Of a stretch of DNA of 64,000 nucleotides, positions 1 through 64,000 are shown one piece after another. The position numbers and the translations under genes were made by a program. Every line of letters starts with the position of its first letter. The first letter of the stretch is position 1. Origin of the DNA: Aureimonas ureilytica DSM 18598 = NBRC 106430 (GTDB lineage: Bacteria > Pseudomonadota > Alphaproteobacteria > Rhizobiales > Rhizobiaceae); assembly GCF_000382705.1 (NCBI RefSeq), contig NZ_ARQE01000003.1, positions 496,001 to 560,000 of the forward strand. The letters are read 5' to 3'. Under the pieces are notes generated by a model. The model was not told where the DNA came from and made no database searches. It was given only the letters and a program-made list of their open reading frames with translations.

Positions 1-2
1 TC

Positions 3-467
3 GGCGTGCCGCTTTATCGCAACCGGCAGGTGGTGCGCGAAACGCTTCTGCCGGTTCTGGCCGCGCTGTTCGTCGGCTCGGCGGCGGGCATCGCCTCCAC
101 GGTTTCGGTCGCGCTTCTCCTGCATCTGCCCCATTCGCTCGTGCTGGCGCTGGCGCCCAAATCCGTCACGGCCGGCATCGCCATGGGCATTTCGCAAGGG
201 CTGGGCGCCGATCCGACGCTCACCGCCGTCTTCGTGATCGCGACGGGCGTGATCGGGGCGATCCTCGTCACGCCGCTCATGAACGCGCTTCGCATCCGCG
301 ATTTCGCGGCACGCGGCTTTGCCGCCGGCCTCGCCTCGCACGGGATCGGCACGGCGCGCGCCTTTCAGGTGGACAACGTGGCCGGCGCCTTCGCGGGCCT
401 CGCCATGGCGCTGAACGGGCTCGTCACCGCCGTGCTCGCGCCGGTGGTGATCGCCTGGTTCGTGTGA
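3..467 (+). CDS. lrgB: LrgB/CidB-family membrane protein, 5' end outside window
   Basis: This is the C-terminal two thirds of an LrgB-type protein; about 80 N-terminal residues lie before the window, so the GTG at 6 is an internal valine rather than a start. The visible part is almost wholly hydrophobic, with four or five membrane segments. It carries the family-typical stretch SVTAGIAMGISQGLG and later SHGIGTARAFQ. LrgB acts with LrgA as a holin/antiholin-like inner-membrane pair and in some bacteria as a glycolate/pyruvate-type transporter; which applies here cannot be told. LrgA would be expected just upstream. Confidence 0.85.
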   Translation, partial: GVPLYRNRQVVRETLLPVLAALFVGSAAGIASTVSVALLLHLPHSLVLALAPKSVTAGIAMGISQGLGADPTLTAVFVIATGVIGAILVTPLMNALRIRDFAARGFAAGLASHGIGTARAFQVDNVAGAFAGLAMALNGLVTAVLAPVVIAWFV

Positions 468-683
468 CCGCCTGATCCGTAGGATCGGGCTGGTTCATGC
501 GATCGGGGAGCGGATCGCGCGCTGGTTCGTTTCCCTGAGCGAACGGGGCCGCGCGACAAGCGGCTCGCTCGGCCGGGGCCAGTCGAAATAGTCCCGCCCC
601 CGGCTCGGCCCGCCCGCTTTCGCCGCAATTTGGAGCGGATCGGACGCAAGACCGCCTCGGCCCCTCGCGAAGGAGATTCGCCC

Positions 684-1046
684 ATGACCGCGCGCTTCAC
701 CCAGCCTTTGTTCGCCGCCTGCGCGGCGCTCGCCCTTCTGGTCGGATCGGCGGTGGCCCAGACGCCGCCCGCCCAGACCATGCCCCAGACGGCGCCTCAG
801 ACCGCCCCCGCGCCGGACGCCGCCCCGCCGGTGGACGACAATTGCGCCGTCAATCCCGGCGACGAGCGGGCGAGCGGAAGCGACACGCAGATGCTGACCG
901 ATCAGCTCGAAGACTGCGAAAGCATTCTCGTGCCCCAGACCGACGGCGACCCCGAGATGGACGCGCCGGTGCCCGACGCCGACCCCGGCACGACGCCGGT
1001 GATCCCGCCCGGCACCGTGCCCGCCCAGCCGGCCCAGCCGAACTGA
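684..1046 (+). CDS. Small secreted Pro/Gln/Asp-rich protein, unknown
   Basis: A 120-residue protein with a clear signal peptide (about residues 1-26, hydrophobic core then AVAQ). The mature part is low in complexity: a PQTAP-type proline/glutamine run, a middle section with two cysteines (DDNC and EDCE), and an acidic, proline-rich tail. The ATG at 684 is chosen over an in-frame start at 630 because AGGAG at 671-675 lies eight bases upstream and the signal peptide begins there. No family was recognised. The two cysteines could form one disulfide in the periplasm. Confidence 0.6.
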   Translation: MTARFTQPLFAACAALALLVGSAVAQTPPAQTMPQTAPQTAPAPDAAPPVDDNCAVNPGDERASGSDTQMLTDQLEDCESILVPQTDGDPEMDAPVPDADPGTTPVIPPGTVPAQPAQPN

Positions 1047-1070
1047 CGGGGGCTGACGGGGGCTGACGGG
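1043..1070 (+). repeat. Three tandem copies of a 10-base unit
   Basis: The 10-base unit ending CTGACGGG is repeated three times in a row, beginning at the stop codon of the small secreted protein. The first copy differs by two bases (AA for GG). Because each copy contains TGA, the repeat supplies a stop in the reading frame of the preceding gene. Confidence 0.75.
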
Positions 1071-1296
1071 TTCCCCAGCCGGAAGAGGGTCGGGGAGCCC
1101 GGTTCGATCGGCCGAAGCGTCGGGACTGCCGGCGGCAGGGCTCGGCATTCAGGAGAAAGCGCGCGGCGCGATTGAGCGCGGTTTGCCCCGTCCTCGAAGG
1201 CGGCGCGCCGCCTGCCCGAGCTTCGCAGCACGGCCGAGTCAAAAGGACGCGGGGGCCACTGTGGAACGCGAGAGCCATCCCACGCCTTCGCCCTTC

Positions 1297-2127
1297 ATGC
1301 GCCCGCGCCCTCCAGACCCGTCCGCCCCTCTCCCCGTTGCCCCGCCGACACGACGGCGGCGCACGACCCCGCGGACGCCCGCGTCTGAGGAGGCGGCGGA
1401 GGCCCCGTCCGCGAAGGCTCCCAAAGCCGAGACCAAGCCAGCCGACGAGGCCCTGCGCGCGAAGGCGATGGAGGTCCACCGCCGCCTGTGCCGGACCTAC
1501 GAATGCCCGATCGGCTATTTCCACGATCTCGACCCGGTCAGCGAACTCATCTCCTCGCTTCTGTCGCACCGGACGCGCAACGCCGATTCCGGCCGCGCCT
1601 TCAAGGCGCTGCGCGCCCGCTTTCCCGACTGGAGCGCGATGATCGAGGCCGAGACCGGCGAGGTCGAGGCGCTCATTCACGGTGTCCGCTGGCCCGAACT
1701 CAAGGCCCCGCGCCTGCAGGAGGTCTTGCGCGCCTTGCGTGACCGCCAGGACGGCGCGCTGACGTTGGATTTCCTCGCCGCCATGGAAGTCGAGGCGGCG
1801 CGGCGCTGGCTGGAGGCACTGCCCGGCGTCGGGCCGAAGACCAGCGCGGCGGTTCTGTCCTTTTCCGTCCTGCGCATGCCGGCCCTGCCGGTAAACAGCC
1901 ATCACCACCGCGTCGCCCAGCGTCTCGCCCTGATCGGCCCGAAAGTGGATGTCGGCCCCTCGCACCCGATCCTGCGCGCGCAGTTGCCCGAGGATTGGAG
2001 CGCGCAGGCGCTCTATGACAATCACGAAATCCTCATGCTGCACGGGCAGAAGATCTGCCATTTCCGCCGCCCGGCCTGCGACCGCTGCCCCCTCACCGAC
2101 CTCTGCCCGAGCGCCTTCACGCTCTGA
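1297..2127 (+). CDS. Endonuclease III-like HhH-GPD / [4Fe-4S] protein
   Basis: A base-excision-repair glycosylase-fold protein, 276 residues from the ATG at 1297. The start is uncertain; GTG 1261 and TTG 1183 are also in frame, and the first 55 or so residues are Pro/Arg/Ala-rich linker in any case. The helix-hairpin-helix is LPGVGPKTSA, whose K181 corresponds to the lyase lysine of endonuclease III. The C-terminal iron-sulfur loop is C254-x6-C-x2-C-x5-C270, the classic Nth spacing. The catalytic aspartate position, normally in V-D-[TS]-H, reads VNSHHHRV, so it is Asn200. Either this is a divergent subfamily or the enzyme has altered glycosylase activity. Confidence 0.85.
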   Translation: MRPRPPDPSAPLPVAPPTRRRRTTPRTPASEEAAEAPSAKAPKAETKPADEALRAKAMEVHRRLCRTYECPIGYFHDLDPVSELISSLLSHRTRNADSGRAFKALRARFPDWSAMIEAETGEVEALIHGVRWPELKAPRLQEVLRALRDRQDGALTLDFLAAMEVEAARRWLEALPGVGPKTSAAVLSFSVLRMPALPVNSHHHRVAQRLALIGPKVDVGPSHPILRAQLPEDWSAQALYDNHEILMLHGQKICHFRRPACDRCPLTDLCPSAFTL

Positions 2128-2289
2128 CGCATCTGCCGTTTGAGGCGAAAAGCGGCGCGCCCCGGCTCGTCCCTCTCGAACCCTGTGGTCGGCCGAGACG
2201 CAAGGACATCGCGGGCGGGTTCGTCCTGCGGGGGAATGGCCAGCGGAGGGGCAAGGCCGTCCTTCGACCTGTCGCCGGACGACGGCGGG

Positions 2290-2988
2290 TCAGTCCGCCG
2301 CGTTGGGGTGCCGTGTGACGACGCGCACGTCGAGGCCCTTTCGGGCGAGATAGAATTCGACGCCGGTGCGCGTCAGGAGCGAGGCGAGGCCGATCAGGAT
2401 GGCGACGAGGCGCACGCGGTTCTCGTCGCTGTCCACCTCCGCGCTGCGCTCGCTGAGGAGCTGCTTCTCGCCATCGGTGATGGCGCCGATCACGACGCGG
2501 ATCTGATCCATCGTCGCGCGTTCCATCATGGCGATCTCGCGCCGCCTCGCCGCTTCCGCGCCGGCCTCGTCGTAGAGCGCGATCGAATCCTTCAGCTCGC
2601 CGAGCTTGCCGTCGATCAGCGTCGAGAGGGTGCCGACCCGCGCCACCTGCGCCGCATTGTCGGAAATCTGCGTGGCGAGCCGAGCGCGCAGGGAATCGAG
2701 CCGTTCCAGCGCGCCGTTATAGGGGGCGAGATAGCGCCGGTCGCCGCTGATGAGATAGCCGCGCTGGCCGGTTTCGGCGTCGTCGAGGCCGATCAGGACG
2801 TCCTTGGTCGTGTCGATCACCTCGTAGGTGTGGACCACGAGATCGCGCTGCTCGTTGAGAAGGCTGTGCGTCCAGACCGTGGCGAGGATGCCCACGAGCA
2901 GCACCGCTCCGGTCGGCACGACGCGCAGCAGCGTCGGCGTCGTCAGATAGGTGCGGCGCAGGTGGCGCCAGGAAAGGAGCGCGCGCAT
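2290..2988 (-). CDS. CHASE3-domain membrane sensor without output domain
   Basis: A 232-residue inner-membrane protein. One membrane segment lies near residues 23-41 and a second near 190-208; the periplasmic stretch between them is a CHASE3 domain, recognised by its hallmark DAETGQRGYLISG and a mostly helical remainder. CHASE3 normally precedes a histidine kinase, adenylate cyclase or diguanylate cyclase, but this chain ends about 23 residues after the second membrane helix. It may signal through a partner or be the remnant of a kinase. It lies eight bases downstream of the alcohol dehydrogenase gene and may be cotranscribed with it. Confidence 0.8.
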   Translation of the reverse strand: MRALLSWRHLRRTYLTTPTLLRVVPTGAVLLVGILATVWTHSLLNEQRDLVVHTYEVIDTTKDVLIGLDDAETGQRGYLISGDRRYLAPYNGALERLDSLRARLATQISDNAAQVARVGTLSTLIDGKLGELKDSIALYDEAGAEAARRREIAMMERATMDQIRVVIGAITDGEKQLLSERSAEVDSDENRVRLVAILIGLASLLTRTGVEFYLARKGLDVRVVTRHPNAAD

Positions 2989-2996
2989 GGGCCTCC

Positions 2997-4040
2997 TCAG
3001 GCGCGCGGGTCGATGATGGCGATGCCGTCGGGCGCCCGACCGTCCATGGCCATGAGCGCGGGCACCGCGTCTTCCAGCGTCAGCCGCTCGCCGATCAGCC
3101 TTTGCGGCTGGAGCGTGCCGGCGAGGATCATCGCGAGCATGGCGTCGTAGCGCCAGGACTGCATCCCGTGGCTACCGTAGATTTCCAATTCGTGCGCGAT
3201 CACCTGCGCCATCGGAATGGCGGGGGTCGTGTGCTCGCCGAGCATCAGCCCGACCTGCACGTGGCGGCCGCGCCGGCGCAGATTCCGGATCGAGTTGAAG
3301 CAGGTTTGCGAATGGCCGAGCGCGTCGAGCGAGACATGCGCGCCGCCGCCGGTAATCTCGCGGACGGCCTCCACCACGTCGGGCACCTCTTGCGCGTTCA
3401 CCGTCGCCTCCGCCCCCATGGCGCGGGCGAGCGCGAGCTTGGACTCGGCGACGTCCACCGCCACGACCCGCGCGCCGAGCGCGGCCGCGATCATGACGGC
3501 CGACAGGCCGACGCCGCCGCTGCCGTGAACCGCGACCCATTCGCCGCCGCGCACCCTTGCCTGATCCACCACGGCGCGGAAGGACGTGGCGAAGCGGCAG
3601 CCGAGGCTCGCGGCGGTCGCGAAATCCAGGCTTTCGGGCAGGCGCACCAGATTCTCGTCGGCGCGCTCGATGGCGACGCATTCCGCGAACGAGCCCCAAT
3701 GGGTGAAGCCCGGCTGGAACTGCGCCTCGCAGACCTGCTGCTGCCCGGCGCGGCATTCGCCGCAATGGCCGCAGGCGGCGATGAAGGGCACGGTGACGCG
3801 CTCGCCGACGCGAAAACGCTTCACGTCGCGCCCGACGGCGGCGATCGTCCCCGCGAATTCATGGCCGGGCACATGCGGCAGGGTGATGTCGCTGTCATGG
3901 CCCTTCCAGCCGTGCCAGTCGCTGCGGCACAGGCCCGTCGCCACGACCTCGATCACCACGCCGTCGGGCGCGGGCGCGGGGTCGGGCACCTGACGCACGG
4001 TCGGCTCGGTTCCGAAGCGCTCGAAGATCATGGCTTTCAT
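2997..4040 (-). CDS. Zinc-dependent alcohol dehydrogenase (MDR family)
   Basis: A cytosolic NAD(P)-dependent medium-chain dehydrogenase of 347 residues, the normal length for the family. Catalytic zinc ligands are C38 and H60 (in GHEFAG). The structural zinc site is C90, C93, C96 and C104. The Rossmann dinucleotide motif is [10 protein letters not shown], in mid chain. The start at 4040 is chosen because [10 protein letters not shown] is a typical family N-terminus and AAAGGA lies seven bases before it; a longer frame to 4262 would overlap nrnC. The substrate is not evident; the sequence resembles the broad alcohol/polyol dehydrogenase groups. Confidence 0.85.
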
Positions 4041-4260
4041 CGATCGGTCCTTTCGCGGGAGTCCAGACCGGATTAGCCCGGCGCCGCGGCCGGCACAACG
4101 CGCGAGCCCCGCGCCTTGTGCCAGGCGGCACGGGAAAAACCATGCCAGGCCGCACGGGAAAATCCATTCCGATTCGCGTCCCGATGCTGTAGGCGACGGA
4201 CCGATGACATCCCGCCCCGGCCGCCCCGGGGCTTCTTCGCCTTCGGAGTGCTCCCGCGCC

Positions 4261-4884
4261 ATGACCCTTCGCGTTCACAAGGGCGACCTGCCCGATCTGT
4301 CCCGCTACACCGGCGCGGTCGCCATCGACACCGAAACGCTCGGCCTCGACACGCGTCGCGACCGGCTCTGCGTGGTGCAGCTTTCGCCCGGCGACGGCAC
4401 GGCCGACATCGTGCAGATCGCCAAGGGCCAGCGCGAGGCGCCCAATCTCTGCAAGCTCCTGGCCGACACGTCGAAGGTCAAGATCTTCCACTATGCCCGC
4501 TTCGACATCGCCGCGCTCTACCATGCGTTCGGCGTCATGACGCAGCCGGTCTTCTGCACCAAGATCGCCTCGCGCCTCGTGCGCACCTATACCGACCGGC
4601 ACGGGCTGAAGGATCTCGCCAAGGAGCTGATCGGCGTCGACCTGTCGAAGCAGCAGCAGTCCTCGGACTGGGCGGCCGAAACGCTGACCCCCGCGCAGCT
4701 CGACTACGCCGCCTCGGACGTCCTCTATCTCCACGACCTGATGGGCGTCCTGATGCAGCGCCTGGAGCGCGAGGGCCGCACCGAGCTCGCCAAGGCCGCC
4801 TTCGACTTCCTGCCCACCCGCGCCAAGCTCGATCTCCTGGGCTGGGACGAGGAAGACATCTTCTCGCATTCGGTCGCCCGCTAG
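4261..4884 (+). CDS. nrnC: NrnC-type RNase D-like oligoribonuclease
   Basis: A 207-residue DEDDy 3'-5' exonuclease without the HRDC domains of full-length RNase D. That, plus close resemblance to the Bartonella/Brucella protein, identifies it as NrnC, the alphaproteobacterial enzyme that degrades di- and oligoribonucleotides. Catalytic residues are visible: D23 and E25 in DTETLGL, D82 in ARFD, Y149 and D153 in YAASD. NrnC works as an octamer. The start ATG 4261 gives the usual N-terminus; the longer upstream frame runs antisense over the alcohol dehydrogenase gene. Confidence 0.92.
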
Positions 4885-4955
4885 GAACGGGCCGCCCCAC
4901 GCCGAACCGATCGGCGTCTCACTCGTTCCTCTCTTTGGACAAAGGGAGAAAAACC

Positions 4956-5153
4956 ATGAGCGAGAACCCGATCGCCGCGCTCGGCAAGCGCATCGGCGGC
5001 ACCGCCAAGGAAGTCGTCGCCGAGATCACCGGCGACGCCCGGCTTCAGGAAGACGGCCGCCGCGACATCGCGGACGGGCGCAGCCCCGCCCTGGACACGC
5101 GGCCTGACCTCCGCGCCGCCCCGCGCCCGACGCAGGAAGGCCTCAAGCGATGA
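4956..5153 (+). CDS. Small CsbD-like protein
   Basis: A 65-residue hydrophilic protein preceded by AAGGGAG with good spacing to the ATG at 4956. The N-terminal half (IGGTAKEVVAEITGD) looks like the CsbD/YjbJ stress-protein repeat, usually written as GKxKExxGxxTGD; the second half is charged and unstructured. CsbD-type proteins are induced by general stress, but their function is unknown. The stop codon overlaps the start of the next small gene (ATGA), so the two are probably translated together. The family assignment is tentative. Confidence 0.65.
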   Translation: MSENPIAALGKRIGGTAKEVVAEITGDARLQEDGRRDIADGRSPALDTRPDLRAAPRPTQEGLKR

Positions 5154-5332
5154 GCGCGGGGGCCGAAGAGACCGTCCGTCAGGCGCTTCTGGACGAACTC
5201 GGCCGACAGGCCGCGATCAGCGAGGGCGCGCTCACGATCGAGCCCGGCGAGGAGCGCGTCGTGATCAAGGGGCCGGTCGATCTCGACGAACTGGTGATGG
5301 TGGTCATGGGCTCGCTCGCCGGCGGCCCCTGA
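5150..5332 (+). CDS. Hypothetical 60-residue protein coupled to CsbD-like gene
   Basis: A short acidic protein overlapping the CsbD-like gene by four bases (ATGA). It has predicted helix-strand-strand-helix character, with a central IEPGEERVVIKGPVDL, but no recognised motif, membrane segment or signal peptide. The translational coupling is the main reason for believing it is real. Confidence 0.55.
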   Translation: MSAGAEETVRQALLDELGRQAAISEGALTIEPGEERVVIKGPVDLDELVMVVMGSLAGGP

Positions 5333-5428
5333 CGCCAACGCGCCTTACCCGATCCTTTGCAGGTCGCGCCCGGCCCTCATCCCTTGGGGCCCGGCTTCGC
5401 AAATCCCTTGAAGGAGGCAGAACCGGCC

Positions 5429-5590
5429 ATGTCGAACATTCCCGATAGTCCCGAGCGCAACGCGCCCGACCCGATCCTGCCCGAGCCGATCGGCGAGGAC
5501 GGGTTCGTTCAGCCCCGCGAGCCGGACGAGCAGAACGAGACGGACCAGCCCGCCCCCGCCTCGACGCCGGAACGGCCCGACCGTCCTTGA
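5429..5590 (+). CDS. Small proline- and acid-rich protein, unknown
   Basis: A 53-residue, disordered-looking protein rich in Pro, Asp and Glu. It is kept because a near-perfect ribosome binding site, AAGGAGG at 5411-5417, lies 11 bases before the ATG at 5429. No family was recognised. Confidence 0.5.
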   Translation: MSNIPDSPERNAPDPILPEPIGEDGFVQPREPDEQNETDQPAPASTPERPDRP

Positions 5591-5597
5591 CCGGAGG

Positions 5598-6557
5598 TCA
5601 GAGCGACAGGCCAAGAAGCGCGGCAATGAGCGCCGCGCCGAGAAGCCCGTTCATGGCGAGGCGGAAGAGATCGAGCGCCGCCGCGATGTCGGCGGGCCCC
5701 GCCTCGCGCCGGCCTTCCGCGCCAAGGCATGGGGCGTCCACGACCTCCGTGCCGTAGCGGCGCGGACCGCCGAGCGAAAGCGCGAGCGCCCCCGCCATGG
5801 CCGCTTCCGGCCAGCCGGCATTGGGCGAGCGATGGGTCGCGGCGTCGCGCCAGGCCGTCGCCATCGCCCGCCGGCCGGATCGCAAGCGCCAGGCGGCGGC
5901 GAGCGCGAAGAGGGCGGCGGTGAGGCGAGCGGGCACGAGGTTCAGGAGATCGTCCAGCCGCGCCGCGCCCCAGCCGAAGGCGAAATGGCGCTCGGAGCGA
6001 TGGCCGATCATGGAATCGGCCGTGTTTACCATCTTGTAGACGAAGAGCCCCGGCAGGCCGAACAGGGCGAGCGCCAGCCAGGGCGCGACGACGCCGTCCG
6101 AGGCGTTTTCGGCCAGACTCTCGATCGCCGCGCGGCTGACGCCGGCTTCATCGAGTTCGTTCGGATCGCGCCCGACGATCATGGACACGGCCCGCCGCCC
6201 GCTCTCCAGCCCCTCCTTGTCCAAGGCAGCGCGCACCGCCTCGACATGATCCCGCAAGCTCTTCTGCGCCAGAAACACCGAGGCGATCACGGCTTGCGCC
6301 AGCACCCCGGCCCAGCCGAGCGGAGCCAGCGCGCGCTGGATCAGGAGCCCGGCCCCGAGCGCGAGACCCGCCAGCAGGAGAATGGACAGGACACCGAGCG
6401 CGCGCCGCCCGGCGAACGAAAACGAAGATCGGTTGAGCCCCCGATCCGCCGCGCCGATCAGCGCGCCGAACCAGACGACGGGATGCGGCCAACGCCGCCA
6501 GAGCCAGTCCGGGTCGCCGACGATCCGGTCGATCAGGGTCGCAAGAAGAAGCACCAT
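5598..6557 (-). CDS. cobD: Adenosylcobinamide-phosphate synthase CobD/CbiB
   Basis: This inner-membrane enzyme attaches (R)-1-amino-2-propanol or its phosphate to adenosylcobyric acid to give adenosylcobinamide (phosphate). It has about 319 residues with several membrane segments. Family signatures seen are GDPDWLWRRWPHP near the N-terminus, ENASDGVVAPW, and YKMVNTADSMIGHR in mid protein. The ATG at 6557 follows the cobC stop by four bases; GTG 6569 and the 6590 start are alternatives. It is last in the minus-strand run cobB-cobC-cobD. Confidence 0.93.
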   Translation of the reverse strand: MVLLLATLIDRIVGDPDWLWRRWPHPVVWFGALIGAADRGLNRSSFSFAGRRALGVLSILLLAGLALGAGLLIQRALAPLGWAGVLAQAVIASVFLAQKSLRDHVEAVRAALDKEGLESGRRAVSMIVGRDPNELDEAGVSRAAIESLAENASDGVVAPWLALALFGLPGLFVYKMVNTADSMIGHRSERHFAFGWGAARLDDLLNLVPARLTAALFALAAAWRLRSGRRAMATAWRDAATHRSPNAGWPEAAMAGALALSLGGPRRYGTEVVDAPCLGAEGRREAGPADIAAALDLFRLAMNGLLGAALIAALLGLSL

Positions 6558-6561
6558 CGGA

Positions 6562-7578
6562 TCAGCCACTCGCCTCGGCCAAAGCCGCACGCAGAGCCGC
6601 CGTCAGCCGCGCGGCCTCGTGCGCGTTTCGCACCGTGCCGAGGCGCAGCCAGTCCGGCCGATAGGCGAAGGGCCGGGTGAGAATGTGCCGGCGCGCAAGC
6701 CCTTCGAACAGCCCGGAGGCATCGGGCACGGACAGAAGCGAAAAGAGCGCCGTGCCGCCGACCGGCTGAAGACCCGCTGCGGCGAGCGCCTGCCGCGTCA
6801 GGCCCGCGCGTTGCCTGATTCCCTCGCGCAGCGCGGCGACGCCCGCCTCGTCCTCCATCAGGGCGCTCGCGATGGCGAGCGCCGGGCCGGACACGGCCCA
6901 GGGGCCGAAGCGCGCCGCGATCCGCGCGGTCAGCGCCCGCTCGCCCAGCGCCGCGCCGAAGCGCAAGCCGGCTAACCCAAAGAACTTGCCGAAGGAGCGC
7001 AGGATGAGAAGCCCCGGCCGCCCGGCCTCGGCGACAAGGCTCGTTCCCGTCTCGGCATCGGCGAAAGCCTCGTCGAGGACGAGAAACCCGCCCTGCGCCG
7101 CCAGCCGATCCGCCAGCGCCAGAACCGCCGAGCGGTCGAAGCGCCGCCCGTCCGGGTTGTTGGGCGAGACGAGCGTGACGAGCCTGGCCTCGGCTGGAAC
7201 GTTGCTTAGGTCCGCAAAGCGCGCCACCTGATGCCCGGCCTGCGCCAGCGCGCGGCCATGCTCCTCGTAGCTCGGAAACAGCACTGCCGCCGGGCCGGGC
7301 GGCAGGAGATGGGGCAGAAGCGCGATCAGCGCCTGCGTGCCGGGCGCGAGCGCGATCCCCGCCCCCTCGCCAGCGCCCGTGAAGCGCCGGAGCGCGCGGC
7401 GCGCCCGCTCTTCCAGGGCGTGCTCGGGCAGGCGCGCCCAGAGCGCGGGGTCGATCTCCGGCAAGGGCGGGGGCGCGGGATTGATGCCGGTGGAGAGGTC
7501 CAGCCAATCCGCTCGCGCGCCGCCATAGCGCGCGAGCGCCGCGTCCAGCGCGCCGCCGTGGTGCAACGCCTCCCTCAC
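6562..7578 (-). CDS. cobC: L-threonine-O-3-phosphate decarboxylase CobC
   Basis: A PLP-dependent fold-type I enzyme (338 residues) that makes (R)-1-amino-2-propanol phosphate for the nucleotide loop of B12. Seen are the N-terminal WLDLSTGINP, VSPNNPDGR and the Schiff-base lysine in RSFGKFFGLAG. The GTG start at 7578 overlaps the cobB stop by four bases (GTGA) and gives the family N-terminus REALHHGG; longer frames upstream run inside cobB. The 3' end is followed at once by cobD. Confidence 0.93.
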   Translation of the reverse strand: MREALHHGGALDAALARYGGARADWLDLSTGINPAPPPLPEIDPALWARLPEHALEERARRALRRFTGAGEGAGIALAPGTQALIALLPHLLPPGPAAVLFPSYEEHGRALAQAGHQVARFADLSNVPAEARLVTLVSPNNPDGRRFDRSAVLALADRLAAQGGFLVLDEAFADAETGTSLVAEAGRPGLLILRSFGKFFGLAGLRFGAALGERALTARIAARFGPWAVSGPALAIASALMEDEAGVAALREGIRQRAGLTRQALAAAGLQPVGGTALFSLLSVPDASGLFEGLARRHILTRPFAYRPDWLRLGTVRNAHEAARLTAALRAALAEASG

Positions 7579-8945
7579 GGCACGATCCCGTCGATCACAT
7601 GGGCGAACGAGCCCATGACGCGCCCGCGCCTCAAGCCCATCGCGCCGAGATCGGTGCCCACGGCATCGCGCGCCTCGAACAGGCGATCGGCCGCCCCTTC
7701 GGAGACGATCGTCGCGTAATGAAACTCGTGCCCCGTCAGCGCATGGGCCCAGGGCGCGCCGGGCAGCGGGCGGAGGCGGCGATAGCCGAGATGGCGCTTT
7801 CGCTGCGCGAAGGAGGTCTCGACCGGCAGAAGGCCGAGCATTGCGTGCCGGATACCATCCGCATCCACCAGCCCCTCGCCCAGCGCCATAAAGCCCCCGC
7901 ATTCGCCATAGATCAGCGCGCCGCGCATCGCCGCCGCCTGCATCCCCTCATGAAACCGGCTCGCCGCCGCCAGCCGCCCCGCATGAAGTTCGGGATAGCC
8001 GCCCGGCAGGAACACGGCGTCGGCTTCGTCAGCCGGCCCCTCGTCCGCCAGTGGCGAGAAGAAGGACAGCGCCGCCCCCGCCCGCCGCCAGCCGTCCAGA
8101 AGATGCGGGTAGCTGAAGGCGAAGGCGGTGTCGCGCGCCACCGCGATATGAGCGCCAAGCGGCGCCAGCGGCTTGGCGGGCGTCCGGTCTGGCGAGGCTT
8201 TGCCGAGCAAGCCCTCCAATGCGCCGGGCCGAAGCCCGCTCGCCATCCAGTCGGCGGCGCGGTCGAGAAAGCCCGCAAGGTCCGCCCGCTCGCCGGCTTG
8301 CACGAGGCCGAGATGGCGCTCGGGCAAGGTCAGCGCGGGGTCGGCGAGCAGGACCGCGAGGATGGGCAGGCCGAGCGGTTCGAGCGCGTCTCGCAGAAGC
8401 GTCTCGTGGCGGGAAGAGCCGACGCGGTTCAGCATCAAGCCGGCAAAGCGGAGAGTCGGGCGGTGGTCGCGAAAGCCGCGCACGAGGGCCGCGACGGAAT
8501 GGGATTGTTTGGCGCAATCCACCAGAAGCACGACCGGCAGGCCCAGCATCTCGGCCAAGTCGGCCGCCGAGCCGGACCCATCGGCCGCGCCGTCGTAAAG
8601 GCCCATCATGGCCTCCACCACGAGCGGACGCGTGTCGGCGAAGGCTAGGGCGTGCAGGAGACCTAAGCGCATAGCGAACGGGTCGAGATTGACGGATGGC
8701 TGGCCGGTGGCGGCCGCGTGGAAGGCCGGGTCGATGTAATCCGGCCCCGCCTTGGCCGAGCGCAGCGCGACGCCCTCGCGCGTGAGATGCCGCAGCAACG
8801 CCAGCGTCGCCAGCGTCTTGCCGCTGCCCGATTGCGGCGCGGCGAGAAGGAAGCCGGCGCTCTTGTTCTGGCCTCCATTTGGAAGCCCTTCGCGTTCGAT
8901 CTGGCCGCCCTCTCCCTCGTTCACTCGTCGCCTCGCCACCCGCAC
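7575..8945 (-). CDS. cobB: Cobyrinate / hydrogenobyrinate a,c-diamide synthase
   Basis: This enzyme amidates the a and c acetate side chains using glutamine and ATP. The N-terminal DTBS-like ATPase domain has the P-loop APQSGSGKT. The C-terminal type I glutamine amidotransferase domain has the nucleophile cysteine in YGECGGFMALG. Length is 456 residues from GTG 8945; a start nearer residue 8 or 25 is possible, since the conserved domain begins at about residue 29. Whether the substrate carries cobalt (CbiA type) or not (CobB type) cannot be read from the sequence. That question matters because the locus mixes both pathways. Confidence 0.92.
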   Translation of the reverse strand: MRVARRRVNEGEGGQIEREGLPNGGQNKSAGFLLAAPQSGSGKTLATLALLRHLTREGVALRSAKAGPDYIDPAFHAAATGQPSVNLDPFAMRLGLLHALAFADTRPLVVEAMMGLYDGAADGSGSAADLAEMLGLPVVLLVDCAKQSHSVAALVRGFRDHRPTLRFAGLMLNRVGSSRHETLLRDALEPLGLPILAVLLADPALTLPERHLGLVQAGERADLAGFLDRAADWMASGLRPGALEGLLGKASPDRTPAKPLAPLGAHIAVARDTAFAFSYPHLLDGWRRAGAALSFFSPLADEGPADEADAVFLPGGYPELHAGRLAAASRFHEGMQAAAMRGALIYGECGGFMALGEGLVDADGIRHAMLGLLPVETSFAQRKRHLGYRRLRPLPGAPWAHALTGHEFHYATIVSEGAADRLFEARDAVGTDLGAMGLRRGRVMGSFAHVIDGIVP

Positions 8946-9196
8946 CGTGTCGCGCCCGGTCTACCAACCTTCCCGCCGCCCCTTCAACCGCGCGGCCGCG
9001 CGCTGGCGATGGATTCGGCTTGCCAAACTCGAAGGATCGAAGGCGCCGGTCCCTTTCGCCGGCTAACGAGAAGAAAGGCCGGGTTGCAGGGCAAGGCCGA
9101 ACCATCGCGGCGTCGGCCGGAACGGCGCGGCGGGATGAGGCGACCCGCGCTGGCCCTCGCCTTGCGCGGCAACGTGGCGGGCCTATAAGCCCTCCC

Positions 9197-10312
9197 ATGG
9201 GCTTCAATCTCGGCAAGCGGCGGGAGACGGGCGCGCCCCGGCGGGACGGCGCGGCGCTCCGGCGCGGCTGGACGACGGGGGCCTGCGCCACGGCCGCGAC
9301 CAAGGCCGCGCTGGAAGCGCTCCTGACCGGCCAGTTTCCCGATCCCGTCGAGATCACCCTGCCGAAGGGCGAGCGGCCCGGCTTCGCCCTCGCCCGCACG
9401 CGCCTCGATGCGGCGTCCGCCACGGCGAGCATCGTCAAGGACGCGGGCGACGACCCAGATGTGACGCATCTGGCCGAAATCGTCTCCACCGTTCGCCTCG
9501 GCTCCGCCGGCTCCGGCCTCGTGTTTCGCGCGGGCGAGGGCGTCGGCACGGTGACGCGGCCGGGCCTGCCGATCCCGCCCGGCGAGCCGGCGATCAACCC
9601 CGTGCCGCGCCGAATGATGGCCGAGGTGGTGGAGGCGCTCTGCGCGGCGCATGGGCGCACAGGTGATGTCGAGATCACGATTTCCGTCACCAACGGAGCG
9701 GCGCTGGCGGAGAAGACCTGGAACGGGCGGCTCGGCATTCTCGGCGGGCTGTCGATCCTCGGCACGACCGGCATCGTCCATCCCTTTTCCTGCTCGGCCT
9801 GGATTCACTCGATCCATCGCGGCATCGACGTCGCGCGCGCGGCCAACCTCTCCCGCGTCATCGCCGCGACGGGTTCGGCCAGCGAGGACGCCGCGCGCCG
9901 GCTCCATCCCGAACTGCCCGACATCGCCTGTCTCGACATGGGCGACTTTGCCGGCGGCGTTCTCAAATATCTGCGCCGCCATCCCGTGCCCCATCTGACG
10001 CTGGCGGGCGGCTTCGCCAAGCTCACCAAGCTCGCTCAGGGCTCGCTCGACCTTCATTCCGGCCGCAGCCAGGTGGACTTCGCCTTTCTGGCGGAACTGG
10101 CCGCCACCCCGGCCCTGACGCCGCGTATCCTCGCCGCCAACACGGCCAAGGAAGTGCTCGACCTCACGAGGCAAGTCGGCATCGATCTGGCCGAGGCCGT
10201 GGCGCACCGCGCCCTCGCGACCATCCGCGACACGCTGGGCGAGGCTCCGGTCGCGGTCGAGGTGCTGGTGGTGGACCGGGCGGGCGCGGTGATCGCGCGG
10301 ATCGGTGGCTGA
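9197..10312 (+). CDS. cbiD: Cobalt-precorrin-5B (C1)-methyltransferase CbiD
   Basis: CbiD methylates C1 of the corrin ring in the cobalt-early (anaerobic) pathway. The protein has 371 residues and the family hallmark RRGWTTGACATAAT near residue 25, followed by TNGAALAEKTWN-type sequence and HPFSCSAW. It is a marker of the cobalt-early route; the cobalt-late route uses CobF at this step, and no cobF is seen. It is divergent from cobB, with 251 bases between them, and directly precedes cobK (the stop and the cobK ATG are one base apart). Confidence 0.93.
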   Translation: MGFNLGKRRETGAPRRDGAALRRGWTTGACATAATKAALEALLTGQFPDPVEITLPKGERPGFALARTRLDAASATASIVKDAGDDPDVTHLAEIVSTVRLGSAGSGLVFRAGEGVGTVTRPGLPIPPGEPAINPVPRRMMAEVVEALCAAHGRTGDVEITISVTNGAALAEKTWNGRLGILGGLSILGTTGIVHPFSCSAWIHSIHRGIDVARAANLSRVIAATGSASEDAARRLHPELPDIACLDMGDFAGGVLKYLRRHPVPHLTLAGGFAKLTKLAQGSLDLHSGRSQVDFAFLAELAATPALTPRILAANTAKEVLDLTRQVGIDLAEAVAHRALATIRDTLGEAPVAVEVLVVDRAGAVIARIGG

Positions 10313-10313
10313 G

Positions 10314-11063
10314 ATGGCGCAAGCGCCTTTCGCACTCCTTCTCGGCGGCACGGCGGAAGCCTCGGCTCTGGCGCGGCAGTTGCGGACGATCAGGCCGGAC
10401 ATCCGGCTCCTCCTCTCGCTGGCGGGGCGCACCAAAGCTCCCACTCTGCCGGAGGGCGTGGAAACGCGGATCGGCGGCTTTGGCGGCGCGGACGGCTTGG
10501 CCCGCTTCATCCGCGAGCACGGCGTCACATGCCTCCTGGACGCCACCCATCCCTATGCCGTCGGCATGTCGCGCAACGCGGCCGAGGCCGCACGCTTAGC
10601 CGGCATTCCCCGAGCGACATTCCTGCGTCCCCCTTGGGAGCAGACCGACGGCGACCTCTGGCAGGAGGTCGCCTGCCTGCGCACCGCGCGCGATGCGCTG
10701 CCCCTGGGGGCGCGGCCGTTTCTGGCGCTGGGCAGCCAGCATATCGCCCCGTTCCGCCACCGCCCGGACCTTCGCCCTGTGTTGCGGCAGGTGGATGCGC
10801 CCGCCGAACCGCTGCCTTTCGCGGCGACGCTCGTCACCGGCAAGCCTTCGGAGGACGTCGTCGAGGAAGCCGCGCTGTTGCGCGAGCACGGCGTCACCCA
10901 TCTCGTCTGCCGGAATTCGGGCGGCGCGCGGGGTTACGCCAAGATCGCGGCGGCGCGGAAGCTGCAACTGCCCGTCATCCTGATCCGCCGCCCGCCCGAA
11001 CCGGACGGGCCGATCCTGCGCTCGCTTGACGCCGCGCTTAGCTGGCTGATTTCGCCTTCCTGA
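10314..11063 (+). CDS. cobK: Precorrin-6A reductase CobK/CbiJ
   Basis: An NADPH-dependent reductase of the corrin macrocycle (precorrin-6A or cobalt-precorrin-6A), about 249 residues. Seen are the N-terminal LLGGTAEA, LLDATHPYA in the first third, and VCRNSGGARGYAKI near the C-terminus, all typical of CobK/CbiJ. The ATG at 10314 is preferred over GTG 10305. The last 26 bases overlap the 3' end of the convergent cobM. Confidence 0.92.
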   Translation: MAQAPFALLLGGTAEASALARQLRTIRPDIRLLLSLAGRTKAPTLPEGVETRIGGFGGADGLARFIREHGVTCLLDATHPYAVGMSRNAAEAARLAGIPRATFLRPPWEQTDGDLWQEVACLRTARDALPLGARPFLALGSQHIAPFRHRPDLRPVLRQVDAPAEPLPFAATLVTGKPSEDVVEEAALLREHGVTHLVCRNSGGARGYAKIAAARKLQLPVILIRRPPEPDGPILRSLDAALSWLISPS

Positions 11064-11820
11064 CCGGGCGCAGGATATGCGGATGGCTGGCGTCGTAGAG
11101 CTTGGAATCCACGAAATCCTTCGCCCCGAGCGCTCGCCCGACGAAGACGAGCGCGGTGCGGGTGAGCTTGGCCTCGCGCACCGCGCGGGCAACGGTGGAG
11201 AGCGTCGCGCGGATGAACTGCTCGTCCGGCCAGCCGACGCGATAGGCGACGATGACGGGGCAGTCCGGCCCGTAAGCCGGGATCGGCCCCAGCTCGCGCT
11301 CGATATGGGCGAGGTTGCGGATGGAAAGGTGGATCGCCAGCGTCGCGCCGCTTTTGCCGAGCGTCGCCAGGTCTTCGCCCTCGGGCATGGCGGAGGACTT
11401 CATCGCCGTGCGGGTGACGACGATGGTCTGGCAGACTTCGGGCACCGTGAGTTCGGTCTTGAGCGCGGCGGCCGCCGCTGCGAAGGCCGGCACGCCCGGC
11501 GTCACGTCATAGGGAATGCCGAGCGCGTCGAGCCTGCGCATCTGCTCGGCCGTCGCGCCATAGATCGACGGATCGCCGGAATGGACACGCGCCACGTCCT
11601 CGCCCCGAGCGTGCGCGGCCTGCATTTCCGCGATGATCTCGTCGAGATGCATGGGCGCGGTGTCGAGAACGCGCGCGCCCTCCGGCGCGGATTTCACGAT
11701 CTCTTCCGGCACGAGCGAGCCGGCATAAAGGCAGACCGGGCAGCGCTCGATCAGCCTCAAGCCGCGCAGCGTGATGAGATCGGCCGCGCCGGGGCCGGCC
11801 CCGATGAAATGAACGGTCAT
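11038..11820 (-). CDS. cobM: Precorrin-4 C11-methyltransferase CobM/CbiF
   Basis: A SAM-dependent uroporphyrinogen-III-methylase-fold enzyme of 260 residues. Motifs are VHFIGAGPGAADLITLRG at the N-terminus, YAGSLVPEE, and VARVHSGDPSIYGA. It adds the C11 methyl group. The ATG at 11820 overlaps the stop of the upstream cbiG-cobJ fusion (ATGA). It is the last gene of the minus-strand corrin ring operon that starts at cbiX. Confidence 0.94.
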   Translation of the reverse strand: MTVHFIGAGPGAADLITLRGLRLIERCPVCLYAGSLVPEEIVKSAPEGARVLDTAPMHLDEIIAEMQAAHARGEDVARVHSGDPSIYGATAEQMRRLDALGIPYDVTPGVPAFAAAAAALKTELTVPEVCQTIVVTRTAMKSSAMPEGEDLATLGKSGATLAIHLSIRNLAHIERELGPIPAYGPDCPVIVAYRVGWPDEQFIRATLSTVARAVREAKLTRTALVFVGRALGAKDFVDSKLYDASHPHILRPVRKAKSAS

Positions 11821-13631
11821 GGTGTTTCCGAAATGCTGGTGCCGGGCTTGGCGGCATAGCCGCGCGGCGTATAGGCGAAGCGGCGCCCTTCGCCCGAGGT
11901 GAAGGCGCGCGTGTTGGACGAGCCGACCACGACGACGGTCAGCATGTCCACCTCGTCCACGTCGAGCTGGGCCAGATCCACGATGCGCACGCTCTCGCCG
12001 GGGCGGCCGAGATTGGTGGCGAGCACGACGGGCGTATCGGCCGGGCGGTGCTGAAGCAGCACGTCGCGCGCATGAGCCAGCTGCGTGCGCCGGCGCTTGG
12101 AGACGGGATTGTAGAAGGCGATCACGAAATCGCCCTCGGCCGCCGCCTTCACGCGGCGCTGGATGTCCTCCCACGGCGTCAGGAGGTCGGAGAGCGAGAT
12201 GGTGCAGAAGTCGTGGCCGAGCGGCGCGCCGGCCCGCGCCGCGGCGGCCTGGAGTGCCGAGATGCCGGGCGAGACCTGAACCTCGATCCGGCGCGCCGCG
12301 TCCGACACGCCGCCCCGGTCCATCAGCTCGAACACCAGCGTCGCCATGGCATAGATGCCGGCATCGCCCGAACAAACGAGCGCGACGTGGCGGCCCTCGG
12401 CGGCGAGTTCCATGGCATGACGCACCCGCGCTTCTTCCGCGCCGAGGTCGAAATCATGCCGCGCCTTGCCGCGCGCGAGCGGCCCGAGGAGATCGAGATA
12501 GAGCGAATAGCCGACGAGATCGGTCGCGGCTTGCACCATGCGCGAGACCTCCGGCGAACGCCAGCCTTCCGCGCCCGGCCCGATGCCGACCACGAAAAGC
12601 GTGCCTCGCCCCCGGCCAATGCCATTGGCATCCAACGGCTGCGGCGCGCGGGCGAGCGCGGCCGTAGTGCGGGCGGATTTGCGCTTGGGAAGGATCAACT
12701 CGCCCCCTTCGCCCGCTCCAGCGAGCGCTGCGCCCTCGGCGACGCCATGACAGCCCGTTTCGCGAAACACGATGTCGGACGGGTTGGCAAGGCGAGGCGC
12801 TTGTGCCTCCAGCGTCGCGGCGTCGAAGAAGCGGGCGGGAACGCCGAAGCGCTCGGCCACGGCATGAACCGCCGGCTCGTCGGCTTTCAGGTCCAGTGAG
12901 GCGACCGCTGCGAGCGAAAGGGGCGAGACGCCGGCTTCCGCCAAGGCCGCTTCCGCCAGCGCCAAGGCTTCCTCGGCGGGCGCGCCGCGTTCGGCCCCGA
13001 TGCCGAGAACGAGGGTTTTGGGGCGATAAAGCAGTTCGGCCGCAGCCGGTTCGCGCGCGGCGTTCGACACGGTCAGCGCGATGCGCGCGTCATCCGACAC
13101 GGGGATGGAGGAGTTTGCGAGCCAGGGCGCGTCGCCCTCGATCCAGGCGAAGTCGCCCGCGACGAGATCGGCCATGACGGCTTTGGCATCGCCGGGATTT
13201 TCGAGGACATAGCCTGCCGGCGGCGCGTCCAGCGCTACGCCGAAGCGAAGATCGCCGGCCGTGGTGACGGCCGCGAAACCGCCCGTGATCGCCGCCACCC
13301 GCCGCGCCCAGTCGTTCGCGCCATGGTGGCCGCCGAGGAGCGGCACGACGGCCGAGCCGTCCTCCGCGATGGCGAGAACCGGCGGCTCGGCGTGCTTGTC
13401 GGCAAGATGGGGGGCGAGAAGGCGGATCAGCGCGCCCGTCGCCATCAGCGCCAGGATCGGCCGCCCCTCGGCGAAGAGGGTGCCGAGATGCGCGCCGACA
13501 TCCCCGAAGCTCTGGTCGGCGTTGGAAACGCGCGGCGCGAAGCCATGGGTCTCGCCGCCCAGCGCATCGCGCAGACGCTCGGCCAGCGCGAGGGAGGCGG
13601 GCGTGAGGCAAAGGTAAGCCGGCTCACTCAT
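11817..13631 (-). CDS. cobJ: CbiG-CobJ/CbiH fusion: hydrolase plus C17-methyltransferase
   Basis: A 604-residue two-enzyme chain. Residues about 1-325 are CbiG: the N-terminal domain contains LMATGALIRLLAPHL and a GGHHGAND turn, and the C-terminal CobE-like domain contains VLGIGAERGAP and ILPKRKSARTT. Residues about 340-604 are the SAM-dependent C17-methyltransferase (ring contraction), with FVVGIGPGAEGW, ALVCSGDAGIYAMA and IAFYNPVSKRR. CbiG opens the delta-lactone of cobalt-precorrin-5A after contraction, so the two steps are close in the pathway. CbiG belongs to the cobalt-early route. It overlaps cobI upstream and cobM downstream by four bases each. Confidence 0.93.
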   Translation of the reverse strand: MSEPAYLCLTPASLALAERLRDALGGETHGFAPRVSNADQSFGDVGAHLGTLFAEGRPILALMATGALIRLLAPHLADKHAEPPVLAIAEDGSAVVPLLGGHHGANDWARRVAAITGGFAAVTTAGDLRFGVALDAPPAGYVLENPGDAKAVMADLVAGDFAWIEGDAPWLANSSIPVSDDARIALTVSNAAREPAAAELLYRPKTLVLGIGAERGAPAEEALALAEAALAEAGVSPLSLAAVASLDLKADEPAVHAVAERFGVPARFFDAATLEAQAPRLANPSDIVFRETGCHGVAEGAALAGAGEGGELILPKRKSARTTAALARAPQPLDANGIGRGRGTLFVVGIGPGAEGWRSPEVSRMVQAATDLVGYSLYLDLLGPLARGKARHDFDLGAEEARVRHAMELAAEGRHVALVCSGDAGIYAMATLVFELMDRGGVSDAARRIEVQVSPGISALQAAAARAGAPLGHDFCTISLSDLLTPWEDIQRRVKAAAEGDFVIAFYNPVSKRRRTQLAHARDVLLQHRPADTPVVLATNLGRPGESVRIVDLAQLDVDEVDMLTVVVVGSSNTRAFTSGEGRRFAYTPRGYAAKPGTSISETP

Positions 13632-14344
13632 AGATGATGCCCAAGAATGGCGGCCTCCTGGCCCTTGTAGAGAAGGATGAGCGCGAAATAGGGGGCCGTG
13701 TCGCCGGTCTCGGCCAGCGGCAGCACCCGCTCGCCGGCCTGCGTCACGCGCTCGGCATAAAGGGCGCTGTCGGTCAGCCCCATCTCCGCGATCAGGCTTT
13801 TGACGCGAGCGAAATGGCGGCCGAGCTTGAGGATGGCGACGCTCTCCGCCGCCTCGATCCCGGCGCGCAGCGCCGCGTCGGGCAGGGTCGCGGGCAGAAC
13901 CGCGAAACGGTCGTTTCGCACCACGAGAGGGCGCTTGGCGCAGGCGGCGGCGGCCATGACGGAGGAGACGCCCGGCACGATCTCGGCCGGGAAGTCGGCG
14001 CCCAGCCGCGCGAAGAGATGCAGGAAGGAGCCGTAGAAGAACGGATCGCCTTCGCAGAGGACAGCGACGTCCCGCCCCGCTTCCAGATGCGCGGCGATCT
14101 CGGGCGCGGCGGCGTCATAGCCGCCCTGCCCCGGCGCGCGATCCACCGCCATGCAAAGGCCGATCGGCAGTTCGACCTGGCCACCCGGCAGATGCGGCGC
14201 GGCGATGGCGCGGGCGAGCGAGGGCGAACCATCGGGCGCGGGATAGGCAATGACGGGCACGGTTTGCAGGATGCGATGGGCCTTCAGCGTCAGAAGCTCG
14301 GGGTCGCCCGGGCCGAGGCCGATGCCATAGAGCGTGCCGCTCAT
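13628..14344 (-). CDS. cobI: Precorrin-2 C20-methyltransferase CobI/CbiL
   Basis: A SAM-dependent methylase of 238 residues acting at C20 of precorrin-2 or cobalt-factor II. Motifs are LYGIGLGPGDPELLTLKA at the N-terminus and VAVLCEGDPFFYGSF, followed by VPGVSSVMA. The ATG at 14344 overlaps the cobL stop (ATGA), and its own stop overlaps the start of the cbiG-cobJ fusion. Confidence 0.94.
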   Translation of the reverse strand: MSGTLYGIGLGPGDPELLTLKAHRILQTVPVIAYPAPDGSPSLARAIAAPHLPGGQVELPIGLCMAVDRAPGQGGYDAAAPEIAAHLEAGRDVAVLCEGDPFFYGSFLHLFARLGADFPAEIVPGVSSVMAAAACAKRPLVVRNDRFAVLPATLPDAALRAGIEAAESVAILKLGRHFARVKSLIAEMGLTDSALYAERVTQAGERVLPLAETGDTAPYFALILLYKGQEAAILGHHL

Positions 14345-15558
14345 GCGCCCGCCTCCTTCGTCAGGTGCCAATGGAGAACGGGCATGGAGGGCCGCCAGCC
14401 CCGAAACGGGCCGACCGGCGCGGCATGGTCCACCGAGACGCGCAGGAGATCGCCGCCGTGCTCGGCGTGAAGGGCCAGGAGTAGGGCCTCGGATTCCAAT
14501 GTCACGGCATGGGCCACCAGCCGGCCGCCGGGCTTCAAAGCGTGGTAAGCCGGCGCGAAGACGCCCTCCGTCAGCCCGCCGCCGATGAACACGGCGTCCG
14601 GCGCGGCGAGCCCGTCGAAGGCCTCCGGCGCGCGCGCGGGGATGATGGTGATGCCGGGCGCGGCGAGACGGATGCGGTTCTCCCGGATGAAGGCGAGGCG
14701 CTCCGGGTTCGGCTCGATGGCGAGCGCTCGCGCGCCGGGTGCCGCGCGGCACCATTCAACGGCAATGGCCCCCGAGCCCGAGCCGACATCCCACAGGAGT
14801 TCACCCGCGCGGGGTGACAGTGCGGAAAGAGCCAGCGCGCGAAGGACGCGCTTGGTCATCTTGCCATCGTGGCGAAAGGCCTCGTCCGGCAGACCGGGGC
14901 CGGGCGGCCAGACTTCAACACCTTCAGAGGCCATGCATTCCACGGCGACGGTGTTGAGCGCGGCAACGTTCGAGAGGTCGAAGGTCTCGGCCCGCGCCTC
15001 GCTGATGCGCTCCTTCGAGCCGCCGAGATGTTCGAGAACATGGACGGGGCTCGCGCCATAGCCGGCCTGCGTCAGCAGGGCGGCGAGCGCGGCGGGCGAG
15101 GCACCGTCCTCGGACAGGATGAGAAGCCGGCGGCCAGGCGCGAAATCCGCCGCCGCGTTCTCCAGCGCGCGGCCATGCACGGTGAGGCAGCAGACATCCT
15201 CCAGCGCCCAGCCGAGACGCGCGGCAGCCAGCGAGAAGGCCGAGGGCACAGGCCAGACGCGGAACTCGGCCGCATCGAGCACGCCGCGCAGCCATTTCGC
15301 CGGCCCGAACCAGGACGGATCGCCCGTCGCCAGCACCACGGCCCGTCGCCCGCGCGCGGCGAGAATGTCGGCGGCGCTCTCCGCGAAGGGCGAGCGCCAG
15401 GGCTGGCGGGTGGCGGGATGCGTCGCGGGCAGCATGGCGAGATGCCGATGCCCGCCGAAGACGATCTCGGCACGGGCGAGACGGTCGGCGGCTTCCGGCG
15501 AAAGGGTCGCGAGCCCCCCATCACTGATGCCGATCAGGTCGAGCCAGGGGGCCGTCAT
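14341..15558 (-). CDS. cobL: Precorrin-6Y C5,15-methyltransferase (decarboxylating) CobL
   Basis: A 405-residue fusion of CbiE and CbiT activities. Residues 1-205 are a precorrin methylase fold (LIGISDGG near the start, LATGDPSWFG). The C-terminal half is a class I methyltransferase with the SAM motif LLWDVGSGSGAIAVEW and FIGGGLTEG. It methylates C5 and C15 and decarboxylates the C12 acetate. Start and stop overlap cobH and cobI by four bases each, giving tight translational coupling. Confidence 0.94.
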   Translation of the reverse strand: MTAPWLDLIGISDGGLATLSPEAADRLARAEIVFGGHRHLAMLPATHPATRQPWRSPFAESAADILAARGRRAVVLATGDPSWFGPAKWLRGVLDAAEFRVWPVPSAFSLAAARLGWALEDVCCLTVHGRALENAAADFAPGRRLLILSEDGASPAALAALLTQAGYGASPVHVLEHLGGSKERISEARAETFDLSNVAALNTVAVECMASEGVEVWPPGPGLPDEAFRHDGKMTKRVLRALALSALSPRAGELLWDVGSGSGAIAVEWCRAAPGARALAIEPNPERLAFIRENRIRLAAPGITIIPARAPEAFDGLAAPDAVFIGGGLTEGVFAPAYHALKPGGRLVAHAVTLESEALLLALHAEHGGDLLRVSVDHAAPVGPFRGWRPSMPVLHWHLTKEAGA

Positions 15559-16208
15559 GCGAGCCCGCCCCGCAGGCCGGCCGCCAGCGCATTGACCGCC
15601 GCCGCCGCCATGGCGCTGCCGCCGCGCCGGCCGAGAAGCGTCGCGAAGGGCACGCCGCGCGGGCGGGCGAAAAGTTCGTCCTTGGATTCGGCCGCGCCGA
15701 CGAAGCCGACCGGAAAGGCGAGGATCGCGGCGGGCGGCGCGGCCCCCTCGTCCAGCCGCTCCAGAAGATGGAACAGCGCGGTCGGCGCATTGCCGATGGC
15801 GACGACGGCACCCGCAAGCTCGCCTCGTTCGATCCAGAGATCGACCTGCGCGGCCGAGCGCGTCGTGCCAAGGCGGGCGGCGAGCGGTGCGAGGTCGGGC
15901 TCGCTCAGCCGACAGGTCACGGCATTGCAGGCCGGCAGATGCCGGGCGATCACGCCATGCGCCACCATCTGCGCATCCACCAGAACCGGCGCGCCGGCTT
16001 GCAGCGCCTGATGGCCGCGTGCCACGAGATCGGCGGACAGTCGCAAGTCCGCGATCGCATCCACCATGCCGCAGCTATGGGCGACGCGGATGGCGAGATC
16101 CCGCGCCTCCTCCGGCAGGCGCTCCAGCAAGGGCGCGCCTTCCCGCCGGATCGTGGCGAAGCTCGCCTCGTAGATCGCGGCGGGGTCCCTCAGATAGTCC
16201 AGCCCCAC
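15555..16208 (-). CDS. cobH: Precorrin-8X methylmutase CobH/CbiC
   Basis: This enzyme moves the C11 methyl group to C12, giving hydrogenobyrinate or cobyrinate. It has 217 residues. The catalytic histidine is in VAHSCGMVDA at about residue 43; GNAPTALF and the C-terminal glycine-rich RRGGSAMA are also family-typical. The coding start lies five bases after the cbiX stop. Confidence 0.94.
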   Translation of the reverse strand: MGLDYLRDPAAIYEASFATIRREGAPLLERLPEEARDLAIRVAHSCGMVDAIADLRLSADLVARGHQALQAGAPVLVDAQMVAHGVIARHLPACNAVTCRLSEPDLAPLAARLGTTRSAAQVDLWIERGELAGAVVAIGNAPTALFHLLERLDEGAAPPAAILAFPVGFVGAAESKDELFARPRGVPFATLLGRRGGSAMAAAAVNALAAGLRGGLA

Positions 16209-16212
16209 GAAC

Positions 16213-17436
16213 TCACCCCCGCTTCAGCGAGCGCGGCCCGAGCGGGTGATCGGCATGAGGATAGGGGTGATGCGTATGCGCGTGGCCGTGGCCGTGGCCG
16301 TGGCCGTGGCCGTGGGAATGATCGTGATCGTGCGAATGGCCGTGCGCGTGACCGTGCGCATGATCATGAGAATGATCGGCCGAATGGGCGTGATCATGGG
16401 TGTGGGCATGGTCGTGCCCGTGGTCGTGGCCGTGCCCATGATCATGGCCGTGGTGGTCGTGTCCATGATGGTGATCGCCATGGTGGTGAACGTGGTCATG
16501 CCCATGCGCGTGCGCGTGCCCATGGCCATGATCGTGTCCCTGCCCCTGCGGCTCCGCCGCCGGCCCCGTGCCGATGCCCTCGACATGGTGGTGATGGCTT
16601 TCCTGCGGCAGGCCGACTTCCGCCTCGAAGCCGAGCACCTGCTCGCGGTACTTGCACATCTGGCAGTTCATGTTGTTCGTGCCTTCGAGGATCTCGGTCA
16701 GGCGATCCACGAAGGTTTCGACCACGAGGTCATGCGCGCCGAGGTAGCCAGCTTTCAGGAACTTCACGTCCGGCTGCTCGGCGGCGACCGCGTCGGTCGA
16801 GGAATAGATGCGGTCCACCAGAATGCCGGTGAACAGGAAATAGGGAAACACGACGATGCGCTTGTAGCCGAGGCGCGAGACATGGCGCAGCGCCGGCTCC
16901 ACCAGAGGGAAGGTGACGCCCGAATAGGCCGTCTCGCCCCAGCCGAAGCCCAGGCCCTCCCAGAGCATCCGCATGACCTTGGCGACGTTGGAATTGGCGT
17001 CGGGGTCCGACGCGCCCCGCCCGACGACAACCAGCATCGTGTCGTGCAGCGGCTCGCCGTCGCGCCAGCCATCCAGCCGCAGCGCCTCGCGAATGCGCTC
17101 GCCGGCCGCGCGGATCATCTTGGGGTCGATGCCGAGCTCGCGTCCATAGGTGATGGAAACGTCATTCGACGCCGCATAGGTGTTGAGAACGGACGGAATG
17201 TCGTTCTTGGCATGGCCGGCGGCGAACAGCATGCCGGGCAGCGCCAGGATTTCCCGCGCGCCCTTTTCGCGCAGCGCGTCGAGCCCGGTGCGGATGATGG
17301 GGGTGGCAAATTCCAGATAGCCGTATTCCACCGTCCAGTCCGGCAGACGGCGGGCCATCTTTTCGGACAGGCCGCGAAATTCCTCCACCGCGCCGCGATC
17401 GCGCGAGCCGTGGCCGCACAGCATGAGAGCCTTCAT
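16213..17436 (-). CDS. cbiX: Sirohydrochlorin cobaltochelatase CbiX, long histidine-rich form
   Basis: This enzyme inserts cobalt into sirohydrochlorin, the first committed step of the cobalt-early route. The protein has 407 residues and starts MKALMLCGHGSRD. Two CbiX-like halves follow, with LPGMLFAAGHAKNDIP in the first and VVFPYFLFTGILVDRI in the second. A cysteine motif MNCQMCKYR comes next, then a C-terminal tail of roughly 100 residues dominated by His with Gly, Asp and Ala. The tail probably stores or delivers cobalt, and the CxxC may hold an iron-sulfur centre as in other long CbiX proteins. GGAGG lies about 10 bases before the start. It heads the minus-strand corrin operon. Confidence 0.93.
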   Translation of the reverse strand: MKALMLCGHGSRDRGAVEEFRGLSEKMARRLPDWTVEYGYLEFATPIIRTGLDALREKGAREILALPGMLFAAGHAKNDIPSVLNTYAASNDVSITYGRELGIDPKMIRAAGERIREALRLDGWRDGEPLHDTMLVVVGRGASDPDANSNVAKVMRMLWEGLGFGWGETAYSGVTFPLVEPALRHVSRLGYKRIVVFPYFLFTGILVDRIYSSTDAVAAEQPDVKFLKAGYLGAHDLVVETFVDRLTEILEGTNNMNCQMCKYREQVLGFEAEVGLPQESHHHHVEGIGTGPAAEPQGQGHDHGHGHAHAHGHDHVHHHGDHHHGHDHHGHDHGHGHDHGHDHAHTHDHAHSADHSHDHAHGHAHGHSHDHDHSHGHGHGHGHGHAHTHHPYPHADHPLGPRSLKRG

Positions 17437-17893
17437 GGACGCATGTCCTCCGTCGTCAGGTTGCGCCGGAGAACGGACCTCACTGATCAGCGAAGCGCCG
17501 CGTCCGACAGTTTCCGCTTCGAGCCCCCGGTTTGGGTCGGCCGTCCCGGAATCGTTTTTGCAAGAGCCCAGGCGGACATGATCCACGCGAAGGCACCGTC
17601 AGGCCCCGCCTTAAAGCCGGGATGCGCGCCGGCGTCAAACCGGGCTGGCCGACAAGGGCGCGCCATCGCCCCGCCCCATACCAGCAGGCGGAGAATGCCT
17701 GTCTCATGAGCTCGGCTGTTGCGCGCCCTCGCTCCCCGGCGCTCCGCTCGCCGCCACGCCCCGACGCGCGGCCCAGGCATTATCCCTCGGCTCGGGAAAA
17801 CACGCTTCCCACTCGATAGCCTTCCCCTGCGCGCCATCGCCGCATGCGGGCTGCTAGAACAAAGGCCACGACCGAATCACCGGAACGCCGCCC
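17437..17893 (+). other. 457-base divergent spacer between cbiX and the MFS gene
   Basis: No convincing gene. Short frames exist on both strands, but none has a ribosome site with a plausible protein. The spacer must hold the promoter of the cbiX operon on minus and of the MFS gene on plus. I looked for a cobalamin riboswitch (B12 box AGCCAGGAGACC and the GCCACTG element) on the minus strand and did not find one. Confidence 0.5.
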
Positions 17894-19111
17894 GTGTCCG
17901 CTTTCTCCTTCCTCACCCGCAACGCGCGCTGGCTGGCGGGCGGGTTTTTGCTGCTATTCGCCTCGTCCTTCGGGCAGAGCTTCTTCGTGGCCCTGTCGGG
18001 CGGCGATATCCGGCGGGACTTCGGGCTGTCGAACGGCGATTTCGGCCTGCTCTACATGGGCGTCACGATCGCCTCCGCCTTCGCGCTCGCCTGGATCGGG
18101 CCGGTGGTGGACCGCTGGCCGGCCCGGCGCTCGGCTCTCGTCGCGCTGGCGGCCCTCGGGCTCGGCGCGCTGGCGCTCGCCCTGTCGCGCCATGGGCTCG
18201 GGCTCGTCGCGGCGCTTTTTGCCTTACGTCTGTTCGGGCAGGGGTTTGCGGTCCATGCCGCCTATACGCTGCTCGGCCGCTGGTTCGGGCCGAGCCGGGA
18301 GGGCGGGCGCGGGCGGGCCGTCTCCTTCGCCTCGCTCGGGTTGAACACGGGTCAGGCGCTGTTGCCATTGGCCTTCACGGCGGGCGCGGCCTGGCTCGGC
18401 TGGCGCGGCGTCTGGCTCTCGGTCGCCGTGCTTCTCGGCTTTCTCCTGCCGCTTGCCGCCTGTCTCTTCGCGCGCGAGCGGCAGCCCGAGACGGCGGCGG
18501 GCGCGGTGCCGCCGGCGGAGGGCTGGACGCGGGCGCAGGTGCTGCGCGATCCGCTCTTTCCGCTGCTTCTCATGGCCATGCTGCCGCCGGCCTTCATCTC
18601 CAACACAATCCTGTTTCATCAGGTCTATCTCGGCGAGCTGCGCGGCTGGTCGCCCGGCCTCTTCGCCAGCGCCTTTCCGCTCTATGCGCTGGTGACGGTC
18701 GGCTCGCTGCTTCTGGCCGGCCGGCTGGTGGATCGCTTTTCGGCCCGCGCGCTCCTGCCCTTCTATCTCTTGCCGCTCGGCCTCGGCTGCCTCGTGCTCG
18801 GCACGGTGGAAGGCCCCGTCGCGGCGTTCCTCTTCATGGCGCTCTACGCCTTGAGCGACGGGGTCTCGCTGACGCTGTTCGGCACGCTCTGGCCGGAGGT
18901 CTATGGTGTCAGGCATCTCGGCGCGATCCGCTCGGCCATCGTGCCGCTCATGGTGCTCGCCGCCGCCCTCGGGCCGGGCCTGGCGGGCGTGCTGATCGAC
19001 CGGGGCGTGCCCTATCCCCTGCTGCTCGGCGCGATGGGCGTCTATTGCCTGGCGCTCTTGCCGCTCCTGCTCGCCGCGCGGCCAGCGGTGGAAAAACGCG
19101 CGGCTGGATAA
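17894..19111 (+). CDS. MFS transporter embedded in cobalamin locus
   Basis: A 405-residue major-facilitator permease with 12 hydrophobic segments. Seen are GPVVDRWPARRSAL after the second helix (the MFS loop 2-3 motif, degenerate) and, in the second half, AGRLVDRFSARAL. The GTG at 17894 is the likely start. The substrate is unknown. Its position between cbiX and cobQ hints at a role in cobalt or corrinoid traffic, but that is inference from neighbours only. Confidence 0.8.
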   Translation: MSAFSFLTRNARWLAGGFLLLFASSFGQSFFVALSGGDIRRDFGLSNGDFGLLYMGVTIASAFALAWIGPVVDRWPARRSALVALAALGLGALALALSRHGLGLVAALFALRLFGQGFAVHAAYTLLGRWFGPSREGGRGRAVSFASLGLNTGQALLPLAFTAGAAWLGWRGVWLSVAVLLGFLLPLAACLFARERQPETAAGAVPPAEGWTRAQVLRDPLFPLLLMAMLPPAFISNTILFHQVYLGELRGWSPGLFASAFPLYALVTVGSLLLAGRLVDRFSARALLPFYLLPLGLGCLVLGTVEGPVAAFLFMALYALSDGVSLTLFGTLWPEVYGVRHLGAIRSAIVPLMVLAAALGPGLAGVLIDRGVPYPLLLGAMGVYCLALLPLLLAARPAVEKRAAG

Positions 19112-19275
19112 GATCACCCGACTTGCAACGCTTCCCGCAACGGGCCTAAGACCGGAGCGGCCAACGTGCGGCGGGAGCGCTTGCCGCGTCTTCGCCCGGT
19201 GGCCCCTTCCGCATCCGCCGGTCCCCGCATCCTCCCTTGAGGGATCGCGCCGGCCCTCCTGCCCGTGGTTCCTCC

Positions 19276-20022
19276 ATGCCCCTCGATCTCGTCTTTCTCC
19301 TTCTGGTCGGTGCGGCGTTTCTGGCCGGGTTCATCGACGCCATCGCGGGCGGCGGGGGCATGATCACGGTGCCGGCTCTGCTGCTCGGCGGGGTCGATCC
19401 GCTCACCGCGCTCGGCACCAACAAGCTGCAATCGCTCTTCGGCTCGGGCTCGGCGACGCTCGCCTATGCGCGCAAGGGGCATATGCGCGTGCAGGATATG
19501 GGAGGCGCTGGCCTCCTGTCGGCGGGCGGCTCGGCCTGCGGCGCGCTTCTGGCGGCCTCCTTGCCGCTCGACTTCCTGCGCACCCTTCTGCCCTTCCTCC
19601 TGATCGCCATCGCGATCTATTTCGCGCTGAAGCCCGGCCTGTCGGATGTGGATCGCGAGCGCCGCCTGTCGCCCCGGCGCTTCGCGCTGGTCGTGGTGCC
19701 GCTGATCGGCGCCTATGACGGCTTGTTCGGTCCCGGCACCGGCTCCTTCTTCATGCTCGCCTTCGTCGGGCTCGCGGGCTACGGCGTCCTCAAGGCGACG
19801 GCGCACACCAAGTTCCTGAACTTCGCCTCCAATGTCGGCGGCTTCCTGGTCTTCGCCAGCGTCGGCACGATCGACTGGAAGCTCGGCTTCGCCATGGGCG
19901 TCGCGCAGTTCGTGGGCGCGCGCGTCGGCGCGGCCTCGGCCATGCGCTTCGGCGCGCGGCTCATCCGCCCGCTTCTCGTCACCGTCTGCATCGCGCTCGC
20001 CCTGCGCCTTCTCTGGTCATGA
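19276..20022 (+). CDS. TSUP-family (TauE/SafE) permease, overlaps cobQ
   Basis: A 248-residue inner-membrane protein with about eight helices and the TSUP motifs [18 protein letters not shown] at the N-terminus and [13 protein letters not shown] in the second half. TSUP proteins move sulfur-containing anions and other small organic anions. The stop codon overlaps the cobQ start (ATGA), so it is translationally coupled to a B12 gene. This is unusual for a sulfite exporter and may point to a cobalt- or precursor-related role. Confidence 0.85.
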
Positions 20023-21521
20023 GCGGGCCGCGCGTTCCCGCCCTGATGCTCCAGGGCACGGGCTCGGATGTCGGCAAGAGCGCGCTCGTGGCGGGTCTCT
20101 GCCGCCTGTTCCGGCAAAAGGGGCTTAATGTGCGCCCCTTCAAGCCGCAGAACATGAGCAACAACGCCGCCGTCGCCCGCATTCCCGAAACCGGCGAATG
20201 GGGCGAGATCGGCCGCGCGCAATGGCTTCAGGCGCTCGCCTGCGGCGCGGAGCCGAGCGTCCACATGAACCCGGTTCTCCTCAAGCCCCAGAGCGAGACC
20301 GGCTCGCAGATCGTGGTGCAGGGGCGCGTCGCCGGTGCCGCGCGCGGGGCCGACTACCAGCGGCTGAAGCCGACGCTTCTGGGCTCCGTTCTGGACAGCT
20401 TCCAGAGGCTGGAAGCCGAGGCCGACCTGATCCTGGTGGAGGGCGCGGGCTCGCCGGCCGAGATCAACCTGCGGGCCGGCGACATCGCCAATATGGGCTT
20501 CGCGCGCGCCGCCGACGTGCCGGTCGTGCTCGTCGGCGACATCGACCGGGGCGGCGTCATCGCCTCGCTGGTCGGCACGCACACGATCCTGCCGCCCGAG
20601 GACCGCGCGCCGATCCGTGGCTTTCTGATCAACAAGTTCCGGGGCGATGTCAGCCTGTTCGACGACGGGCTCGCCGCCATCACGGGTTTCACCGGCTGGC
20701 CGAGCTTCGGCGTGGTGCCCTGGCTCAACGAGGCCCGCCATCTGCCGGCCGAGGATTCCGTGGCGCTGGAAGCGCGCCGAGCGCCTTCACGCAGCGCGGC
20801 CGATCTTCTCGTCGCCGTGCCGGTTCTCGATCGCATCGCCAACTTCGACGATCTCGACCCGCTCGCCGCCGAGCCTGATGTCGAGGTGCGCTTCGTGAAG
20901 CCCGGTGAGCGCCTGCCGGCGGAAGCCGGGCTCGTCGTCCTGCCCGGCACCAAATCCACGATCGCCGATCTCCAGGCCTTTCGCCGCAACGGATGGGACG
21001 AGGACCTTCGCGCCCATCACGCGCGCGGCGGACGCATCCTCGGCCTGTGCGGCGGCTACCAGATGCTGGGCCGGCGCATCCACGACCCTGATGGCGTGGA
21101 CGGCGCGATCCCGGAGGCCGAGGGGCTGGGGCTGCTCGACGTCGAGACGGTGATGAAGGGGCCCAAAACCGTGCGCGCCGTCGCCGGCCTGTCGCATGAG
21201 GGCTTGGCCGTCACCGGCTACGAAATCCATATGGGCTGGACGGACGGACCCGACCGCGCCCGACCCTTCGCGACGATCGAGAGGCGCGCGGAGGGCGCGC
21301 GCAGCGCCGACGGGCGGGTCGAGGGCACCTATCTCCACGGCGTCTTCGGCTCGGATGGCTGGCGCCGACGCCTCCTCCAGAGCTTCGGCCTGGAGGGTTC
21401 CGACCGACCCTATCTCGCGGGCGTCGAGGCGGCGCTGGATGCCATCGCGGCGCGGTTGGAGGCGCATCTGAACATCGACGCGCTCTGGGCCATCGCGCGG
21501 GAGCGCGCCCGCAAGTCCTGA
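20019..21521 (+). CDS. cobQ: Cobyric acid synthase CobQ
   Basis: This enzyme amidates the b, d, e and g side chains of adenosylcobyrinate a,c-diamide with glutamine and ATP. Length is 500 residues. Seen are [17 protein letters not shown] (P-loop-like), [22 protein letters not shown], and the amidotransferase nucleophile region [12 protein letters not shown], followed by a C-terminal THLHG-like YLHGVFG. It starts within the last codons of the TSUP gene. Confidence 0.95.
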
Positions 21522-21689
21522 CCACCGCGCGAACACGAAGGCTCGGCTCGCTCTTCGGCCCAGCGCGCGTTTCACGGAAGGCCGCGCGGTGAAGGGCGGC
21601 TTCCCCTCTCCGCAGCCGCATCGGCCTGCCCCTAGGCGGTTCGGGCCGCCGCCTTGGAAGACGTTCGGGCGCGCACCCGCACCCGCCCC

Positions 21690-22538
21690 TCATTCGCCGT
21701 CGAGATAGGCCTTGAAGCGCGGCGCCCAGCTCGGCTCCCAGCGCGACAGCGGCGGGCGGTTGCTGGCGACGTCGTCGGCGGCCCAGCGGATGCGCTTCTC
21801 GTCCATCTCGCGCGTCGTCTCGTTGTCGGGGCAGAGAATGTAGAAGTCGCCCGCCTCCAGGCGCTCCAGCATGAAGTCGACCGTCTCCTCCGGCGTCCAG
21901 GCGCCGGCGGGCTTCTCGGTGCGGCCGCGCCGGGTGAGATCGGTCCACACGAAGCCGGGGATCAGGAGCGCGGCCTCGACGCGGTTGTCCGGCCGGTTGC
22001 GCAGCTCGTGCTGAAGCGCCTCGGTGAAGACCTTCACGCCCGCCTTCGACACATTGTAGGCGGGGTCGCCCGGCGGCGTGGTGATGCCCTGCTTGGAGCC
22101 GGTGTTGATGATGAGGGCCGGCTGGCCATGCGCCATCATCGCGGGGCCGAAGATGCGGGTGCCGTTGATGACGCCGCCGAGATTGATCGAGAGAACCGCG
22201 TCCCACTCGCCCTGCTCGCCGAAGATCGAGGAGCCCGGCTGGATGCCGGCATTGTTCATGAGGACGTGAACGGGGCCGAGCGTGTCCGCGACATGCTGCG
22301 CGGTCTTGGCGAGACCGGCGCGATCGCTGACGTCGCAGGCGGCCGCGACGACGCGGCCCTCCTCGCCGGCCAGCTCGGTGAGCATTGCGTGGGCCTGCGC
22401 GAGCTCGTCCATGCGCCGGTCGACCACGGCGACCTTCAGGCCGCGTTCCACGAAGCGCCGGGCGGCGGCGAGCCCGATGCCGCTGGCGCCGCCGATCACG
22501 ACGGCAGTGTGAAGCGGAGCGATGGCCGGATGATGCAT
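21690..22538 (-). CDS. SDR-family oxidoreductase
   Basis: A 282-residue short-chain dehydrogenase/reductase. The cofactor motif is VIGGASGIGLA; NNAG is present and the catalytic pair is YNVSK. After the Rossmann core there is an extra C-terminal segment of about 50 residues ending near WAPRFKAYLDGE. The substrate is unknown. It stands alone, with 168 bases to cobQ and 133 to the kinase gene. Confidence 0.85.
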   Translation of the reverse strand: MHHPAIAPLHTAVVIGGASGIGLAAARRFVERGLKVAVVDRRMDELAQAHAMLTELAGEEGRVVAAACDVSDRAGLAKTAQHVADTLGPVHVLMNNAGIQPGSSIFGEQGEWDAVLSINLGGVINGTRIFGPAMMAHGQPALIINTGSKQGITTPPGDPAYNVSKAGVKVFTEALQHELRNRPDNRVEAALLIPGFVWTDLTRRGRTEKPAGAWTPEETVDFMLERLEAGDFYILCPDNETTREMDEKRIRWAADDVASNRPPLSRWEPSWAPRFKAYLDGE

Positions 22539-22671
22539 GAACTCGTCTCCCGTCGATTCGAAGCGTTGCCGGGTCTGGATAGCAGCCGCCAGTGGAAACG
22601 CGAAAGCGGGCCGCCCGGCCGCGACATTTTAGCCAGCTTCGAGTAAAGCCCGGGCCGCGAGACCCATTGTC

Positions 22672-24576
22672 GTGCACGATGGATTGACGCTGCAAAAGGG
22701 AAACGCCAACGTCCCCGCGAACTTATCTCGTGACGATCGCCCTGGATTACCGCCTCCCGTGATACACACCCCTCATTCCGCATCCCGGCAGGAGCTTCTG
22801 GCCGAGATCGCGCGCCTGCAGGGTGTGATTGCCGCTCTGCCGATTGCCCCGCCCCAGCCCGATGGGGAAACGACGCACGACCAGATCCGCGAGATCGCGG
22901 AAATGCGGGCCGAGGCGGCGAGCTATCTGCGCGCCGCGCGCCGCTTGTCGCGCGAGGACGCCGAAGCGGCAGACCTGCCCTTCGCCGCGCCCGAACCGGC
23001 GGACGGGGAGCGGGTGGCGGCGTCCGAGCCGGCGGAGGCGGCGTCAGAGGCCAGCGATCTCGCCTCGCGCCTGCGCCGCAGCGAGGCGGCGCGCCTCATG
23101 TCGGAAGAGCGTCTGGCGCTCGCCTTCGAGGCGTCGGGCTCGCTCGGCTGGTGGGACTGGGACCTCAAGGCCGACAAGGTCTATGCCGGCCCTTATTTCG
23201 CCCGCATGTTCGGTGTCAGCCCGGCCGAGGCGGAAGCGGGCGTGCCCTTGCGCTTCTTCGTGGAGGGCATCCACCCGGAGGACCGCGAGCGCGTCGCCGC
23301 CTCGATCCAGGCCGCGATCACGCAGGGCAGCGACTTCAGCGAGGACTACCGGCTGTTCAACCGGCAGACCGGCACCACGACCTGGCTTCATGCGCGCGGG
23401 CGCGCCTTCAACGACGCGGAAGGTCGCCCCTTGCGCTTTCCGGGCGTGGCGATCGACACCACGGCCTATCGCGAGGGCGAGGAGCGCAAGGCGGCGCTGG
23501 TGGCGCTCGGCGAGCGGCTGCGCGAGCTGCACGAGGTCGGCGCCATCGCCTTCGCGGCGGCCGAGGCCATGGCGACGCAGCTTCGCGCCACGCGCGCCGG
23601 CTTCGGCGTGGTGGACCCGATCCGCGAAACCGTCCAGATGCAGCCCGACTGGCGCCTGCCGGGCGTCGTCAGCCTCGCCGGCCTGCATCATTTCCGCGAC
23701 TACGGCTCCTTCATCGACGATCTCAAGCGTGGCGAGACCGTGCTGATCGAGGATGTCGCCACCGATCCGCGCACGGGAGCCCATCACGCTTCGCTGGAGG
23801 CGATCGGCATCCGCGTTCTCCTCAACGTGCCGATCATGGATCACGGGCAATTCTCGGCCGTGATGTTCGTCCATTACGACCGGCCGCACCGCTTTTCGGA
23901 GGCCGAGCTTCGCTTCGTGCGCACGGTGGCCGACCGCGCCCATGCCGAGATCGGCCGCTGCCGCGCCGAGGAGCGCGAGCGGATGCTGAACCACGAACTC
24001 AGCCACCGCCTGAAGAACACGCTGGCCATGGTGCAGGCGATCGCCGCGCAGACGCTGCGCAACGCGCCCGACATGCCGACGGCGCGCGAAACGCTCGGCA
24101 ACCGGCTGGCCGCGCTCAGCCGCGCGCATGATCTTCTCCTCGGCCGCAGCCGCGACGCCGCCGACATCCGTGCCGTGGTGGGCGACACGCTGGCGCTGCA
24201 CGACGACGGGCAGGACCGCATTCGCCTGTCCGGCCCCGCGCTCGACATCGGCTCCGACGCGGCCCTGTCCATGACGCTGATCCTGCACGAGCTCGCCACC
24301 AACGCGGTGAAATACGGCTCGCTTTCCGTGCCCGAGGGCAAGGTGGACCTCGCCTGGAGCACCGGACATCGGGAGGGGGCGGACGTCTTCGAACTCGTCT
24401 GGCGCGAGAGCGGCGGGCCGAAGGTCGCGGACCCGAGCCGCCGGGGCTTCGGCTCGCGGCTGATCGAGCGCGGCCTGCCCGGCTCGGTCGGCGGCAGCGT
24501 CGAGCAGAGCTATGCCGAAACCGGCCTCGTCTGCCGCATCGCCGCGCCGCTCTCGGCGATCCAGAGCGGCGACTGA
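22672..24576 (+). CDS. HWE-family sensor histidine kinase (PAS-GAF)
   Basis: A soluble 634-residue kinase. A variable N-terminus (about 1-145) is followed by a PAS fold (about 150-275, WWDWDLKADKVY), a GAF domain (about 280-435) and an HWE kinase core. The phosphoacceptor is probably H445 in NHELSHRLKNTLA; the ATPase part has HELATNAVKYGSLS and GFGSRLIERGLP. HWE kinases are typical of Hyphomicrobiales and often sense light or redox. The start is uncertain: GTG 22672 or GTG 22759. A single-domain response regulator follows. Confidence 0.88.
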   Translation: MHDGLTLQKGNANVPANLSRDDRPGLPPPVIHTPHSASRQELLAEIARLQGVIAALPIAPPQPDGETTHDQIREIAEMRAEAASYLRAARRLSREDAEAADLPFAAPEPADGERVAASEPAEAASEASDLASRLRRSEAARLMSEERLALAFEASGSLGWWDWDLKADKVYAGPYFARMFGVSPAEAEAGVPLRFFVEGIHPEDRERVAASIQAAITQGSDFSEDYRLFNRQTGTTTWLHARGRAFNDAEGRPLRFPGVAIDTTAYREGEERKAALVALGERLRELHEVGAIAFAAAEAMATQLRATRAGFGVVDPIRETVQMQPDWRLPGVVSLAGLHHFRDYGSFIDDLKRGETVLIEDVATDPRTGAHHASLEAIGIRVLLNVPIMDHGQFSAVMFVHYDRPHRFSEAELRFVRTVADRAHAEIGRCRAEERERMLNHELSHRLKNTLAMVQAIAAQTLRNAPDMPTARETLGNRLAALSRAHDLLLGRSRDAADIRAVVGDTLALHDDGQDRIRLSGPALDIGSDAALSMTLILHELATNAVKYGSLSVPEGKVDLAWSTGHREGADVFELVWRESGGPKVADPSRRGFGSRLIERGLPGSVGGSVEQSYAETGLVCRIAAPLSAIQSGD

Positions 24577-24691
24577 GAGGCTTTCCAAAGGCGGACGCCG
24601 AACCCGCCTCGCGGGCGGGCTCGCGATGGCGACAAAGTGGCGTTTGTTTGTTGGCTTAGAAACCTTTCGCGCGCTCGCGCTTTAACGGGGC

Positions 24692-25069
24692 ATGAGCACG
24701 CTCCCAAAACACGCCGTGGCCCTCGTCGCCGAAGATGAGCCTCTCCTGAGGATGGAAGCGGTCGACCTCCTGGAGGATGCCGGCTTCACCGTGCTCGAGG
24801 CTGCCAACACCACGCAGGCGCTTCGCCATCTGGCGGACACCGACACGATCGAACTTCTCTACACCGATATCGAGATGCCCGGCCCGATCGACGGGATCGA
24901 TCTGGCCAACGAAGTCGCCGCGCGCTGGCCGCAGGTGCGCATCGTCGTCTGCTCGGGCCGCGTCCAGCCCGACGAGGGTCGGCTGCCGAGCCAGGCGCGC
25001 TTCGTCTCCAAGCCGGTCAGCTCCGCGCTGATCCTCAGCACGGTGGAAAAGGTCCTGCCGCACGGCTGA
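24692..25069 (+). CDS. Single-domain response regulator
   Basis: A 125-residue receiver domain without an effector. The acidic pair is in AEDEP, the phosphoacceptor is D59 in YTDIEMPG, and the conserved lysine is in FVSKPVS. It lies 115 bases after the HWE kinase gene and is its likely partner. Such receivers act through protein contact or as phosphate sinks. Confidence 0.88.
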   Translation: MSTLPKHAVALVAEDEPLLRMEAVDLLEDAGFTVLEAANTTQALRHLADTDTIELLYTDIEMPGPIDGIDLANEVAARWPQVRIVVCSGRVQPDEGRLPSQARFVSKPVSSALILSTVEKVLPHG

Positions 25070-25100
25070 CCCTTGCACGGGCGGGCGAGCCGTGAATCGT

Positions 25101-25128
25101 TTGACTTGGGGCGCGGGCGGTTTATCCT
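25101..25128 (+). promoter_or_regulatory. Candidate sigma-70 promoter of the cbt-cob operon
   Basis: TTGACT at 25101-25106 and TATCCT at 25123-25128, spaced 16 bases. It lies about 30 bases before the riboswitch, where the promoter of the cbtB operon should be. Confidence 0.5.
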
Positions 25129-25159
25129 CGGGAATGGATGGTCCCGCGCCGCAAGTTGC

Positions 25160-25342
25160 GCGCACGGGCTAAGAGGGAATGCGAAGGGCCGACTTAAACC
25201 AAGGGCCCGGATCGCAGCCGACCCCGCGACTGTAGAGCGGAGAGGTTCCTCCACCGGCGGATGATGCGCCGGAAACGCCACTGGATCTCGATCCGGGAAG
25301 GCAGGAGACGACCGATGACCCGCGAGCCAGGAGACCTGCCAT
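25160..25342 (+). ncRNA. Cobalamin (AdoCbl) riboswitch
   Basis: The conserved elements appear in order. First is an AAGAGGGAA-type segment at about 25171, then GACCCCGCGACTGTA at about 25220, then GCCACTG at 25277-25283. The B12 box GAGCCAGGAGACCTGCC is at 25324-25340. It ends about 50 bases before the cbtB start. By family behaviour it should repress the downstream cobalt-uptake and B12 genes when adenosylcobalamin is plentiful. Confidence 0.93.
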
Positions 25343-25389
25343 CCCTTGCGAAGGCGGCCATTCCGGCCGTCGTCACGGAGGTTGATGCC

Positions 25390-25575
25390 ATGACCCGGAC
25401 CGCCATCCCGGCCGTTCACCCCATTGCCGCGCCCGCGCAGGCGCGCTTCGCCATTGCCGCGTTCGCTCTCGCGCTCGGCGCTTTTCTCGTCTGGGGCGCC
25501 GGCTTTGCCAGCGCGAACGCCCTGCACGACACCGCGCATGACGCGCGCCATGCCATGGGCCTTCCCTGCCACTGA
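25390..25575 (+). CDS. cbtB: Cobalt transporter subunit CbtB
   Basis: A 61-residue protein with one membrane helix and the C-terminal metal-binding signature HDTAHDARHAMGLPCH. Together with CbtA it forms a predicted cobalt uptake system that is regularly controlled by a B12 riboswitch. The ATG at 25390 has GGAGG eight bases upstream; the in-frame region before it belongs to the riboswitch. Confidence 0.93.
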   Translation: MTRTAIPAVHPIAAPAQARFAIAAFALALGAFLVWGAGFASANALHDTAHDARHAMGLPCH

Positions 25576-25674
25576 CGCTTCGCCCGACCGCGCCGGCCTG
25601 ACCGCCGCGCCGATCCGACCCGTCTCATCTCGCGGATGCGCGTCTTGGCGCATTCCGATCGCAGGATTTCGCCC

Positions 25675-26412
25675 ATGTTGACCCGCATTCTCGCGGCCGC
25701 GCTGTTTGCCGGCCTCCTTGCCGGCGCCTTGATCACGCCGGTTCAGCAGATGAAGCTCGTGCCCCTCATCCTCGCCGCCGAGGTCTATGAAGACGGCGGC
25801 GCGCCCGCGCCGCACGCTGCCGCGCTCGGCCTCGTCTCGCCCGCCCTCGCCCATTCGGCTGGCGAACACGCCCATTCGGGCGGCGAGCATGACGAGGCGA
25901 CGACGCTCGTCGCCAGCCGCACAGGCGGCTCGCTTCTCGCCAATCTCGTGCTCGGCTGCGGCTTCGCGCTGCTTCTCGCCGCCGCCAGCCTCGCCGTGAA
26001 CCGGCCCATTACCTTCCGCAACGGCGCGCTCTGGGGTCTGGCAGGCTTCGGCGTCCTGACGCTTGCCCCCGCCCTCGGCCTGCCGCCCGAACTGCCCGCC
26101 ATGCCGGCGGGGGACCTGGCCGCGCGTCAGCTCTGGTGGCTCGGCACGGTTGCGGCCTCCGCCGCAGGGCTGGCGCTTCTCGTGCTGCGCGCCTCGCCCG
26201 CCGCGCGGATCGGCGGGCTGACGCTTCTCATCGCGCCCCATCTCGTGCCGGCGCCGCACCCGGCCGATCTTGCCAGCCCCATTCCGCCGACGCTGGCGGC
26301 CGAGTTCGCCGTCGCCTCGCTCAGCGTCTCGGCTTTGTTCTTCGTGCTGATCGGGCTCGCGGCGGGCTTCGCCTTCGACCGGCTCGCCCACAGGAGCGCC
26401 CGCGCGGCATGA
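25675..26412 (+). CDS. cbtA: Cobalt transporter subunit CbtA
   Basis: A 245-residue inner-membrane protein with about six helices. After the first helix (ending in PVQQMKLVPL) comes a periplasmic loop rich in His, Glu and Gly (HSAGEHAHSGGEHDE), suited to metal binding. It is the channel partner of CbtB. Its stop overlaps the cobU start (ATGA). Confidence 0.92.
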   Translation: MLTRILAAALFAGLLAGALITPVQQMKLVPLILAAEVYEDGGAPAPHAAALGLVSPALAHSAGEHAHSGGEHDEATTLVASRTGGSLLANLVLGCGFALLLAAASLAVNRPITFRNGALWGLAGFGVLTLAPALGLPPELPAMPAGDLAARQLWWLGTVAASAAGLALLVLRASPAARIGGLTLLIAPHLVPAPHPADLASPIPPTLAAEFAVASLSVSALFFVLIGLAAGFAFDRLAHRSARAA

Positions 26413-26921
26413 GCGTCCATTTCATCCTCGGCGGCGCGCGCTCGGGCAAAAGCCGGCTCGCCGAAGGACTCGTTCTCGCCACTGGTTTTGCCCCCGTCTA
26501 CATCGCGACGGGCCAGGCCTTCGACGCCGAGATGGAAGCGCGCATCGCCGAGCATCAGGCGCGCCGCCCCGCGCCTTGGGTCACGGTGGATGCGCCGCTC
26601 GATCTCGCGGAGGCGATCGCCCGTGAGGCGGGAGAGGGCCGCGCGCTTCTGGTGGATTGCCTGACGCTCTGGCTCACCAATCTCCTGATGGCGGAGGCCG
26701 ATCTCGAGGCCGAAGCCAAACGGCTTTGCGACGTGCTCCGCCAGCCCCCGCCCGGCTTCGTCGCGCTCGTGTCCAACGAGGTGGGCCTGTCCATCGTCCC
26801 CGAAAACGCCCTCGCCCGCCGGTTCCGCGACGAGGCGGGCCGGCTTCATCAACAGATCGCCGCGCTGGCTTCGACCGTCACCTTCGTCGCCGCCGGCCTC
26901 CCTCTCCAGCTCAAAGGCTGA
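26409..26921 (+). CDS. cobU: Adenosylcobinamide kinase / GDP-cobinamide guanylyltransferase
   Basis: A bifunctional 170-residue enzyme (CobP in the aerobic nomenclature) that activates adenosylcobinamide to its GDP form before the lower ligand is attached. Seen are the P-loop GGARSGKS, the guanosine-linked region ATGQAFDAEM, and LVDCLTLWLTNLL. The ATG at 26409 overlaps cbtA; longer frames upstream are internal to cbtA. Confidence 0.95.
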   Translation: MSVHFILGGARSGKSRLAEGLVLATGFAPVYIATGQAFDAEMEARIAEHQARRPAPWVTVDAPLDLAEAIAREAGEGRALLVDCLTLWLTNLLMAEADLEAEAKRLCDVLRQPPPGFVALVSNEVGLSIVPENALARRFRDEAGRLHQQIAALASTVTFVAAGLPLQLKG

Positions 26922-26925
26922 TCTC

Positions 26926-28005
26926 ATGCGCAAGATTCCCGCCACCGTCATCACCGGCTTTCTGGGCGCCGGAAAGACCACGCTGATCCGCAATCTCCTC
27001 CAGAACGCCGAAGGCCGGCGCATCGCGCTCGTCATCAACGAGTTCGGCGATCTCGGTGTCGACGGCGACATCCTGCGCGGCTGCGGCGTCGAGACCTGCC
27101 GCGAGGAAGACGTCGTCGAACTCACCAATGGCTGCATCTGCTGCACGGTCGCCGACGATTTCATCCCGACGATGGAAAAGCTCCTGGAGCGCGCCGACCG
27201 GCTCGACCATATCGTCATCGAGACCTCCGGCCTCGCCCTGCCGCAGCCCCTCGTCGCCGCCTTCAACTGGCCCGAAGTGAAGGCGCGCGTGACCGTGGAC
27301 GGCGTCGTCACCGTGATCGACGCGGCGGCGGTCGCCGCCGGCCGCTTCGCCGATGACGAGGACAAGGTTCAGGCCCAGCGCGAGGCCGACGAGAGCCTTG
27401 ACCATGACAATCCGCTGGAAGAGCTGTTCGAGGACCAGATCCGCGCCGCCGATCTTCTGGTTCTCTCCAAGGCCGACCTCGTGAGCGCCGAGGCGCTGGA
27501 GGGCGTGAAGGCGGAAATTCAGAAGGCGGCCTCCCGCAAGCTCGCGATCGTCGCGGCCGAACAGGGCAAGCTGCCGGCCGACGTGCTCCTGGGCCTTTCC
27601 GCCGGCACGGAGGATCATATCCACGAGCGCCGCTCGCATCACGAGATGGAGCATGAAGCCGGGCATGAGCACGACCACGACGATTTCGAAAGCTTCGTCG
27701 TGGAGACCGGCCCGCTCGCCTCGCCCGACGGCTTCATGGCCGGGCTGAAAGCCCTGATCGCGGAGCACGACATCCTGCGCATCAAGGGCTTCGCTGCCGT
27801 CGAGGGCAAGGGCGCGCGGCTTCTGATTCAGGCCGTGGGGCAGCGGATCGACGGCTATTACGACCGCCCCTTCGCCGCAGGTGAGACACTGATAACGCGG
27901 CTCGTCGTGATCGGCCTGCACGATGCGATCGAGGAGAACGAGGCCGCGATCCGCGACGCCGTCGCGCGTCTGGCGGCGGAGCCGTCACGGGCCGCGGCGG
28001 AGTAG
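26926..28005 (+). CDS. cobW: CobW, GTP-dependent metallochaperone
   Basis: A COG0523 G3E-family GTPase of 359 residues. It has the Walker A GFLGAGKTT, the metal motif GCICC at about residue 70, and SKADL for guanine recognition. A histidine/acid-rich insert (HHEMEHEAGHEHDHDD, about residue 235) precedes the C-terminal CobW_C domain. It is proposed to supply cobalt to CobN. It lies immediately before cobN in the riboswitch operon. Confidence 0.95.
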   Translation: MRKIPATVITGFLGAGKTTLIRNLLQNAEGRRIALVINEFGDLGVDGDILRGCGVETCREEDVVELTNGCICCTVADDFIPTMEKLLERADRLDHIVIETSGLALPQPLVAAFNWPEVKARVTVDGVVTVIDAAAVAAGRFADDEDKVQAQREADESLDHDNPLEELFEDQIRAADLLVLSKADLVSAEALEGVKAEIQKAASRKLAIVAAEQGKLPADVLLGLSAGTEDHIHERRSHHEMEHEAGHEHDHDDFESFVVETGPLASPDGFMAGLKALIAEHDILRIKGFAAVEGKGARLLIQAVGQRIDGYYDRPFAAGETLITRLVVIGLHDAIEENEAAIRDAVARLAAEPSRAAAE

Positions 28006-28011
28006 GAAGCC

Positions 28012-31000
28012 TTGCATCTTCTGGCCGCCCAGCGCGGGACGATCGCTGATGGGGCGGAGGCGGTGGACCTCGGGCAGAGCCCAGGCGACATCCTGTTCCT
28101 GTCCGCCGCCGACACGGAACTTGCGGCGCTCGCCGGCGCGGCGCGGCGGCGCGGCTTCGGCGCGGCCGAGCTGCGCCTCGCCAATCTCCTGCGCCTGTCG
28201 CATCCGATGTCCGTCGACACCTGGCTGAACCGGATGGGCGCGCAGGCCAAGCTCGTCGTCGTGCGTCTTCTCGGCGGCGAGCGCTACTGGCCGCATGGCT
28301 GCGAGGCGCTGATATCCGGCGCGCAGCGCTACGGTTTTCGCCTGGCGATCCTGCCCGGCGACGACAAGCCCGACCCCGGCCTCGACCGCTTCTCGACGCT
28401 GGAGCCGGGAGATCGCGACGCGCTGTGGCGCCTCCTTTGCGAAGGCGGGGCGGCCAATACGGACGCGTTTCTGGACGGCTGTCGCGCGCTTCTGCGCGGC
28501 GAACGCGTGCGGACGGAGGCGCGGCCGATCCTCAAGGCCGGGCTGCTGGAGCGCGGGCGCGCTCCGATCGAGGGCGACACGCGCCCGCTCGTGCCCGTCG
28601 TCTTCTATCGCGCGCTGGTGCAGAGCGGGCAGACCGAGGCCGTCGAGGCGCTGTGCAACGCCTTGGAGGCGGAAGGGCTCTCGCCCCTGCCCCTCTTCGT
28701 ATCCAGCCTCAAGGACCCGGTCAGCATGGAGACGCTGCGCGCCGTCTTCGCGCGCCAGCCACCCGCCGTCGTCGTCAATCTGACGGGCTTTGCCGTCTCG
28801 ACGCCGGGCGGCGTGCACAAGGGCACGGTGCTGGACGAAAGCGGGGCCGTGGTGCTCCAGGCCGTGCTCGCCAGCGGCGGCCGCGAGGCCTGGGCGCAAT
28901 CGGCCCAAGGCCTGTCCGCACGCGACCTCGCCATGAGCGTCGCCCTGCCGGAGGTGGACGGGCGCGTTCTCTCGCGCGCCATCGCCTTCAAGAGCGCGGC
29001 CGAATGGGACGCGTTGACCGAGATCGACCTCGTGTCGCATCGGCCGGAGCCGGATCGCCTCTGCTTCGTCGCCGAGCTCGCGCGCCGCTGGGCCGCGCTG
29101 CGCACGGCCGCCCCCCCGGAGCGGCGCGTCGCCATCGTGCTCGCCAATTATCCCAACCGCGACGGGCGCATCGGCAATGGCGTCGGGCTCGACACGCCGG
29201 CGGGAACGGTGCGCGTGCTCGAAGCCTTGCGCGAGGCGGGCTATCCCGTGAGCGACATTCCGCCTGACGGTAACGCGCTGGTGGAGCATCTGCAAAAGGG
29301 GCCGACCAATTCGGGCGAGCGCGCGGGCCGGCTCATTCGCGAGACGCTGAGCCTCGCCCGCTACCGCGCCGCCTTCGCGCGCCTGCCCGCGTCCTTGCAA
29401 GACCAGATGACCGAGCGCTGGGGCGCGCCGGAAGACGATCCCTTCTTCGACCAGGCCCATGGCTTCTGCCTGCCGCTCGCCCGCTTCGGCGGTGTCCTGG
29501 TCGGCGTGCAGCCGGCGCGCGGCTATCAGATCGACCCGAAGGAGACCTATCACGCGCCTGATCTCGTGCCGCCGCATGGCTATCTCGCCTTCTACGCCTT
29601 CTTGCGGGAGAGCTTCGGCGCCCATGCCGTCATCCACATGGGCAAGCACGGCAATCTGGAATGGCTGCCGGGCAAGGCGCTGGCGCTGTCCGAAACCTGC
29701 TGGCCGGAAGCCGTGTTCGGCCCGCTGCCGCATCTCTACCCGTTCATCGTCAACGATCCCGGCGAGGGAACCCAGGCCAAGCGCCGCACGTCGGCCGTCA
29801 TCGTGGACCATCTCACCCCGCCGCTGACCCGCGCCGAAAGCCACGGCCCCGCGCGCGATCTGGAGCGGCTGGTGGACGAATATTACGAGGCGTCGAGCGG
29901 CGATCCGCGCCGCGCCGCGCTTCTGCGCAAGGACATTCTGGCGCTGCTCGACGCCAGCGGGCTCGGGGCGGATGCGGGGCTCAACCCCGGCGAGGCAGGC
30001 GACGAGGCGCTGCAGAAGCTCGACGCCTGGCTCTGCGATCTCAAGGAAATGCAGATCCGCGACGGGCTGCATGTCTTCGGGCTCGCGCCCGAAGGCCGGC
30101 TCCTCGCCGACCTCACCACCGCGCTCGCTCGCCTGCCGCGTGGGTCGGACGCCGCCGACGCCTCGCTGCACCGGGCGCTGGCGGGAGATCTCGCGCTCGG
30201 TTTCGACCCGCTGGACTGCGATTTTTCCACAAGCTGGACCGGCGCTCGTCCAGAGCTTCTCCACAGCCTGTCCACCGACCCCTGGCGCACGACCGGCGAC
30301 ACGGTGGAGCGGATCGAGCTTCTGGCCGCGCGCCTCGTCTCTCGCGAGGCGGAGGCTTTGCCCGAGTGGCAACGCACGCTCCCCGTGCTCGCCGAGGTGG
30401 AGGCACGGTTGAAGCCTGCGGTGTCCGCCTGCGGCGCGGCGGAGATGGCGGGGCTCCTGCGCGGGCTGGACGGTTGTTTCGTGCCACCCGGCCCCTCCGG
30501 CGCGCCGACGCGCGGGCGGCCGGACACGCTGCCGACCGGGCGCAACTTCTTCTCGGTCGACACGCGCGCCGTGCCGACGGAAGCGGCTTGGCGGCTCGGG
30601 CGGCTTTCGGCCGAGCGCTTGGTGGAGCGCCATTTTCAGGACCAGGGTGAGTGGCTGAGTTCGGTCGGCCTCACCGCCTGGGGCACGGCGAACATGCGCA
30701 CGGGCGGCGACGACATCGCGCAAGCGCTCGCCCTGATGGGCGCCAAGCCCACATGGGACCGCACGTCCGGCCGCGTCACCGGTTTCGAGATCGTGCCGCT
30801 CGCCATCCTCGGCCGACCGCGCGTGGACGTGACCTTGCGCGTTTCGGGCTTCTTCCGCGACGCCTTCCCCGAGCAGATCGCGCTTCTCGACCGCGCCGCG
30901 CGGACTGTGGGCGCGCTGGACGAGGAGCCGGGCGAGAACCCGATCGCCGCGCGGATGAAGCGCGAGGAAGCGCAAGCCCGCGCACGCGGTCTTGCCCCCG

Positions 31001-31752
31001 ACGAGGCCAGGCGCGAGGCCGGGCACCGCGTCTTCGGCTCCAAGCCCGGCGCCTATGGCGCGGGGCTTCAGGCCTTGATCGACGAAGGCGGCTGGCAAAC
31101 GCGCGCCGATCTCGCCACCTCCTATCTCCACTGGGGCGGCTATGCCTATGGGGCGGAGGGCGAAGGCGTCTCTGCGCGCGAGAGCTTCGAGCGGCGCCTC
31201 GGCGGCGTCGAGGCCGTCGTCCAGAATCAGGACAATCGCGAGCATGACCTGCTCGATTCCGACGATTACTACCAGTTCGAAGGCGGCATGAGCGCGGCGG
31301 TGGAAACCCTGTCCGGCACCGCGCCCGTCGCCTATCACAACGACCATTCGCGCCCCGAGCGCCCGGTGATCCGCACGCTGGACGAGGAGATCGCCCGCGT
31401 CGTGCGCGCCCGCGTGGTGAACCCGAAATGGATCGCCGGCGTCATGCGCCATGGCTACAAGGGCGCCTTCGAGATCGTCGCGACGGTCGATTATCTCTTC
31501 GCCTTCGCCGCCACGACCCATGCCGTCGCCAACAGGCATTTCGACCTCGTCCACGCCGCCTTCGTGGAGGACGAGCGCGTTTCGGCCTTCATGCGGGACA
31601 ACAACCCGGCGGGCTTTGCCGAGATGCGCGCGCGCCTTGCCGAAGCCATCCGGCGCGGCCTCTGGCATCCGCGCTCCAACTCGGCGAGACTTGCTCTCGA
31701 ACCTCTGGCCCTCGAACCTCTGGCCCTCGAAACGGAGACCATCCATCCATGA
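28012..31752 (+). CDS. cobN: Cobaltochelatase large subunit CobN
   Basis: A 1246-residue subunit of the ATP-dependent CobNST chelatase that inserts cobalt into hydrogenobyrinate a,c-diamide, a late step. Family motifs are VLANYPNRDGR, HMGKHGNLEWLPGK, and GEGTQAKRRTSAVIVDHLTP. The start is TTG at 28012, with AGGAAG just upstream; the N-terminus HLLAAQRGTIADG matches CobN proteins. CobS and CobT, the AAA+ partners, are not in the window. The C-terminus holds a short in-frame repeat (EPLAL twice). Confidence 0.95.
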   Translation: MHLLAAQRGTIADGAEAVDLGQSPGDILFLSAADTELAALAGAARRRGFGAAELRLANLLRLSHPMSVDTWLNRMGAQAKLVVVRLLGGERYWPHGCEALISGAQRYGFRLAILPGDDKPDPGLDRFSTLEPGDRDALWRLLCEGGAANTDAFLDGCRALLRGERVRTEARPILKAGLLERGRAPIEGDTRPLVPVVFYRALVQSGQTEAVEALCNALEAEGLSPLPLFVSSLKDPVSMETLRAVFARQPPAVVVNLTGFAVSTPGGVHKGTVLDESGAVVLQAVLASGGREAWAQSAQGLSARDLAMSVALPEVDGRVLSRAIAFKSAAEWDALTEIDLVSHRPEPDRLCFVAELARRWAALRTAAPPERRVAIVLANYPNRDGRIGNGVGLDTPAGTVRVLEALREAGYPVSDIPPDGNALVEHLQKGPTNSGERAGRLIRETLSLARYRAAFARLPASLQDQMTERWGAPEDDPFFDQAHGFCLPLARFGGVLVGVQPARGYQIDPKETYHAPDLVPPHGYLAFYAFLRESFGAHAVIHMGKHGNLEWLPGKALALSETCWPEAVFGPLPHLYPFIVNDPGEGTQAKRRTSAVIVDHLTPPLTRAESHGPARDLERLVDEYYEASSGDPRRAALLRKDILALLDASGLGADAGLNPGEAGDEALQKLDAWLCDLKEMQIRDGLHVFGLAPEGRLLADLTTALARLPRGSDAADASLHRALAGDLALGFDPLDCDFSTSWTGARPELLHSLSTDPWRTTGDTVERIELLAARLVSREAEALPEWQRTLPVLAEVEARLKPAVSACGAAEMAGLLRGLDGCFVPPGPSGAPTRGRPDTLPTGRNFFSVDTRAVPTEAAWRLGRLSAERLVERHFQDQGEWLSSVGLTAWGTANMRTGGDDIAQALALMGAKPTWDRTSGRVTGFEIVPLAILGRPRVDVTLRVSGFFRDAFPEQIALLDRAARTVGALDEEPGENPIAARMKREEAQARARGLAPDEARREAGHRVFGSKPGAYGAGLQALIDEGGWQTRADLATSYLHWGGYAYGAEGEGVSARESFERRLGGVEAVVQNQDNREHDLLDSDDYYQFEGGMSAAVETLSGTAPVAYHNDHSRPERPVIRTLDEEIARVVRARVVNPKWIAGVMRHGYKGAFEIVATVDYLFAFAATTHAVANRHFDLVHAAFVEDERVSAFMRDNNPAGFAEMRARLAEAIRRGLWHPRSNSARLALEPLALEPLALETETIHP
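31693..31731 (+). repeat. 15-base tandem repeat at the cobN 3' end
   Basis: A unit CCTCTGGCCCTCGAA is present twice in direct succession, with a partial copy before it. It encodes EPLAL-EPLAL near the CobN C-terminus and keeps the frame, so copy-number change would lengthen or shorten the protein without breaking it. Confidence 0.8.
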
Positions 31753-32390
31753 GCGAGAAGTCGCCCCTCGTGGCCGCCATGAGCGAAGAAGAACTCGACG
31801 CGCGCCACGCCGAGAAGATGCGCAAGAAGAAGGCCGCACGCGACAAGATCCTAGCGACCAAGACGCAGGAAAAGGGCCTCGTCATCGTCCACACCGGCAA
31901 GGGCAAGGGCAAGTCGACGGCCGCCTTCGGCCTTGTCTTCCGCGCGCTCGGCAACGGCATGAAGGTCGGCATCGTCCAGTTCGTGAAGGGCAAGTGGGAA
32001 ACCGGCGAGCGGCAGGCGCTGGAGCGCTTTCCCGGCGAGGTGACGATCACCGCCATGGGCGACGGCTTCACCTGGGAAACGCAGGACCGCCAGCGCGACA
32101 TCGCCGCCGCGCGTCAGGCCTGGGAGCGCGCCAAGGCGATGATCTCGGATGAGGAGCACGACATGGTGATCCTCGACGAGCTGAACATCGTGCTGCGCTA
32201 CGACTATCTCGCCGTGGAGGAGGTCGTGGACTTCCTGCGCGAGCACAAGCCCGAGATGAAGCATGTCGTCATCACCGGGCGCAACGCCAAGGAAGAGCTG
32301 ATCGACTTCGCCGATCTCGTGACAGAGATGGAGATGATCAAGCACCCGTTCCGCTCCGGCATCAAGGCGCAGCGCGGCATCGAGTTCTGA
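31749..32390 (+). CDS. cobO: Cob(I)yrinic acid a,c-diamide adenosyltransferase CobO
   Basis: A BtuR/CobA-type enzyme of 213 residues that attaches the 5'-deoxyadenosyl upper ligand. The P-loop is HTGKGKGKST at about residue 48; VQFVKGKWETGE and ILDELNIVLRY are typical. The N-terminus is a charged lysine-rich helix. The ATG overlaps the cobN stop. It is the last gene of the riboswitch operon. Confidence 0.95.
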   Translation: MSEKSPLVAAMSEEELDARHAEKMRKKKAARDKILATKTQEKGLVIVHTGKGKGKSTAAFGLVFRALGNGMKVGIVQFVKGKWETGERQALERFPGEVTITAMGDGFTWETQDRQRDIAAARQAWERAKAMISDEEHDMVILDELNIVLRYDYLAVEEVVDFLREHKPEMKHVVITGRNAKEELIDFADLVTEMEMIKHPFRSGIKAQRGIEF

Positions 32391-32401
32391 GAGCCTGCCC
32401 G

Positions 32402-32435
32402 GAAAGCCTCCGGCGCAGGATCGGAGAGGCTTTTC
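32402..32435 (+). terminator. Hairpin terminator after cobO
   Basis: The arms GAAAGCCTCCG and CGGAGAGGCTTTTC pair around a nine-base loop with one bulged base, and the 3' arm ends in a T run. It lies between the convergent cobO and NDH-2 genes and could serve both. Confidence 0.65.
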
Positions 32436-32479
32436 GCCCTGGCTCCCAGCGTCCGATCCTGCGGGCGGCGACGCCGCCC

Positions 32480-33775
32480 TCAATCCCCGTGCAGCTTCAG
32501 CGCCGGCCCCTTGGTCGGCGAGATCATGTCGGCGGCGATCGAGACCGTGCCGCGCAAGCGACCGAGAACGCGCCATTGGTGCTGGCGCTGGAGCGCGTTG
32601 TAGGCGGCGGTGGCAAAATGGCCGCGGATCAGGAAATCGTCCTTGCGCCCGAAGCCGATCATGCCGACCGCGCCGGCCCGCCCGAGCGAGATGAGCCGGC
32701 CCTTGTCGCTGTAGCGGAAGGGCTGGACCGGCTCGCCGCGCGCCAGAAGCGGCAGGGTTTCGGTGAGATAGTCCGCCTGCTGGCTGGCGGCCTGGGCGGT
32801 CGGTGGCAGCGGCTTGTCGGCGCCGGGCGGCGTCAGGCTCGCCGAGTCGCCCATGACATAGATGGCCTCGTCCACGCTCGAGCGCAGCGTCTGGTCCACC
32901 ACGATGCGCCCGCGCTTGTCGGTCTCGAAGCGACCGAGATCCTTCAACACGGGATTGCCGACGAGACCGGCGGCCCAGACCGCGAGGTCGCAGGACCAGC
33001 GCTCGCCGGATTTGGAATAGACCGAGTCCGCGTCGATCCGCGAGACGTTGACGTCGGTGACGGTCTTGATGTCGAGCTGGCGCAGGCGCTCGATGAGTTG
33101 CTGGCGCAGCTCGGGCTCGGCGCCGGGCATGATCTCGGGCGCCGCTTCCAGGATCGTGATGCCGAGCAGCTTGCGCCGCCGCTCGGCCTTGTTCTGCTCG
33201 AAGAAGCCGCGCTCGGAGCGGCGCAGATGCGCGGCGAGTTCCGTGCCCGTCGCGCCGGAGCCGACGATCACCACCTCGGCCGGCTCGCCCGTTTCGCGCG
33301 CCTCGATCATGGCGGCGATGAACCGGTCGCGGAACCGGTCGGCATCGGCCTTGGTGTCGAGCCGCACGGCGAACTCCTTGACGCCCGTCGTGCCGAAATC
33401 CGGCACGACGCCGCCGAGCGCCACCACGCAGAGATCGTAGGGCACGCGCCGCTCGCGCGCCGCGACCGTGCCGTCCTCGCCGAGAATGGCGGCGAGCACG
33501 ACCTCGCGCCGCTCGTGGTCGATGGCCGAGACAGTGCCCTGCTCGAAGCGGAAGCCGCGCAGCTGGCCGAGCATGTAGAAGGACATTTCGGCGAGCGAGG
33601 AGTTCACCGTGCCGGCGGCGAATTCGTGCAGCCGCGGCTTCCACAGATGGGAGAGTTCGCGGTCCACCAGAGCCACGTCGAGCGCGGCATGGCCGGCGAG
33701 CTGCGAGGCGAGTTCCAGCCCGCCCGAGCCGCCGCCCAGAATCACGATCCGCTTGCGCCCCGCTTCGTCCGCCAT
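32480..33775 (-). CDS. ndh: Type II NADH:quinone oxidoreductase (NDH-2)
   Basis: A 431-residue peripheral membrane flavoprotein that passes electrons from NADH to quinone without pumping protons. The FAD motif is VILGGGSGGLE at residues 11-21; the NADH motif is VIVGSGATGTELAAHL in mid chain. VMGDSASL and PPTAQAASQQA are the second FAD and quinone-side motifs. No C-terminal membrane helix is evident; an amphipathic C-terminus is usual for the family. Confidence 0.9.
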   Translation of the reverse strand: MADEAGRKRIVILGGGSGGLELASQLAGHAALDVALVDRELSHLWKPRLHEFAAGTVNSSLAEMSFYMLGQLRGFRFEQGTVSAIDHERREVVLAAILGEDGTVAARERRVPYDLCVVALGGVVPDFGTTGVKEFAVRLDTKADADRFRDRFIAAMIEARETGEPAEVVIVGSGATGTELAAHLRRSERGFFEQNKAERRRKLLGITILEAAPEIMPGAEPELRQQLIERLRQLDIKTVTDVNVSRIDADSVYSKSGERWSCDLAVWAAGLVGNPVLKDLGRFETDKRGRIVVDQTLRSSVDEAIYVMGDSASLTPPGADKPLPPTAQAASQQADYLTETLPLLARGEPVQPFRYSDKGRLISLGRAGAVGMIGFGRKDDFLIRGHFATAAYNALQRQHQWRVLGRLRGTVSIAADMISPTKGPALKLHGD

Positions 33776-33809
33776 GTCCGTCCTTTCGTTCCCCGCAGGC
33801 GAAACAGCG

Positions 33810-33953
33810 TCAGAGGCCGCCCGTTCCCAGAAGCCCGGTCAGGCCCACGATGATGAGATAGAAGGCGACGATGTAGTTCAGGAGCCGAGGCATCAGGAGA
33901 ATGAGGACGCCCGCGATCAGGGCGACGATGGGCTGGATGGTGATGATTTCCAT
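33810..33953 (-). CDS. DUF3096 small membrane protein
   Basis: A 47-residue protein made of two hydrophobic stretches (IQPIVALIAGVLILL and IVAFYLIIVGLTGLLG), which is the DUF3096 pattern. The ATG at 33953 has AAGGAAGG upstream on its strand. Function is unknown; such peptides are common in alphaproteobacteria and often stress-related. Confidence 0.8.
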   Translation of the reverse strand: MEIITIQPIVALIAGVLILLMPRLLNYIVAFYLIIVGLTGLLGTGGL

Positions 33954-33987
33954 GGGTCGAAACCTTCCTTTGCGCGCTTGGCCTGTA

Positions 33988-34040
33988 GAGCCTGTTCGAC
34001 AACCCGGCCGGGTCGGCCCGGCGAGTTGTCGAACAGCCTC
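33988..34040. repeat. Long inverted repeat between bdhA and the DUF3096 gene
   Basis: The 16-base arms GAGCCTGTTCGACAAC and GTTGTCGAACAGCCTC pair with one mismatch around a 21-base GC-rich loop that can itself fold (CCGG/CCGG). The outer arm reaches the bdhA stop codon. There is no T run, so it may be an mRNA-stabilising hairpin, an attenuating terminator or a dispersed palindromic element. Confidence 0.75.
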
Positions 34041-34819
34041 TAGGCCATGTACCAGCCGTGGCTGACGGTGATGGACTGGCCGGTCAGGGCCTTGGAGCCG
34101 AAGCCGGCGAGGAAGGTCGCGACCTCCGCGACGTCCTCGACCGTGGTGAACTCGCCGTCCACCGTGCGGCCGAGCATGATGCGGCTCACCACCTCCTCCT
34201 CGGGAATGCCGAGCGAGCGGGCCTGTTCGGGGATCTGCTTCTCGACCAGCGGCGTGCGCACGAAGCCGGGGCAGATGACATTGGCGCGCACGCCATGCGG
34301 CCCGCCTTCCTTGGCTGCGACGCGGGCGAGGCCCAGAATGCCGTGCTTGGCGGCGACATAGGCGCTTTTGAGCGCCGAGGGCTCGTGCGAATGCACCGAG
34401 CCCATATAGATCATCGAGCCGGATTTCTGCCGGTACATATGCGGCAGGCTCGCCTTGGTGACGAGAAACGAGCCGCCGAGATGGATGTCGACGACGCGCT
34501 TGAACTCCTCGTAGGGGAAGTCCTCGATCGGGTGGACGATCTGGATGCCGGCATTGGCGATCGCCGTGTCGAGCCGGCCCCAATGCTGCACGACCCGCTC
34601 GATGCCCGCGCCGACCGCCGCCTCGTCGGTGACGTCCATGGTGAGGGCGATGGCGCTGCCGCCCTCGGCCTCGATGGCGGCCGCCGCCTCTTCGGCCGCC
34701 TCGCCCTTCAGGTCGGCGATGGCGACGCGCGCGCCCTCGCGCGCGAAGCGCCGGGCGATCTCGCGCCCGATGCCCGAGCCCGCTCCCGTGATGACCGCGA
34801 CCTGCCCTTCCAGACGCAT
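34040..34819 (-). CDS. bdhA: D-3-hydroxybutyrate dehydrogenase
   Basis: An SDR enzyme (259 residues) that interconverts 3-hydroxybutyrate and acetoacetate in PHB or ketone-body metabolism. The NAD motif is [14 protein letters not shown]. The stretch [20 protein letters not shown] carries the catalytic Ser and the Tyr-x3-Lys. [16 protein letters not shown] is diagnostic for the family. The ATG at 34819 is chosen because GGAGG lies seven bases upstream and GRF-like VAVITG begins at once. Confidence 0.9.
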
Positions 34820-35092
34820 GGCGCCCTCCGCTCCCGAATCGACAAAGCGCCAAGGAGAATAGTCCGAGGCGGCGCTTGGGGAAGCCGGTTTCGGTGCCTC
34901 TTGCGCCCCCGTCTTCGCAGATGCGTCTTTTTTCTTCGCATTGGCACCACGGCGTATTATGAGCCTCCTCGGACATTTCCCCCGGCGGCCGATCGGAACG
35001 CATCGGTCCGGCCGGGCAGACCGCAGGGCGCGGCGGATGCGAAAGGGCATCGGCGACGCGTCGGCGACGGGCGCGCGAAAGGACTTCATCCG

Positions 35093-35995
35093 ATGCAGGC
35101 TTCACGGATCGACGGCAAGGCGGCGGCGGAGGCGGTTCTGCGGCAGGCGAAGGCCGCAGGCGACAAGCTGCGCGAGACGAGCGGCGTGCAGCCGGGTCTG
35201 GCGGTGGTGATCGTCGGCGAGGACCCTGCGAGCCAGGTCTATGTCGCCAACAAGGGGCGCACCGCCGAGGCCTGCGGCTTCCATTCCGTCACCCATCGCC
35301 TGCCGGCCGACGTGCCGCAGGACGAGCTTCTGGCGCTGATCGACCGGCTGAACGCCGATCCCGCCATTCACGGCATTCTCCAGCAGCTTCCCCTGCCCAA
35401 GGGGCTCGACGCGGACGCCGTGATCGCTCGCATCCATCCCGACAAGGACGTGGACGGGCTGACGCTGGTGAATGCCGGGCGGCTGGCGAGCGGCCTCGTG
35501 AACGACGCCTTCGTGCCCTGCACGCCGGCCGGCTGCATGGTGCTCCTGCGTCAGGTTCTGGGCGAGGACCTGTCGGGCAAGCGCGCCGTCGTGATCGGGC
35601 GCTCCAATCTCGTCGGCAAGCCCATGGCGCAGCTTCTGCTTCTGGCCAATGCCACGGTGACGGTGGCCCATTCGCGCACGAAGGATCTGCCGGCCCTTTG
35701 CCGCGAGGCCGACATTCTGGTGGCCGCGATCGGCCGCCCCCGCTTCCTGAAGGGCGACAGCGTGAAGCCCGGCGCGGTGGTGATCGATGTCGGCATCAAC
35801 CGCATCGACGCGCCCGAAAAGGGCGAAGGCAAGACGCGGCTCGTCGGCGACGTGGATTTCGACGAAGCGGCCGCGCGCGCCTCGGCCCTGACGCCGGTTC
35901 CGGGCGGCGTCGGCCCGATGACCATCGCCATGCTGATGGCCAACACGGTCGCCAGCGCCTATCGCGCCGCCGGCGAGGAGCGCCCGCGCTTCTAG
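35093..35995 (+). CDS. folD: FolD methylene-THF dehydrogenase/cyclohydrolase
   Basis: A bifunctional folate one-carbon enzyme of 300 residues. The catalytic lysine is in [38 protein letters not shown] and the C-terminal [10 protein letters not shown] are all present. AAAGGA lies upstream of the ATG at 35093. It is divergent from bdhA, separated by 273 bases. Confidence 0.96.
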
Positions 35996-36007
35996 AACGG
36001 AGCCGGC

Positions 36008-36919
36008 TTACTCCATCGCCGCCTGCACCAGCTCGCGCCGCGCCACCTCCCGGATCGCGCGGGTGAGCGGTTCGAGCCGGTCGGCGGCGAGGCGGCTGAC
36101 CTGCCAGAAGAGCGGCGTGTCGAGATAGGCGCCGGGCACGAGCTCCACGAGCCGGCCGGACGAAAGGGGCTCGCGCACCAGCGCCACCGGATTGAGGCAC
36201 CAGCTGAGACCGAGACAGGCGGCTTCCACGAAGCCCTGCGTCGAGGGAAGCCAGTGCGTCGGATGGGCGATCTCCTCGCCGAAGACGGCGCGCAGCCAAT
36301 TGGCCTGAAGCCGGTCCTTGCGGTTGAAGGTGAGCGCGGGCGCGCGGCCGATCGCCTCCGGCGTCACGCCATCGGAGAAATAGCGCGCGACGAAGCCGGG
36401 GCTCGCGGTCGCCGCATAGCGGAGCGCCCCGAGCGGCAGGGAGCGGCAGCCTTGGACGGGCTCGCCCGACGACGTCACCGCCGCCAGAACCTTGCCGCGC
36501 CGCAGCCAGTCGGCCGTGTGGTCCTGATCGTCCACGGCGATGTCGAGAAGCGGATCGTTCCCGCCCGCGAACTCTGCCAGCGCCGGGAGAAACCACGTGC
36601 CGAGACTGTCGGCATTGGTGGCGATCGGCAGCGTGACGCGCGTCCTGCCTTCCGCCTCGTCGGCAAGATCGGGCAGGCGCGCGAACAGCTCGGTTTCCAG
36701 AAGCCCGACCTGATCCATGTGCCGGCAGAGCCAGGCACCCTTTTCCGTCGCGCGGCAGGGCTGGCCGCGCTCCACCAGAACCGTGCCGACGCGCTCTTCG
36801 AGCTGCCGCACGCGCTGCGACACGGCCGAGGGCGTGACGTTCAGGGCACGCGCCGCCCGTTCGAAACTGCCGGTTCGCACCACGCTCGCGAGCGCGCGAA
36901 GCGCGGGATAGTCGAGCAT
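36008..36919 (-). CDS. argP: LysR-type regulator ArgP (LysG-like)
   Basis: A 303-residue transcription factor with an N-terminal winged helix-turn-helix (SFERAARALNVTPSAVSQRV) and an effector domain. It is read divergently from the LysE-family exporter 103 bases away, the standard argP-argO or lysG-lysE arrangement. It should activate the exporter when arginine or lysine accumulates. The A+T-rich spacer (36920-37022) holds the operator. Confidence 0.9.
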   Translation of the reverse strand: MLDYPALRALASVVRTGSFERAARALNVTPSAVSQRVRQLEERVGTVLVERGQPCRATEKGAWLCRHMDQVGLLETELFARLPDLADEAEGRTRVTLPIATNADSLGTWFLPALAEFAGGNDPLLDIAVDDQDHTADWLRRGKVLAAVTSSGEPVQGCRSLPLGALRYAATASPGFVARYFSDGVTPEAIGRAPALTFNRKDRLQANWLRAVFGEEIAHPTHWLPSTQGFVEAACLGLSWCLNPVALVREPLSSGRLVELVPGAYLDTPLFWQVSRLAADRLEPLTRAIREVARRELVQAAME

Positions 36920-37022
36920 TGTAAGTTTAGCTCCGCTTCATTGGCGTTAGAGAGTTTAACACGCCTAATGATCCGGCGCATGATAGCTCCGTCTCCATTC
37001 GCAGGACGAACGGGAGACGGAC

Positions 37023-37631
37023 ATGGACATGACGGCCTATGGCACGGGGCTGACCACGGCGCTGACGCTGATCCTGGCGATCGGCGCGCAGAACGCCTTC
37101 GTCCTGCGCCAGGGGATCGCGCGCGCGCATGTTCTTCCCGTGTGCCTCACCTGCGCCCTGTCGGACGCGATCCTCATCACGCTCGGCGTCACGAGCTTTG
37201 CGCGCGTCGCCGCGCTTCTGCCGATGCTCGACCCGGTTCTGCGCTTGTTCGGCGCGGGGTTCCTCGCGTGGTACGGGGCCAAGAGCTTCCTTCGCGCGCT
37301 GAAGGCCGACGATGCGCTGCAACTCGCCGCGACGGGCGCGGGCACGCTTTCGCAGGCGCTCGTCACCTGCCTTCTCCTGACCTGGGCGAACCCGCATGTC
37401 TATCTCGACACGGTGGTGCTGATCGGCAGCCTGTCGACGCGCTTTCCCGGCAGCGAAGCGGCTTTCGGCGCGGGCGCCGTCACCGCCTCCTTCGGCTTCT
37501 TCTTCGCGCTCGGCTACGGCGCGCGGCTGCTGCGCCCGATCTTCGAGCGCCCCGGCGCCTGGCGCGCGCTGGAAGCGGCGATCGGCGTGACCATGTGGGC
37601 GATCGCCGCGAGCCTGCTTCTCGGCGGCTGA
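37023..37631 (+). CDS. argO: LysE/ArgO-family amino acid exporter
   Basis: A 202-residue inner-membrane exporter with six helices. The family motif is AIGAQNAFVLRQG near residue 20; TWANPHVYLDTVVLIGS carries the asparagine/aspartate pair of the second half. It exports L-arginine and/or L-lysine. It is controlled by the divergent argP and ends in a strong hairpin. Confidence 0.92.
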   Translation: MDMTAYGTGLTTALTLILAIGAQNAFVLRQGIARAHVLPVCLTCALSDAILITLGVTSFARVAALLPMLDPVLRLFGAGFLAWYGAKSFLRALKADDALQLAATGAGTLSQALVTCLLLTWANPHVYLDTVVLIGSLSTRFPGSEAAFGAGAVTASFGFFFALGYGARLLRPIFERPGAWRALEAAIGVTMWAIAASLLLGG

Positions 37632-37645
37632 CGCGAGCCCAAAAG

Positions 37646-37678
37646 GAAAGCCCCGCATGGCGGACATGCGGGGCTTTC
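37646..37678. terminator. Perfect 14-bp bidirectional terminator hairpin
   Basis: GAAAGCCCCGCATG and its exact complement are separated by five bases. The A-run before and TTTC after make it usable from both sides. It lies between the convergent argO and grpE. Confidence 0.85.
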
Positions 37679-37723
37679 GATCGAGACGGAATGTCCGACG
37701 CCTCAGGGTCTGTTTCCAGACGA

Positions 37724-38461
37724 TCAGGCGTCCTTGCCGGATTCGTCGGGCACGCCGGGCTTGGCCGGCGCGGCATTGGCGTCGGCGCCGACGGCGACCT
37801 TCGGGCCGCCCTTGGAGACGCCCACCATGGCCGGGCGAAGCACGCGCTCGCCGATCGCGTAGCCGTCCTGGACGACCTGCACCACCGTGTTGTTCGGCAG
37901 TTCGGCGTTCGGGATTTCGAACATGGCCTGATGGAAATTGGGGTCGAAGCGCTGGCCTTCCGGCTCCAGCTTCTTCACGCCGTGGCGCTCCATCGTGGAC
38001 TGCATGGAGCGGGCCGTCATCTCGACGCCCTCGGCCAGCGTCTGAAGGCCGGCATCGGCCTCGCGCGCGCCGTCGGGAATGGCCTGGAGGGCGCGGGAGA
38101 GATTGTCCGACACGGCGAGCATGTCGCGCGCGAAATTGGCGACGGCGAACTGACGGGCGTCCTTCACCTCGCGCTCGGTGCGCCGGCGAAGGTTCTCCAT
38201 GTCGGCGGCCAGACGGATCAGGCGATCCTTGACGTCGGCATTCTCGGCTTCGAGCTCGTTGACGCGGGCCTGGAGCGCCTCCGTCGCGGCGCCGCCTGCC
38301 TCAAGGCCGGCCTGCGCCTCGCCGGTCTCGCCGGCGCTACCCGCCGTGCCGGCCGCCGCGCCCGAGACGCCCGATCCCTTGAAATAGGCCGCGCCGCCAG
38401 CCGAATACGCGCCGGCCTCGTCGTCGTGGTCGTTCACGTGCTTCTCGCTCTCGCCTGTCAT
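37724..38461 (-). CDS. grpE: GrpE nucleotide exchange factor
   Basis: A DnaK cochaperone of 245 residues. A long Ala/Gly/Glu-rich N-terminal extension (about 60 residues) precedes the coiled coil ([20 protein letters not shown], then [10 protein letters not shown]). The beta domain has NPNF-like [12 protein letters not shown] and [19 protein letters not shown]. The C-terminal tail is Ala/Pro-rich. It lies downstream of hrcA on the same strand. Confidence 0.95.
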
Positions 38462-38579
38462 CGGGCACTCCTGTTCGCGCGGTCTTGGGACGGGCGGCGC
38501 GGGCGCCGCCTCGCGGCCGCCGCGCCACTCTCCGGATAAAGGTGGTCGGTGCGGGATATCGAATGAGGCGGGCCGGAAA

Positions 38580-39701
38580 TCAAGGCCGGCGCGGCGGCGC
38601 CCCGTTCGCCAGGAGGCGGGACACGAGCCGCGCGGTGTAATCCACCATGGGCACGATGCGCCGGTAGTTGAGGCGCGTCGGCCCGATCACGCCCACCGCG
38701 CCGATGACGCGCTCCTGCGAGTCCGAATAGGGCGCGATCACGAGCGAGGAGCCCGACAGCGAGAAGAGCTTGTTTTCCGAGCCGATGAAGATGCGAACGC
38801 CGTTGCCGGATTCGGCGAGATCGATCAGCTCCATGATCGAGGTCTTGGATTCCAGATCGTCGAACAGGTGGCGCAGCCGCTCCAGGTCTTCCGACGCCGA
38901 GACATTGTCCAGAAGGTTGGCGCGGCCCCGCACGATGAGGCGCGAGGGCTGGCCCGCCCCCTCGCCCGACCAGACCGCGAGGCCCGCGTCCACCAGCTGG
39001 CGCGACAGGGCGTCCAGCTCGCGCGAGGTCTCGTCCTTCAGCGCCTCGATGCGCCCGCGCGCCTCGGCGAGCGTGCGCCCGACCACATGGGCGTTGAGGA
39101 AATTGGCCGCTTCCACGAGCTGCGCCGCGGTGATGCCGGGCGGCAGCGCCAGGACGCGGTTCTCCACCTCGCCGTTCTCGCCGACGAGAACCACCAGAGC
39201 GCGCGCCGCGTCGAGCCGCACGAATTCGATATGCTTCAAGCGCGGATCGGCCTTGGCCGCGACCACGATCCCCGCCCCGCGCGACAGGCCGGAGAGGAGC
39301 TGCGAGGCTTCGGTCAGGAGCGCGTCCACCGGGCGGCGCTCGTCATGGTCGCGCACCTTCTGTTCGATCTCGGCCCGCTCGCGCTCCGGCACGTCGCCGA
39401 CTTCCAGAAACGCGTCCACGAAGAAGCGCAGGCCCACCTGCGTCGGCAGGCGCCCGGCCGAGACATGCGGCGCGTAGATGAGGCCGAGCGCTTCGAGATC
39501 CGACATGACGTTGCGGATCGAGGCCGGCGACAGGGCGCTCGACAGGAGCCGGGACAGGTTGCGCGAGCCGACCGGCTCGCCCGATTCGAGATAGGAATCC
39601 ACGATCAGACGGAAGATTTCGCGCGAGCGCTCGTCCAACCCGCCGGGAAGGGACGGCTGGCCGGACACGAGGTCGGCGAAGGGAGGCAGGGCGCGCTTCA
39701 T
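38580..39701 (-). CDS. hrcA: HrcA heat-shock repressor
   Basis: A 373-residue repressor of CIRCE-controlled chaperone genes. The N-terminal winged helix contains [20 protein letters not shown] and [12 protein letters not shown]; the C-terminal effector domain ends [19 protein letters not shown], typical of HrcA. The ATG at 39701 starts [11 protein letters not shown]; the longer frame to 39785 has no support. No CIRCE element is evident in front of hrcA or grpE in the window. Confidence 0.95.
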
Positions 39702-39827
39702 GACCCTTCTTATAGGGAGCGCGGCGGTTTCAGCCAAGGCAAGCGCGCGGCATGCGCGGCACACCCTGTTCAAGCCGCGCCGCAATCATTAAGAGGCGGG
39801 TTCGAAATCGTTAATATGGACTCCCCG

Positions 39828-40547
39828 ATGCGGCCTTCCAAACGCCAGAACGACGAACTGCGCCCCGTGTCCCTGGAGCGCGGCGTTTCGCGCCACGCCG
39901 AGGGCTCGTGCCTCGTCAAGTTCGGCGACACCCATGTCCTGTGCGCGGCGAGCCTGGAAGAGCGCGTGCCCGGCTGGCTGAAGAATTCCGGCAAGGGCTG
40001 GGTCACGGCCGAATACGGCATGCTGCCGCGCGCCACGGGCGAGCGCATGAAGCGCGAGGCGGCGAGCGGCAAGCAGAGCGGTCGCACGCAGGAGATCCAG
40101 CGCCTCGTGGCGCGCTCGCTGCGCGCCGTGGTGGACCTCGAAGCGCTCGGCGAGCGCATGATCACGGTGGATTGCGACGTGATCCAGGCCGATGGCGGCA
40201 CGCGCACGGCCTCGATTACCGGCGCCTTCGTCGCCCTGTCGGACTGCCTCGCCTGGATGGAAGCGCGCGGCATGCTGAAGCGCGACAAGGTCCTGAAGGA
40301 CCATGTCGCGGCCATTTCCTGCGGCATCTACAAGGGCTCCCCGGTGCTCGATCTCGACTATCTCGAGGATTCGGCTGCTGGAACCGACGCCAATTTCGTG
40401 CTCACCGGGCGCGGCGGCATCGTCGAGATCCAGGGCACGGCCGAGGGCGAGCCCTTCTCGCGCGACGAACTCGACGCGCTCATGAAGCTCGCCGAAAAGG
40501 GCATCGGCGAACTCGTCGAGCACCAGAAGCGCTGCCTCGAAGGCTGA
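39828..40547 (+). CDS. rph: Ribonuclease PH
   Basis: A phosphorolytic 3'-5' exoribonuclease that trims tRNA 3' ends; it forms a hexamer. The 239 residues are typical. It begins [19 protein letters not shown], the family N-terminus; an alternative ATG lies four codons earlier at 39816. [16 protein letters not shown] and [18 protein letters not shown] hold the phosphate- and RNA-binding residues. It is divergent from hrcA. Confidence 0.96.
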
Positions 40548-40658
40548 TCGCGGCAAGGCGAAATCACCCTTCGCCTGAAGCCTCGGGTCAGCCTCGGGGC
40601 GCATATCTCATTGAAAGAGGGCGGGGTCTCGCCCCCGCCCCGAACCGGCCAGGCAGCG

Positions 40659-41312
40659 ATGACGAATTCTCCCCTTCTCGATCCCGCCGGCGGCCCGCTT
40701 CTGGTCGCCAGCCACAATGGCGGCAAGATCGCCGAATTCCGCGAGCTTCTGGCCCCGCTCGGCTTCACCGTGGTCTCGGCCGCCGACAAGGCGCTGCCCG
40801 AGCCCGAGGAAACCGGCTCCACCTTCGAGGAAAACGCCGCGATCAAGGCGCTGGCAGCGGCGCGCGCCACCGGCCTTCTGGCGCTCAGCGACGATTCCGG
40901 CCTCGTGGTGGACGCGCTCGGCGGCGATCCCGGCATCTACTCGGCGCGCTGGGCCGGCCCCGAGAAGGATTTCGCCCTCGCCATGCGCAATGTCGAGGAA
41001 AAGCTCCAGGCCGCTGGCGCCACCGAGCCCGACAAGCGCACGGCGCGCTTCGTCGCGGTCCTCTGCCTCGCCTCGCCCGAGGGCGAGACGCGCTTCTATC
41101 GCGGCGAGGTCGAGGGCACGATCGTCTGGCCGCCGCGCGGAACGCTCGGCTTCGGCTACGACCCGTCCTTCCTGCCGGAGGGCGAAAGCCGCACCTTCGG
41201 CGAAATGCCCTCGCACGAGAAACACGGCTGGGTGCCGGGGCAGGCCGAGGCGCTGTCGCACCGCGCCCGCGCCTTCCAGCTCTTCGCGCGGGAGGCGCTC
41301 GGGATCGCATGA
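40659..41312 (+). CDS. rdgB: dITP/XTP pyrophosphatase RdgB
   Basis: A Ham1-family enzyme of 217 residues that removes non-canonical purine nucleotides. Seen are [17 protein letters not shown] at the N-terminus, [24 protein letters not shown] and [12 protein letters not shown], which together make the active site. Its stop overlaps the hemW start (ATGA). Confidence 0.96.
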
Positions 41313-42529
41313 ATATGATGATGGCGGCCGCCCGCCCCCTCACCCGTCCCCTGTCGCAGATCAGGCCCTACACGCCGCCCGCCGGCGAGCCGGGCTTCGG
41401 CGTCTATGTCCATTGGCCCTTCTGCGCGGCCAAGTGCCCTTATTGCGACTTCAACAGCCATGTGCGCCACCAGCCGGTGGATCAGGCGCGCTTCGTGGAG
41501 GCCTTCCGCCGCGAGATCGCCACCCAGGGCCGGCGCACGGCGGGCGAGACCGTCACCTCCATTTTCCTGGGCGGTGGCACGCCCTCCCTGATGGAGCCGG
41601 CCACCGTTTCGGCCATTCTGGAAGCGGTCGCCGCGCAGTGGACCGTCGCCGACGGCGCCGAGATCACGCTCGAAGCCAATCCGACCTCGGTCGAGGCCGA
41701 ACGCTTCCGGGGCTACCGGGCGGCGGGCGTCAACCGCGTGTCGCTCGGCGTCCAGGCGCTGAACGACGCCGACCTCAAGCGCCTCGGCCGGATGCACGAC
41801 GTCGATCAGGCGCTCGGCGCGATCCGCCTCGCGCGCGAGATCTTCCCGCGCCTGTCCTTCGACCTGATCTACGCCCGGCCCGGCCAGAGCGTGTCGGCCT
41901 GGGAGCGCGAATTGTCGGAAGCGATCTCGCTCGCCGCCGACCATCTCTCGCTCTACCAGCTGACCATCGAGGAAGGCACGATCTTCCACGCCCTGCACAA
42001 GGCGGGCAAGCTCGTGGTTCCGGACGGCGAATTGTCGGCCGAGCTCTACGAGGCGACGCAGCAGCTGACCCTCTTCCACGGCCTTCCGGCCTACGAGATT
42101 TCCAACCACGCCGCGCCCGGCGCGGAGTCGCGCCACAATCTCACCTATTGGCGCTACGGGCTCTATGCCGGCGTCGGCCCCGGCGCCCATGCCCGCCTGC
42201 CCGGCGAGGACGGCGGCCGCCATGCCGTCTCCAACGAGAAGCATCCCGAGACCTGGCTGAAAATGGTCGAGGACTGGGATTCGGGCGAAGTCGAGAACGA
42301 GCCGCTGGCGTCCAGCGAGCAGGCCGACGAGCTGATGCTCATGGGCCTGCGCCTCGTGGAAGGCATCGACCTCAAGCGCTGGCGCGAGCTGTCGGGCCGC
42401 GACATCGACCCCGATGTCGAGGCCGAACTGACCCTTCACGGCATGATCGAGCGCCTCGGCCCCGACCGGCTGCGCGCGACCCCGGCGGGCATGCTGGTGC
42501 TCGACGCCGTGGTCGCCGATCTGGCGTGA
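41309..42529 (+). CDS. hemW: HemW, radical-SAM heme chaperone
   Basis: A coproporphyrinogen-III-oxidase-like protein of 406 residues. The radical-SAM cluster motif is C-x3-C-x2-C in [11 protein letters not shown], with the aromatic residue of Hem[23 protein letters not shown] and the C-terminal HemN_C domain follow. HemW binds heme and inserts it into respiratory proteins, rather than oxidising coproporphyrinogen as HemN does. It is the third gene of the rph-rdgB-hemW run. Confidence 0.94.
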
Positions 42530-42551
42530 GCGCCAGCCCGGCCGCGATGGC

Positions 42552-42938
42552 TTGCCGTTCGGGGGATCGCTCGCGCCTTTCGACGAGGGCCGGGCGCTGA
42601 ACGGGGCGGCCTCGGCGCTTCTCGTCTATGGCGGCGCGGCGCTCGCCGAGATCGGCGGCTGCTTCGCCTTCTGGGCGGTGCTGCGCTCCGGGCGCTCCGC
42701 CCTCTGGCTCGTGCCGGGCGTCCTGTCGCTCCTCGCCTTCGCCTGGCTTCTCACCCGCGTCGATGCCGAGTTCGCCGGCCGTGCCTATGCGGCCTATGGC
42801 GGGGTCTATATTCTGGCCTCGCTCGGCTGGCTCTGGGCGGCGGAAGGCGTGCGACCCGACCGCTTCGACCTTCTCGGCGCGCTCCTGTGTCTGGCGGGCG
42901 CCGCCGTCATCCTTCTCGCACCCCGAGGTGTCTCATGA
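42552..42938 (+). CDS. YnfA/UPF0060-family small membrane protein
   Basis: A four-helix inner-membrane protein of the YnfA (SMR-like) family. Family features are [37 protein letters not shown] and a C-terminal [16 protein letters not shown]. The frame opens at TTG 42552, but the family core begins about 15 residues later, so the true start is unsure. It may move small drugs or cations. The stop overlaps the rsmI start. Confidence 0.85.
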
Positions 42939-43927
42939 GCGAGCCCCGAACCCCTGCCGATTCCGGGATCGATGCGCCCGAGTTCGAGGAAGCCGCGTTC
43001 GAGGAGACCGAGGGCGGCGACGAGGCGGACGCGTCCCGTCCCGATTCCGGCGCGACCTATCTCGTGCGCGGCGCGAGCCTTCGCGCGCCCAGGCCTGACC
43101 CGGCGCTCTATCTCGTGGCGACGCCGATCGGAAACCTTTCCGACGTCACCTTGCGCGCGCTCGACCTCATCGCCGGGGCGGATGTGCTGGCCTGCGAGGA
43201 CACGCGCGTCACGCAGAAGCTCCTTTCGCGCTACGGCATCCGCCGCCGGCTCTTCGCCTATCACGAGCACAACGCCGCCGAATCCGGCCCGGCGCTTCTG
43301 GCCGAGATCGAAGCCGGCCGCTCCGTCGCGCTCGTGTCCGACGCCGGCACGCCGCTCGTGTCGGACCCCGGCTTTCGTTTGGGGGAAGAGGCCATCGCGC
43401 GTGGTCTGCCGGTCGTGCCCATTCCCGGCGCCTCGGCGCCGCTGGCGGCGCTTTGCGCCTCCGGCCTTCCCTCCGATGCCTTCTTCTTTGCCGGCTTCTT
43501 GCCGGTGAAGGACGGCGCGCGGCTGGCCAAGCTCGAAACGCTGGCGCGCATTCCCGGCACGCTCCTCTTCTTCGAAGCGCCGCACCGGATCGCGGAGAGT
43601 CTGAGCGCCATGGCACAAGGGCTCGGCCCCCGGCCCGCCGCCGTCTGCCGCGAGCTGACCAAGGCCTACGAGACGATCTATCGCGGCACGCTGCCGGAGC
43701 TTGCCGAGCGCTTCGCGGCGATGGAACGGGTGCGCGGCGAGATCGTCGTCTGCGTCGGCCCGCCGGCCGCCGAAGAAGCCCCGGCGAGTGGCGACGTGGA
43801 CACGATCCTGCGCGGGCTTCTCGCCGAGATGAAGCCGGCAAAGGCCGCGCAGGAAGCGGTGAAGCTCACCGGCCTTGCGCGCCGCGAGCTGTATCAGCGC
43901 GCGCTGGAGCTGAAGGGCGGCGCATGA
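42935..43927 (+). CDS. rsmI: 16S rRNA (cytidine1402-2'-O)-methyltransferase RsmI
   Basis: A tetrapyrrole-methylase-fold rRNA methyltransferase, 330 residues. An acidic N-terminal extension of about 55 residues precedes the conserved [47 protein letters not shown] and FYEAPHR-like FFEAPHRI follow. It overlaps the genes on both sides (ATGA), forming a translation-coupled run with yraN. Confidence 0.95.
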
Positions 43928-44313
43928 AGCCGCGCGCGGGCGACGAGGCGCTCCGCGCCAAGCGCGGGTTCTTCCGAAAGGGGCACCGCGCCGAAACGCT
44001 GGCCGCCTGGGCCTTGCGCCTCAAGGGCTACCGCATCCTCGCCAGGCGCTATCGCACGCCATCGGGCGAAATCGACCTCGTCGCCCGGCGCGGCGCGCTC
44101 ATTGCCATCGTCGAGGTGAAGGCCCGCCCGACGCTGCGGGCGGCGATGGACGCCGTGACGCCCGCGGCCCAGACCCGCATCGAGCGCGCCGCCGATCTCT
44201 GGCTCTCGCGCCAGAAGCGCACGGCGCATCTCTCCATCCGCTTCGACATCGTCGCCGTCCTCCCCCGGCGCTGGCCGGTGCATGTGAAAGACGCGTGGCG
44301 GGCACGCGGCTGA
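43924..44313 (+). CDS. yraN: YraN/UPF0102 nuclease-fold protein
   Basis: A 129-residue protein with a Holliday-junction-resolvase-like fold. The nuclease-type residues are seen as [10 protein letters not shown] and IVEVKAR, with an N-terminal [17 protein letters not shown]. Function is unknown, though it is nearly always next to rsmI as here. The ATG at 43924 overlaps the rsmI stop. Confidence 0.92.
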
Positions 44314-44407
44314 GCGGCGTTTCGGCGCCCCGCGCAACCTGCCCGTGGACAGAACCCCCGTTCCCCTCTACCTCGGCACGGACGGAACCGTTCGGGGAAC
44401 ACACCGC

Positions 44408-45346
44408 ATGTCGCTCAAGGTCGCGGTCCAGATGGACCATGTGTCGGGCATCACCATCAAGGGCGATTCCACCTTCGCCCTCTGCCTCGAGGCCGAGCGG
44501 CGCGGGCATCAGCTCTTCCACTACACGCCGGATCGCCTGTCCTTGCGCGACGGGGTCGCGACGGCGCGGGTCGAGACGCTGAATCTGGTGGAAGAGCAGG
44601 GCAAGCATTTCACCCTCGGCGAGCCGCACAAGGTCGATCTGTCGACCATGGACGTGGTGCTCCTGCGCCAGGACCCGCCCTTCGACATGAACTACATCAC
44701 CTCGACGCATATTCTGGAGCGCATTCACCCCAAGACCCTGGTGGTCAACGACCCCGCCTGGGTGCGCAACATGCCCGAGAAGATCTTCGTCACGGAATTT
44801 TCCGACCTGATGCCGGAGACGATCATCACCAAGGACCCGGCCGAGATCGCGGCCTTCCGCGCCGAGTTCGGCGAGATCGTCCTGAAGCCGCTCTATGGAA
44901 ATGGCGGCGCGGGCGTCTTCCATCTGACGAAAGACGACCGCAACCTTTCCTCGTTCCTCGAGACCTTCGCGCTTCTCTTCCGCGAGCCCTTCATCGCGCA
45001 GCGCTATCTCAAAGACGTGCGCAAGGGCGACAAGCGCGTCATCCTGATCGACGGCGAGCCGGTGGGCGCGATCAACCGCGTGCCCTCCGAGACCGACGCG
45101 CGCTCCAACATGCATGTCGGCGGGCGGGCCGAGCCGACCGAGCTCACGCCGCGCGAGCGCGAAATCTGCGAGCGCATCGGCCCGAAGCTCAAGGAGCGCG
45201 GCCAGGTCTTCGTCGGGATCGACGTGATCGGCGACTATCTGACCGAGATCAACGTCACCTCGCCGACCGGCATTCGCGAGGTGAAGCGCTTCGGCGGCGC
45301 CGATATCGCGGCGCTCTTCTGGGACGCGGTGGAAGCCAAGCGCTGA
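44408..45346 (+). CDS. gshB: Glutathione synthetase
   Basis: An ATP-grasp enzyme of 312 residues that joins gamma-glutamylcysteine to glycine. Features are [18 protein letters not shown] at the N-terminus, [13 protein letters not shown], the ATP loop [13 protein letters not shown], and [13 protein letters not shown]. The ATG at 44408 is the normal family start; the frame extends upstream without support. Confidence 0.96.
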
Positions 45347-45497
45347 CGCGGGCGCAGGATCGGCGGTCGGGCGCCTCCACCCGGGCGCCCGACCCGATTT
45401 CCTGAACGCGGGCTGAATGCCGCGTTCGGAACAGGTTCGGCTTCGCCATGTTGAAATGGCTCCATCGATCTCGCGCCTTCCTTCGGATGGTTTCCCT

Positions 45498-46124
45498 ATG
45501 ACGAAAGCTCGTCTCTTCCTTCTGGCCCTCGCGGGCACGGCGCTCGCGCCCGGCATCGCCAGCGCCGCCACGGCGATCGCCACCACGAATGTCAACTTGC
45601 GCGCCGGCCCCTCCACCGCCTATCCGCCCGTGAACGTCGTGCGCGGCGGCGAGGAGGTCCGGGTCTACGGGTGCCTGGCCAATCGCGCCTGGTGCGACGT
45701 GACCTTCTACGGCCAGCGCGGTTGGATCTCGTCCAACTATCTCGCCTATGTCAGGGGCGGCCAGCGCTACACCGGCCCGCGCGTCGTGCCCTATATCGGC
45801 GCGCCGACCGTCACCTACTCCTTCGGCCGCTATTGGGACGACCATTACCGCGACCGCGACTTCTACCGCGACCGCCGCCGCTGGGACGGCATCTATGGCC
45901 CGCGCATCTTCGATCGCGGCCCGCCGCCGCGCCCGGTGCGCGAGCGCGGCTACTATGACGCCCCGCCCCCTCCCCCGCCGCCGGGCTGGGATCGCCGCGA
46001 CCGCTTCGAGCGGGACCGCGACCGGTTCGAGGGCCGCCGCGACCGCGAGCGCTTCGAGGACGGCCCGCCGCCACCCCCGCCGCGCCACTGGGAAGAGCGC
46101 CGGGACTGGGACGAAGATTATTGA
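45498..46124 (+). CDS. Secreted bacterial SH3-domain protein with Arg/Pro-rich tail
   Basis: A 208-residue envelope protein. A signal peptide (residues 1-24, ending ASA) is followed by one bacterial SH3 domain (about 25-85) with TTNVNLRAGPSTAYP and GWISSNYLAYV. The rest is low-complexity: repeated RDR/YRDRR, poly-proline runs and acidic ends. Such proteins bind peptidoglycan or are small envelope stress proteins. A terminator follows at once. Confidence 0.85.
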   Translation: MTKARLFLLALAGTALAPGIASAATAIATTNVNLRAGPSTAYPPVNVVRGGEEVRVYGCLANRAWCDVTFYGQRGWISSNYLAYVRGGQRYTGPRVVPYIGAPTVTYSFGRYWDDHYRDRDFYRDRRRWDGIYGPRIFDRGPPPRPVRERGYYDAPPPPPPPGWDRRDRFERDRDRFEGRRDRERFEDGPPPPPPRHWEERRDWDEDY

Positions 46125-46137
46125 TCCGAACCAAGGG

Positions 46138-46160
46138 CGGCGCCGCGAGGCGCCGTTTTT
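46138..46160 (+). terminator. Intrinsic terminator after SH3 gene
   Basis: CGGCGCC and GGCGCCG form a perfect 7-bp stem around GCGA, followed by TTTTT. Confidence 0.9.
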
Positions 46161-46254
46161 CGTTGGAAGAAGCGGATGGTCTCCCGTCCTTGCTCACACG
46201 CTGCTTGCGAACTACCCTCGCCCTCCAGGCGAAAACACGATTCGAGGGCCGGGC

Positions 46255-46920
46255 ATGGTGTCGCGTGTGAGAACCGTCGCCTTTCAGGGCGTCGAGGCGG
46301 TGCCGGTCGATGTTCAGGTTCTGGTCGCGCCCGGCAAGGTTGGCATGGGCATCGTCGGGCTGGCCGACAAGGCCGTCACCGAAAGCCGCGAGCGGGTTCA
46401 GGCCGCGCTTCACGCCTCCGGCCTGTCGATGCCGCCCAAGCGCGTCACCGTCAATCTCGCGCCCGCCGACCTGCCGAAGGAAGGCTCGCATTACGACCTT
46501 CCCATCGCGCTCGGCCTCATGGCCGCGCTCGGCGCCATCCCGGCCGATGCGCTGCAGCGCTTCGTGGTGCTGGGCGAGCTTTCGCTAGATGGGCTCGTCA
46601 CGCCGGTCAGCGGCGTTCTGCCCGCCGCGATGAGCGCCAACGCGCTCGGCCTCGGTCTCATATGCCCGGAAGGCGGCGGGTCGGAAGCGGCCTGGGCCGA
46701 TCCCGAGATGGACATTCTGGCGCCCCGCTCGCTGATCCAGATCGCCAACCATTTTCGCGGCACGCAGCGCCTCGCGCGGCCCGAGCCCGTGCAGGAGGAC
46801 GCGAGCGCCCTCGCCCTGCCCGACCTCCGGGACATCAAGGGCCAGACCGTGCCCAAACGCGCGCTCGAGATCGCCGCGGCGGGCAACCATAACCTTCTGA
46901 GGGTGTGCTACATTAATTGA
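46255..46920 (+). pseudogene. comM: comM (yifB) truncated by island insertion
   Basis: The frame starts normally (MVSRVRTVAFQGVEAVPVDV) and covers the N-terminal ChlI/Lon-protease-like domain of the Mg-chelatase-type AAA+ protein ComM, a helicase in natural transformation. About 216 native residues remain of roughly 510. After AAGNHNLL the normal sequence should continue into the Walker A loop (GPPGSGKS-like). Instead it reads RVCYIN and stops at 46918-46920. All of the ATPase core is lost, so the remnant is surely non-functional. The break point is within a few bases of 46902. Confidence 0.93.
46902..46916 (+). repeat. Candidate terminal repeat at the comM junction
   Basis: GGTGTGCTACATTAA lies exactly where comM sequence is lost and includes a TGT terminus of the kind used by Tn7-like and Tn5053-like elements. 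A 14/15 match in the same orientation is at 63752-63766. Confidence 0.55.
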
Positions 46921-47119
46921 CACGTATACACCGACCCCGACCGACCCAAGCTCGCCGTTCGACGGGGTTCACTAGAAACCCGAAAGCGGCCGTTCCGCAG
47001 TCTGAGTTACTAAACCCCGATCGCCACGCCCCCAGCGCACCGAAGGGCACGACCAGCCACGGCGGCGCCTTCCAGATTGTGAGCAGAACGAAGCACGTCG
47101 GGGCGAGAGCAAACGAGAT

Positions 47120-47392
47120 GACATGGCAAGGCAGAAGCGCCTGCTCGGCGTCTTGGAGGCGGTCGAATCCTGCCACACGGCCAGGATCGGCGGCTACGTG
47201 ATTGAAGGGCACGTGCCCATGGATGGCGTCGACAGGCTCATGTCGACAGGCCGAGGGTTGCGGGCATCGCGGCACCGGGCATGCCAGCGGGATCGCCCGG
47301 CATGGCAAGACCCGAAGGCCCGGTCCGACGTCCTGTCGTTCGGAGACGTGTCGACCGCCCCCGGGGTCTTCTACCGCGCTGGACGGGAGTGA
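47120..47392 (+). pseudogene. DUF411 metal-binding protein, 5'-truncated and frameshifted
   Basis: Three segments in two frames reconstruct the C-terminal two thirds of a DUF411 protein. The first is ESCHTARIGGYVIEGHVP, about 47162-47216. Next comes IAAPGMPAGSPGM in another frame, about 47266-47304. Then DVLSFG...PGVFYRAG returns in the first frame to the stop at 47392. The N-terminal part with the CxxC metal site is absent and two frameshifts break the rest. DUF411 proteins accompany copper resistance genes. Confidence 0.8.
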
Positions 47393-47521
47393 GACCCGAT
47401 GGCCCCACCGGAGACACGCATACGGCCACTCCTGGGTCGTCGTTCCTCGCACCTCGTGCCGATCGAATGGAACTCCTTCCGCCGCCGCCTGTTCTCGACG
47501 GATCGGAAGTCGGAACGTCCC

Positions 47522-47866
47522 ATGCTCGGCGCATGCCTGCGTAGTCTCGTCGTCATCCTGTCCCTGGTTGCGGTCGCCGCGTTCGCCGGGCACGGAACGG
47601 CGACGGCCGGCGTGAGCGTCCACGACCATCCGGCCGCCGATTGCGCGCCGAGTCCGTCGACGCATGCCCATGGCGGGGCACACAAGCCCGACGGCGACAC
47701 GTCTGGCATGTCCTGCTGCGGGAAGTCCTGCACCAGCCTCCTGCCGTTCCCGGCGCCGCCCGGCTTCGTCCGCGTGGCCCTCGAGGCCGATCCCGCCCCA
47801 ACCTTGTACCAGGACGGCAAGGGCATCCTGCCGCCCGGCCCGAAGCGTCCCCCAAAGACCGCCTGA
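47522..47866 (+). CDS. Secreted His/Cys protein, unknown (metal-related context)
   Basis: A 114-residue protein with a signal peptide or single N-terminal helix (about residues 5-28, LVVILSLVAVAAFAGHG). The mature part has a His-rich section (VHDHPAADC, THAHGGAHK) and a cysteine cluster MSCCGKSC, which would suit metal binding. It resembles DUF2946-like copper-associated proteins in layout only. The frame is open further upstream to 47399, but the signal peptide favours 47522. Confidence 0.6.
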   Translation: MLGACLRSLVVILSLVAVAAFAGHGTATAGVSVHDHPAADCAPSPSTHAHGGAHKPDGDTSGMSCCGKSCTSLLPFPAPPGFVRVALEADPAPTLYQDGKGILPPGPKRPPKTA

Positions 47867-48147
47867 GCCGTCTCGAGAGGCCCGACCGACCGTGCCGAGC
47901 CCTCGCGGCCGCGAGGCGGTCCGAGTCCGATGGCGTCGCTCACCGTCCCCGTCCGACGACGGTCGCCGCGGCGTCGGCGACCGGATCGGCACGAATCCCC
48001 ATCCATGACGACGCATGCCGTCGGCGGGGCCGGAGCACCCGGTCCGCCGTCACTGAGCGAACAAGCAACGGCGTCGCCGCGCTCCCGCGGCCGCACGCTG
48101 ACATCCAGCAAAAGGTCCCGAGGGACCCCATCCATAGGAACGAACCA

Positions 48148-48600
48148 ATGCGCAAGATCACGATCCTGTCCGCCGCTCTTCTCGCCGCCGCCGTCTCCCA
48201 CGCTTCCGCGCAGGACCAGCACGGCATGGCGGCGTCGTCGGAGCAGGTGACGCTCCCCGCCGCCTGCGAGGCCGCCGCCGGGTCCATGGACATGTCCAAG
48301 ATGATGGGCGGCATGGAGGGCATGATGTCCGGCGGCCAGATGGACGAGGTCCAGAAGGGCAACATGGACGCGATGATGAAGATGCACGGCCCCATGATGA
48401 AGGCGGCCATGATCAAGGACCCGGACCTCGCGTTCAACTGCGGGATGATCGCCCATCACCAGGGTGCGATCGCCATGTCCGAGGTCGAGCTCAAGACGGG
48501 CAAGGACGAGAAGTCCAAGGAGATGGCCCGGATGATCATCGACGCGCAGAAGAAGGAAATCGAGGAGATGACCGCCCGCGTCGAGGCGCTCGCGAAGTAA
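48148..48600 (+). CDS. DUF305 periplasmic protein (Met-rich), copy 1
   Basis: A 150-residue exported protein with signal peptide 1-20 (ending SHASA). The middle is methionine-rich (MDMSKMMGGMEGMMSGG), then the DUF305 core contains NCGMIAHHQGAIAMSEVEL. DUF305 is a ferritin-like helical domain often found beside copper resistance genes; the Met and His pairs could bind copper. AGGAA lies before the ATG at 48148. The 281 bases upstream (47867-48147) hold no recognisable gene. Confidence 0.88.
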   Translation: MRKITILSAALLAAAVSHASAQDQHGMAASSEQVTLPAACEAAAGSMDMSKMMGGMEGMMSGGQMDEVQKGNMDAMMKMHGPMMKAAMIKDPDLAFNCGMIAHHQGAIAMSEVELKTGKDEKSKEMARMIIDAQKKEIEEMTARVEALAK

Positions 48601-48671
48601 GCGGCGGACCCGTGCCCCGGGGGCGGCCGCCTCCGGGGCATCTCGACACACCAACGAACGGAGCAGGAGCT

Positions 48672-49184
48672 ATGGGTTACGGACGGTTCGCCGCGATGAT
48701 CGCGACCTCGACGGTCGTGATGTTCGGCTTGATGTACCTAAACACATACGCGCTCGACCACGTCTTCTACAGCCAGACGCGGACGTGGATGGCCGTGGTG
48801 ATGGGTGCCGTGATGGCACTGATCATGATCGGCTTCATGTGGGGGATGTACCCCAGGAAGGGTACCAACGCGGCCATCGTCGCGGCCGGCGTCGTCGTCT
48901 TCGCCGGGGCCCTGTGGCTCGTGCGCAGCCAGGAGACCGTCCACGACGTCGCCTACATGAAGGCGATGATCCCCCACCACTCCATCGCGATCATGACGAG
49001 CGAGCGCGCACACATTCGCGACCCGCGGGTCCGCGAGCTCGCCGACGGCATCGTGGAGGCGCAGGTCCGCGAGATCGGGGAGATGGAGCGCCTCATCGCA
49101 GACCTCGAGGCCAACCCGCCCGCCGACGGCGCACCGGACCTGCCGCCGCGGATGCCCGAGGCCGCCATCGCGGCCGGCAATTGA
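48672..49184 (+). CDS. DUF305 protein with N-terminal membrane domain, copy 2
   Basis: A 170-residue protein with three membrane helices (starting at residues about 6, 34 and 57) and then the DUF305 core AMIPHHSIAIMTSERA, facing the periplasm. This arrangement is common near copper and mercury determinants. GCAGGAG lies directly before the ATG at 48672. It is probably in one transcript with copy 1 and the glutaredoxin fusion gene. Confidence 0.87.
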   Translation: MGYGRFAAMIATSTVVMFGLMYLNTYALDHVFYSQTRTWMAVVMGAVMALIMIGFMWGMYPRKGTNAAIVAAGVVVFAGALWLVRSQETVHDVAYMKAMIPHHSIAIMTSERAHIRDPRVRELADGIVEAQVREIGEMERLIADLEANPPADGAPDLPPRMPEAAIAAGN

Positions 49185-49204
49185 GCGAAGGAAAGGACGC
49201 CGAC

Positions 49205-49993
49205 ATGTCCACGACGATTGCAGACGGCAGCACGGCTCCCTCAAGCGCGGTGAAGGCCAAGCGGGCGACCATCTACCGGATGGTCATGCCCAAACACATC
49301 TGCCCCTGGGGCCTGCGCGCCGTCGACCTCCTCAAGCGCGAGGGCTTCGAGGTCGACGACCGCTGGCTGACGACCCGCGACGAGACCGACGCCTTCAAGG
49401 CAGAGCACCACGTGGAGACGACGCCCCAGACGTTCGTGGACGGGAAGCGGGTCGGCGGGTACGACGACCTCCGGCGCTTCCTCGGCAAGTCCGTCGCCGA
49501 CCCCAAGGCCGTCACCTACAAGCCCGTTATCGCCATCTTCGCCATGGCCGCCCTGATGGCGATGGCGGTGACCTGGGCGCTTCTCGAAACCCTGCTGACG
49601 GTGCGAACCGTCGAGTGGTTCGTCTCGATCGCGATGTGCCTCCTGGCTGTGCAGAAGCTGCGGGACGTGGAGGGCTTCGCCACGATGTTCCTTGGCTACG
49701 ATCTCCTGGCCCAGCGCTGGGTCCGCTACGCCTACCTCTACCCCTTCGGCGAGGCGCTGGCGGGCGTGCTGATGCTGGCAGGCGCCGCGATGTGGCTGTC
49801 CGTCCCGGTCGCGCTGTTCATCGGCACGGTCGGAGCCATCTCGGTCTTCAAGGCTGTCTACGTCCAGAAGCGCGAACTGAAGTGCGCGTGCGTCGGCGGG
49901 GACTCCAACGTGCCCCTCGGCTTCGTGTCCCTCACCGAGAACCTCATGATGGTCGGGATGGCGGTTTGGATGGCTGCCCGCATGTTCGCGTGA
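49205..49993 (+). CDS. Glutaredoxin-MauE/DoxX-like membrane fusion protein
   Basis: A 262-residue protein. Residues about 20-100 form a glutaredoxin fold with active site ICPWGLRA (one catalytic cysteine, CPWG) and the cis-proline region TTPQTFVDG. Residues about 110-262 form a MauE-type four-helix membrane domain ending LGFVSLTENLMM, with a cytoplasmic CACVGG pair. Such fusions may pass thiol electrons across the membrane. It is placed 20 bases after the second DUF305 gene. Confidence 0.82.
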   Translation: MSTTIADGSTAPSSAVKAKRATIYRMVMPKHICPWGLRAVDLLKREGFEVDDRWLTTRDETDAFKAEHHVETTPQTFVDGKRVGGYDDLRRFLGKSVADPKAVTYKPVIAIFAMAALMAMAVTWALLETLLTVRTVEWFVSIAMCLLAVQKLRDVEGFATMFLGYDLLAQRWVRYAYLYPFGEALAGVLMLAGAAMWLSVPVALFIGTVGAISVFKAVYVQKRELKCACVGGDSNVPLGFVSLTENLMMVGMAVWMAARMFA

Positions 49994-50017
49994 CGGGGAA
50001 GCCGGATCGTCGTCGGT

Positions 50018-50248
50018 TCAGCGCGTCCGCAGGACTGCCTCCGTGCCGGCGACGGTGTCGCCGCCGTTCGGGAACGCCTCGACGGAGGTGATCGTGCCGA
50101 GGCCCAGCACGACGGCCCCCACCGTGGCGCGGAAGAGGTTGTTCGGCGTCACGAAGAATGCCTCGCCATCAAAGATACAGACGATCGGGTAGGCGTCGGC
50201 CTGCGGCCCATCTGCTTCCGGCCCGTTCGCGCCGTAGGTACCTCTCAT
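50018..50248 (-). CDS. Hypothetical 76-residue protein
   Basis: A small protein with a hydrophobic middle (FRATVGAVVLGLGTITSV), perhaps one membrane-associated segment. GGGAGCGG lies just before the ATG on its strand. No family was recognised. Confidence 0.5.
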   Translation of the reverse strand: MRGTYGANGPEADGPQADAYPIVCIFDGEAFFVTPNNLFRATVGAVVLGLGTITSVEAFPNGGDTVAGTEAVLRTR

Positions 50249-50310
50249 AAATCCGCTCCCTAGCGGACGATACGATTCCTAGGCGCACTTTGCCAAAGCG
50301 TTGCACGTCC

Positions 50311-51090
50311 TCAGTTGGTGGCGGCGTTCCACAACGCGTTCTTGAGGTCGATGAGCGGCGGGTTGGGCAGGACGGGAGGCGGCTGGCGTCCCGCCACCCC
50401 CGGAGGCGCCAGGATGGAGAAGCGGATCTCGCCGTCCGTGTAGTAGCGGTCCCCTTCGCCATTGCGACCGTTCAAGGTCAAGCCGACGCCCGTCACCTCG
50501 TAGACCTCCGCAACACGCCCGGTCCTGGCAAGATCGGCCGCCAACTCGTCACGCATCGCATCGACGTCCGGAGAGATGGCATGGGTCACGGCACCCGTGT
50601 AATGGCTGAACCCGACGCCGACATCGAACGAGGCGGATCCGAGCCAGACAGGTCGGCCCTCCGCCCCGGCTGACAGGACATTCCAGAAACGCACATGCTG
50701 GCGCCGGTCTGCGCTCAGTCCGACCGCCTTCTCGAAGGCGAGGTCCTGTTGTCGCCTTTGGTAGAACAGCGGACTTACGGGCGCATCGCGATAAGCGCGG
50801 TCGAGAACCACGCTACCGACGATCTCGATGCTGGTGCGAAGCGTCACGGGATCGGCCGGCGTCCAACCTGCGGCTGCCATGGCCGTCACGAGTTCGCTCC
50901 GGGATCCGACGACGCCGACGTTGAGAGGATCGCCCGACAGCCCGTCCGCCGTACGCGTCACCATCTCCAAGCCGTTCAGCGCGGTCTGATGCTCGTAGTG
51001 GCGCAGCGCGAACGGCAGGACGAGATACGCCATGCAGGCCCACGCGACGGCACTTCCGCCGACGGCAAGCGCTAGGCGTCGCAGGACCAT
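50311..51090 (-). CDS. LssY C-terminal-domain membrane-anchored protein
   Basis: A 259-residue protein with one N-terminal membrane helix (LAVGGSAVAWACMAYLVLP). The LssY_C domain follows: RTADGLSGDPLNVGVVG, then SPLFYQRRQQDLAFEKA and VRFW. LssY_C is found next to or fused with PAP2 phosphatases and DedA proteins, but its role is unknown; it may act on lipids or as an envelope factor. The start at 51090 is chosen because the membrane helix begins there. Confidence 0.78.
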   Translation of the reverse strand: MVLRRLALAVGGSAVAWACMAYLVLPFALRHYEHQTALNGLEMVTRTADGLSGDPLNVGVVGSRSELVTAMAAAGWTPADPVTLRTSIEIVGSVVLDRAYRDAPVSPLFYQRRQQDLAFEKAVGLSADRRQHVRFWNVLSAGAEGRPVWLGSASFDVGVGFSHYTGAVTHAISPDVDAMRDELAADLARTGRVAEVYEVTGVGLTLNGRNGEGDRYYTDGEIRFSILAPPGVAGRQPPPVLPNPPLIDLKNALWNAATN

Positions 51091-51310
51091 GCGCCCTCGT
51101 CGAACGATACGGCACCCTGGGTGCTGCTTCGGCCCGTCCGGTCGACCACATTCCACACCCGAAATCGACCGACCGGGTGCCATCCCTTTCGCACGATCGG
51201 CACTACGAAACGAGCCTCCTGTAGCAGACCATCAGCCATCGACCCTTCGGAGACAACACGCGTGTTTCTGTAACTTCCCTCAACAGGACAGCGCCGGTCG
51301 CCGCACAAGG

Positions 51311-51742
51311 CTACGCATCCTCCTCGATGTCGATCTGCGCGATACGCTGGGCGCTGTCGTTGTAGCGTGAAGCCACGAAGTGACCAACGGCAACGGCCGC
51401 CACGCACAGGACCACCGACAGGGCAACGTTCAGCATGGCGCGGGGGACGGCACCGGCCCGCAGGAGATCGAGCGTCTGAAGGCTGAACGAGGAGAAGGTG
51501 GTGAAGCCACCGCAGAGGCCGATCATCACGAACAGACGAAGGTTCTCCGAAGCCGGGAAACGGCCCGAAGCGAGCGTGAGCGTCCCGAACAGGCCGATCG
51601 CGAAGGAGCCCGCGATGTTGATGAGGATCGTGCCCCAGGGCAGGTCGCGGCTGATCGGCAGGGCGACAACCGAGATGGCGTAGCGCAGGAACGTGACGAG
51701 CGCACCGCCCAGCATGACGATGACGCAACTGGTGAAGGACAT
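51311..51742 (-). CDS. crcB: Fluoride channel FluC/CrcB
   Basis: A 143-residue, four-helix fluoride-specific channel that works as a dual-topology dimer. Seen are LRYAISV, the fluoride-path asparagine in TILINIAGSFAIG, and GLCGGFTTFSSFSLQT with the phenylalanine box and central sodium site. A fluoride riboswitch precedes it. It lets fluoride leave the cell passively; the CLC-type antiporter later in the island does so actively. Confidence 0.95.
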   Translation of the reverse strand: MSFTSCVIVMLGGALVTFLRYAISVVALPISRDLPWGTILINIAGSFAIGLFGTLTLASGRFPASENLRLFVMIGLCGGFTTFSSFSLQTLDLLRAGAVPRAMLNVALSVVLCVAAVAVGHFVASRYNDSAQRIAQIDIEEDA

Positions 51743-51802
51743 GCGGGTCTCCTATCGACATGGGTTCGCATGCTCGGAGAAATCCAAGCATGCGCCGCGG
51801 TT

Positions 51803-51858
51803 TCGATAGGAGTCATCAGCCCGACGCGGGCGGTTGTGGGGGAACCCCATCCCCGTAG
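51803..51858 (-). ncRNA. Fluoride riboswitch (crcB motif) controlling crcB
   Basis: Read on minus, the conserved elements are GGGGATGGGG, TTCCCCC, ACAACCGCC, and GGGCTGATGACTCCT, the crcB-motif consensus. The 3' end CTCCTATCGA is the exact complement of TCGATAGGAG at 51749-51758, which holds the crcB ribosome binding site. Control is therefore likely at translation start. A separate hairpin (GCATGCT...AGCATGC, 51768-51793) lies between them. Confidence 0.92.
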
Positions 51859-51895
51859 CGATGAGACGGTAACGCGCTCTCGCGAGGTTGGGAAG

Positions 51896-52699
51896 TCACC
51901 GCTCCCACCCTTCCGTGCGCATCAAAGCCTGCGCCTCCGGTGTGACCAGGAATTCGGCGAACTCCTTCGCCTGCGGATCGGCGTCCGGAGCGACCGCAAT
52001 GTTCAGGTCGCGCCAGATGCGGCGGTCCGTCTCGATCGGCACGGCGTCGAGCACGTCGGCCTTCGTCACCGTCCAGTCCGGCCACGTGATCCAGGCGTCC
52101 GCATCGAGATCCCCGAACGCCTTGAAGCTGGCGCCAGAGCCGGTGGAGAAGCTGACGATGTTGCGGCGGAAGCGCTCGATGTCCGACAGCCTGCCGAGAC
52201 GGCCCGCCACGTCCTCCCAGGTTCCGGTGCCCGACGTGTTGGCGACGCCCGACCCTTCCGTGACGACAATCCGCATGCCGTCCTTCAGGAGGTCCTCGAA
52301 GCCCTGGATCCCCTTCGGATTGCCTTTCTTCACCGCGATCACGGTGGGACGGACGTAGATCGGCTGAACTTGGGTCGACGAGAAGGTCTTGTAGGTCTGG
52401 AGGAAGGCCGTCATCGACTGCTCGGACGTGCCCCAGATGATGTCGGCATCACCCTGGGCCTTCTTCGACCACGTGCCCTCCGGGCCGGCGGTGATCTCGA
52501 CCTTGTTCCCGGTCTGCCGCATCCAAAGGTCGGCGACCTTCTGGAACGCCGTGTTGGGTCCGCCCGCACCGTAGAGGCGAACGACGCCGTCCTTCGGCTC
52601 GTGCCGGATGGTGGGATCGAACAGTTCGGTGTCGGCGGCCTGCGCGAAAGCGCATGCGGCAAGCACGGCGCCGGCAGCAAGAAGTGGAAGGCGGAACAT
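51896..52699 (-). CDS. AcfC-like periplasmic substrate-binding protein
   Basis: A 267-residue exported binding protein (signal peptide about 1-21, ending AFAQA). The N-terminal lobe carries LYGAGGPNTAFQKVADLW and TAGPEGTWSKKAQGDADII, which match the accessory colonization factor AcfC group, relatives of molybdate/sulfate binding proteins. There is no permease or ATPase gene nearby. The start at 52699 has CAGGAG six bases upstream. A sigma-factor-type promoter motif lies 61 bases before it. Confidence 0.82.
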   Translation of the reverse strand: MFRLPLLAAGAVLAACAFAQAADTELFDPTIRHEPKDGVVRLYGAGGPNTAFQKVADLWMRQTGNKVEITAGPEGTWSKKAQGDADIIWGTSEQSMTAFLQTYKTFSSTQVQPIYVRPTVIAVKKGNPKGIQGFEDLLKDGMRIVVTEGSGVANTSGTGTWEDVAGRLGRLSDIERFRRNIVSFSTGSGASFKAFGDLDADAWITWPDWTVTKADVLDAVPIETDRRIWRDLNIAVAPDADPQAKEFAEFLVTPEAQALMRTEGWER

Positions 52700-52760
52700 C
52701 GGAACTCCTGGCGGTTTGCGTCGGGTGGTGGGTGCCCCAAAGACCGGGCGGTTCAAGAAA

Positions 52761-52787
52761 GGGACGCTGCCCGCCGGAGTTTATTCC
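52761..52787 (-). promoter_or_regulatory. ECF-type promoter motif before AcfC-like gene
   Basis: On minus: GGAATAA, 14 bases, CGTCCC. It has the same elements and spacing as the motifs at 52822-52848 and 57638-57664. Confidence 0.65.
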
Positions 52788-52821
52788 GCGAGACGCACCC
52801 GAGATTTTTGCCAATCGCACG

Positions 52822-52848
52822 GGAATAAGGGATCGTCGGCAGCGTCTC
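52822..52848 (+). promoter_or_regulatory. ECF-type promoter motif before SnoaL-sigma operon
   Basis: GGAATAA, 14 bases, CGTCTC, ending 39 bases before the start of the NTF2-like gene. It suggests that the sigma factor gene is autoregulated. Confidence 0.68.
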
Positions 52849-52887
52849 GGCATGGTCAGCAATCTCCGACGTCGAGGACGAACACCC

Positions 52888-53304
52888 ATGAAGACCCTTC
52901 TCGCCACCGCGGCCATGGCCGTGATCACGGCAACCGCAGCCCATGCCGGCCCTGCCGCCGACATGGCGCAGGCCCGCATCGCATCGATCGCCAAGGGGGA
53001 CACCGCCGCAGTCGCAGGCGCCTACGGTGACGGCGCGACCCTTCATTGGGTAGGCGGCCCGCTCGACGGCACCTACAAGGGTTCCGAGATCAAGGCGGTC
53101 TGGGAGAAGTTCGCCAAGGCCCAGCCGAACCTGACCGCGAACGTCATGGGCGTCTCGGAGGCGATGAACCCGAAGGGTGCGACCGTCACCGCGAACGTCG
53201 TGTTCGCGGGCAAGGACAAGATTCCCGTGCGCTACGTCATGCTGTTCCGCGACGGCAAGCTTGCCGACGAGATCTGGCAGGTCGACCCGGCGCTCGCGAA
53301 GTAA
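52888..53304 (+). CDS. Secreted SnoaL/NTF2-like protein
   Basis: A 138-residue protein with signal peptide 1-20 (ending AAHA) and a cone-shaped NTF2-like (SnoaL/DUF4440) domain (AQARIASIAKGDTAAVAGAY, GATLHWVGGP, YVMLFRDGKL). The ligand is unknown. It is the first gene of the operon with the ECF sigma factor, so it may be the stress-responsive effector. GAGGACG precedes the ATG at 52888. Confidence 0.8.
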   Translation: MKTLLATAAMAVITATAAHAGPAADMAQARIASIAKGDTAAVAGAYGDGATLHWVGGPLDGTYKGSEIKAVWEKFAKAQPNLTANVMGVSEAMNPKGATVTANVVFAGKDKIPVRYVMLFRDGKLADEIWQVDPALAK

Positions 53305-53325
53305 GGCCGGGAAGCGAGGGCCGCC

Positions 53326-53841
53326 ATGAGCGAGGATGAGATCGCACGGTTGGTGGAACCGCTGATCCCGGGGCTGCGGCGCTATGCCTACGCCCTAGTG
53401 CGGGACGCCACAGCCGCCGACGATCTCGTCCAGGACTGTTTGGAGCGCGTCGTCGGGCGCTGGCACCTGCGCCGCCCCGACGGCGACCTGCGCGCCTGGA
53501 TCTACGCCATCCTGCGCAACCTTCACCTGTCGGCTCTGCGCCAGGGCCGCCGGCGCGGCGAGCACGTCGGGCTCGACGACATGGCCGAGCCGCCCGGAGT
53601 CGATGGCGGCCAGTTGGGCAAGGCCGAGTTCCGCGACGTCCTCGCCGGCCTAGAGACGCTCAGCGAGGAGCACCGCACGGTGCTTCTTCTCGTCGGCGTC
53701 GAAGACCTGAGCTACGAGGAGACCGCCAAGGTCACGGGACTGCCGATCGGAACCGTGATGTCGCGCCTGTCGCGTGCCCGGGAGCGCTTGCGCTCTTATC
53801 TCGACCATGGCGCGAGGCCGAACCTCAGGAGGGTCAAGTGA
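53326..53841 (+). CDS. ECF-family RNA polymerase sigma factor
   Basis: A 171-residue sigma factor with only regions 2 and 4. Region 2 is YAYALVRDATAADDLVQD; region 4 includes LSEEHRTVLLLVGVEDLSYEE and the recognition helix GLPIGTVMSRLSRARERL. It is followed, with a four-base overlap (GTGA), by its likely anti-sigma factor. It probably recognises the GGAATRA-N14-CGTCYY motifs found in the island. Confidence 0.93.
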   Translation: MSEDEIARLVEPLIPGLRRYAYALVRDATAADDLVQDCLERVVGRWHLRRPDGDLRAWIYAILRNLHLSALRQGRRRGEHVGLDDMAEPPGVDGGQLGKAEFRDVLAGLETLSEEHRTVLLLVGVEDLSYEETAKVTGLPIGTVMSRLSRARERLRSYLDHGARPNLRRVK

Positions 53842-54650
53842 ACCCGATCGATCTTCCCGTCGGCGAGGACGACCTCCAGGCCTATCTCGACGGGCGTCTC
53901 GGTGCCGAACGCGTCGAAGCGGTGGAACGCTATCTCGTGGACCACCCTGCGATCGCCGCCGACCTGGAGCGGGATCGCAGGCTGCTCGCCGAGTTGCGCG
54001 ACCGCCTTGGGCCCAAGGCCGCCGAACCCATCCCGGCTCGCCTTCGCATCTCCAGCATCCGCGCCGGGGTGCGCCGTCGCCGGCTGCTTCATCTACGGTC
54101 GGTCGCGGCCGTCTGCGCCTGGCTCGCACTCGGCGGGCTCGGGGGCTGGATGGCGAACGGCATCCTCGGCGCCCCGAACGCCGAACCCGTCCGCACCGCC
54201 CGCATGGCGGACGACGCGATCGCGGCCTACCGCACCTTCGTGGTCGAGGTCGTCCATCCCGTCGAGGTCAGGGCCGACGAGGGAGCCCATCTCGTGGGCT
54301 GGCTGTCGAAGCGGCTGCGAACGCCGATCACCGTCCCAGACCTTACCCGGCTCGGCTACCGCCTGATGGGCGGCCGCCTTCTGCCGGGTCGTTCCGGTCC
54401 GGCCGCGATGCTGATGTACGACGATGACGCGGGCACGCGGCTGACGCTGTACGTCAAGACGGATGAGACGGAGGAGACGTCGTTCCAGTTCGTCGAGGAG
54501 GACGGCGTATCCGCCTTCCTGTGGCGCGACCGCGGCCTTGGCTATGTCGTGACGGCCGCGACAGCCCGCGAGGCGTTGATGCCGGTCGCCCGGCTCGTCT
54601 ACGACGAACTGGAGCGACCGCCGGAGCCCAAGCCCGCGAACCAGCTTTGA
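53838..54650 (+). CDS. Transmembrane anti-sigma factor
   Basis: A 270-residue protein starting at GTG 53838, overlapping the sigma stop. The N-terminal cytoplasmic part has the anti-sigma helix DDLQAYLDGRLGAERVEAV but no zinc HxxxCxxC motif. One membrane helix lies near residues 88-107 (AAVCAWLALGGLGGW). The periplasmic domain (about 120-260) ends in LWRDRGLGYVVTA and would sense the signal. Confidence 0.88.
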   Translation: MNPIDLPVGEDDLQAYLDGRLGAERVEAVERYLVDHPAIAADLERDRRLLAELRDRLGPKAAEPIPARLRISSIRAGVRRRRLLHLRSVAAVCAWLALGGLGGWMANGILGAPNAEPVRTARMADDAIAAYRTFVVEVVHPVEVRADEGAHLVGWLSKRLRTPITVPDLTRLGYRLMGGRLLPGRSGPAAMLMYDDDAGTRLTLYVKTDETEETSFQFVEEDGVSAFLWRDRGLGYVVTAATAREALMPVARLVYDELERPPEPKPANQL

Positions 54651-54659
54651 GGAGCGCCC

Positions 54660-55559
54660 GTGACGCTGGAACAGCTTCGCATCTTCGTCGCGGTCGCCGA
54701 GCGCCAACACGTGACCGAGGCGGCGCGGTCGTTGAACCTCACGCAGTCGGCCACGAGCTCGGCGCTGGCCGCGCTGGAGAGCCGTCACGGCGTCCGTCTG
54801 TTCGACCGGGTCGGGCGCGGCATCGAGTTGACCGAGGCGGGACGGTTGTTCCTCCCGGAAGCGCGCTCGGTCCTCGCACGGGCCGCGGAGGCGGCCAAGG
54901 CACTCGACGATCTGACCGACCTTCGGCGCGGGCATGTCGCGCTGGCAGCCAGCCAGACGGTCGCCAACCACTGGCTTCCACCTCGCATGCGGCACTTCCG
55001 CGAACGCCATCCCGGCATCACCCTCTCCCTGCGGATCGCCAACACACTGGAGGTCAGCGAGGCGGTGGCCGCCGGGGATGCCGATCTCGGCTTCGTCGAG
55101 GACGAACTGCGCGATCCGCGTCTGCGCACGACCCGTGTCGCCGACGACCGGCTCGTTCTCGTCGCATCCCCAGGTGCTGAATCGCCCAAGGGCGCCCCGC
55201 CACGCGTCCCGGAGCTTGCAGGGGTGAGATGGGTCATGCGCGAGCCCGGATCCGGCACGCGTAGCATTCTGGAAGACGCGCTGCGGGGCGCGGGCATCGA
55301 TCCCGCCGCATTGTCGGTCGATCTCGAACTCCCGTCCAACGAGGCCGTGCGATCAGCCATCGAGGCCGGCGGCGTCGTGGGCGTCCTGCCGCTCGCAGTG
55401 GCTCAGCCGGGACTGCGGAGCCGGACGCTGATCGAGATCGCCTTTGCGCTTCCCGCTCGCGGCTTCCATGCGGTGGAGATGAAGGAGCGCAGCCTCAGCC
55501 GAGCGGCATCGGCGTTCCTGCACGAGCTTCGAAACGACCATCCGGGTCCGGGCGCGTGA
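54660..55559 (+). CDS. LysR-family transcriptional regulator
   Basis: A 299-residue regulator starting at GTG 54660, nine bases after the anti-sigma gene. The N-terminal helix-turn-helix is HVTEAARSLNLTQSATSSAL; a CysB-like effector domain follows (WLPPRMRHFRERHPGI, PGSGTRSILEDALR). The stop overlaps the next gene (GTGA). The target is unknown; the TDT transporter downstream is a candidate. Confidence 0.88.
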   Translation: MTLEQLRIFVAVAERQHVTEAARSLNLTQSATSSALAALESRHGVRLFDRVGRGIELTEAGRLFLPEARSVLARAAEAAKALDDLTDLRRGHVALAASQTVANHWLPPRMRHFRERHPGITLSLRIANTLEVSEAVAAGDADLGFVEDELRDPRLRTTRVADDRLVLVASPGAESPKGAPPRVPELAGVRWVMREPGSGTRSILEDALRGAGIDPAALSVDLELPSNEAVRSAIEAGGVVGVLPLAVAQPGLRSRTLIEIAFALPARGFHAVEMKERSLSRAASAFLHELRNDHPGPGA

Positions 55560-56215
55560 CAGGCAACCAGAAGACGGGGCTGGATCGTCTCGTCATGCAC
55601 ATGGCCGCATCGGCCGGGATGCCGACCCTCTTCAATCCCTACGCCGACACGGACCCGGCGGTCGATGTTCCGGATGCCGCTTCGATCCGCTGCCGCAACC
55701 TTCGGCGATACCTCCATGCGTTTGCCGGACGGGACGGCATCGACCTATGGCTCGGTGAAGCGCCTTCGAGGTTCGGAGCCCGGCGCACGGGCGTGCCCTT
55801 CACGGGCGAAGGCCGACTGGTCGACCTCTCCTCGCGCCTTGCCATCGCACCGTTCGAGATCGCCACGACGGCCGACGCCTCCGCCGCACCGCCGTCCGGC
55901 ACCTCGCGCCAGATCTGGGATGCACTGCCGGAACGGCTGCCCCTGTTCTGGAACGCGGTGATGCACCACCCGCACCGGACGGGGATACCCGTGCGCAACC
56001 GAACGCCGTCCCGGTCCGAGATCACTAGGTCTCGGGACACACTGGCGCTTCTCGTCGAAGCCATCCGACCCCGTCGCATCCTCGCCATCGGTCGAGTGGC
56101 GGAAGGCGCGAGCGAAGGGTTCGGCGTACCGGTCACCTACGTCCGCCATCCCGCCCAGGGCGGTGCGGCAAAGTTCCAGGCTGGCGCGGCTGCGTTTCGT
56201 TCTGAAGGGTCGTGA
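55556..56215 (+). CDS. Uracil-DNA glycosylase-superfamily-like protein
   Basis: A 219-residue protein. Features of the uracil-DNA glycosylase fold are WLGEAPSRFGARRTGVPFTGE (the water-activating loop and substrate turn, where GEAPG..E is usual), FWNAVMHHPH in mid chain, and a C-terminal YVRHPAQGG in place of the HPS loop. The activity is uncertain: the match is to the superfamily, not to a named subgroup. It is translationally coupled to the LysR gene. Confidence 0.65.
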   Translation: MTGNQKTGLDRLVMHMAASAGMPTLFNPYADTDPAVDVPDAASIRCRNLRRYLHAFAGRDGIDLWLGEAPSRFGARRTGVPFTGEGRLVDLSSRLAIAPFEIATTADASAAPPSGTSRQIWDALPERLPLFWNAVMHHPHRTGIPVRNRTPSRSEITRSRDTLALLVEAIRPRRILAIGRVAEGASEGFGVPVTYVRHPAQGGAAKFQAGAAAFRSEGS

Positions 56216-56318
56216 CGACAGTCGGTTCTTGGCTGTGTCGGGAAGGACGCTCGCCAGCCCCGCCCGCATTCCTTCAGGGCGGGTTCCGAGGGCATGATCG
56301 GGTCAGCACAAAGGTGGA

Positions 56319-57470
56319 TCAGCCGGCCTTGAGGCAGGGAGCGACGAAGAGGTCGCCGCGCCACGCGCCCCGGACCGTGCGCACCGCCACGATCGACCAA
56401 ACCACGGCCAGAAGTGCGACCAGCGCCACGCCGAAGCCGTGGATCGCGGGAATGGGCAGGATGGTGCCGAGCTTCAGCGTCGTCACGGCGTAGACGCCGA
56501 TCGGGAACGTGTAACCCCACCAGCCTAGATTGAACGGCAGGCCTTCCCTGACGTAGCGGACCGTGACCAGCGTCGCGATGGCGAGCCACCACAGGCCGTA
56601 GCCCCAGAGAAGCAGGCCGCCGACGAGGCCAACGCCCTCCATCGTCGCCCCGAAGCGGTCCAGCCCGTTGGCGGCGAGGATCGCGGGGGCGGCTCCGCCC
56701 AGCGTCATCAGGCCAAGCGCGCCGGTGCCGATGGGGCCGAGCGCCAGCCAACTCGACGAGGCCATGGATGCGTGCGGCAGCTTATGGACGGCGAGCCGCA
56801 GAACGAGCACGACGAGGACGCTCATCGCGATCGGTACCGACAGGGCCCAGAGCGCGTAGGACAGCGTGAGGACGAGGAGCTGGCTCTGCGGGTCGGCGAG
56901 ATGGGGTGCAAGCAGCCCGCCCGACACCGCGGCGACCTCGGCCGCCACCATCGGCAGAAGCCAGACCGCGGTCATCTGGTCGATCGAGTGGCTTTGGCGC
57001 GTGAACATCATGTAGGGGATCGCGATCCCGCAGGCCGCCGCCATTGCGACGTCGATCCACCAGAGCGTCTCGGCGATCCCGACCGCGGCGGAGCCGAAGC
57101 GCGGTAGTCCGAAGACGAGGAAACCGTTGATGATGGTGGCGAGCCCCATCGGAATGCAGCCGAAGAACATCGACACGACGGAATGGCCGAAGATGCGCTT
57201 GGCCCCGTCGAAGAAGAAGATCCAGCGGGCGGCGTAGAGCGCGGTGAACAGGGCGAAGAGCCCGATGTTCAGCATCCACAGCCCTTCCCCGATCGCATGG
57301 AGGACCGGGACCGCGGTCCCGAACTGCGCGAGCGCGATGGCCAGGATGCCCGTCCCCATGGTGGCGGCGAACCAGTTCGGGGTGAACTGGCGCACCACCT
57401 CGCGGGGGCTGTCGAGGCGCGACAGCGGGTGGAGGCCGAGCGAGACGGCACGCATCTGTTCGAAGGTCAT
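56319..57470 (-). CDS. TDT-family transporter (TehA/SLAC1/Ssu1 type)
   Basis: A 383-residue inner-membrane protein with about ten helices, recognised by FTPNWFAATMGTGILAIAL near residue 30. The superfamily includes bacterial TehA, plant SLAC1 and the yeast sulfite pump Ssu1. With a sulfite-oxidase-family gene and an ECF regulon nearby, sulfite efflux is a sensible guess, but tellurite, dicarboxylate or anion channel roles are equally possible from sequence alone. Confidence 0.85.
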   Translation of the reverse strand: MTFEQMRAVSLGLHPLSRLDSPREVVRQFTPNWFAATMGTGILAIALAQFGTAVPVLHAIGEGLWMLNIGLFALFTALYAARWIFFFDGAKRIFGHSVVSMFFGCIPMGLATIINGFLVFGLPRFGSAAVGIAETLWWIDVAMAAACGIAIPYMMFTRQSHSIDQMTAVWLLPMVAAEVAAVSGGLLAPHLADPQSQLLVLTLSYALWALSVPIAMSVLVVLVLRLAVHKLPHASMASSSWLALGPIGTGALGLMTLGGAAPAILAANGLDRFGATMEGVGLVGGLLLWGYGLWWLAIATLVTVRYVREGLPFNLGWWGYTFPIGVYAVTTLKLGTILPIPAIHGFGVALVALLAVVWSIVAVRTVRGAWRGDLFVAPCLKAG

Positions 57471-57510
57471 GGGCGGAGGTCCTTTTTCTGCTCAGACCAT
57501 GCGCGGCGGC

Positions 57511-57536
57511 GACGGATTCATCCAACGCGTTGTTCC
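57511..57536 (-). promoter_or_regulatory. Weaker ECF-type motif before TDT gene
   Basis: On minus: GGAACAA, 15 bases, CGTC. It has one base more spacing and a changed -35 box compared with the three better copies. It ends about 40 bases before the TDT start. Confidence 0.35.
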
Positions 57537-57637
57537 GGTCTTTCCGATCGGTTGCATCGATCGGTTGCTTCCAGCGTCGGACCGGCAGCGGCGGACGCGC
57601 TCTCGGCTCCGCGTCGCGGAAAAAAGTCGCGACGTCG

Positions 57638-57664
57638 GGAATGAAAGCGTTCGCCGAGCGTCTT
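57638..57664 (+). promoter_or_regulatory. ECF-type promoter motif before DUF305/propeller operon
   Basis: GGAATGA, 14 bases, CGTCTT, ending 36 bases before the DUF305 start. The spacing is identical to the two motifs near the sigma operon, nearly 5 kb away. Confidence 0.62.
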
Positions 57665-57700
57665 CCCTTCCAGCCCGTGCTCGGAGGAAACGCCAGCCCC

Positions 57701-58105
57701 ATGTTGAAGACGCTCCTCCTCGCCCTCGCCTTCGCCGGGATGTCATTGACTTCGGCCGAAGCGCAGGACGCTCGTGCCCATCAGCATGCGACGATGGCAC
57801 CAGCCTCGCCCGACGGCTCGCCCTATGCGCAAGCGACCGCGGCGGCGATGGAGACGATGCACGCAGGCATGATGTCGGCGCCGGTGACCGGCGACCCCGA
57901 TCATGACTTCCTGTCCCAGATGATCCCGCATCATCAGGGTGCGATCGACATGGCGAAGGCTGTCCTCGGATCGACCGAGGACCCGGCGATCCGCAACCTC
58001 GCCCAGTCCATCATCACCGAACAGACCTACGAGATCACGCTGATGCGCTCGATGCTTGCCGCATCAGCCGACACCGCGAAACCCGTTCCGGAGACGACCC
58101 CATGA
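57701..58105 (+). CDS. DUF305 periplasmic protein, copy 3
   Basis: A 134-residue exported protein (signal peptide about 1-25, LLLALAFAGMSLTSAEA) with the DUF305 core HDFLSQMIPHHQGAIDMAK and a second His/Met region (HAGMMSAP). GGAGGA precedes the ATG at 57701. Its stop overlaps the beta-propeller gene (ATGA), so the two are one unit. Confidence 0.88.
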   Translation: MLKTLLLALAFAGMSLTSAEAQDARAHQHATMAPASPDGSPYAQATAAAMETMHAGMMSAPVTGDPDHDFLSQMIPHHQGAIDMAKAVLGSTEDPAIRNLAQSIITEQTYEITLMRSMLAASADTAKPVPETTP

Positions 58106-59484
58106 CCCGCACCGCCATCCTCGCCGCCGCGCTCGTCGTCTCGACATCGGCCTTCGCGCTGCCTGCCGCCTCCGATCGCGTCTATACCGCCGACCAGAAC
58201 TCCAACACGGTGTCTGTCATCGACCCCGTCGGGAACACGTTGCTCGGCCAGATCCGCCTCGGCAATCCACGCCCGGACGTTCTGAGCCCGCTCTACAAGG
58301 GCGAGGTCAACGTCCACGGCCTCGGGTTCTCGCCGGACCACAAGACGCTCGTCGTCGTCTCGACCGTCACGAACTCCGTCACCTTCATCGATACGGCGAC
58401 CAACGCGGTGAAGGGCACGACCTATGTCGGGCGCAACCCGCACGAGGCCTTCTTCACGCCGGACGGCGCGCAAGTCTGGGCGACGGTGCGCGGGGAGGAC
58501 TACCTCTCGGTGATCGATGCCGCGACCTTCAAGGAAACAGGTCGCATCCCGACGACGAGCGGTCCGGGCATGACGAAGTTCTCCCGCGACGGCAAGTTCG
58601 CCTTCGTCGCGAACTCGTTCAATCCGGTGCTGGAGGTCTTCGACGTCGCGAGCCACGCGCTCGTCAAGCGCATTCCTGTCGTCTCGCCCTTCGTGCCCTT
58701 CGTGCAGGTCAGCCCCGACGGCAGCGACGTCTGGCTGACGCACAAGGACGTCGGCAAGGTCACGCGCGTCGATGCTAGGACGCTCGAGGTGAAGGAGGTC
58801 ATCGACAGCGGGCCGATCTCCAACCATCTCGGCTTCGGCACGGTAAACGGGGAGACGCTGGTCTATGTCACGATCGGCGGCGAGAACGTCGTGAAGGTCT
58901 ACAAGCCCGGAGAGAAGACAGAACTCGTCGCAACCATTCCGGTGGGCGCCCTGCCCCACGGCATCTGGGGATCCGACGACGGCAGCCGTATCTTCGTTGG
59001 GCTCGAGAATGACGATCGGGTCGATGTGATCGACACGGCCGAGCAGAAGGTCGTCGCCGAGATCCCGATCGGACAGGCCCCGCAGGCGCTCGTCTTCGTG
59101 CCGGGCGCGGTCCCGGATGGTGCGGGCACCGAGAACCTTGTGCCGCTGAAGGCGGGTCCGGAGAACCTAACGCTTTCGCTGAAGGCGCCTGAGGGGGCCA
59201 CTGGCTCCGGGATGGTCGTGTCGCGCAATCTCGGGCTCGTCGACGCGATCGATGTCAGCGTCGCCAAGCTGAAGCCGATGACGGAGTACGGCGTCTTCTT
59301 CGAAGGACAGGACGAGCCCGTCGTGGTGCTGAAGACCAACGACAAGGGAGCCGGCATGGCCTCCAGCATCGGCCCGGTGCGCACGCTTGCCGTCCCGGGG
59401 GAGCCGACGGCGGGGGAGGAGCCGCGGCTGGTCGTGGTCGAGGGTCTGAAAGCCACCGCCGCCCCGGTCCTCAGCAGCCGCTAG
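58102..59484 (+). CDS. YVTN-type beta-propeller periplasmic protein
   Basis: A 460-residue exported protein (signal peptide 1-19). It is built of repeated propeller blades: VYTADQNSNTVSVIDP, FSPDHKTLVVVSTVTNSV, FVANSFNPVLEVFDV, and GSRIFVGLENDDRVDVID. The last 100 residues form a different beta-domain. Propellers of this kind bind partner proteins or metals. Coupling to DUF305 and control by the same promoter motif as the sigma operon suggest a stress-response surface or redox role. Confidence 0.87.
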   Translation: MTRTAILAAALVVSTSAFALPAASDRVYTADQNSNTVSVIDPVGNTLLGQIRLGNPRPDVLSPLYKGEVNVHGLGFSPDHKTLVVVSTVTNSVTFIDTATNAVKGTTYVGRNPHEAFFTPDGAQVWATVRGEDYLSVIDAATFKETGRIPTTSGPGMTKFSRDGKFAFVANSFNPVLEVFDVASHALVKRIPVVSPFVPFVQVSPDGSDVWLTHKDVGKVTRVDARTLEVKEVIDSGPISNHLGFGTVNGETLVYVTIGGENVVKVYKPGEKTELVATIPVGALPHGIWGSDDGSRIFVGLENDDRVDVIDTAEQKVVAEIPIGQAPQALVFVPGAVPDGAGTENLVPLKAGPENLTLSLKAPEGATGSGMVVSRNLGLVDAIDVSVAKLKPMTEYGVFFEGQDEPVVVLKTNDKGAGMASSIGPVRTLAVPGEPTAGEEPRLVVVEGLKATAAPVLSSR

Positions 59485-59507
59485 AAGGGTGGACCAGCAT
59501 TGCATCG

Positions 59508-59693
59508 CTAGCGAAGCGTCATCCACAGGACGACGCAGACCGCCAGCAACGAACCTGCGATGAGAAGCCATGTCAGACCCGAGCCTACGGTCGATCGGGA
59601 CGCGCCTCTGGCTGCGGCCTTCCGATCTTCAATTTGGGCTAGCTCCTTCATCTCGAGCCCCTCCGGATCTTCCCAGCCGTCTGGTTTGCTCAT
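59508..59693 (-). CDS. Small C-tail membrane protein
   Basis: A 61-residue protein with a charged N-terminal half (DPEGLEMKELAQIEDRKAAAR) and a single C-terminal helix (LTWLLIAGSLLAVCVVLWM). GGGGAA lies six bases before the ATG at 59693. No family was recognised. It lies downstream of the sulfite-oxidase-like gene on the same strand and could be a membrane anchor for it. Confidence 0.6.
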   Translation of the reverse strand: MSKPDGWEDPEGLEMKELAQIEDRKAAARGASRSTVGSGLTWLLIAGSLLAVCVVLWMTLR

Positions 59694-59809
59694 GACAGTT
59701 CCCCTCATCATACGGTCCGCAGGTCTCCAACCCACCGCATCTCGGTCGGCGCTTTTCTCTGCCCAAGCCAACCGGATGCGTTGAGTTGTAATTGTCAGAG
59801 CCCGAGAGC

Positions 59810-60994
59810 TTAGCCGACGCTGACCGAGACGCGATGCCATGAATTGGCGAGGTAGCCCTTCCAGTTCCAGATCCTCGCGATGTCCTCGGGTTGCGAACCG
59901 CCGACCTCGTCGAAGGAACGGACGGCGAGCTGGTGCTGACCGGCCGGCAGGTCGAGGACAACGGACCAGAAGACCCACGCCCATTGAGTATCGGCCCGCT
60001 TGTCGATGGCGGCCTCGTGCCAGTTCTCGCCACCGTCGTAGGAGACCTCGACCTTCGCGACGCCATTTTGCGTCCCGATCGCGTAACCCTCGATTGTCGT
60101 CGTTCCCGGCCTCAATGTTGCCCCGGCCGCCGGCATGCAGATCGCGGAATTCAGCGGCATGTCGTTGATGACGACGTTCGGGTCCTTGTCGGCCGTCTCC
60201 TTCGTCGTCGTCGGGGGAAAGAGCCGATACTCCTTGCGCTGGATCGGGGTATCGGCCTCTTCGTCCTGCACCATGATGGAGGCCAACCATTTGGGGCTGC
60301 GCGTTCCCGCATAGCCGGGTACCACGACGCGTAGGGGAAAGCCGTGCTCGGCCATCAACGGCTCGCCGTTCATGGCCCATGCGAGGAGCACGTCCGGCGT
60401 CATCGCCTTCTCGAGCGGGATCGAAACGCCGTAGTCGAAGCGGTCATCCTTCATGACCACCTCGTCGTGAGCGGAGAAGGCGACGTGCAACCCGCTACCG
60501 TCTTCGACGCCGGCAGCGCTCAGGACGTCGGCAAGTGAAACGCCTGTCCACTCCGCATTGCCGATCGCTCCGGGACCCCAGAGATCACCCTCGACATACC
60601 CGACGTCGACCATGTCGGCCCGGCGGTTGCCGGCGCACTGCATGACGGCCATCACCTTGCGCTCGGGAAAGCGTGACTTGAGATCCGAGAGCGACAGCTC
60701 GATGGGCGCTCTCACCTTGCCGCCGATCGTCAGCCTGTAGCCCGCCTCCTCGATCGTCGGCACGGTGCCGTGGTCGCGGATATAGAACTCGGCCTGGGGC
60801 GTGACGAAGGCGGACCGGAGCTTGGCGATCGGCGTCTCGGCGTTCAGGGGAAGCTTGCTGTGGACGAGCAAGTCGCTGGAAGGCTCGGAGGGTGCCGCCA
60901 TGGTCGCCGACGCCGAAGCGGCGGAAGCGGGCCATGTCGTACGAGCCACTGCGATGGAACTTGCCCCCTGGAGCACGGCGCGTCTTGTGAGCAT
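59810..60994 (-). CDS. Sulfite oxidase-family molybdopterin enzyme (SoxC/SorA type)
   Basis: A 394-residue periplasmic enzyme. The N-terminus LTRRAVLQG and following hydrophobic stretch form a Tat-type signal. The molybdenum-ligand cysteine is C120 in MQCAGNRR; the oxidoreductase domain also has GFPLRVVVPGYAGTRSPKWL. A C-terminal dimerisation domain follows (GYAIGTQNGVAKVEVSYDGGE). It probably oxidises sulfite to sulfate; no cytochrome c partner gene is adjacent. The start at 60994 has GGAG upstream and begins the Tat motif. Confidence 0.9.
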   Translation of the reverse strand: MLTRRAVLQGASSIAVARTTWPASAASASATMAAPSEPSSDLLVHSKLPLNAETPIAKLRSAFVTPQAEFYIRDHGTVPTIEEAGYRLTIGGKVRAPIELSLSDLKSRFPERKVMAVMQCAGNRRADMVDVGYVEGDLWGPGAIGNAEWTGVSLADVLSAAGVEDGSGLHVAFSAHDEVVMKDDRFDYGVSIPLEKAMTPDVLLAWAMNGEPLMAEHGFPLRVVVPGYAGTRSPKWLASIMVQDEEADTPIQRKEYRLFPPTTTKETADKDPNVVINDMPLNSAICMPAAGATLRPGTTTIEGYAIGTQNGVAKVEVSYDGGENWHEAAIDKRADTQWAWVFWSVVLDLPAGQHQLAVRSFDEVGGSQPEDIARIWNWKGYLANSWHRVSVSVG

Positions 60995-61096
60995 GGTGAC
61001 ATCTCCGAGGGCGCAGGAAACTGCGTCAGGAGAGAGCAACATTCCCTTCGCCTACCAGTTCCCCGTTGGCGTATCTCGCGACGCACGAGGCCCGCG

Positions 61097-61126
61097 TTGA
61101 CAATGCTCGCGGCGATCACGTAGACG
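61097..61126 (+). promoter_or_regulatory. Candidate sigma-70 promoter for CLC-F unit
   Basis: TTGACA at 61097-61102 and TAGACG at 61121-61126, spaced 18 bases, placed so that transcription would start just before the fluoride riboswitch. Confidence 0.45.
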
Positions 61127-61134
61127 TCATGAAC

Positions 61135-61194
61135 GGCAATGGATTCTGCCGGGCCTCGCGCCGAACCGCTCCCCGATGGGCTGATGACTCCTAC
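61135..61194 (+). ncRNA. Fluoride riboswitch (crcB motif) before CLC-F gene
   Basis: The elements GGCAATGGATTCTGCC, GAACCGCT and GGGCTGATGACTCCTAC appear in consensus order. It is followed at once by a hairpin (CTACTC-CACCCGC / GCGGGC-GAGTAG, 61191-61222) that shares its last bases and could form the switching stem. The antiporter gene starts about 65 bases downstream of that hairpin. Confidence 0.9.
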
Positions 61195-61286
61195 TCCACC
61201 CGCAACACACGCGGGCGAGTAGTCATGTCCGGCCCGTGTTTCCCGACACTCCGTCTGATCGCTCCGCCCTCATCCGGAGCCAGACC

Positions 61287-63131
61287 ATGCCGCCCAACGC
61301 CCTCGCCAACCGAACCCTACAGGCGTTCGCTCTCGCCCGATGGGTGCTCTTCGTCCTGCCGATGGCGGCCGCCGTCGGTTCGGCCTGCGCCTTGTTCCTG
61401 TGGGCGCTCGACGTCGCGACGCGCACGCGCTTCGACAACCCGGTGCTCCTCTACTGGCTGCCCGTCGGCGGTCTTGCGGTCGGCCTCGTCTACCACTGGT
61501 TCGGCCGCTCGGCCGAGAGCGGCAACAACCTGATCGTCGAGCAGATCCACGAGCCCGGCGCGGGCGTGCCCTTGCGCATGGCGCCGCTGATCCTTGTCTC
61601 GACGGTCGCCACGCACCTGTTCGGCGGCTCTGCCGGACGCGAGGGCACGGCGGTCCAGCTCGGCGGGAGCTTGGCCTCCGGCTTCGGCAAAGCTTTGCGC
61701 CTCGAGTTGGGCGAGGTTCGCCTCCTGCTCATGGCCGGCATCGCGGCGGGCTTCGGTGCGGTGTTCGGCACCCCCATCGCCGGGGCGGTGTTCGCGCTCG
61801 AGGTGCTGACCGTCGGTCGCATCCAGTACGAGGCGCTGGTGCCCTGTCTCGTCGCGGCAGTGGTCGGAGATTGGGTCTGCCTCCAATGGGGGATCGAGCA
61901 CACCCACTTCCTGATCGGGTTCGGTGCCGACGGGCCAGGGTTCCGGCTCGATATCCTCTTGTTCGCCCAAGTTGCGATCGCGGGCGTCGCGTTCGGGCTC
62001 GTCAGCCAGTTCTTCGCCGAAAGCCTTCACGCCGTGCAGGGGCTGGTGAAGCGCGTCGTGCCGTTCGCGCCGCTGCGCCCTGTCCTCGGCGGTCTTGTCC
62101 TGATCGCGCTGGTCCATGCGCTCGGCACCCGCGAGTATCTCGGCCTAGGGGTCTGGTCGCCGAACCCGGCCGACGTGACGATCTCCGGCTTCTTCGATCC
62201 CGCCCGTTCCGATGCGTGGGCCTGGGCCTGGAAGCTTCTGTTCACGGTCGTCACGCTCGGCTGCGGGTTCAAGGGCGGCGAGGTCACACCCCTGTTCTTC
62301 ATCGGCGCCGGCCTCGGGGCATCGATCGGCCACACGATCGGTGCGCCGGTCGACCTCTTCGCCGGGATCGGCTTTGTCGCCGTATTCGCAGGCGCCTCCA
62401 ACACGCCGATCGCCTGTACCATCATGGGCATCGAACTCTTCGGCGCCGACAACGCCGTCTACATCGCGACCGGATGCTTCCTCGCCTACGTCTTCAGCGG
62501 CCATTCAGGCATCTACCTGTCCCAGCGCGTCGGGGTGCCGAAGCTCGACCACGGCTTCGTGCCCCCCGACGTGTCGCTGCGCGAGGTGCGCGCCCTGCCG
62601 CGTCCCCGCCCGAACGTGTCGCTGCCCCGCCGACGCGCCCGTCCGGGTGTCGTCGTTCCGATCGTCTCTTATGCCACCGAAGGAACCACCATGACCGACA
62701 CCCACTACCTCATCCCGAGCGACGTCGGGATGCTGCGCATCTACCTGAGGCCACGCGACAAGGCGCCGGGATCGGGGCGCTTCGCCTCCTGGGGCGCCAA
62801 GCCGCTCTATCGTGAACTCGTGCTCCTGGCGAAGAAGGCGGGCATCGTGAACGCGGTCGCCCACCACACGCACTACGGCTTCAGCAACCACGGCCCCGTG
62901 CAGCCCGAGGGTAGCGAGACGCCGAACCCCGAGCTGACGATGTGCGTCGAGCTGGTCGGCCATCGGCCGGACCTCGAGGCGTTCTGCCGACATCACGGCG
63001 CGCTGCTGCGCGACAAGGTGATCGTGTTCAAGCATATCGAGCGCTGGACGGTCGGGGCGGGCGACGGCGCGCTCGAGGAGAAGACGCCGGCCCCCGAGAC
63101 CGACGACGTGGCCGTCGCCCGCGTCGGATAG
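61287..63131 (+). CDS. CLC-F-type fluoride/proton antiporter fused to DUF190
   Basis: A single frame of 614 residues. Residues about 10-430 are a CLC transporter with [20 protein letters not shown], where E119 of GREGT is the external gating glutamate. The GSGIP position reads ESGNN, as in the fluoride-exporting CLC-F branch rather than chloride CLCs. From residue 469 (ATG 62691) a full DUF190 domain follows ([39 protein letters not shown]). No stop separates them, though AAGGAA stands before ATG 62691, so DUF190 may also be made alone. The start 61287 is preferred over GTG 61236 because GGAG lies eight bases upstream. Confidence 0.88.
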
Positions 63132-63175
63132 CGTGTTCCGCAACGAAGTCCCCGTCTCAAAAGAGGAGTCACATC

Positions 63176-63613
63176 ATGAAACTCGCTCTTGCCTCCTGGC
63201 AGTTCTGGGCACTGTGTTCGGCGGGGTTCGCCGCCCTGACCGCGATTCTCGCCAAAGTCGGCGTCGCCAACATCGATTCCGATTTCGCGACGCTGATCCG
63301 CACCGTGGTGATCCTGTTCGTTCTTGCCGGCATCCTGGCCGTTACCGGGCGTCTGCAATGGCCGGGGGCGGTGTCGGGACGGACCTACCTGTTCCTGGTC
63401 CTTTCCGGGCTGGCCACGGGCGGCTCGTGGCTCTGCTACTTCCGCGCCCTGAAGATGGGCGATGCGGCCCGCGTCGCACCGATCGACAAGCTGAGTGTCG
63501 TTCTGGTGGCGATCCTCGGCGCACTGTTCCTCGGCGAACGGCTATCTGGCCCGAACTGGTTGGGCGTCGGGCTCATCGCGGCGGGGGCCGTGCTGGTCGC
63601 GTACCACGGGTGA
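63176..63613 (+). CDS. Single-domain EamA-type membrane protein
   Basis: A 145-residue protein with five helices, equal to one EamA (DMT) domain. The C-terminal half is GDAARVAPIDKLSVVLVAIL, then FLGERLSGPNWLGVGLIAAG. Two such units must pair to make a transporter. AGAGGAG lies before the ATG at 63176. It follows the CLC-F/DUF190 gene by 44 bases and is probably in the same fluoride-controlled transcript. Confidence 0.85.
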   Translation: MKLALASWQFWALCSAGFAALTAILAKVGVANIDSDFATLIRTVVILFVLAGILAVTGRLQWPGAVSGRTYLFLVLSGLATGGSWLCYFRALKMGDAARVAPIDKLSVVLVAILGALFLGERLSGPNWLGVGLIAAGAVLVAYHG

Positions 63614-64000
63614 TGCTTCCGTTGCTGCAATTGAGTTGATGTCAGGTAGTCGACCGACACTCCCTTAAATTGGGCAGGAAGCTTTTTACTCAGATGCGTC
63701 ACTGAGAGGTACGTTACGCTGACTAAAATCCGGCGTCCGCGTCATACTGATGGTGTGCGACATTAACCGGACCGCTTGTCAACAATTTGCGGCGTAGAAG
63801 GACGTTGCACGGACGACCGGCAGATGCCCCCTGGCGAAGCCGACGCAGGACTCAGAGCACCGGAGCGGCCGGCACGGCTGCGGGAGTTCTCGGCTGCGAG
63901 ACCGGTTCTCGGGGTAGCCGCAGGAGCGCCGCCGCAGACAGGCGCGGGACCGACTGCCCCCGGCGAGCAGGCAATAGTCCCGTGAGGGGCCTCCCCCGTC
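63614..64000 (+). other. Non-coding stretch at window end with second copy of junction repeat
   Basis: No credible gene. The frame 63776-63985 has no ribosome site and a random-looking protein. The sequence is A+T-richer than its surroundings up to about 63790 and contains GGTGTGCGACATTAA (63752-63766), a 14/15 copy of the sequence at the comM break, followed by TTGTCAACAATTTGCGGCG. It resembles a transposon end or the junction to a second element. Confidence 0.5.
63752..63766 (+). repeat. Second copy of the junction repeat
   Basis: GGTGTGCGACATTAA matches the sequence at 46902-46916 at 14 of 15 positions and in the same orientation. Because it is a direct rather than an inverted copy, it may mark the start of another related element rather than the far end of this one. 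Confidence 0.55.

Follow-up and report, generated by a model that had tools for sequence, protein, structure and literature searches.

In the parts of PMC6527743 and PMC6180224 drawn on here, the ECF26 promoter consensus is −35 GGAAT(A) and −10 CGTC. In S. meliloti, the ECF26 factor RpoE1 (regulon SMc01418-rpoE1-ecfR1, SMc02156) activates SMc02156, an AcfC-like gene (PMC3511301, in part), and SnRpoE1 of Starkeya (now Ancylobacter) novella does the same for a DUF305 promoter that precedes a YVTN propeller gene (PMC6527743, in part). We analysed a 64-kb stretch of DNA of an Aureimonas-like bacterium, hereafter the window, in which an island carries promoters of the same class as the RpoE1 regulon. 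Predicted ECF26-type promoters stand before its sigma operon and its AcfC-like gene, as an RpoE1-type regulon requires, and a third one precedes a DUF305-propeller pair (Table 1). As developed below, these three sites very probably serve as promoters for the RpoE1-like sigma factor of ECF26 type that the island itself encodes.

Table 1. Predicted promoters, genes and conserved element of the island discussed in the text.
Feature	Coordinates	Strand	Evidence
AcfC/PEB3-like periplasmic binding protein, target	51896..52699	−	PF13531; PEB3 and AcfC chains E about 1e-59
acfC promoter (predicted)	52761..52787	−	−35 GGAAT 52783-52787, N16, −10 CGTC 52763-52766; exact motif; matrix score 22.1
NTF2-like/sigma/anti-sigma operon promoter (predicted)	52822..52848	+	−35 GGAAT 52822-52826, N16, −10 CGTC 52843-52846; exact motif; score 27.3
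NTF2/SnoaL-like protein, first gene of sigma operon	52888..53304	+	PF12680 E 1e-4, below its cut-off
ECF sigma factor, probably RpoE1-like ECF26 type	53326..53841	+	PF08281, PF04542, PF22029; tree; promoter class
Putative membrane anti-sigma factor	53838..54650	+	weak anti-sigma model matches; hydrophobic stretch ~residues 88-110 (by eye)
LysR-type regulator behind sigma operon; possible TDT controller	54660..55559	+	PF03466, PF00126; selenium-metabolism LysR and YeiE models below cut-offs
TDT/SLAC1-family anion transporter, not counted as target	56319..57470	−	PF03595; TIGR00816 below cut-off
Conserved element before TDT (inverted repeat + CGCGTTGGAT)	57520..57564	−	9-region alignment; overlies weak-site spacer
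DUF305/beta-propeller pair promoter (predicted)	57638..57664	+	−35 GGAAT 57638-57642, N16, −10 CGTC 57659-57662; exact motif; score 24.8
DUF305 (CopM-like) protein, target	57701..58105	+	PF03713; CopM model 89.1 bits, cut-off 90
YVTN/YncE-like beta-propeller, second gene of target pair	58102..59484	+	PF21783; beta_rpt_yvtn
Sulfite-oxidase-family molybdoenzyme	59810..61042	−	PF00174, PF03404; PDB sulfite oxidases

An exact pattern scan of the window with GGAATRA-N14-CGTCYY returned three zero-mismatch sites, at 52761 (−), 52822 (+) and 57638 (+), and no further exact match, in agreement with the initial annotation, which had placed three such sites there with a spacer of exactly 14. The motif ends 61 bases before the start codon of acfC (ATG at 52699), 39 before that of the NTF2-like gene (ATG at 52888) and 36 before that of the DUF305 gene (ATG at 57701), all within the 35-65 bases first reported. 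Read as GGAAT-N16-CGTC, the motif is the published ECF26 consensus.

The N-terminus of the NTF2-like protein resembles a signal peptide when read by eye. The island sigma factor probably belongs to the ECF26 family, a class deduced from promoter class, tree and domains. A quick tree places it within a large alphaproteobacterial set, as sister to sigma genes located behind DUF305-propeller pairs, the Sinorhizobium RpoE1-like and RpoE4-like rows being on long, unsure branches; it shares only ~40% identity with the Sinorhizobium-type RpoE1-like proteins. The anti-sigma-candidate gene lies directly downstream of the sigma gene, as in the ECF26 group, where the anti-sigma protein combines an N-terminal anti-sigma domain with a single membrane helix and a C-terminus in the periplasm. 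Its product has a putative membrane helix, read by eye, and weak matches to anti-sigma models, and is 33-34% identical (120-123 bits) to the product of the gene that follows the RpoE1-like one in three Sinorhizobium-type genomes. A close AcfC relative was found in only one of these three genomes (G642), and none at E 0.001 in G562, the genome with the rpoE1 promoter most similar to the published one. An ECF16-type hypochlorite response was rejected: that class has a different consensus, (T/C)GTAAC-N17-CGAA, and a different anti-sigma topology, with six membrane helices (PMC8315932, in part).

There is next to no chance that the motif is a mere coincidence of a GC-rich genome. When two mismatches are allowed, the eight matches in the window are indeed ordinary, 29 of 100 shuffles reaching that count, and GGAAT-N15/16/17-CGTC occurs 166 times in the genome. 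Against this, 300 first-order Markov shuffles of the window yielded the exact motif only twice, never more than once in a shuffle and on average 0.007 times per 64 kb, compared with the three sites observed. Since the motif was defined after the sites had been seen, the cross-genome tests outweigh this statistic, and they already contradict the chance reading. Thirty-two of the 35 exact matches in 21 genomes of the genus are at sigma-operon, acfC or DUF305-propeller promoters and the other three within long open frames. The motif is present in all 13 genomes bearing the sigma gene and in one of the eight lacking it, as a single match inside open frames (Fisher p 7e-5, a value that ignores shared ancestry and the inheritance of the island as one piece). 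The reversed pattern, a weak control since its base composition differs, matched 4 times in these 21 genomes. In the same-genus sigma loci the site lies 462-480 bases before the sigma start in 15 of 15 cases, and 7 of these loci have a second, divergent site. Most spacer bases vary across the genus while place, strand and spacing stay constant, and the sites are kept across six aligned acfC upstream regions and six different DUF305 ones; conservation was judged on such unselected upstream alignments, the column conservation of motif-picked sites being set aside as circular.

The genome-wide scan proposed at the outset had a different outcome for confinement to one island, which is ruled out by the matches across the genus and by a second copy of the system: of the five exact matches in the genome itself (5.09 Mb), three are in the window and two at a second sigma operon on contig 19. 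The looser GGAATNA-N14-CGTC has 14 matches in this genome, nine of them off-island; by a crude gene call, five of these are within predicted genes, one overlaps a predicted gene, two are intergenic without a start downstream, and one is in open frames on both strands. The contig-19 locus holds a sigma gene 91% identical to that of the island, with acfC and the same divergent promoter pair, which makes cross-activation likely; this copy might take over part of the activity. One could therefore hold that the sites are real ECF promoters read mainly by another sigma factor, either this copy or EcfG (ECF15). Cross-activation is described for S. meliloti RpoE1 and RpoE4 (PMC3511301, in part), and the ECF15 rpoE5 promoter is the nearest of seven other promoters to our score matrix (P 0.02). 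We nevertheless find this reading improbable: 11 of the 13 sigma-bearing genomes carry the sites with a single sigma gene of this kind at E 1e-40, the exact motif hardly occurs in the genomes without the gene, and the rpoE5 promoter has GGAAC and no CGTC in the part of PMC6180224 consulted. The idea of a self-contained regulon of the island's ECF sigma factor thus stands as far as the ECF26-consensus sites before the sigma operon and two further units are concerned, since they track the sigma gene; the contig-19 copy with the same promoters and the other switches on the island speak against its being self-contained.

The score matrix was built from 31 sigma-operon promoters, with a threshold of 9.4; the 99% score is 9.4 in shuffled sequence and 16.3 in 260-base stretches picked at random from the real sequence of these loci, the latter being higher because the loci contain true sites. 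With gene starts taken as tblastn ends, which are approximate, the matrix passed 7 of 10 acfC upstream regions, 22 of 23 NTF2-like ones (a partly circular figure) and 34 of 40 DUF305 ones (median score 18.5), the last matching, at the sequence level, the DUF305-propeller target of St. novella. Sites before most DUF305 genes adjoining such sigma genes suggest that DUF305 and propeller are core outputs of this sigma branch. Only 1 of 38 propeller upstream regions passed, and none of those of the anti-sigma (0/93), LysR (0/24), UDG-like (0/9), crcB (0/6), CLC (0/5) and two other island genes (0/3 each). The matrix recognised six published ECF26 promoters of S. meliloti, each at an empirical P of 0.002 or less; the test set, six ECF26 and seven other promoters, comes from part of one table of PMC6180224 and omits, among others, SMc04046, SMb20593, SMb20475 and SMc01151 from it. 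The seven others include the rpoE6 promoter, which the matrix did not recognise; rpoE6 is itself an ECF26 gene. Taken together, the comparisons establish that the predicted promoters are present, conserved and associated with the sigma gene, from which we infer that the three units depend on the sigma factor.

The TDT gene had been credited with a weaker, N15 version of the motif. The string exists, at 57511-57536 (−), and GGAAC-N17-CGTC stands 40 bases before the TDT start with a matrix score of 3.6, near the 4.4 given to the proven but weak SMc02156 promoter; the case against TDT therefore rests on non-conservation. None of 16 different TDT upstream regions passes the threshold, and in nine aligned different regions GGAAC is kept in five and the aligned CGTC in one, whereas CGTTGGA is kept in nine and CGCGTTGGAT in eight. 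Another element is thus conserved there, probably a LysR operator, and TDT as a fourth, weaker member of the regulon is very unlikely.

The sulfite-oxidase-family gene is likewise unsupported as a target. Its best site, AGAAT-N16-CGTC at 61121-61147, scores 5.8, below the threshold; it overlies, on the opposite strand, one of the two fluoride riboswitches of the island and is kept in two of three different upstream regions. Twelve of 27 molybdoenzyme rows pass the matrix, all distant 30-37% relatives, and one of them (L075) is a locus-edge match artefact, which leaves 11 of 26 valid.

We propose that, at rest, the product of the next gene, the putative membrane anti-sigma factor, would sequester the sigma factor, as the protein families suggest. 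The releasing signal, judged from relatives only, would most likely be sulfite or a sulfite-yielding sulfur compound. Freed sigma would bring RNA polymerase to the GGAAT-N16-CGTC promoters and could activate the divergent AcfC-like gene, the DUF305-propeller pair and, by an autoregulation expected from the families, its own operon (NTF2-like, sigma, anti-sigma, perhaps LysR and the UDG-like gene).

An almost identical island occurs in two other species of the genus, which means that the regulon travels. No description of the island was found in a literature search limited to titles and abstract starts, with few subscription journals covered. We seem to have here a small regulon of a familiar type in a setting that is new and mobile; it offers a clean, testable case of a sigma factor moving from species to species along with its target promoters. 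A broader view, which we put forward tentatively and hold to be rather doubtful, is that the 17-kb island is a ready-wired stress module that spreads horizontally and works through separate switches, bringing its own transcription programme to each new host: the ECF26 sigma factor with its own promoters for secreted AcfC-like, DUF305 and propeller proteins, LysR for TDT, and the fluoride riboswitches for exporters of that ion, the secreted NTF2-like protein possibly feeding back on the anti-sigma factor.

In comparison with known systems, the S. meliloti rpoE1 operon has the same order as that of the island: a secreted-protein gene, then sigma, then anti-sigma. Where the island has the NTF2-like protein, S. 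meliloti has a lipoprotein-15 repeat protein (PMC3511301, in part). An AcfC-like periplasmic protein is the second target in both regulons, but SMc02156 is a separate locus whereas the island acfC is divergent from the sigma operon; unlike on the island, the RpoE1 targets in the part of PMC3511301 consulted include no DUF305-propeller pair. Such a pair, Snov_0990 (DUF305) and Snov_0991 (YVTN propeller), is ECF26-activated in St. novella, as proposed here, and SnRpoE1 has an anti-sigma partner and the same −35 GGAAT and −10 CGTC consensus. As far as the available portion of that work goes, locus numbers there give the order DUF305, propeller, sigma, anti-sigma, the sequence preceding the sigma gene gave no activation, and an AcfC target is not mentioned, while the island pair is a separate unit and its sigma operon has a predicted promoter of its own. 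S. meliloti RpoE4-sorT and St. novella SigE-sorAB share the promoter class and, like the island, combine an ECF26 sigma gene with a nearby sulfite oxidase gene; they differ from it in that the island sulfite-oxidase-family gene lacks an above-threshold site. Two ECF26 targets known separately, the AcfC-like one from S. meliloti and the DUF305-propeller one from St. novella, would thus be united in one regulon.

The motif GGAATRA-N14-CGTCYY, which the initial annotation had placed before three island transcription units, was matched without mismatch at all three positions, and a scan of the whole 64-kb window yielded no further exact match; in 300 Markov-shuffled versions of this sequence, 2 exact matches arose in total. 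Rewritten as a −35 GGAAT and a −10 CGTC separated by 16 nucleotides, it is the published ECF26 consensus of S. meliloti and Starkeya novella, for which a one-base spacing variation is also recorded (excerpts of PMC6527743 and PMC6180224).

Features of the island and of the second sigma region
Feature	Position	Strand	Remark
Exact motif before acfC	52761-52787	-	zero mismatches
Exact motif before NTF2-like/sigma/anti-sigma unit	52822-52848	+	zero mismatches
Exact motif before DUF305/propeller unit	57638-57664	+	zero mismatches
AcfC/PEB3-like periplasmic binding protein	51896-52699	-	
NTF2/SnoaL-like protein, ECF sigma factor, putative anti-sigma factor	52888-54650	+	
DUF305 protein, YVTN beta-propeller protein	57701-59484	+	
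Conserved inverted repeat and CGCGTTGGAT before TDT in relatives	57520-57564	-	candidate LysR operator
Fluoride riboswitch (RF01734) before crcB	51800-51863	-	
Fluoride riboswitch (RF01734) before CLC-type gene	61126-61200	+	
Second, diverged sigma region	L009 7080-14125		own genome, contig 19

Of 21 genomes from this Aureimonas-like genus, 13 carry the sigma gene; among named records, the closest one whose sigma protein is identical is Aureimonas endophytica. An N16-spaced site ends 462–480 bases upstream of the sigma start in each of the 15 sigma loci from the genus, a count that takes in the window and its second copy. A second, divergent site is present in seven of these loci, and acfC was absent from the four loci (L068-L071) that were fully fetched among the eight lacking this site. 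When upstream regions chosen independently of the motif were aligned (9 different NTF2-like, 6 acfC and 6 DUF305), the −35 and −10 blocks were conserved and most spacer bases varied. The 21 genomes hold 35 exact motifs, 32 at sigma-operon, acfC or DUF305-propeller promoters and three elsewhere, within long open frames. The exact motif occurs in 13/13 genomes with the sigma gene and, as a single match, in 1/8 without it; the propeller gene is found in 12/13 and 0/8, respectively. At the level of sequence, these comparisons establish three conserved, predicted ECF26-type promoters tied to the sigma gene.

A weight matrix was trained on 31 non-identical sigma-operon promoters, taken from this genome and others. 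Of the S. meliloti promoters selected from part of a published table (PMC6180224), six that belong to RpoE1, RpoE3 or RpoE4 had an empirical P ≤0.002, the lowest being SMc02156 (score 4.4), and seven others all scored below them; the nearest of these was the ECF15 rpoE5 promoter (P 0.02), and the rpoE6 promoter, which also precedes an ECF26 gene, was not recognised. We then counted different upstream regions above 9.4, the 99% value of shuffled sequence. This was exceeded by 34/40 DUF305 regions, with a median of 18.5 against a 99% value of 16.3 for random real stretches, and by 7/10 acfC regions, but by only 1/38 propeller regions, which are internal to the DUF305 unit. None exceeded it for anti-sigma (0/93), LysR (0/24), TDT (0/16), UDG-like (0/9), crcB (0/6), CLC (0/5) or two other island genes (0/3 each). 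The 12/27 molybdoenzyme regions above it all belong to distant SorT-like relatives, one being an artefact. The island also holds more DUF305-type genes, at 48262-49184, that the motif does not precede; for 48612-49184, the only one scored, the upstream region stayed below threshold. In many fetched loci the DUF305-propeller pair is near the sigma gene, either as DUF305-propeller-sigma-anti-sigma or divergent from sigma.

The interpretation as a regulon of the island's ECF sigma factor is thus supported for acfC, the sigma operon and DUF305-propeller, but not for the TDT/SLAC1-family anion transporter gene, before which a weaker version of the motif had been proposed. That string (57511-57536) scores 3.6, and of nine different aligned regions upstream of TDT, five retain GGAAC and one the aligned CGTC, which leaves a fourth unit unsupported. 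The same regions contain CGTTGGA in 9/9 and CGCGTTGGAT in 8/9, with the inverted repeat CCGATCG-N7-CGATCGG immediately upstream. Because of these conserved blocks, the inverted repeat and the adjoining LysR gene, the element is likely a LysR operator rather than a sigma site. The LysR protein is closest to the selenium-metabolism and YeiE models, under both cut-offs; YeiE reportedly binds sulfite and controls sulfite resistance in Salmonella (excerpt of PMC12880088). Before the sulfite-oxidase-family gene, an AGAAT-N16-CGTC string (61121-61147, score 5.8) overlaps the opposite-strand fluoride riboswitch and is conserved in two of three different upstream regions. The CLC-type gene there has, by eye, a DUF190-like end.

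Describing the regulon as self-contained was too strong, since contig 19 of the same genome repeats the sigma region with its divergent promoter pair: crcB, acfC, NTF2-like, sigma (91%), anti-sigma, LysR, UDG-like and TDT. No DUF305-propeller match was present in this region; by eye, an additional thioredoxin-like frame lies close to TDT. The island itself (46253-63875) shares 99.1% nucleotide identity with one other genome of the genus (G004), from about 46.3 kb as far as 63.9 kb or beyond, and 99.9% with a second (G019), where the match starts at 46.9 kb and runs to the end of the window; matches at 26-45 kb are mostly 73–88%. The island thus spread horizontally in recent time and took its putative promoters along.

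By analogy with its family, the sigma factor would be freed from a membrane anti-sigma factor and would drive its own operon; judging from relatives alone, the inducing signal may be sulfite-related, a signal not common to all ECF26 factors. For both extra targets, acfC and DUF305-propeller, there are experimental precedents, from two organisms; in S. meliloti, RpoE1 activates the AcfC-like gene SMc02156 (excerpts of PMC3511301). Among three Sinorhizobium-type genomes, G642 encodes a protein 69% identical to the window AcfC, with an upstream sequence that nearly duplicates the mapped promoter of SMc02156 (table in PMC6180224); G605 gave weak AcfC matches alone, and G562, whose rpoE1 promoter is closest to the published one (1 mismatch), no AcfC match at E 0.001. 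According to excerpts of PMC6527743, SnRpoE1 of St. novella (now Ancylobacter novellus), active on tetrathionate and inactive on thiosulfate, activates the promoter of the DUF305 gene Snov_0990, which lies 12 bases ahead of a YVTN propeller gene. In Ancylobacter mangrovi (L126) the order is DUF305, propeller, sigma, anti-sigma, with the site upstream of DUF305; two tandem ECF26-like sigma/anti-sigma pairs flank the DUF305-propeller pair (8001-12878). Some relatives (L067 11335-13888; L072 2219-4894) carry in the same region a second ECF gene and a SorT-like molybdoenzyme gene with an ECF26-type promoter in front, an arrangement resembling RpoE4-sorT adjoining RpoE1. The predicted regulon belongs to the already known RpoE1-type ECF26 kind, of which the island is a mobile and unusually complete example.
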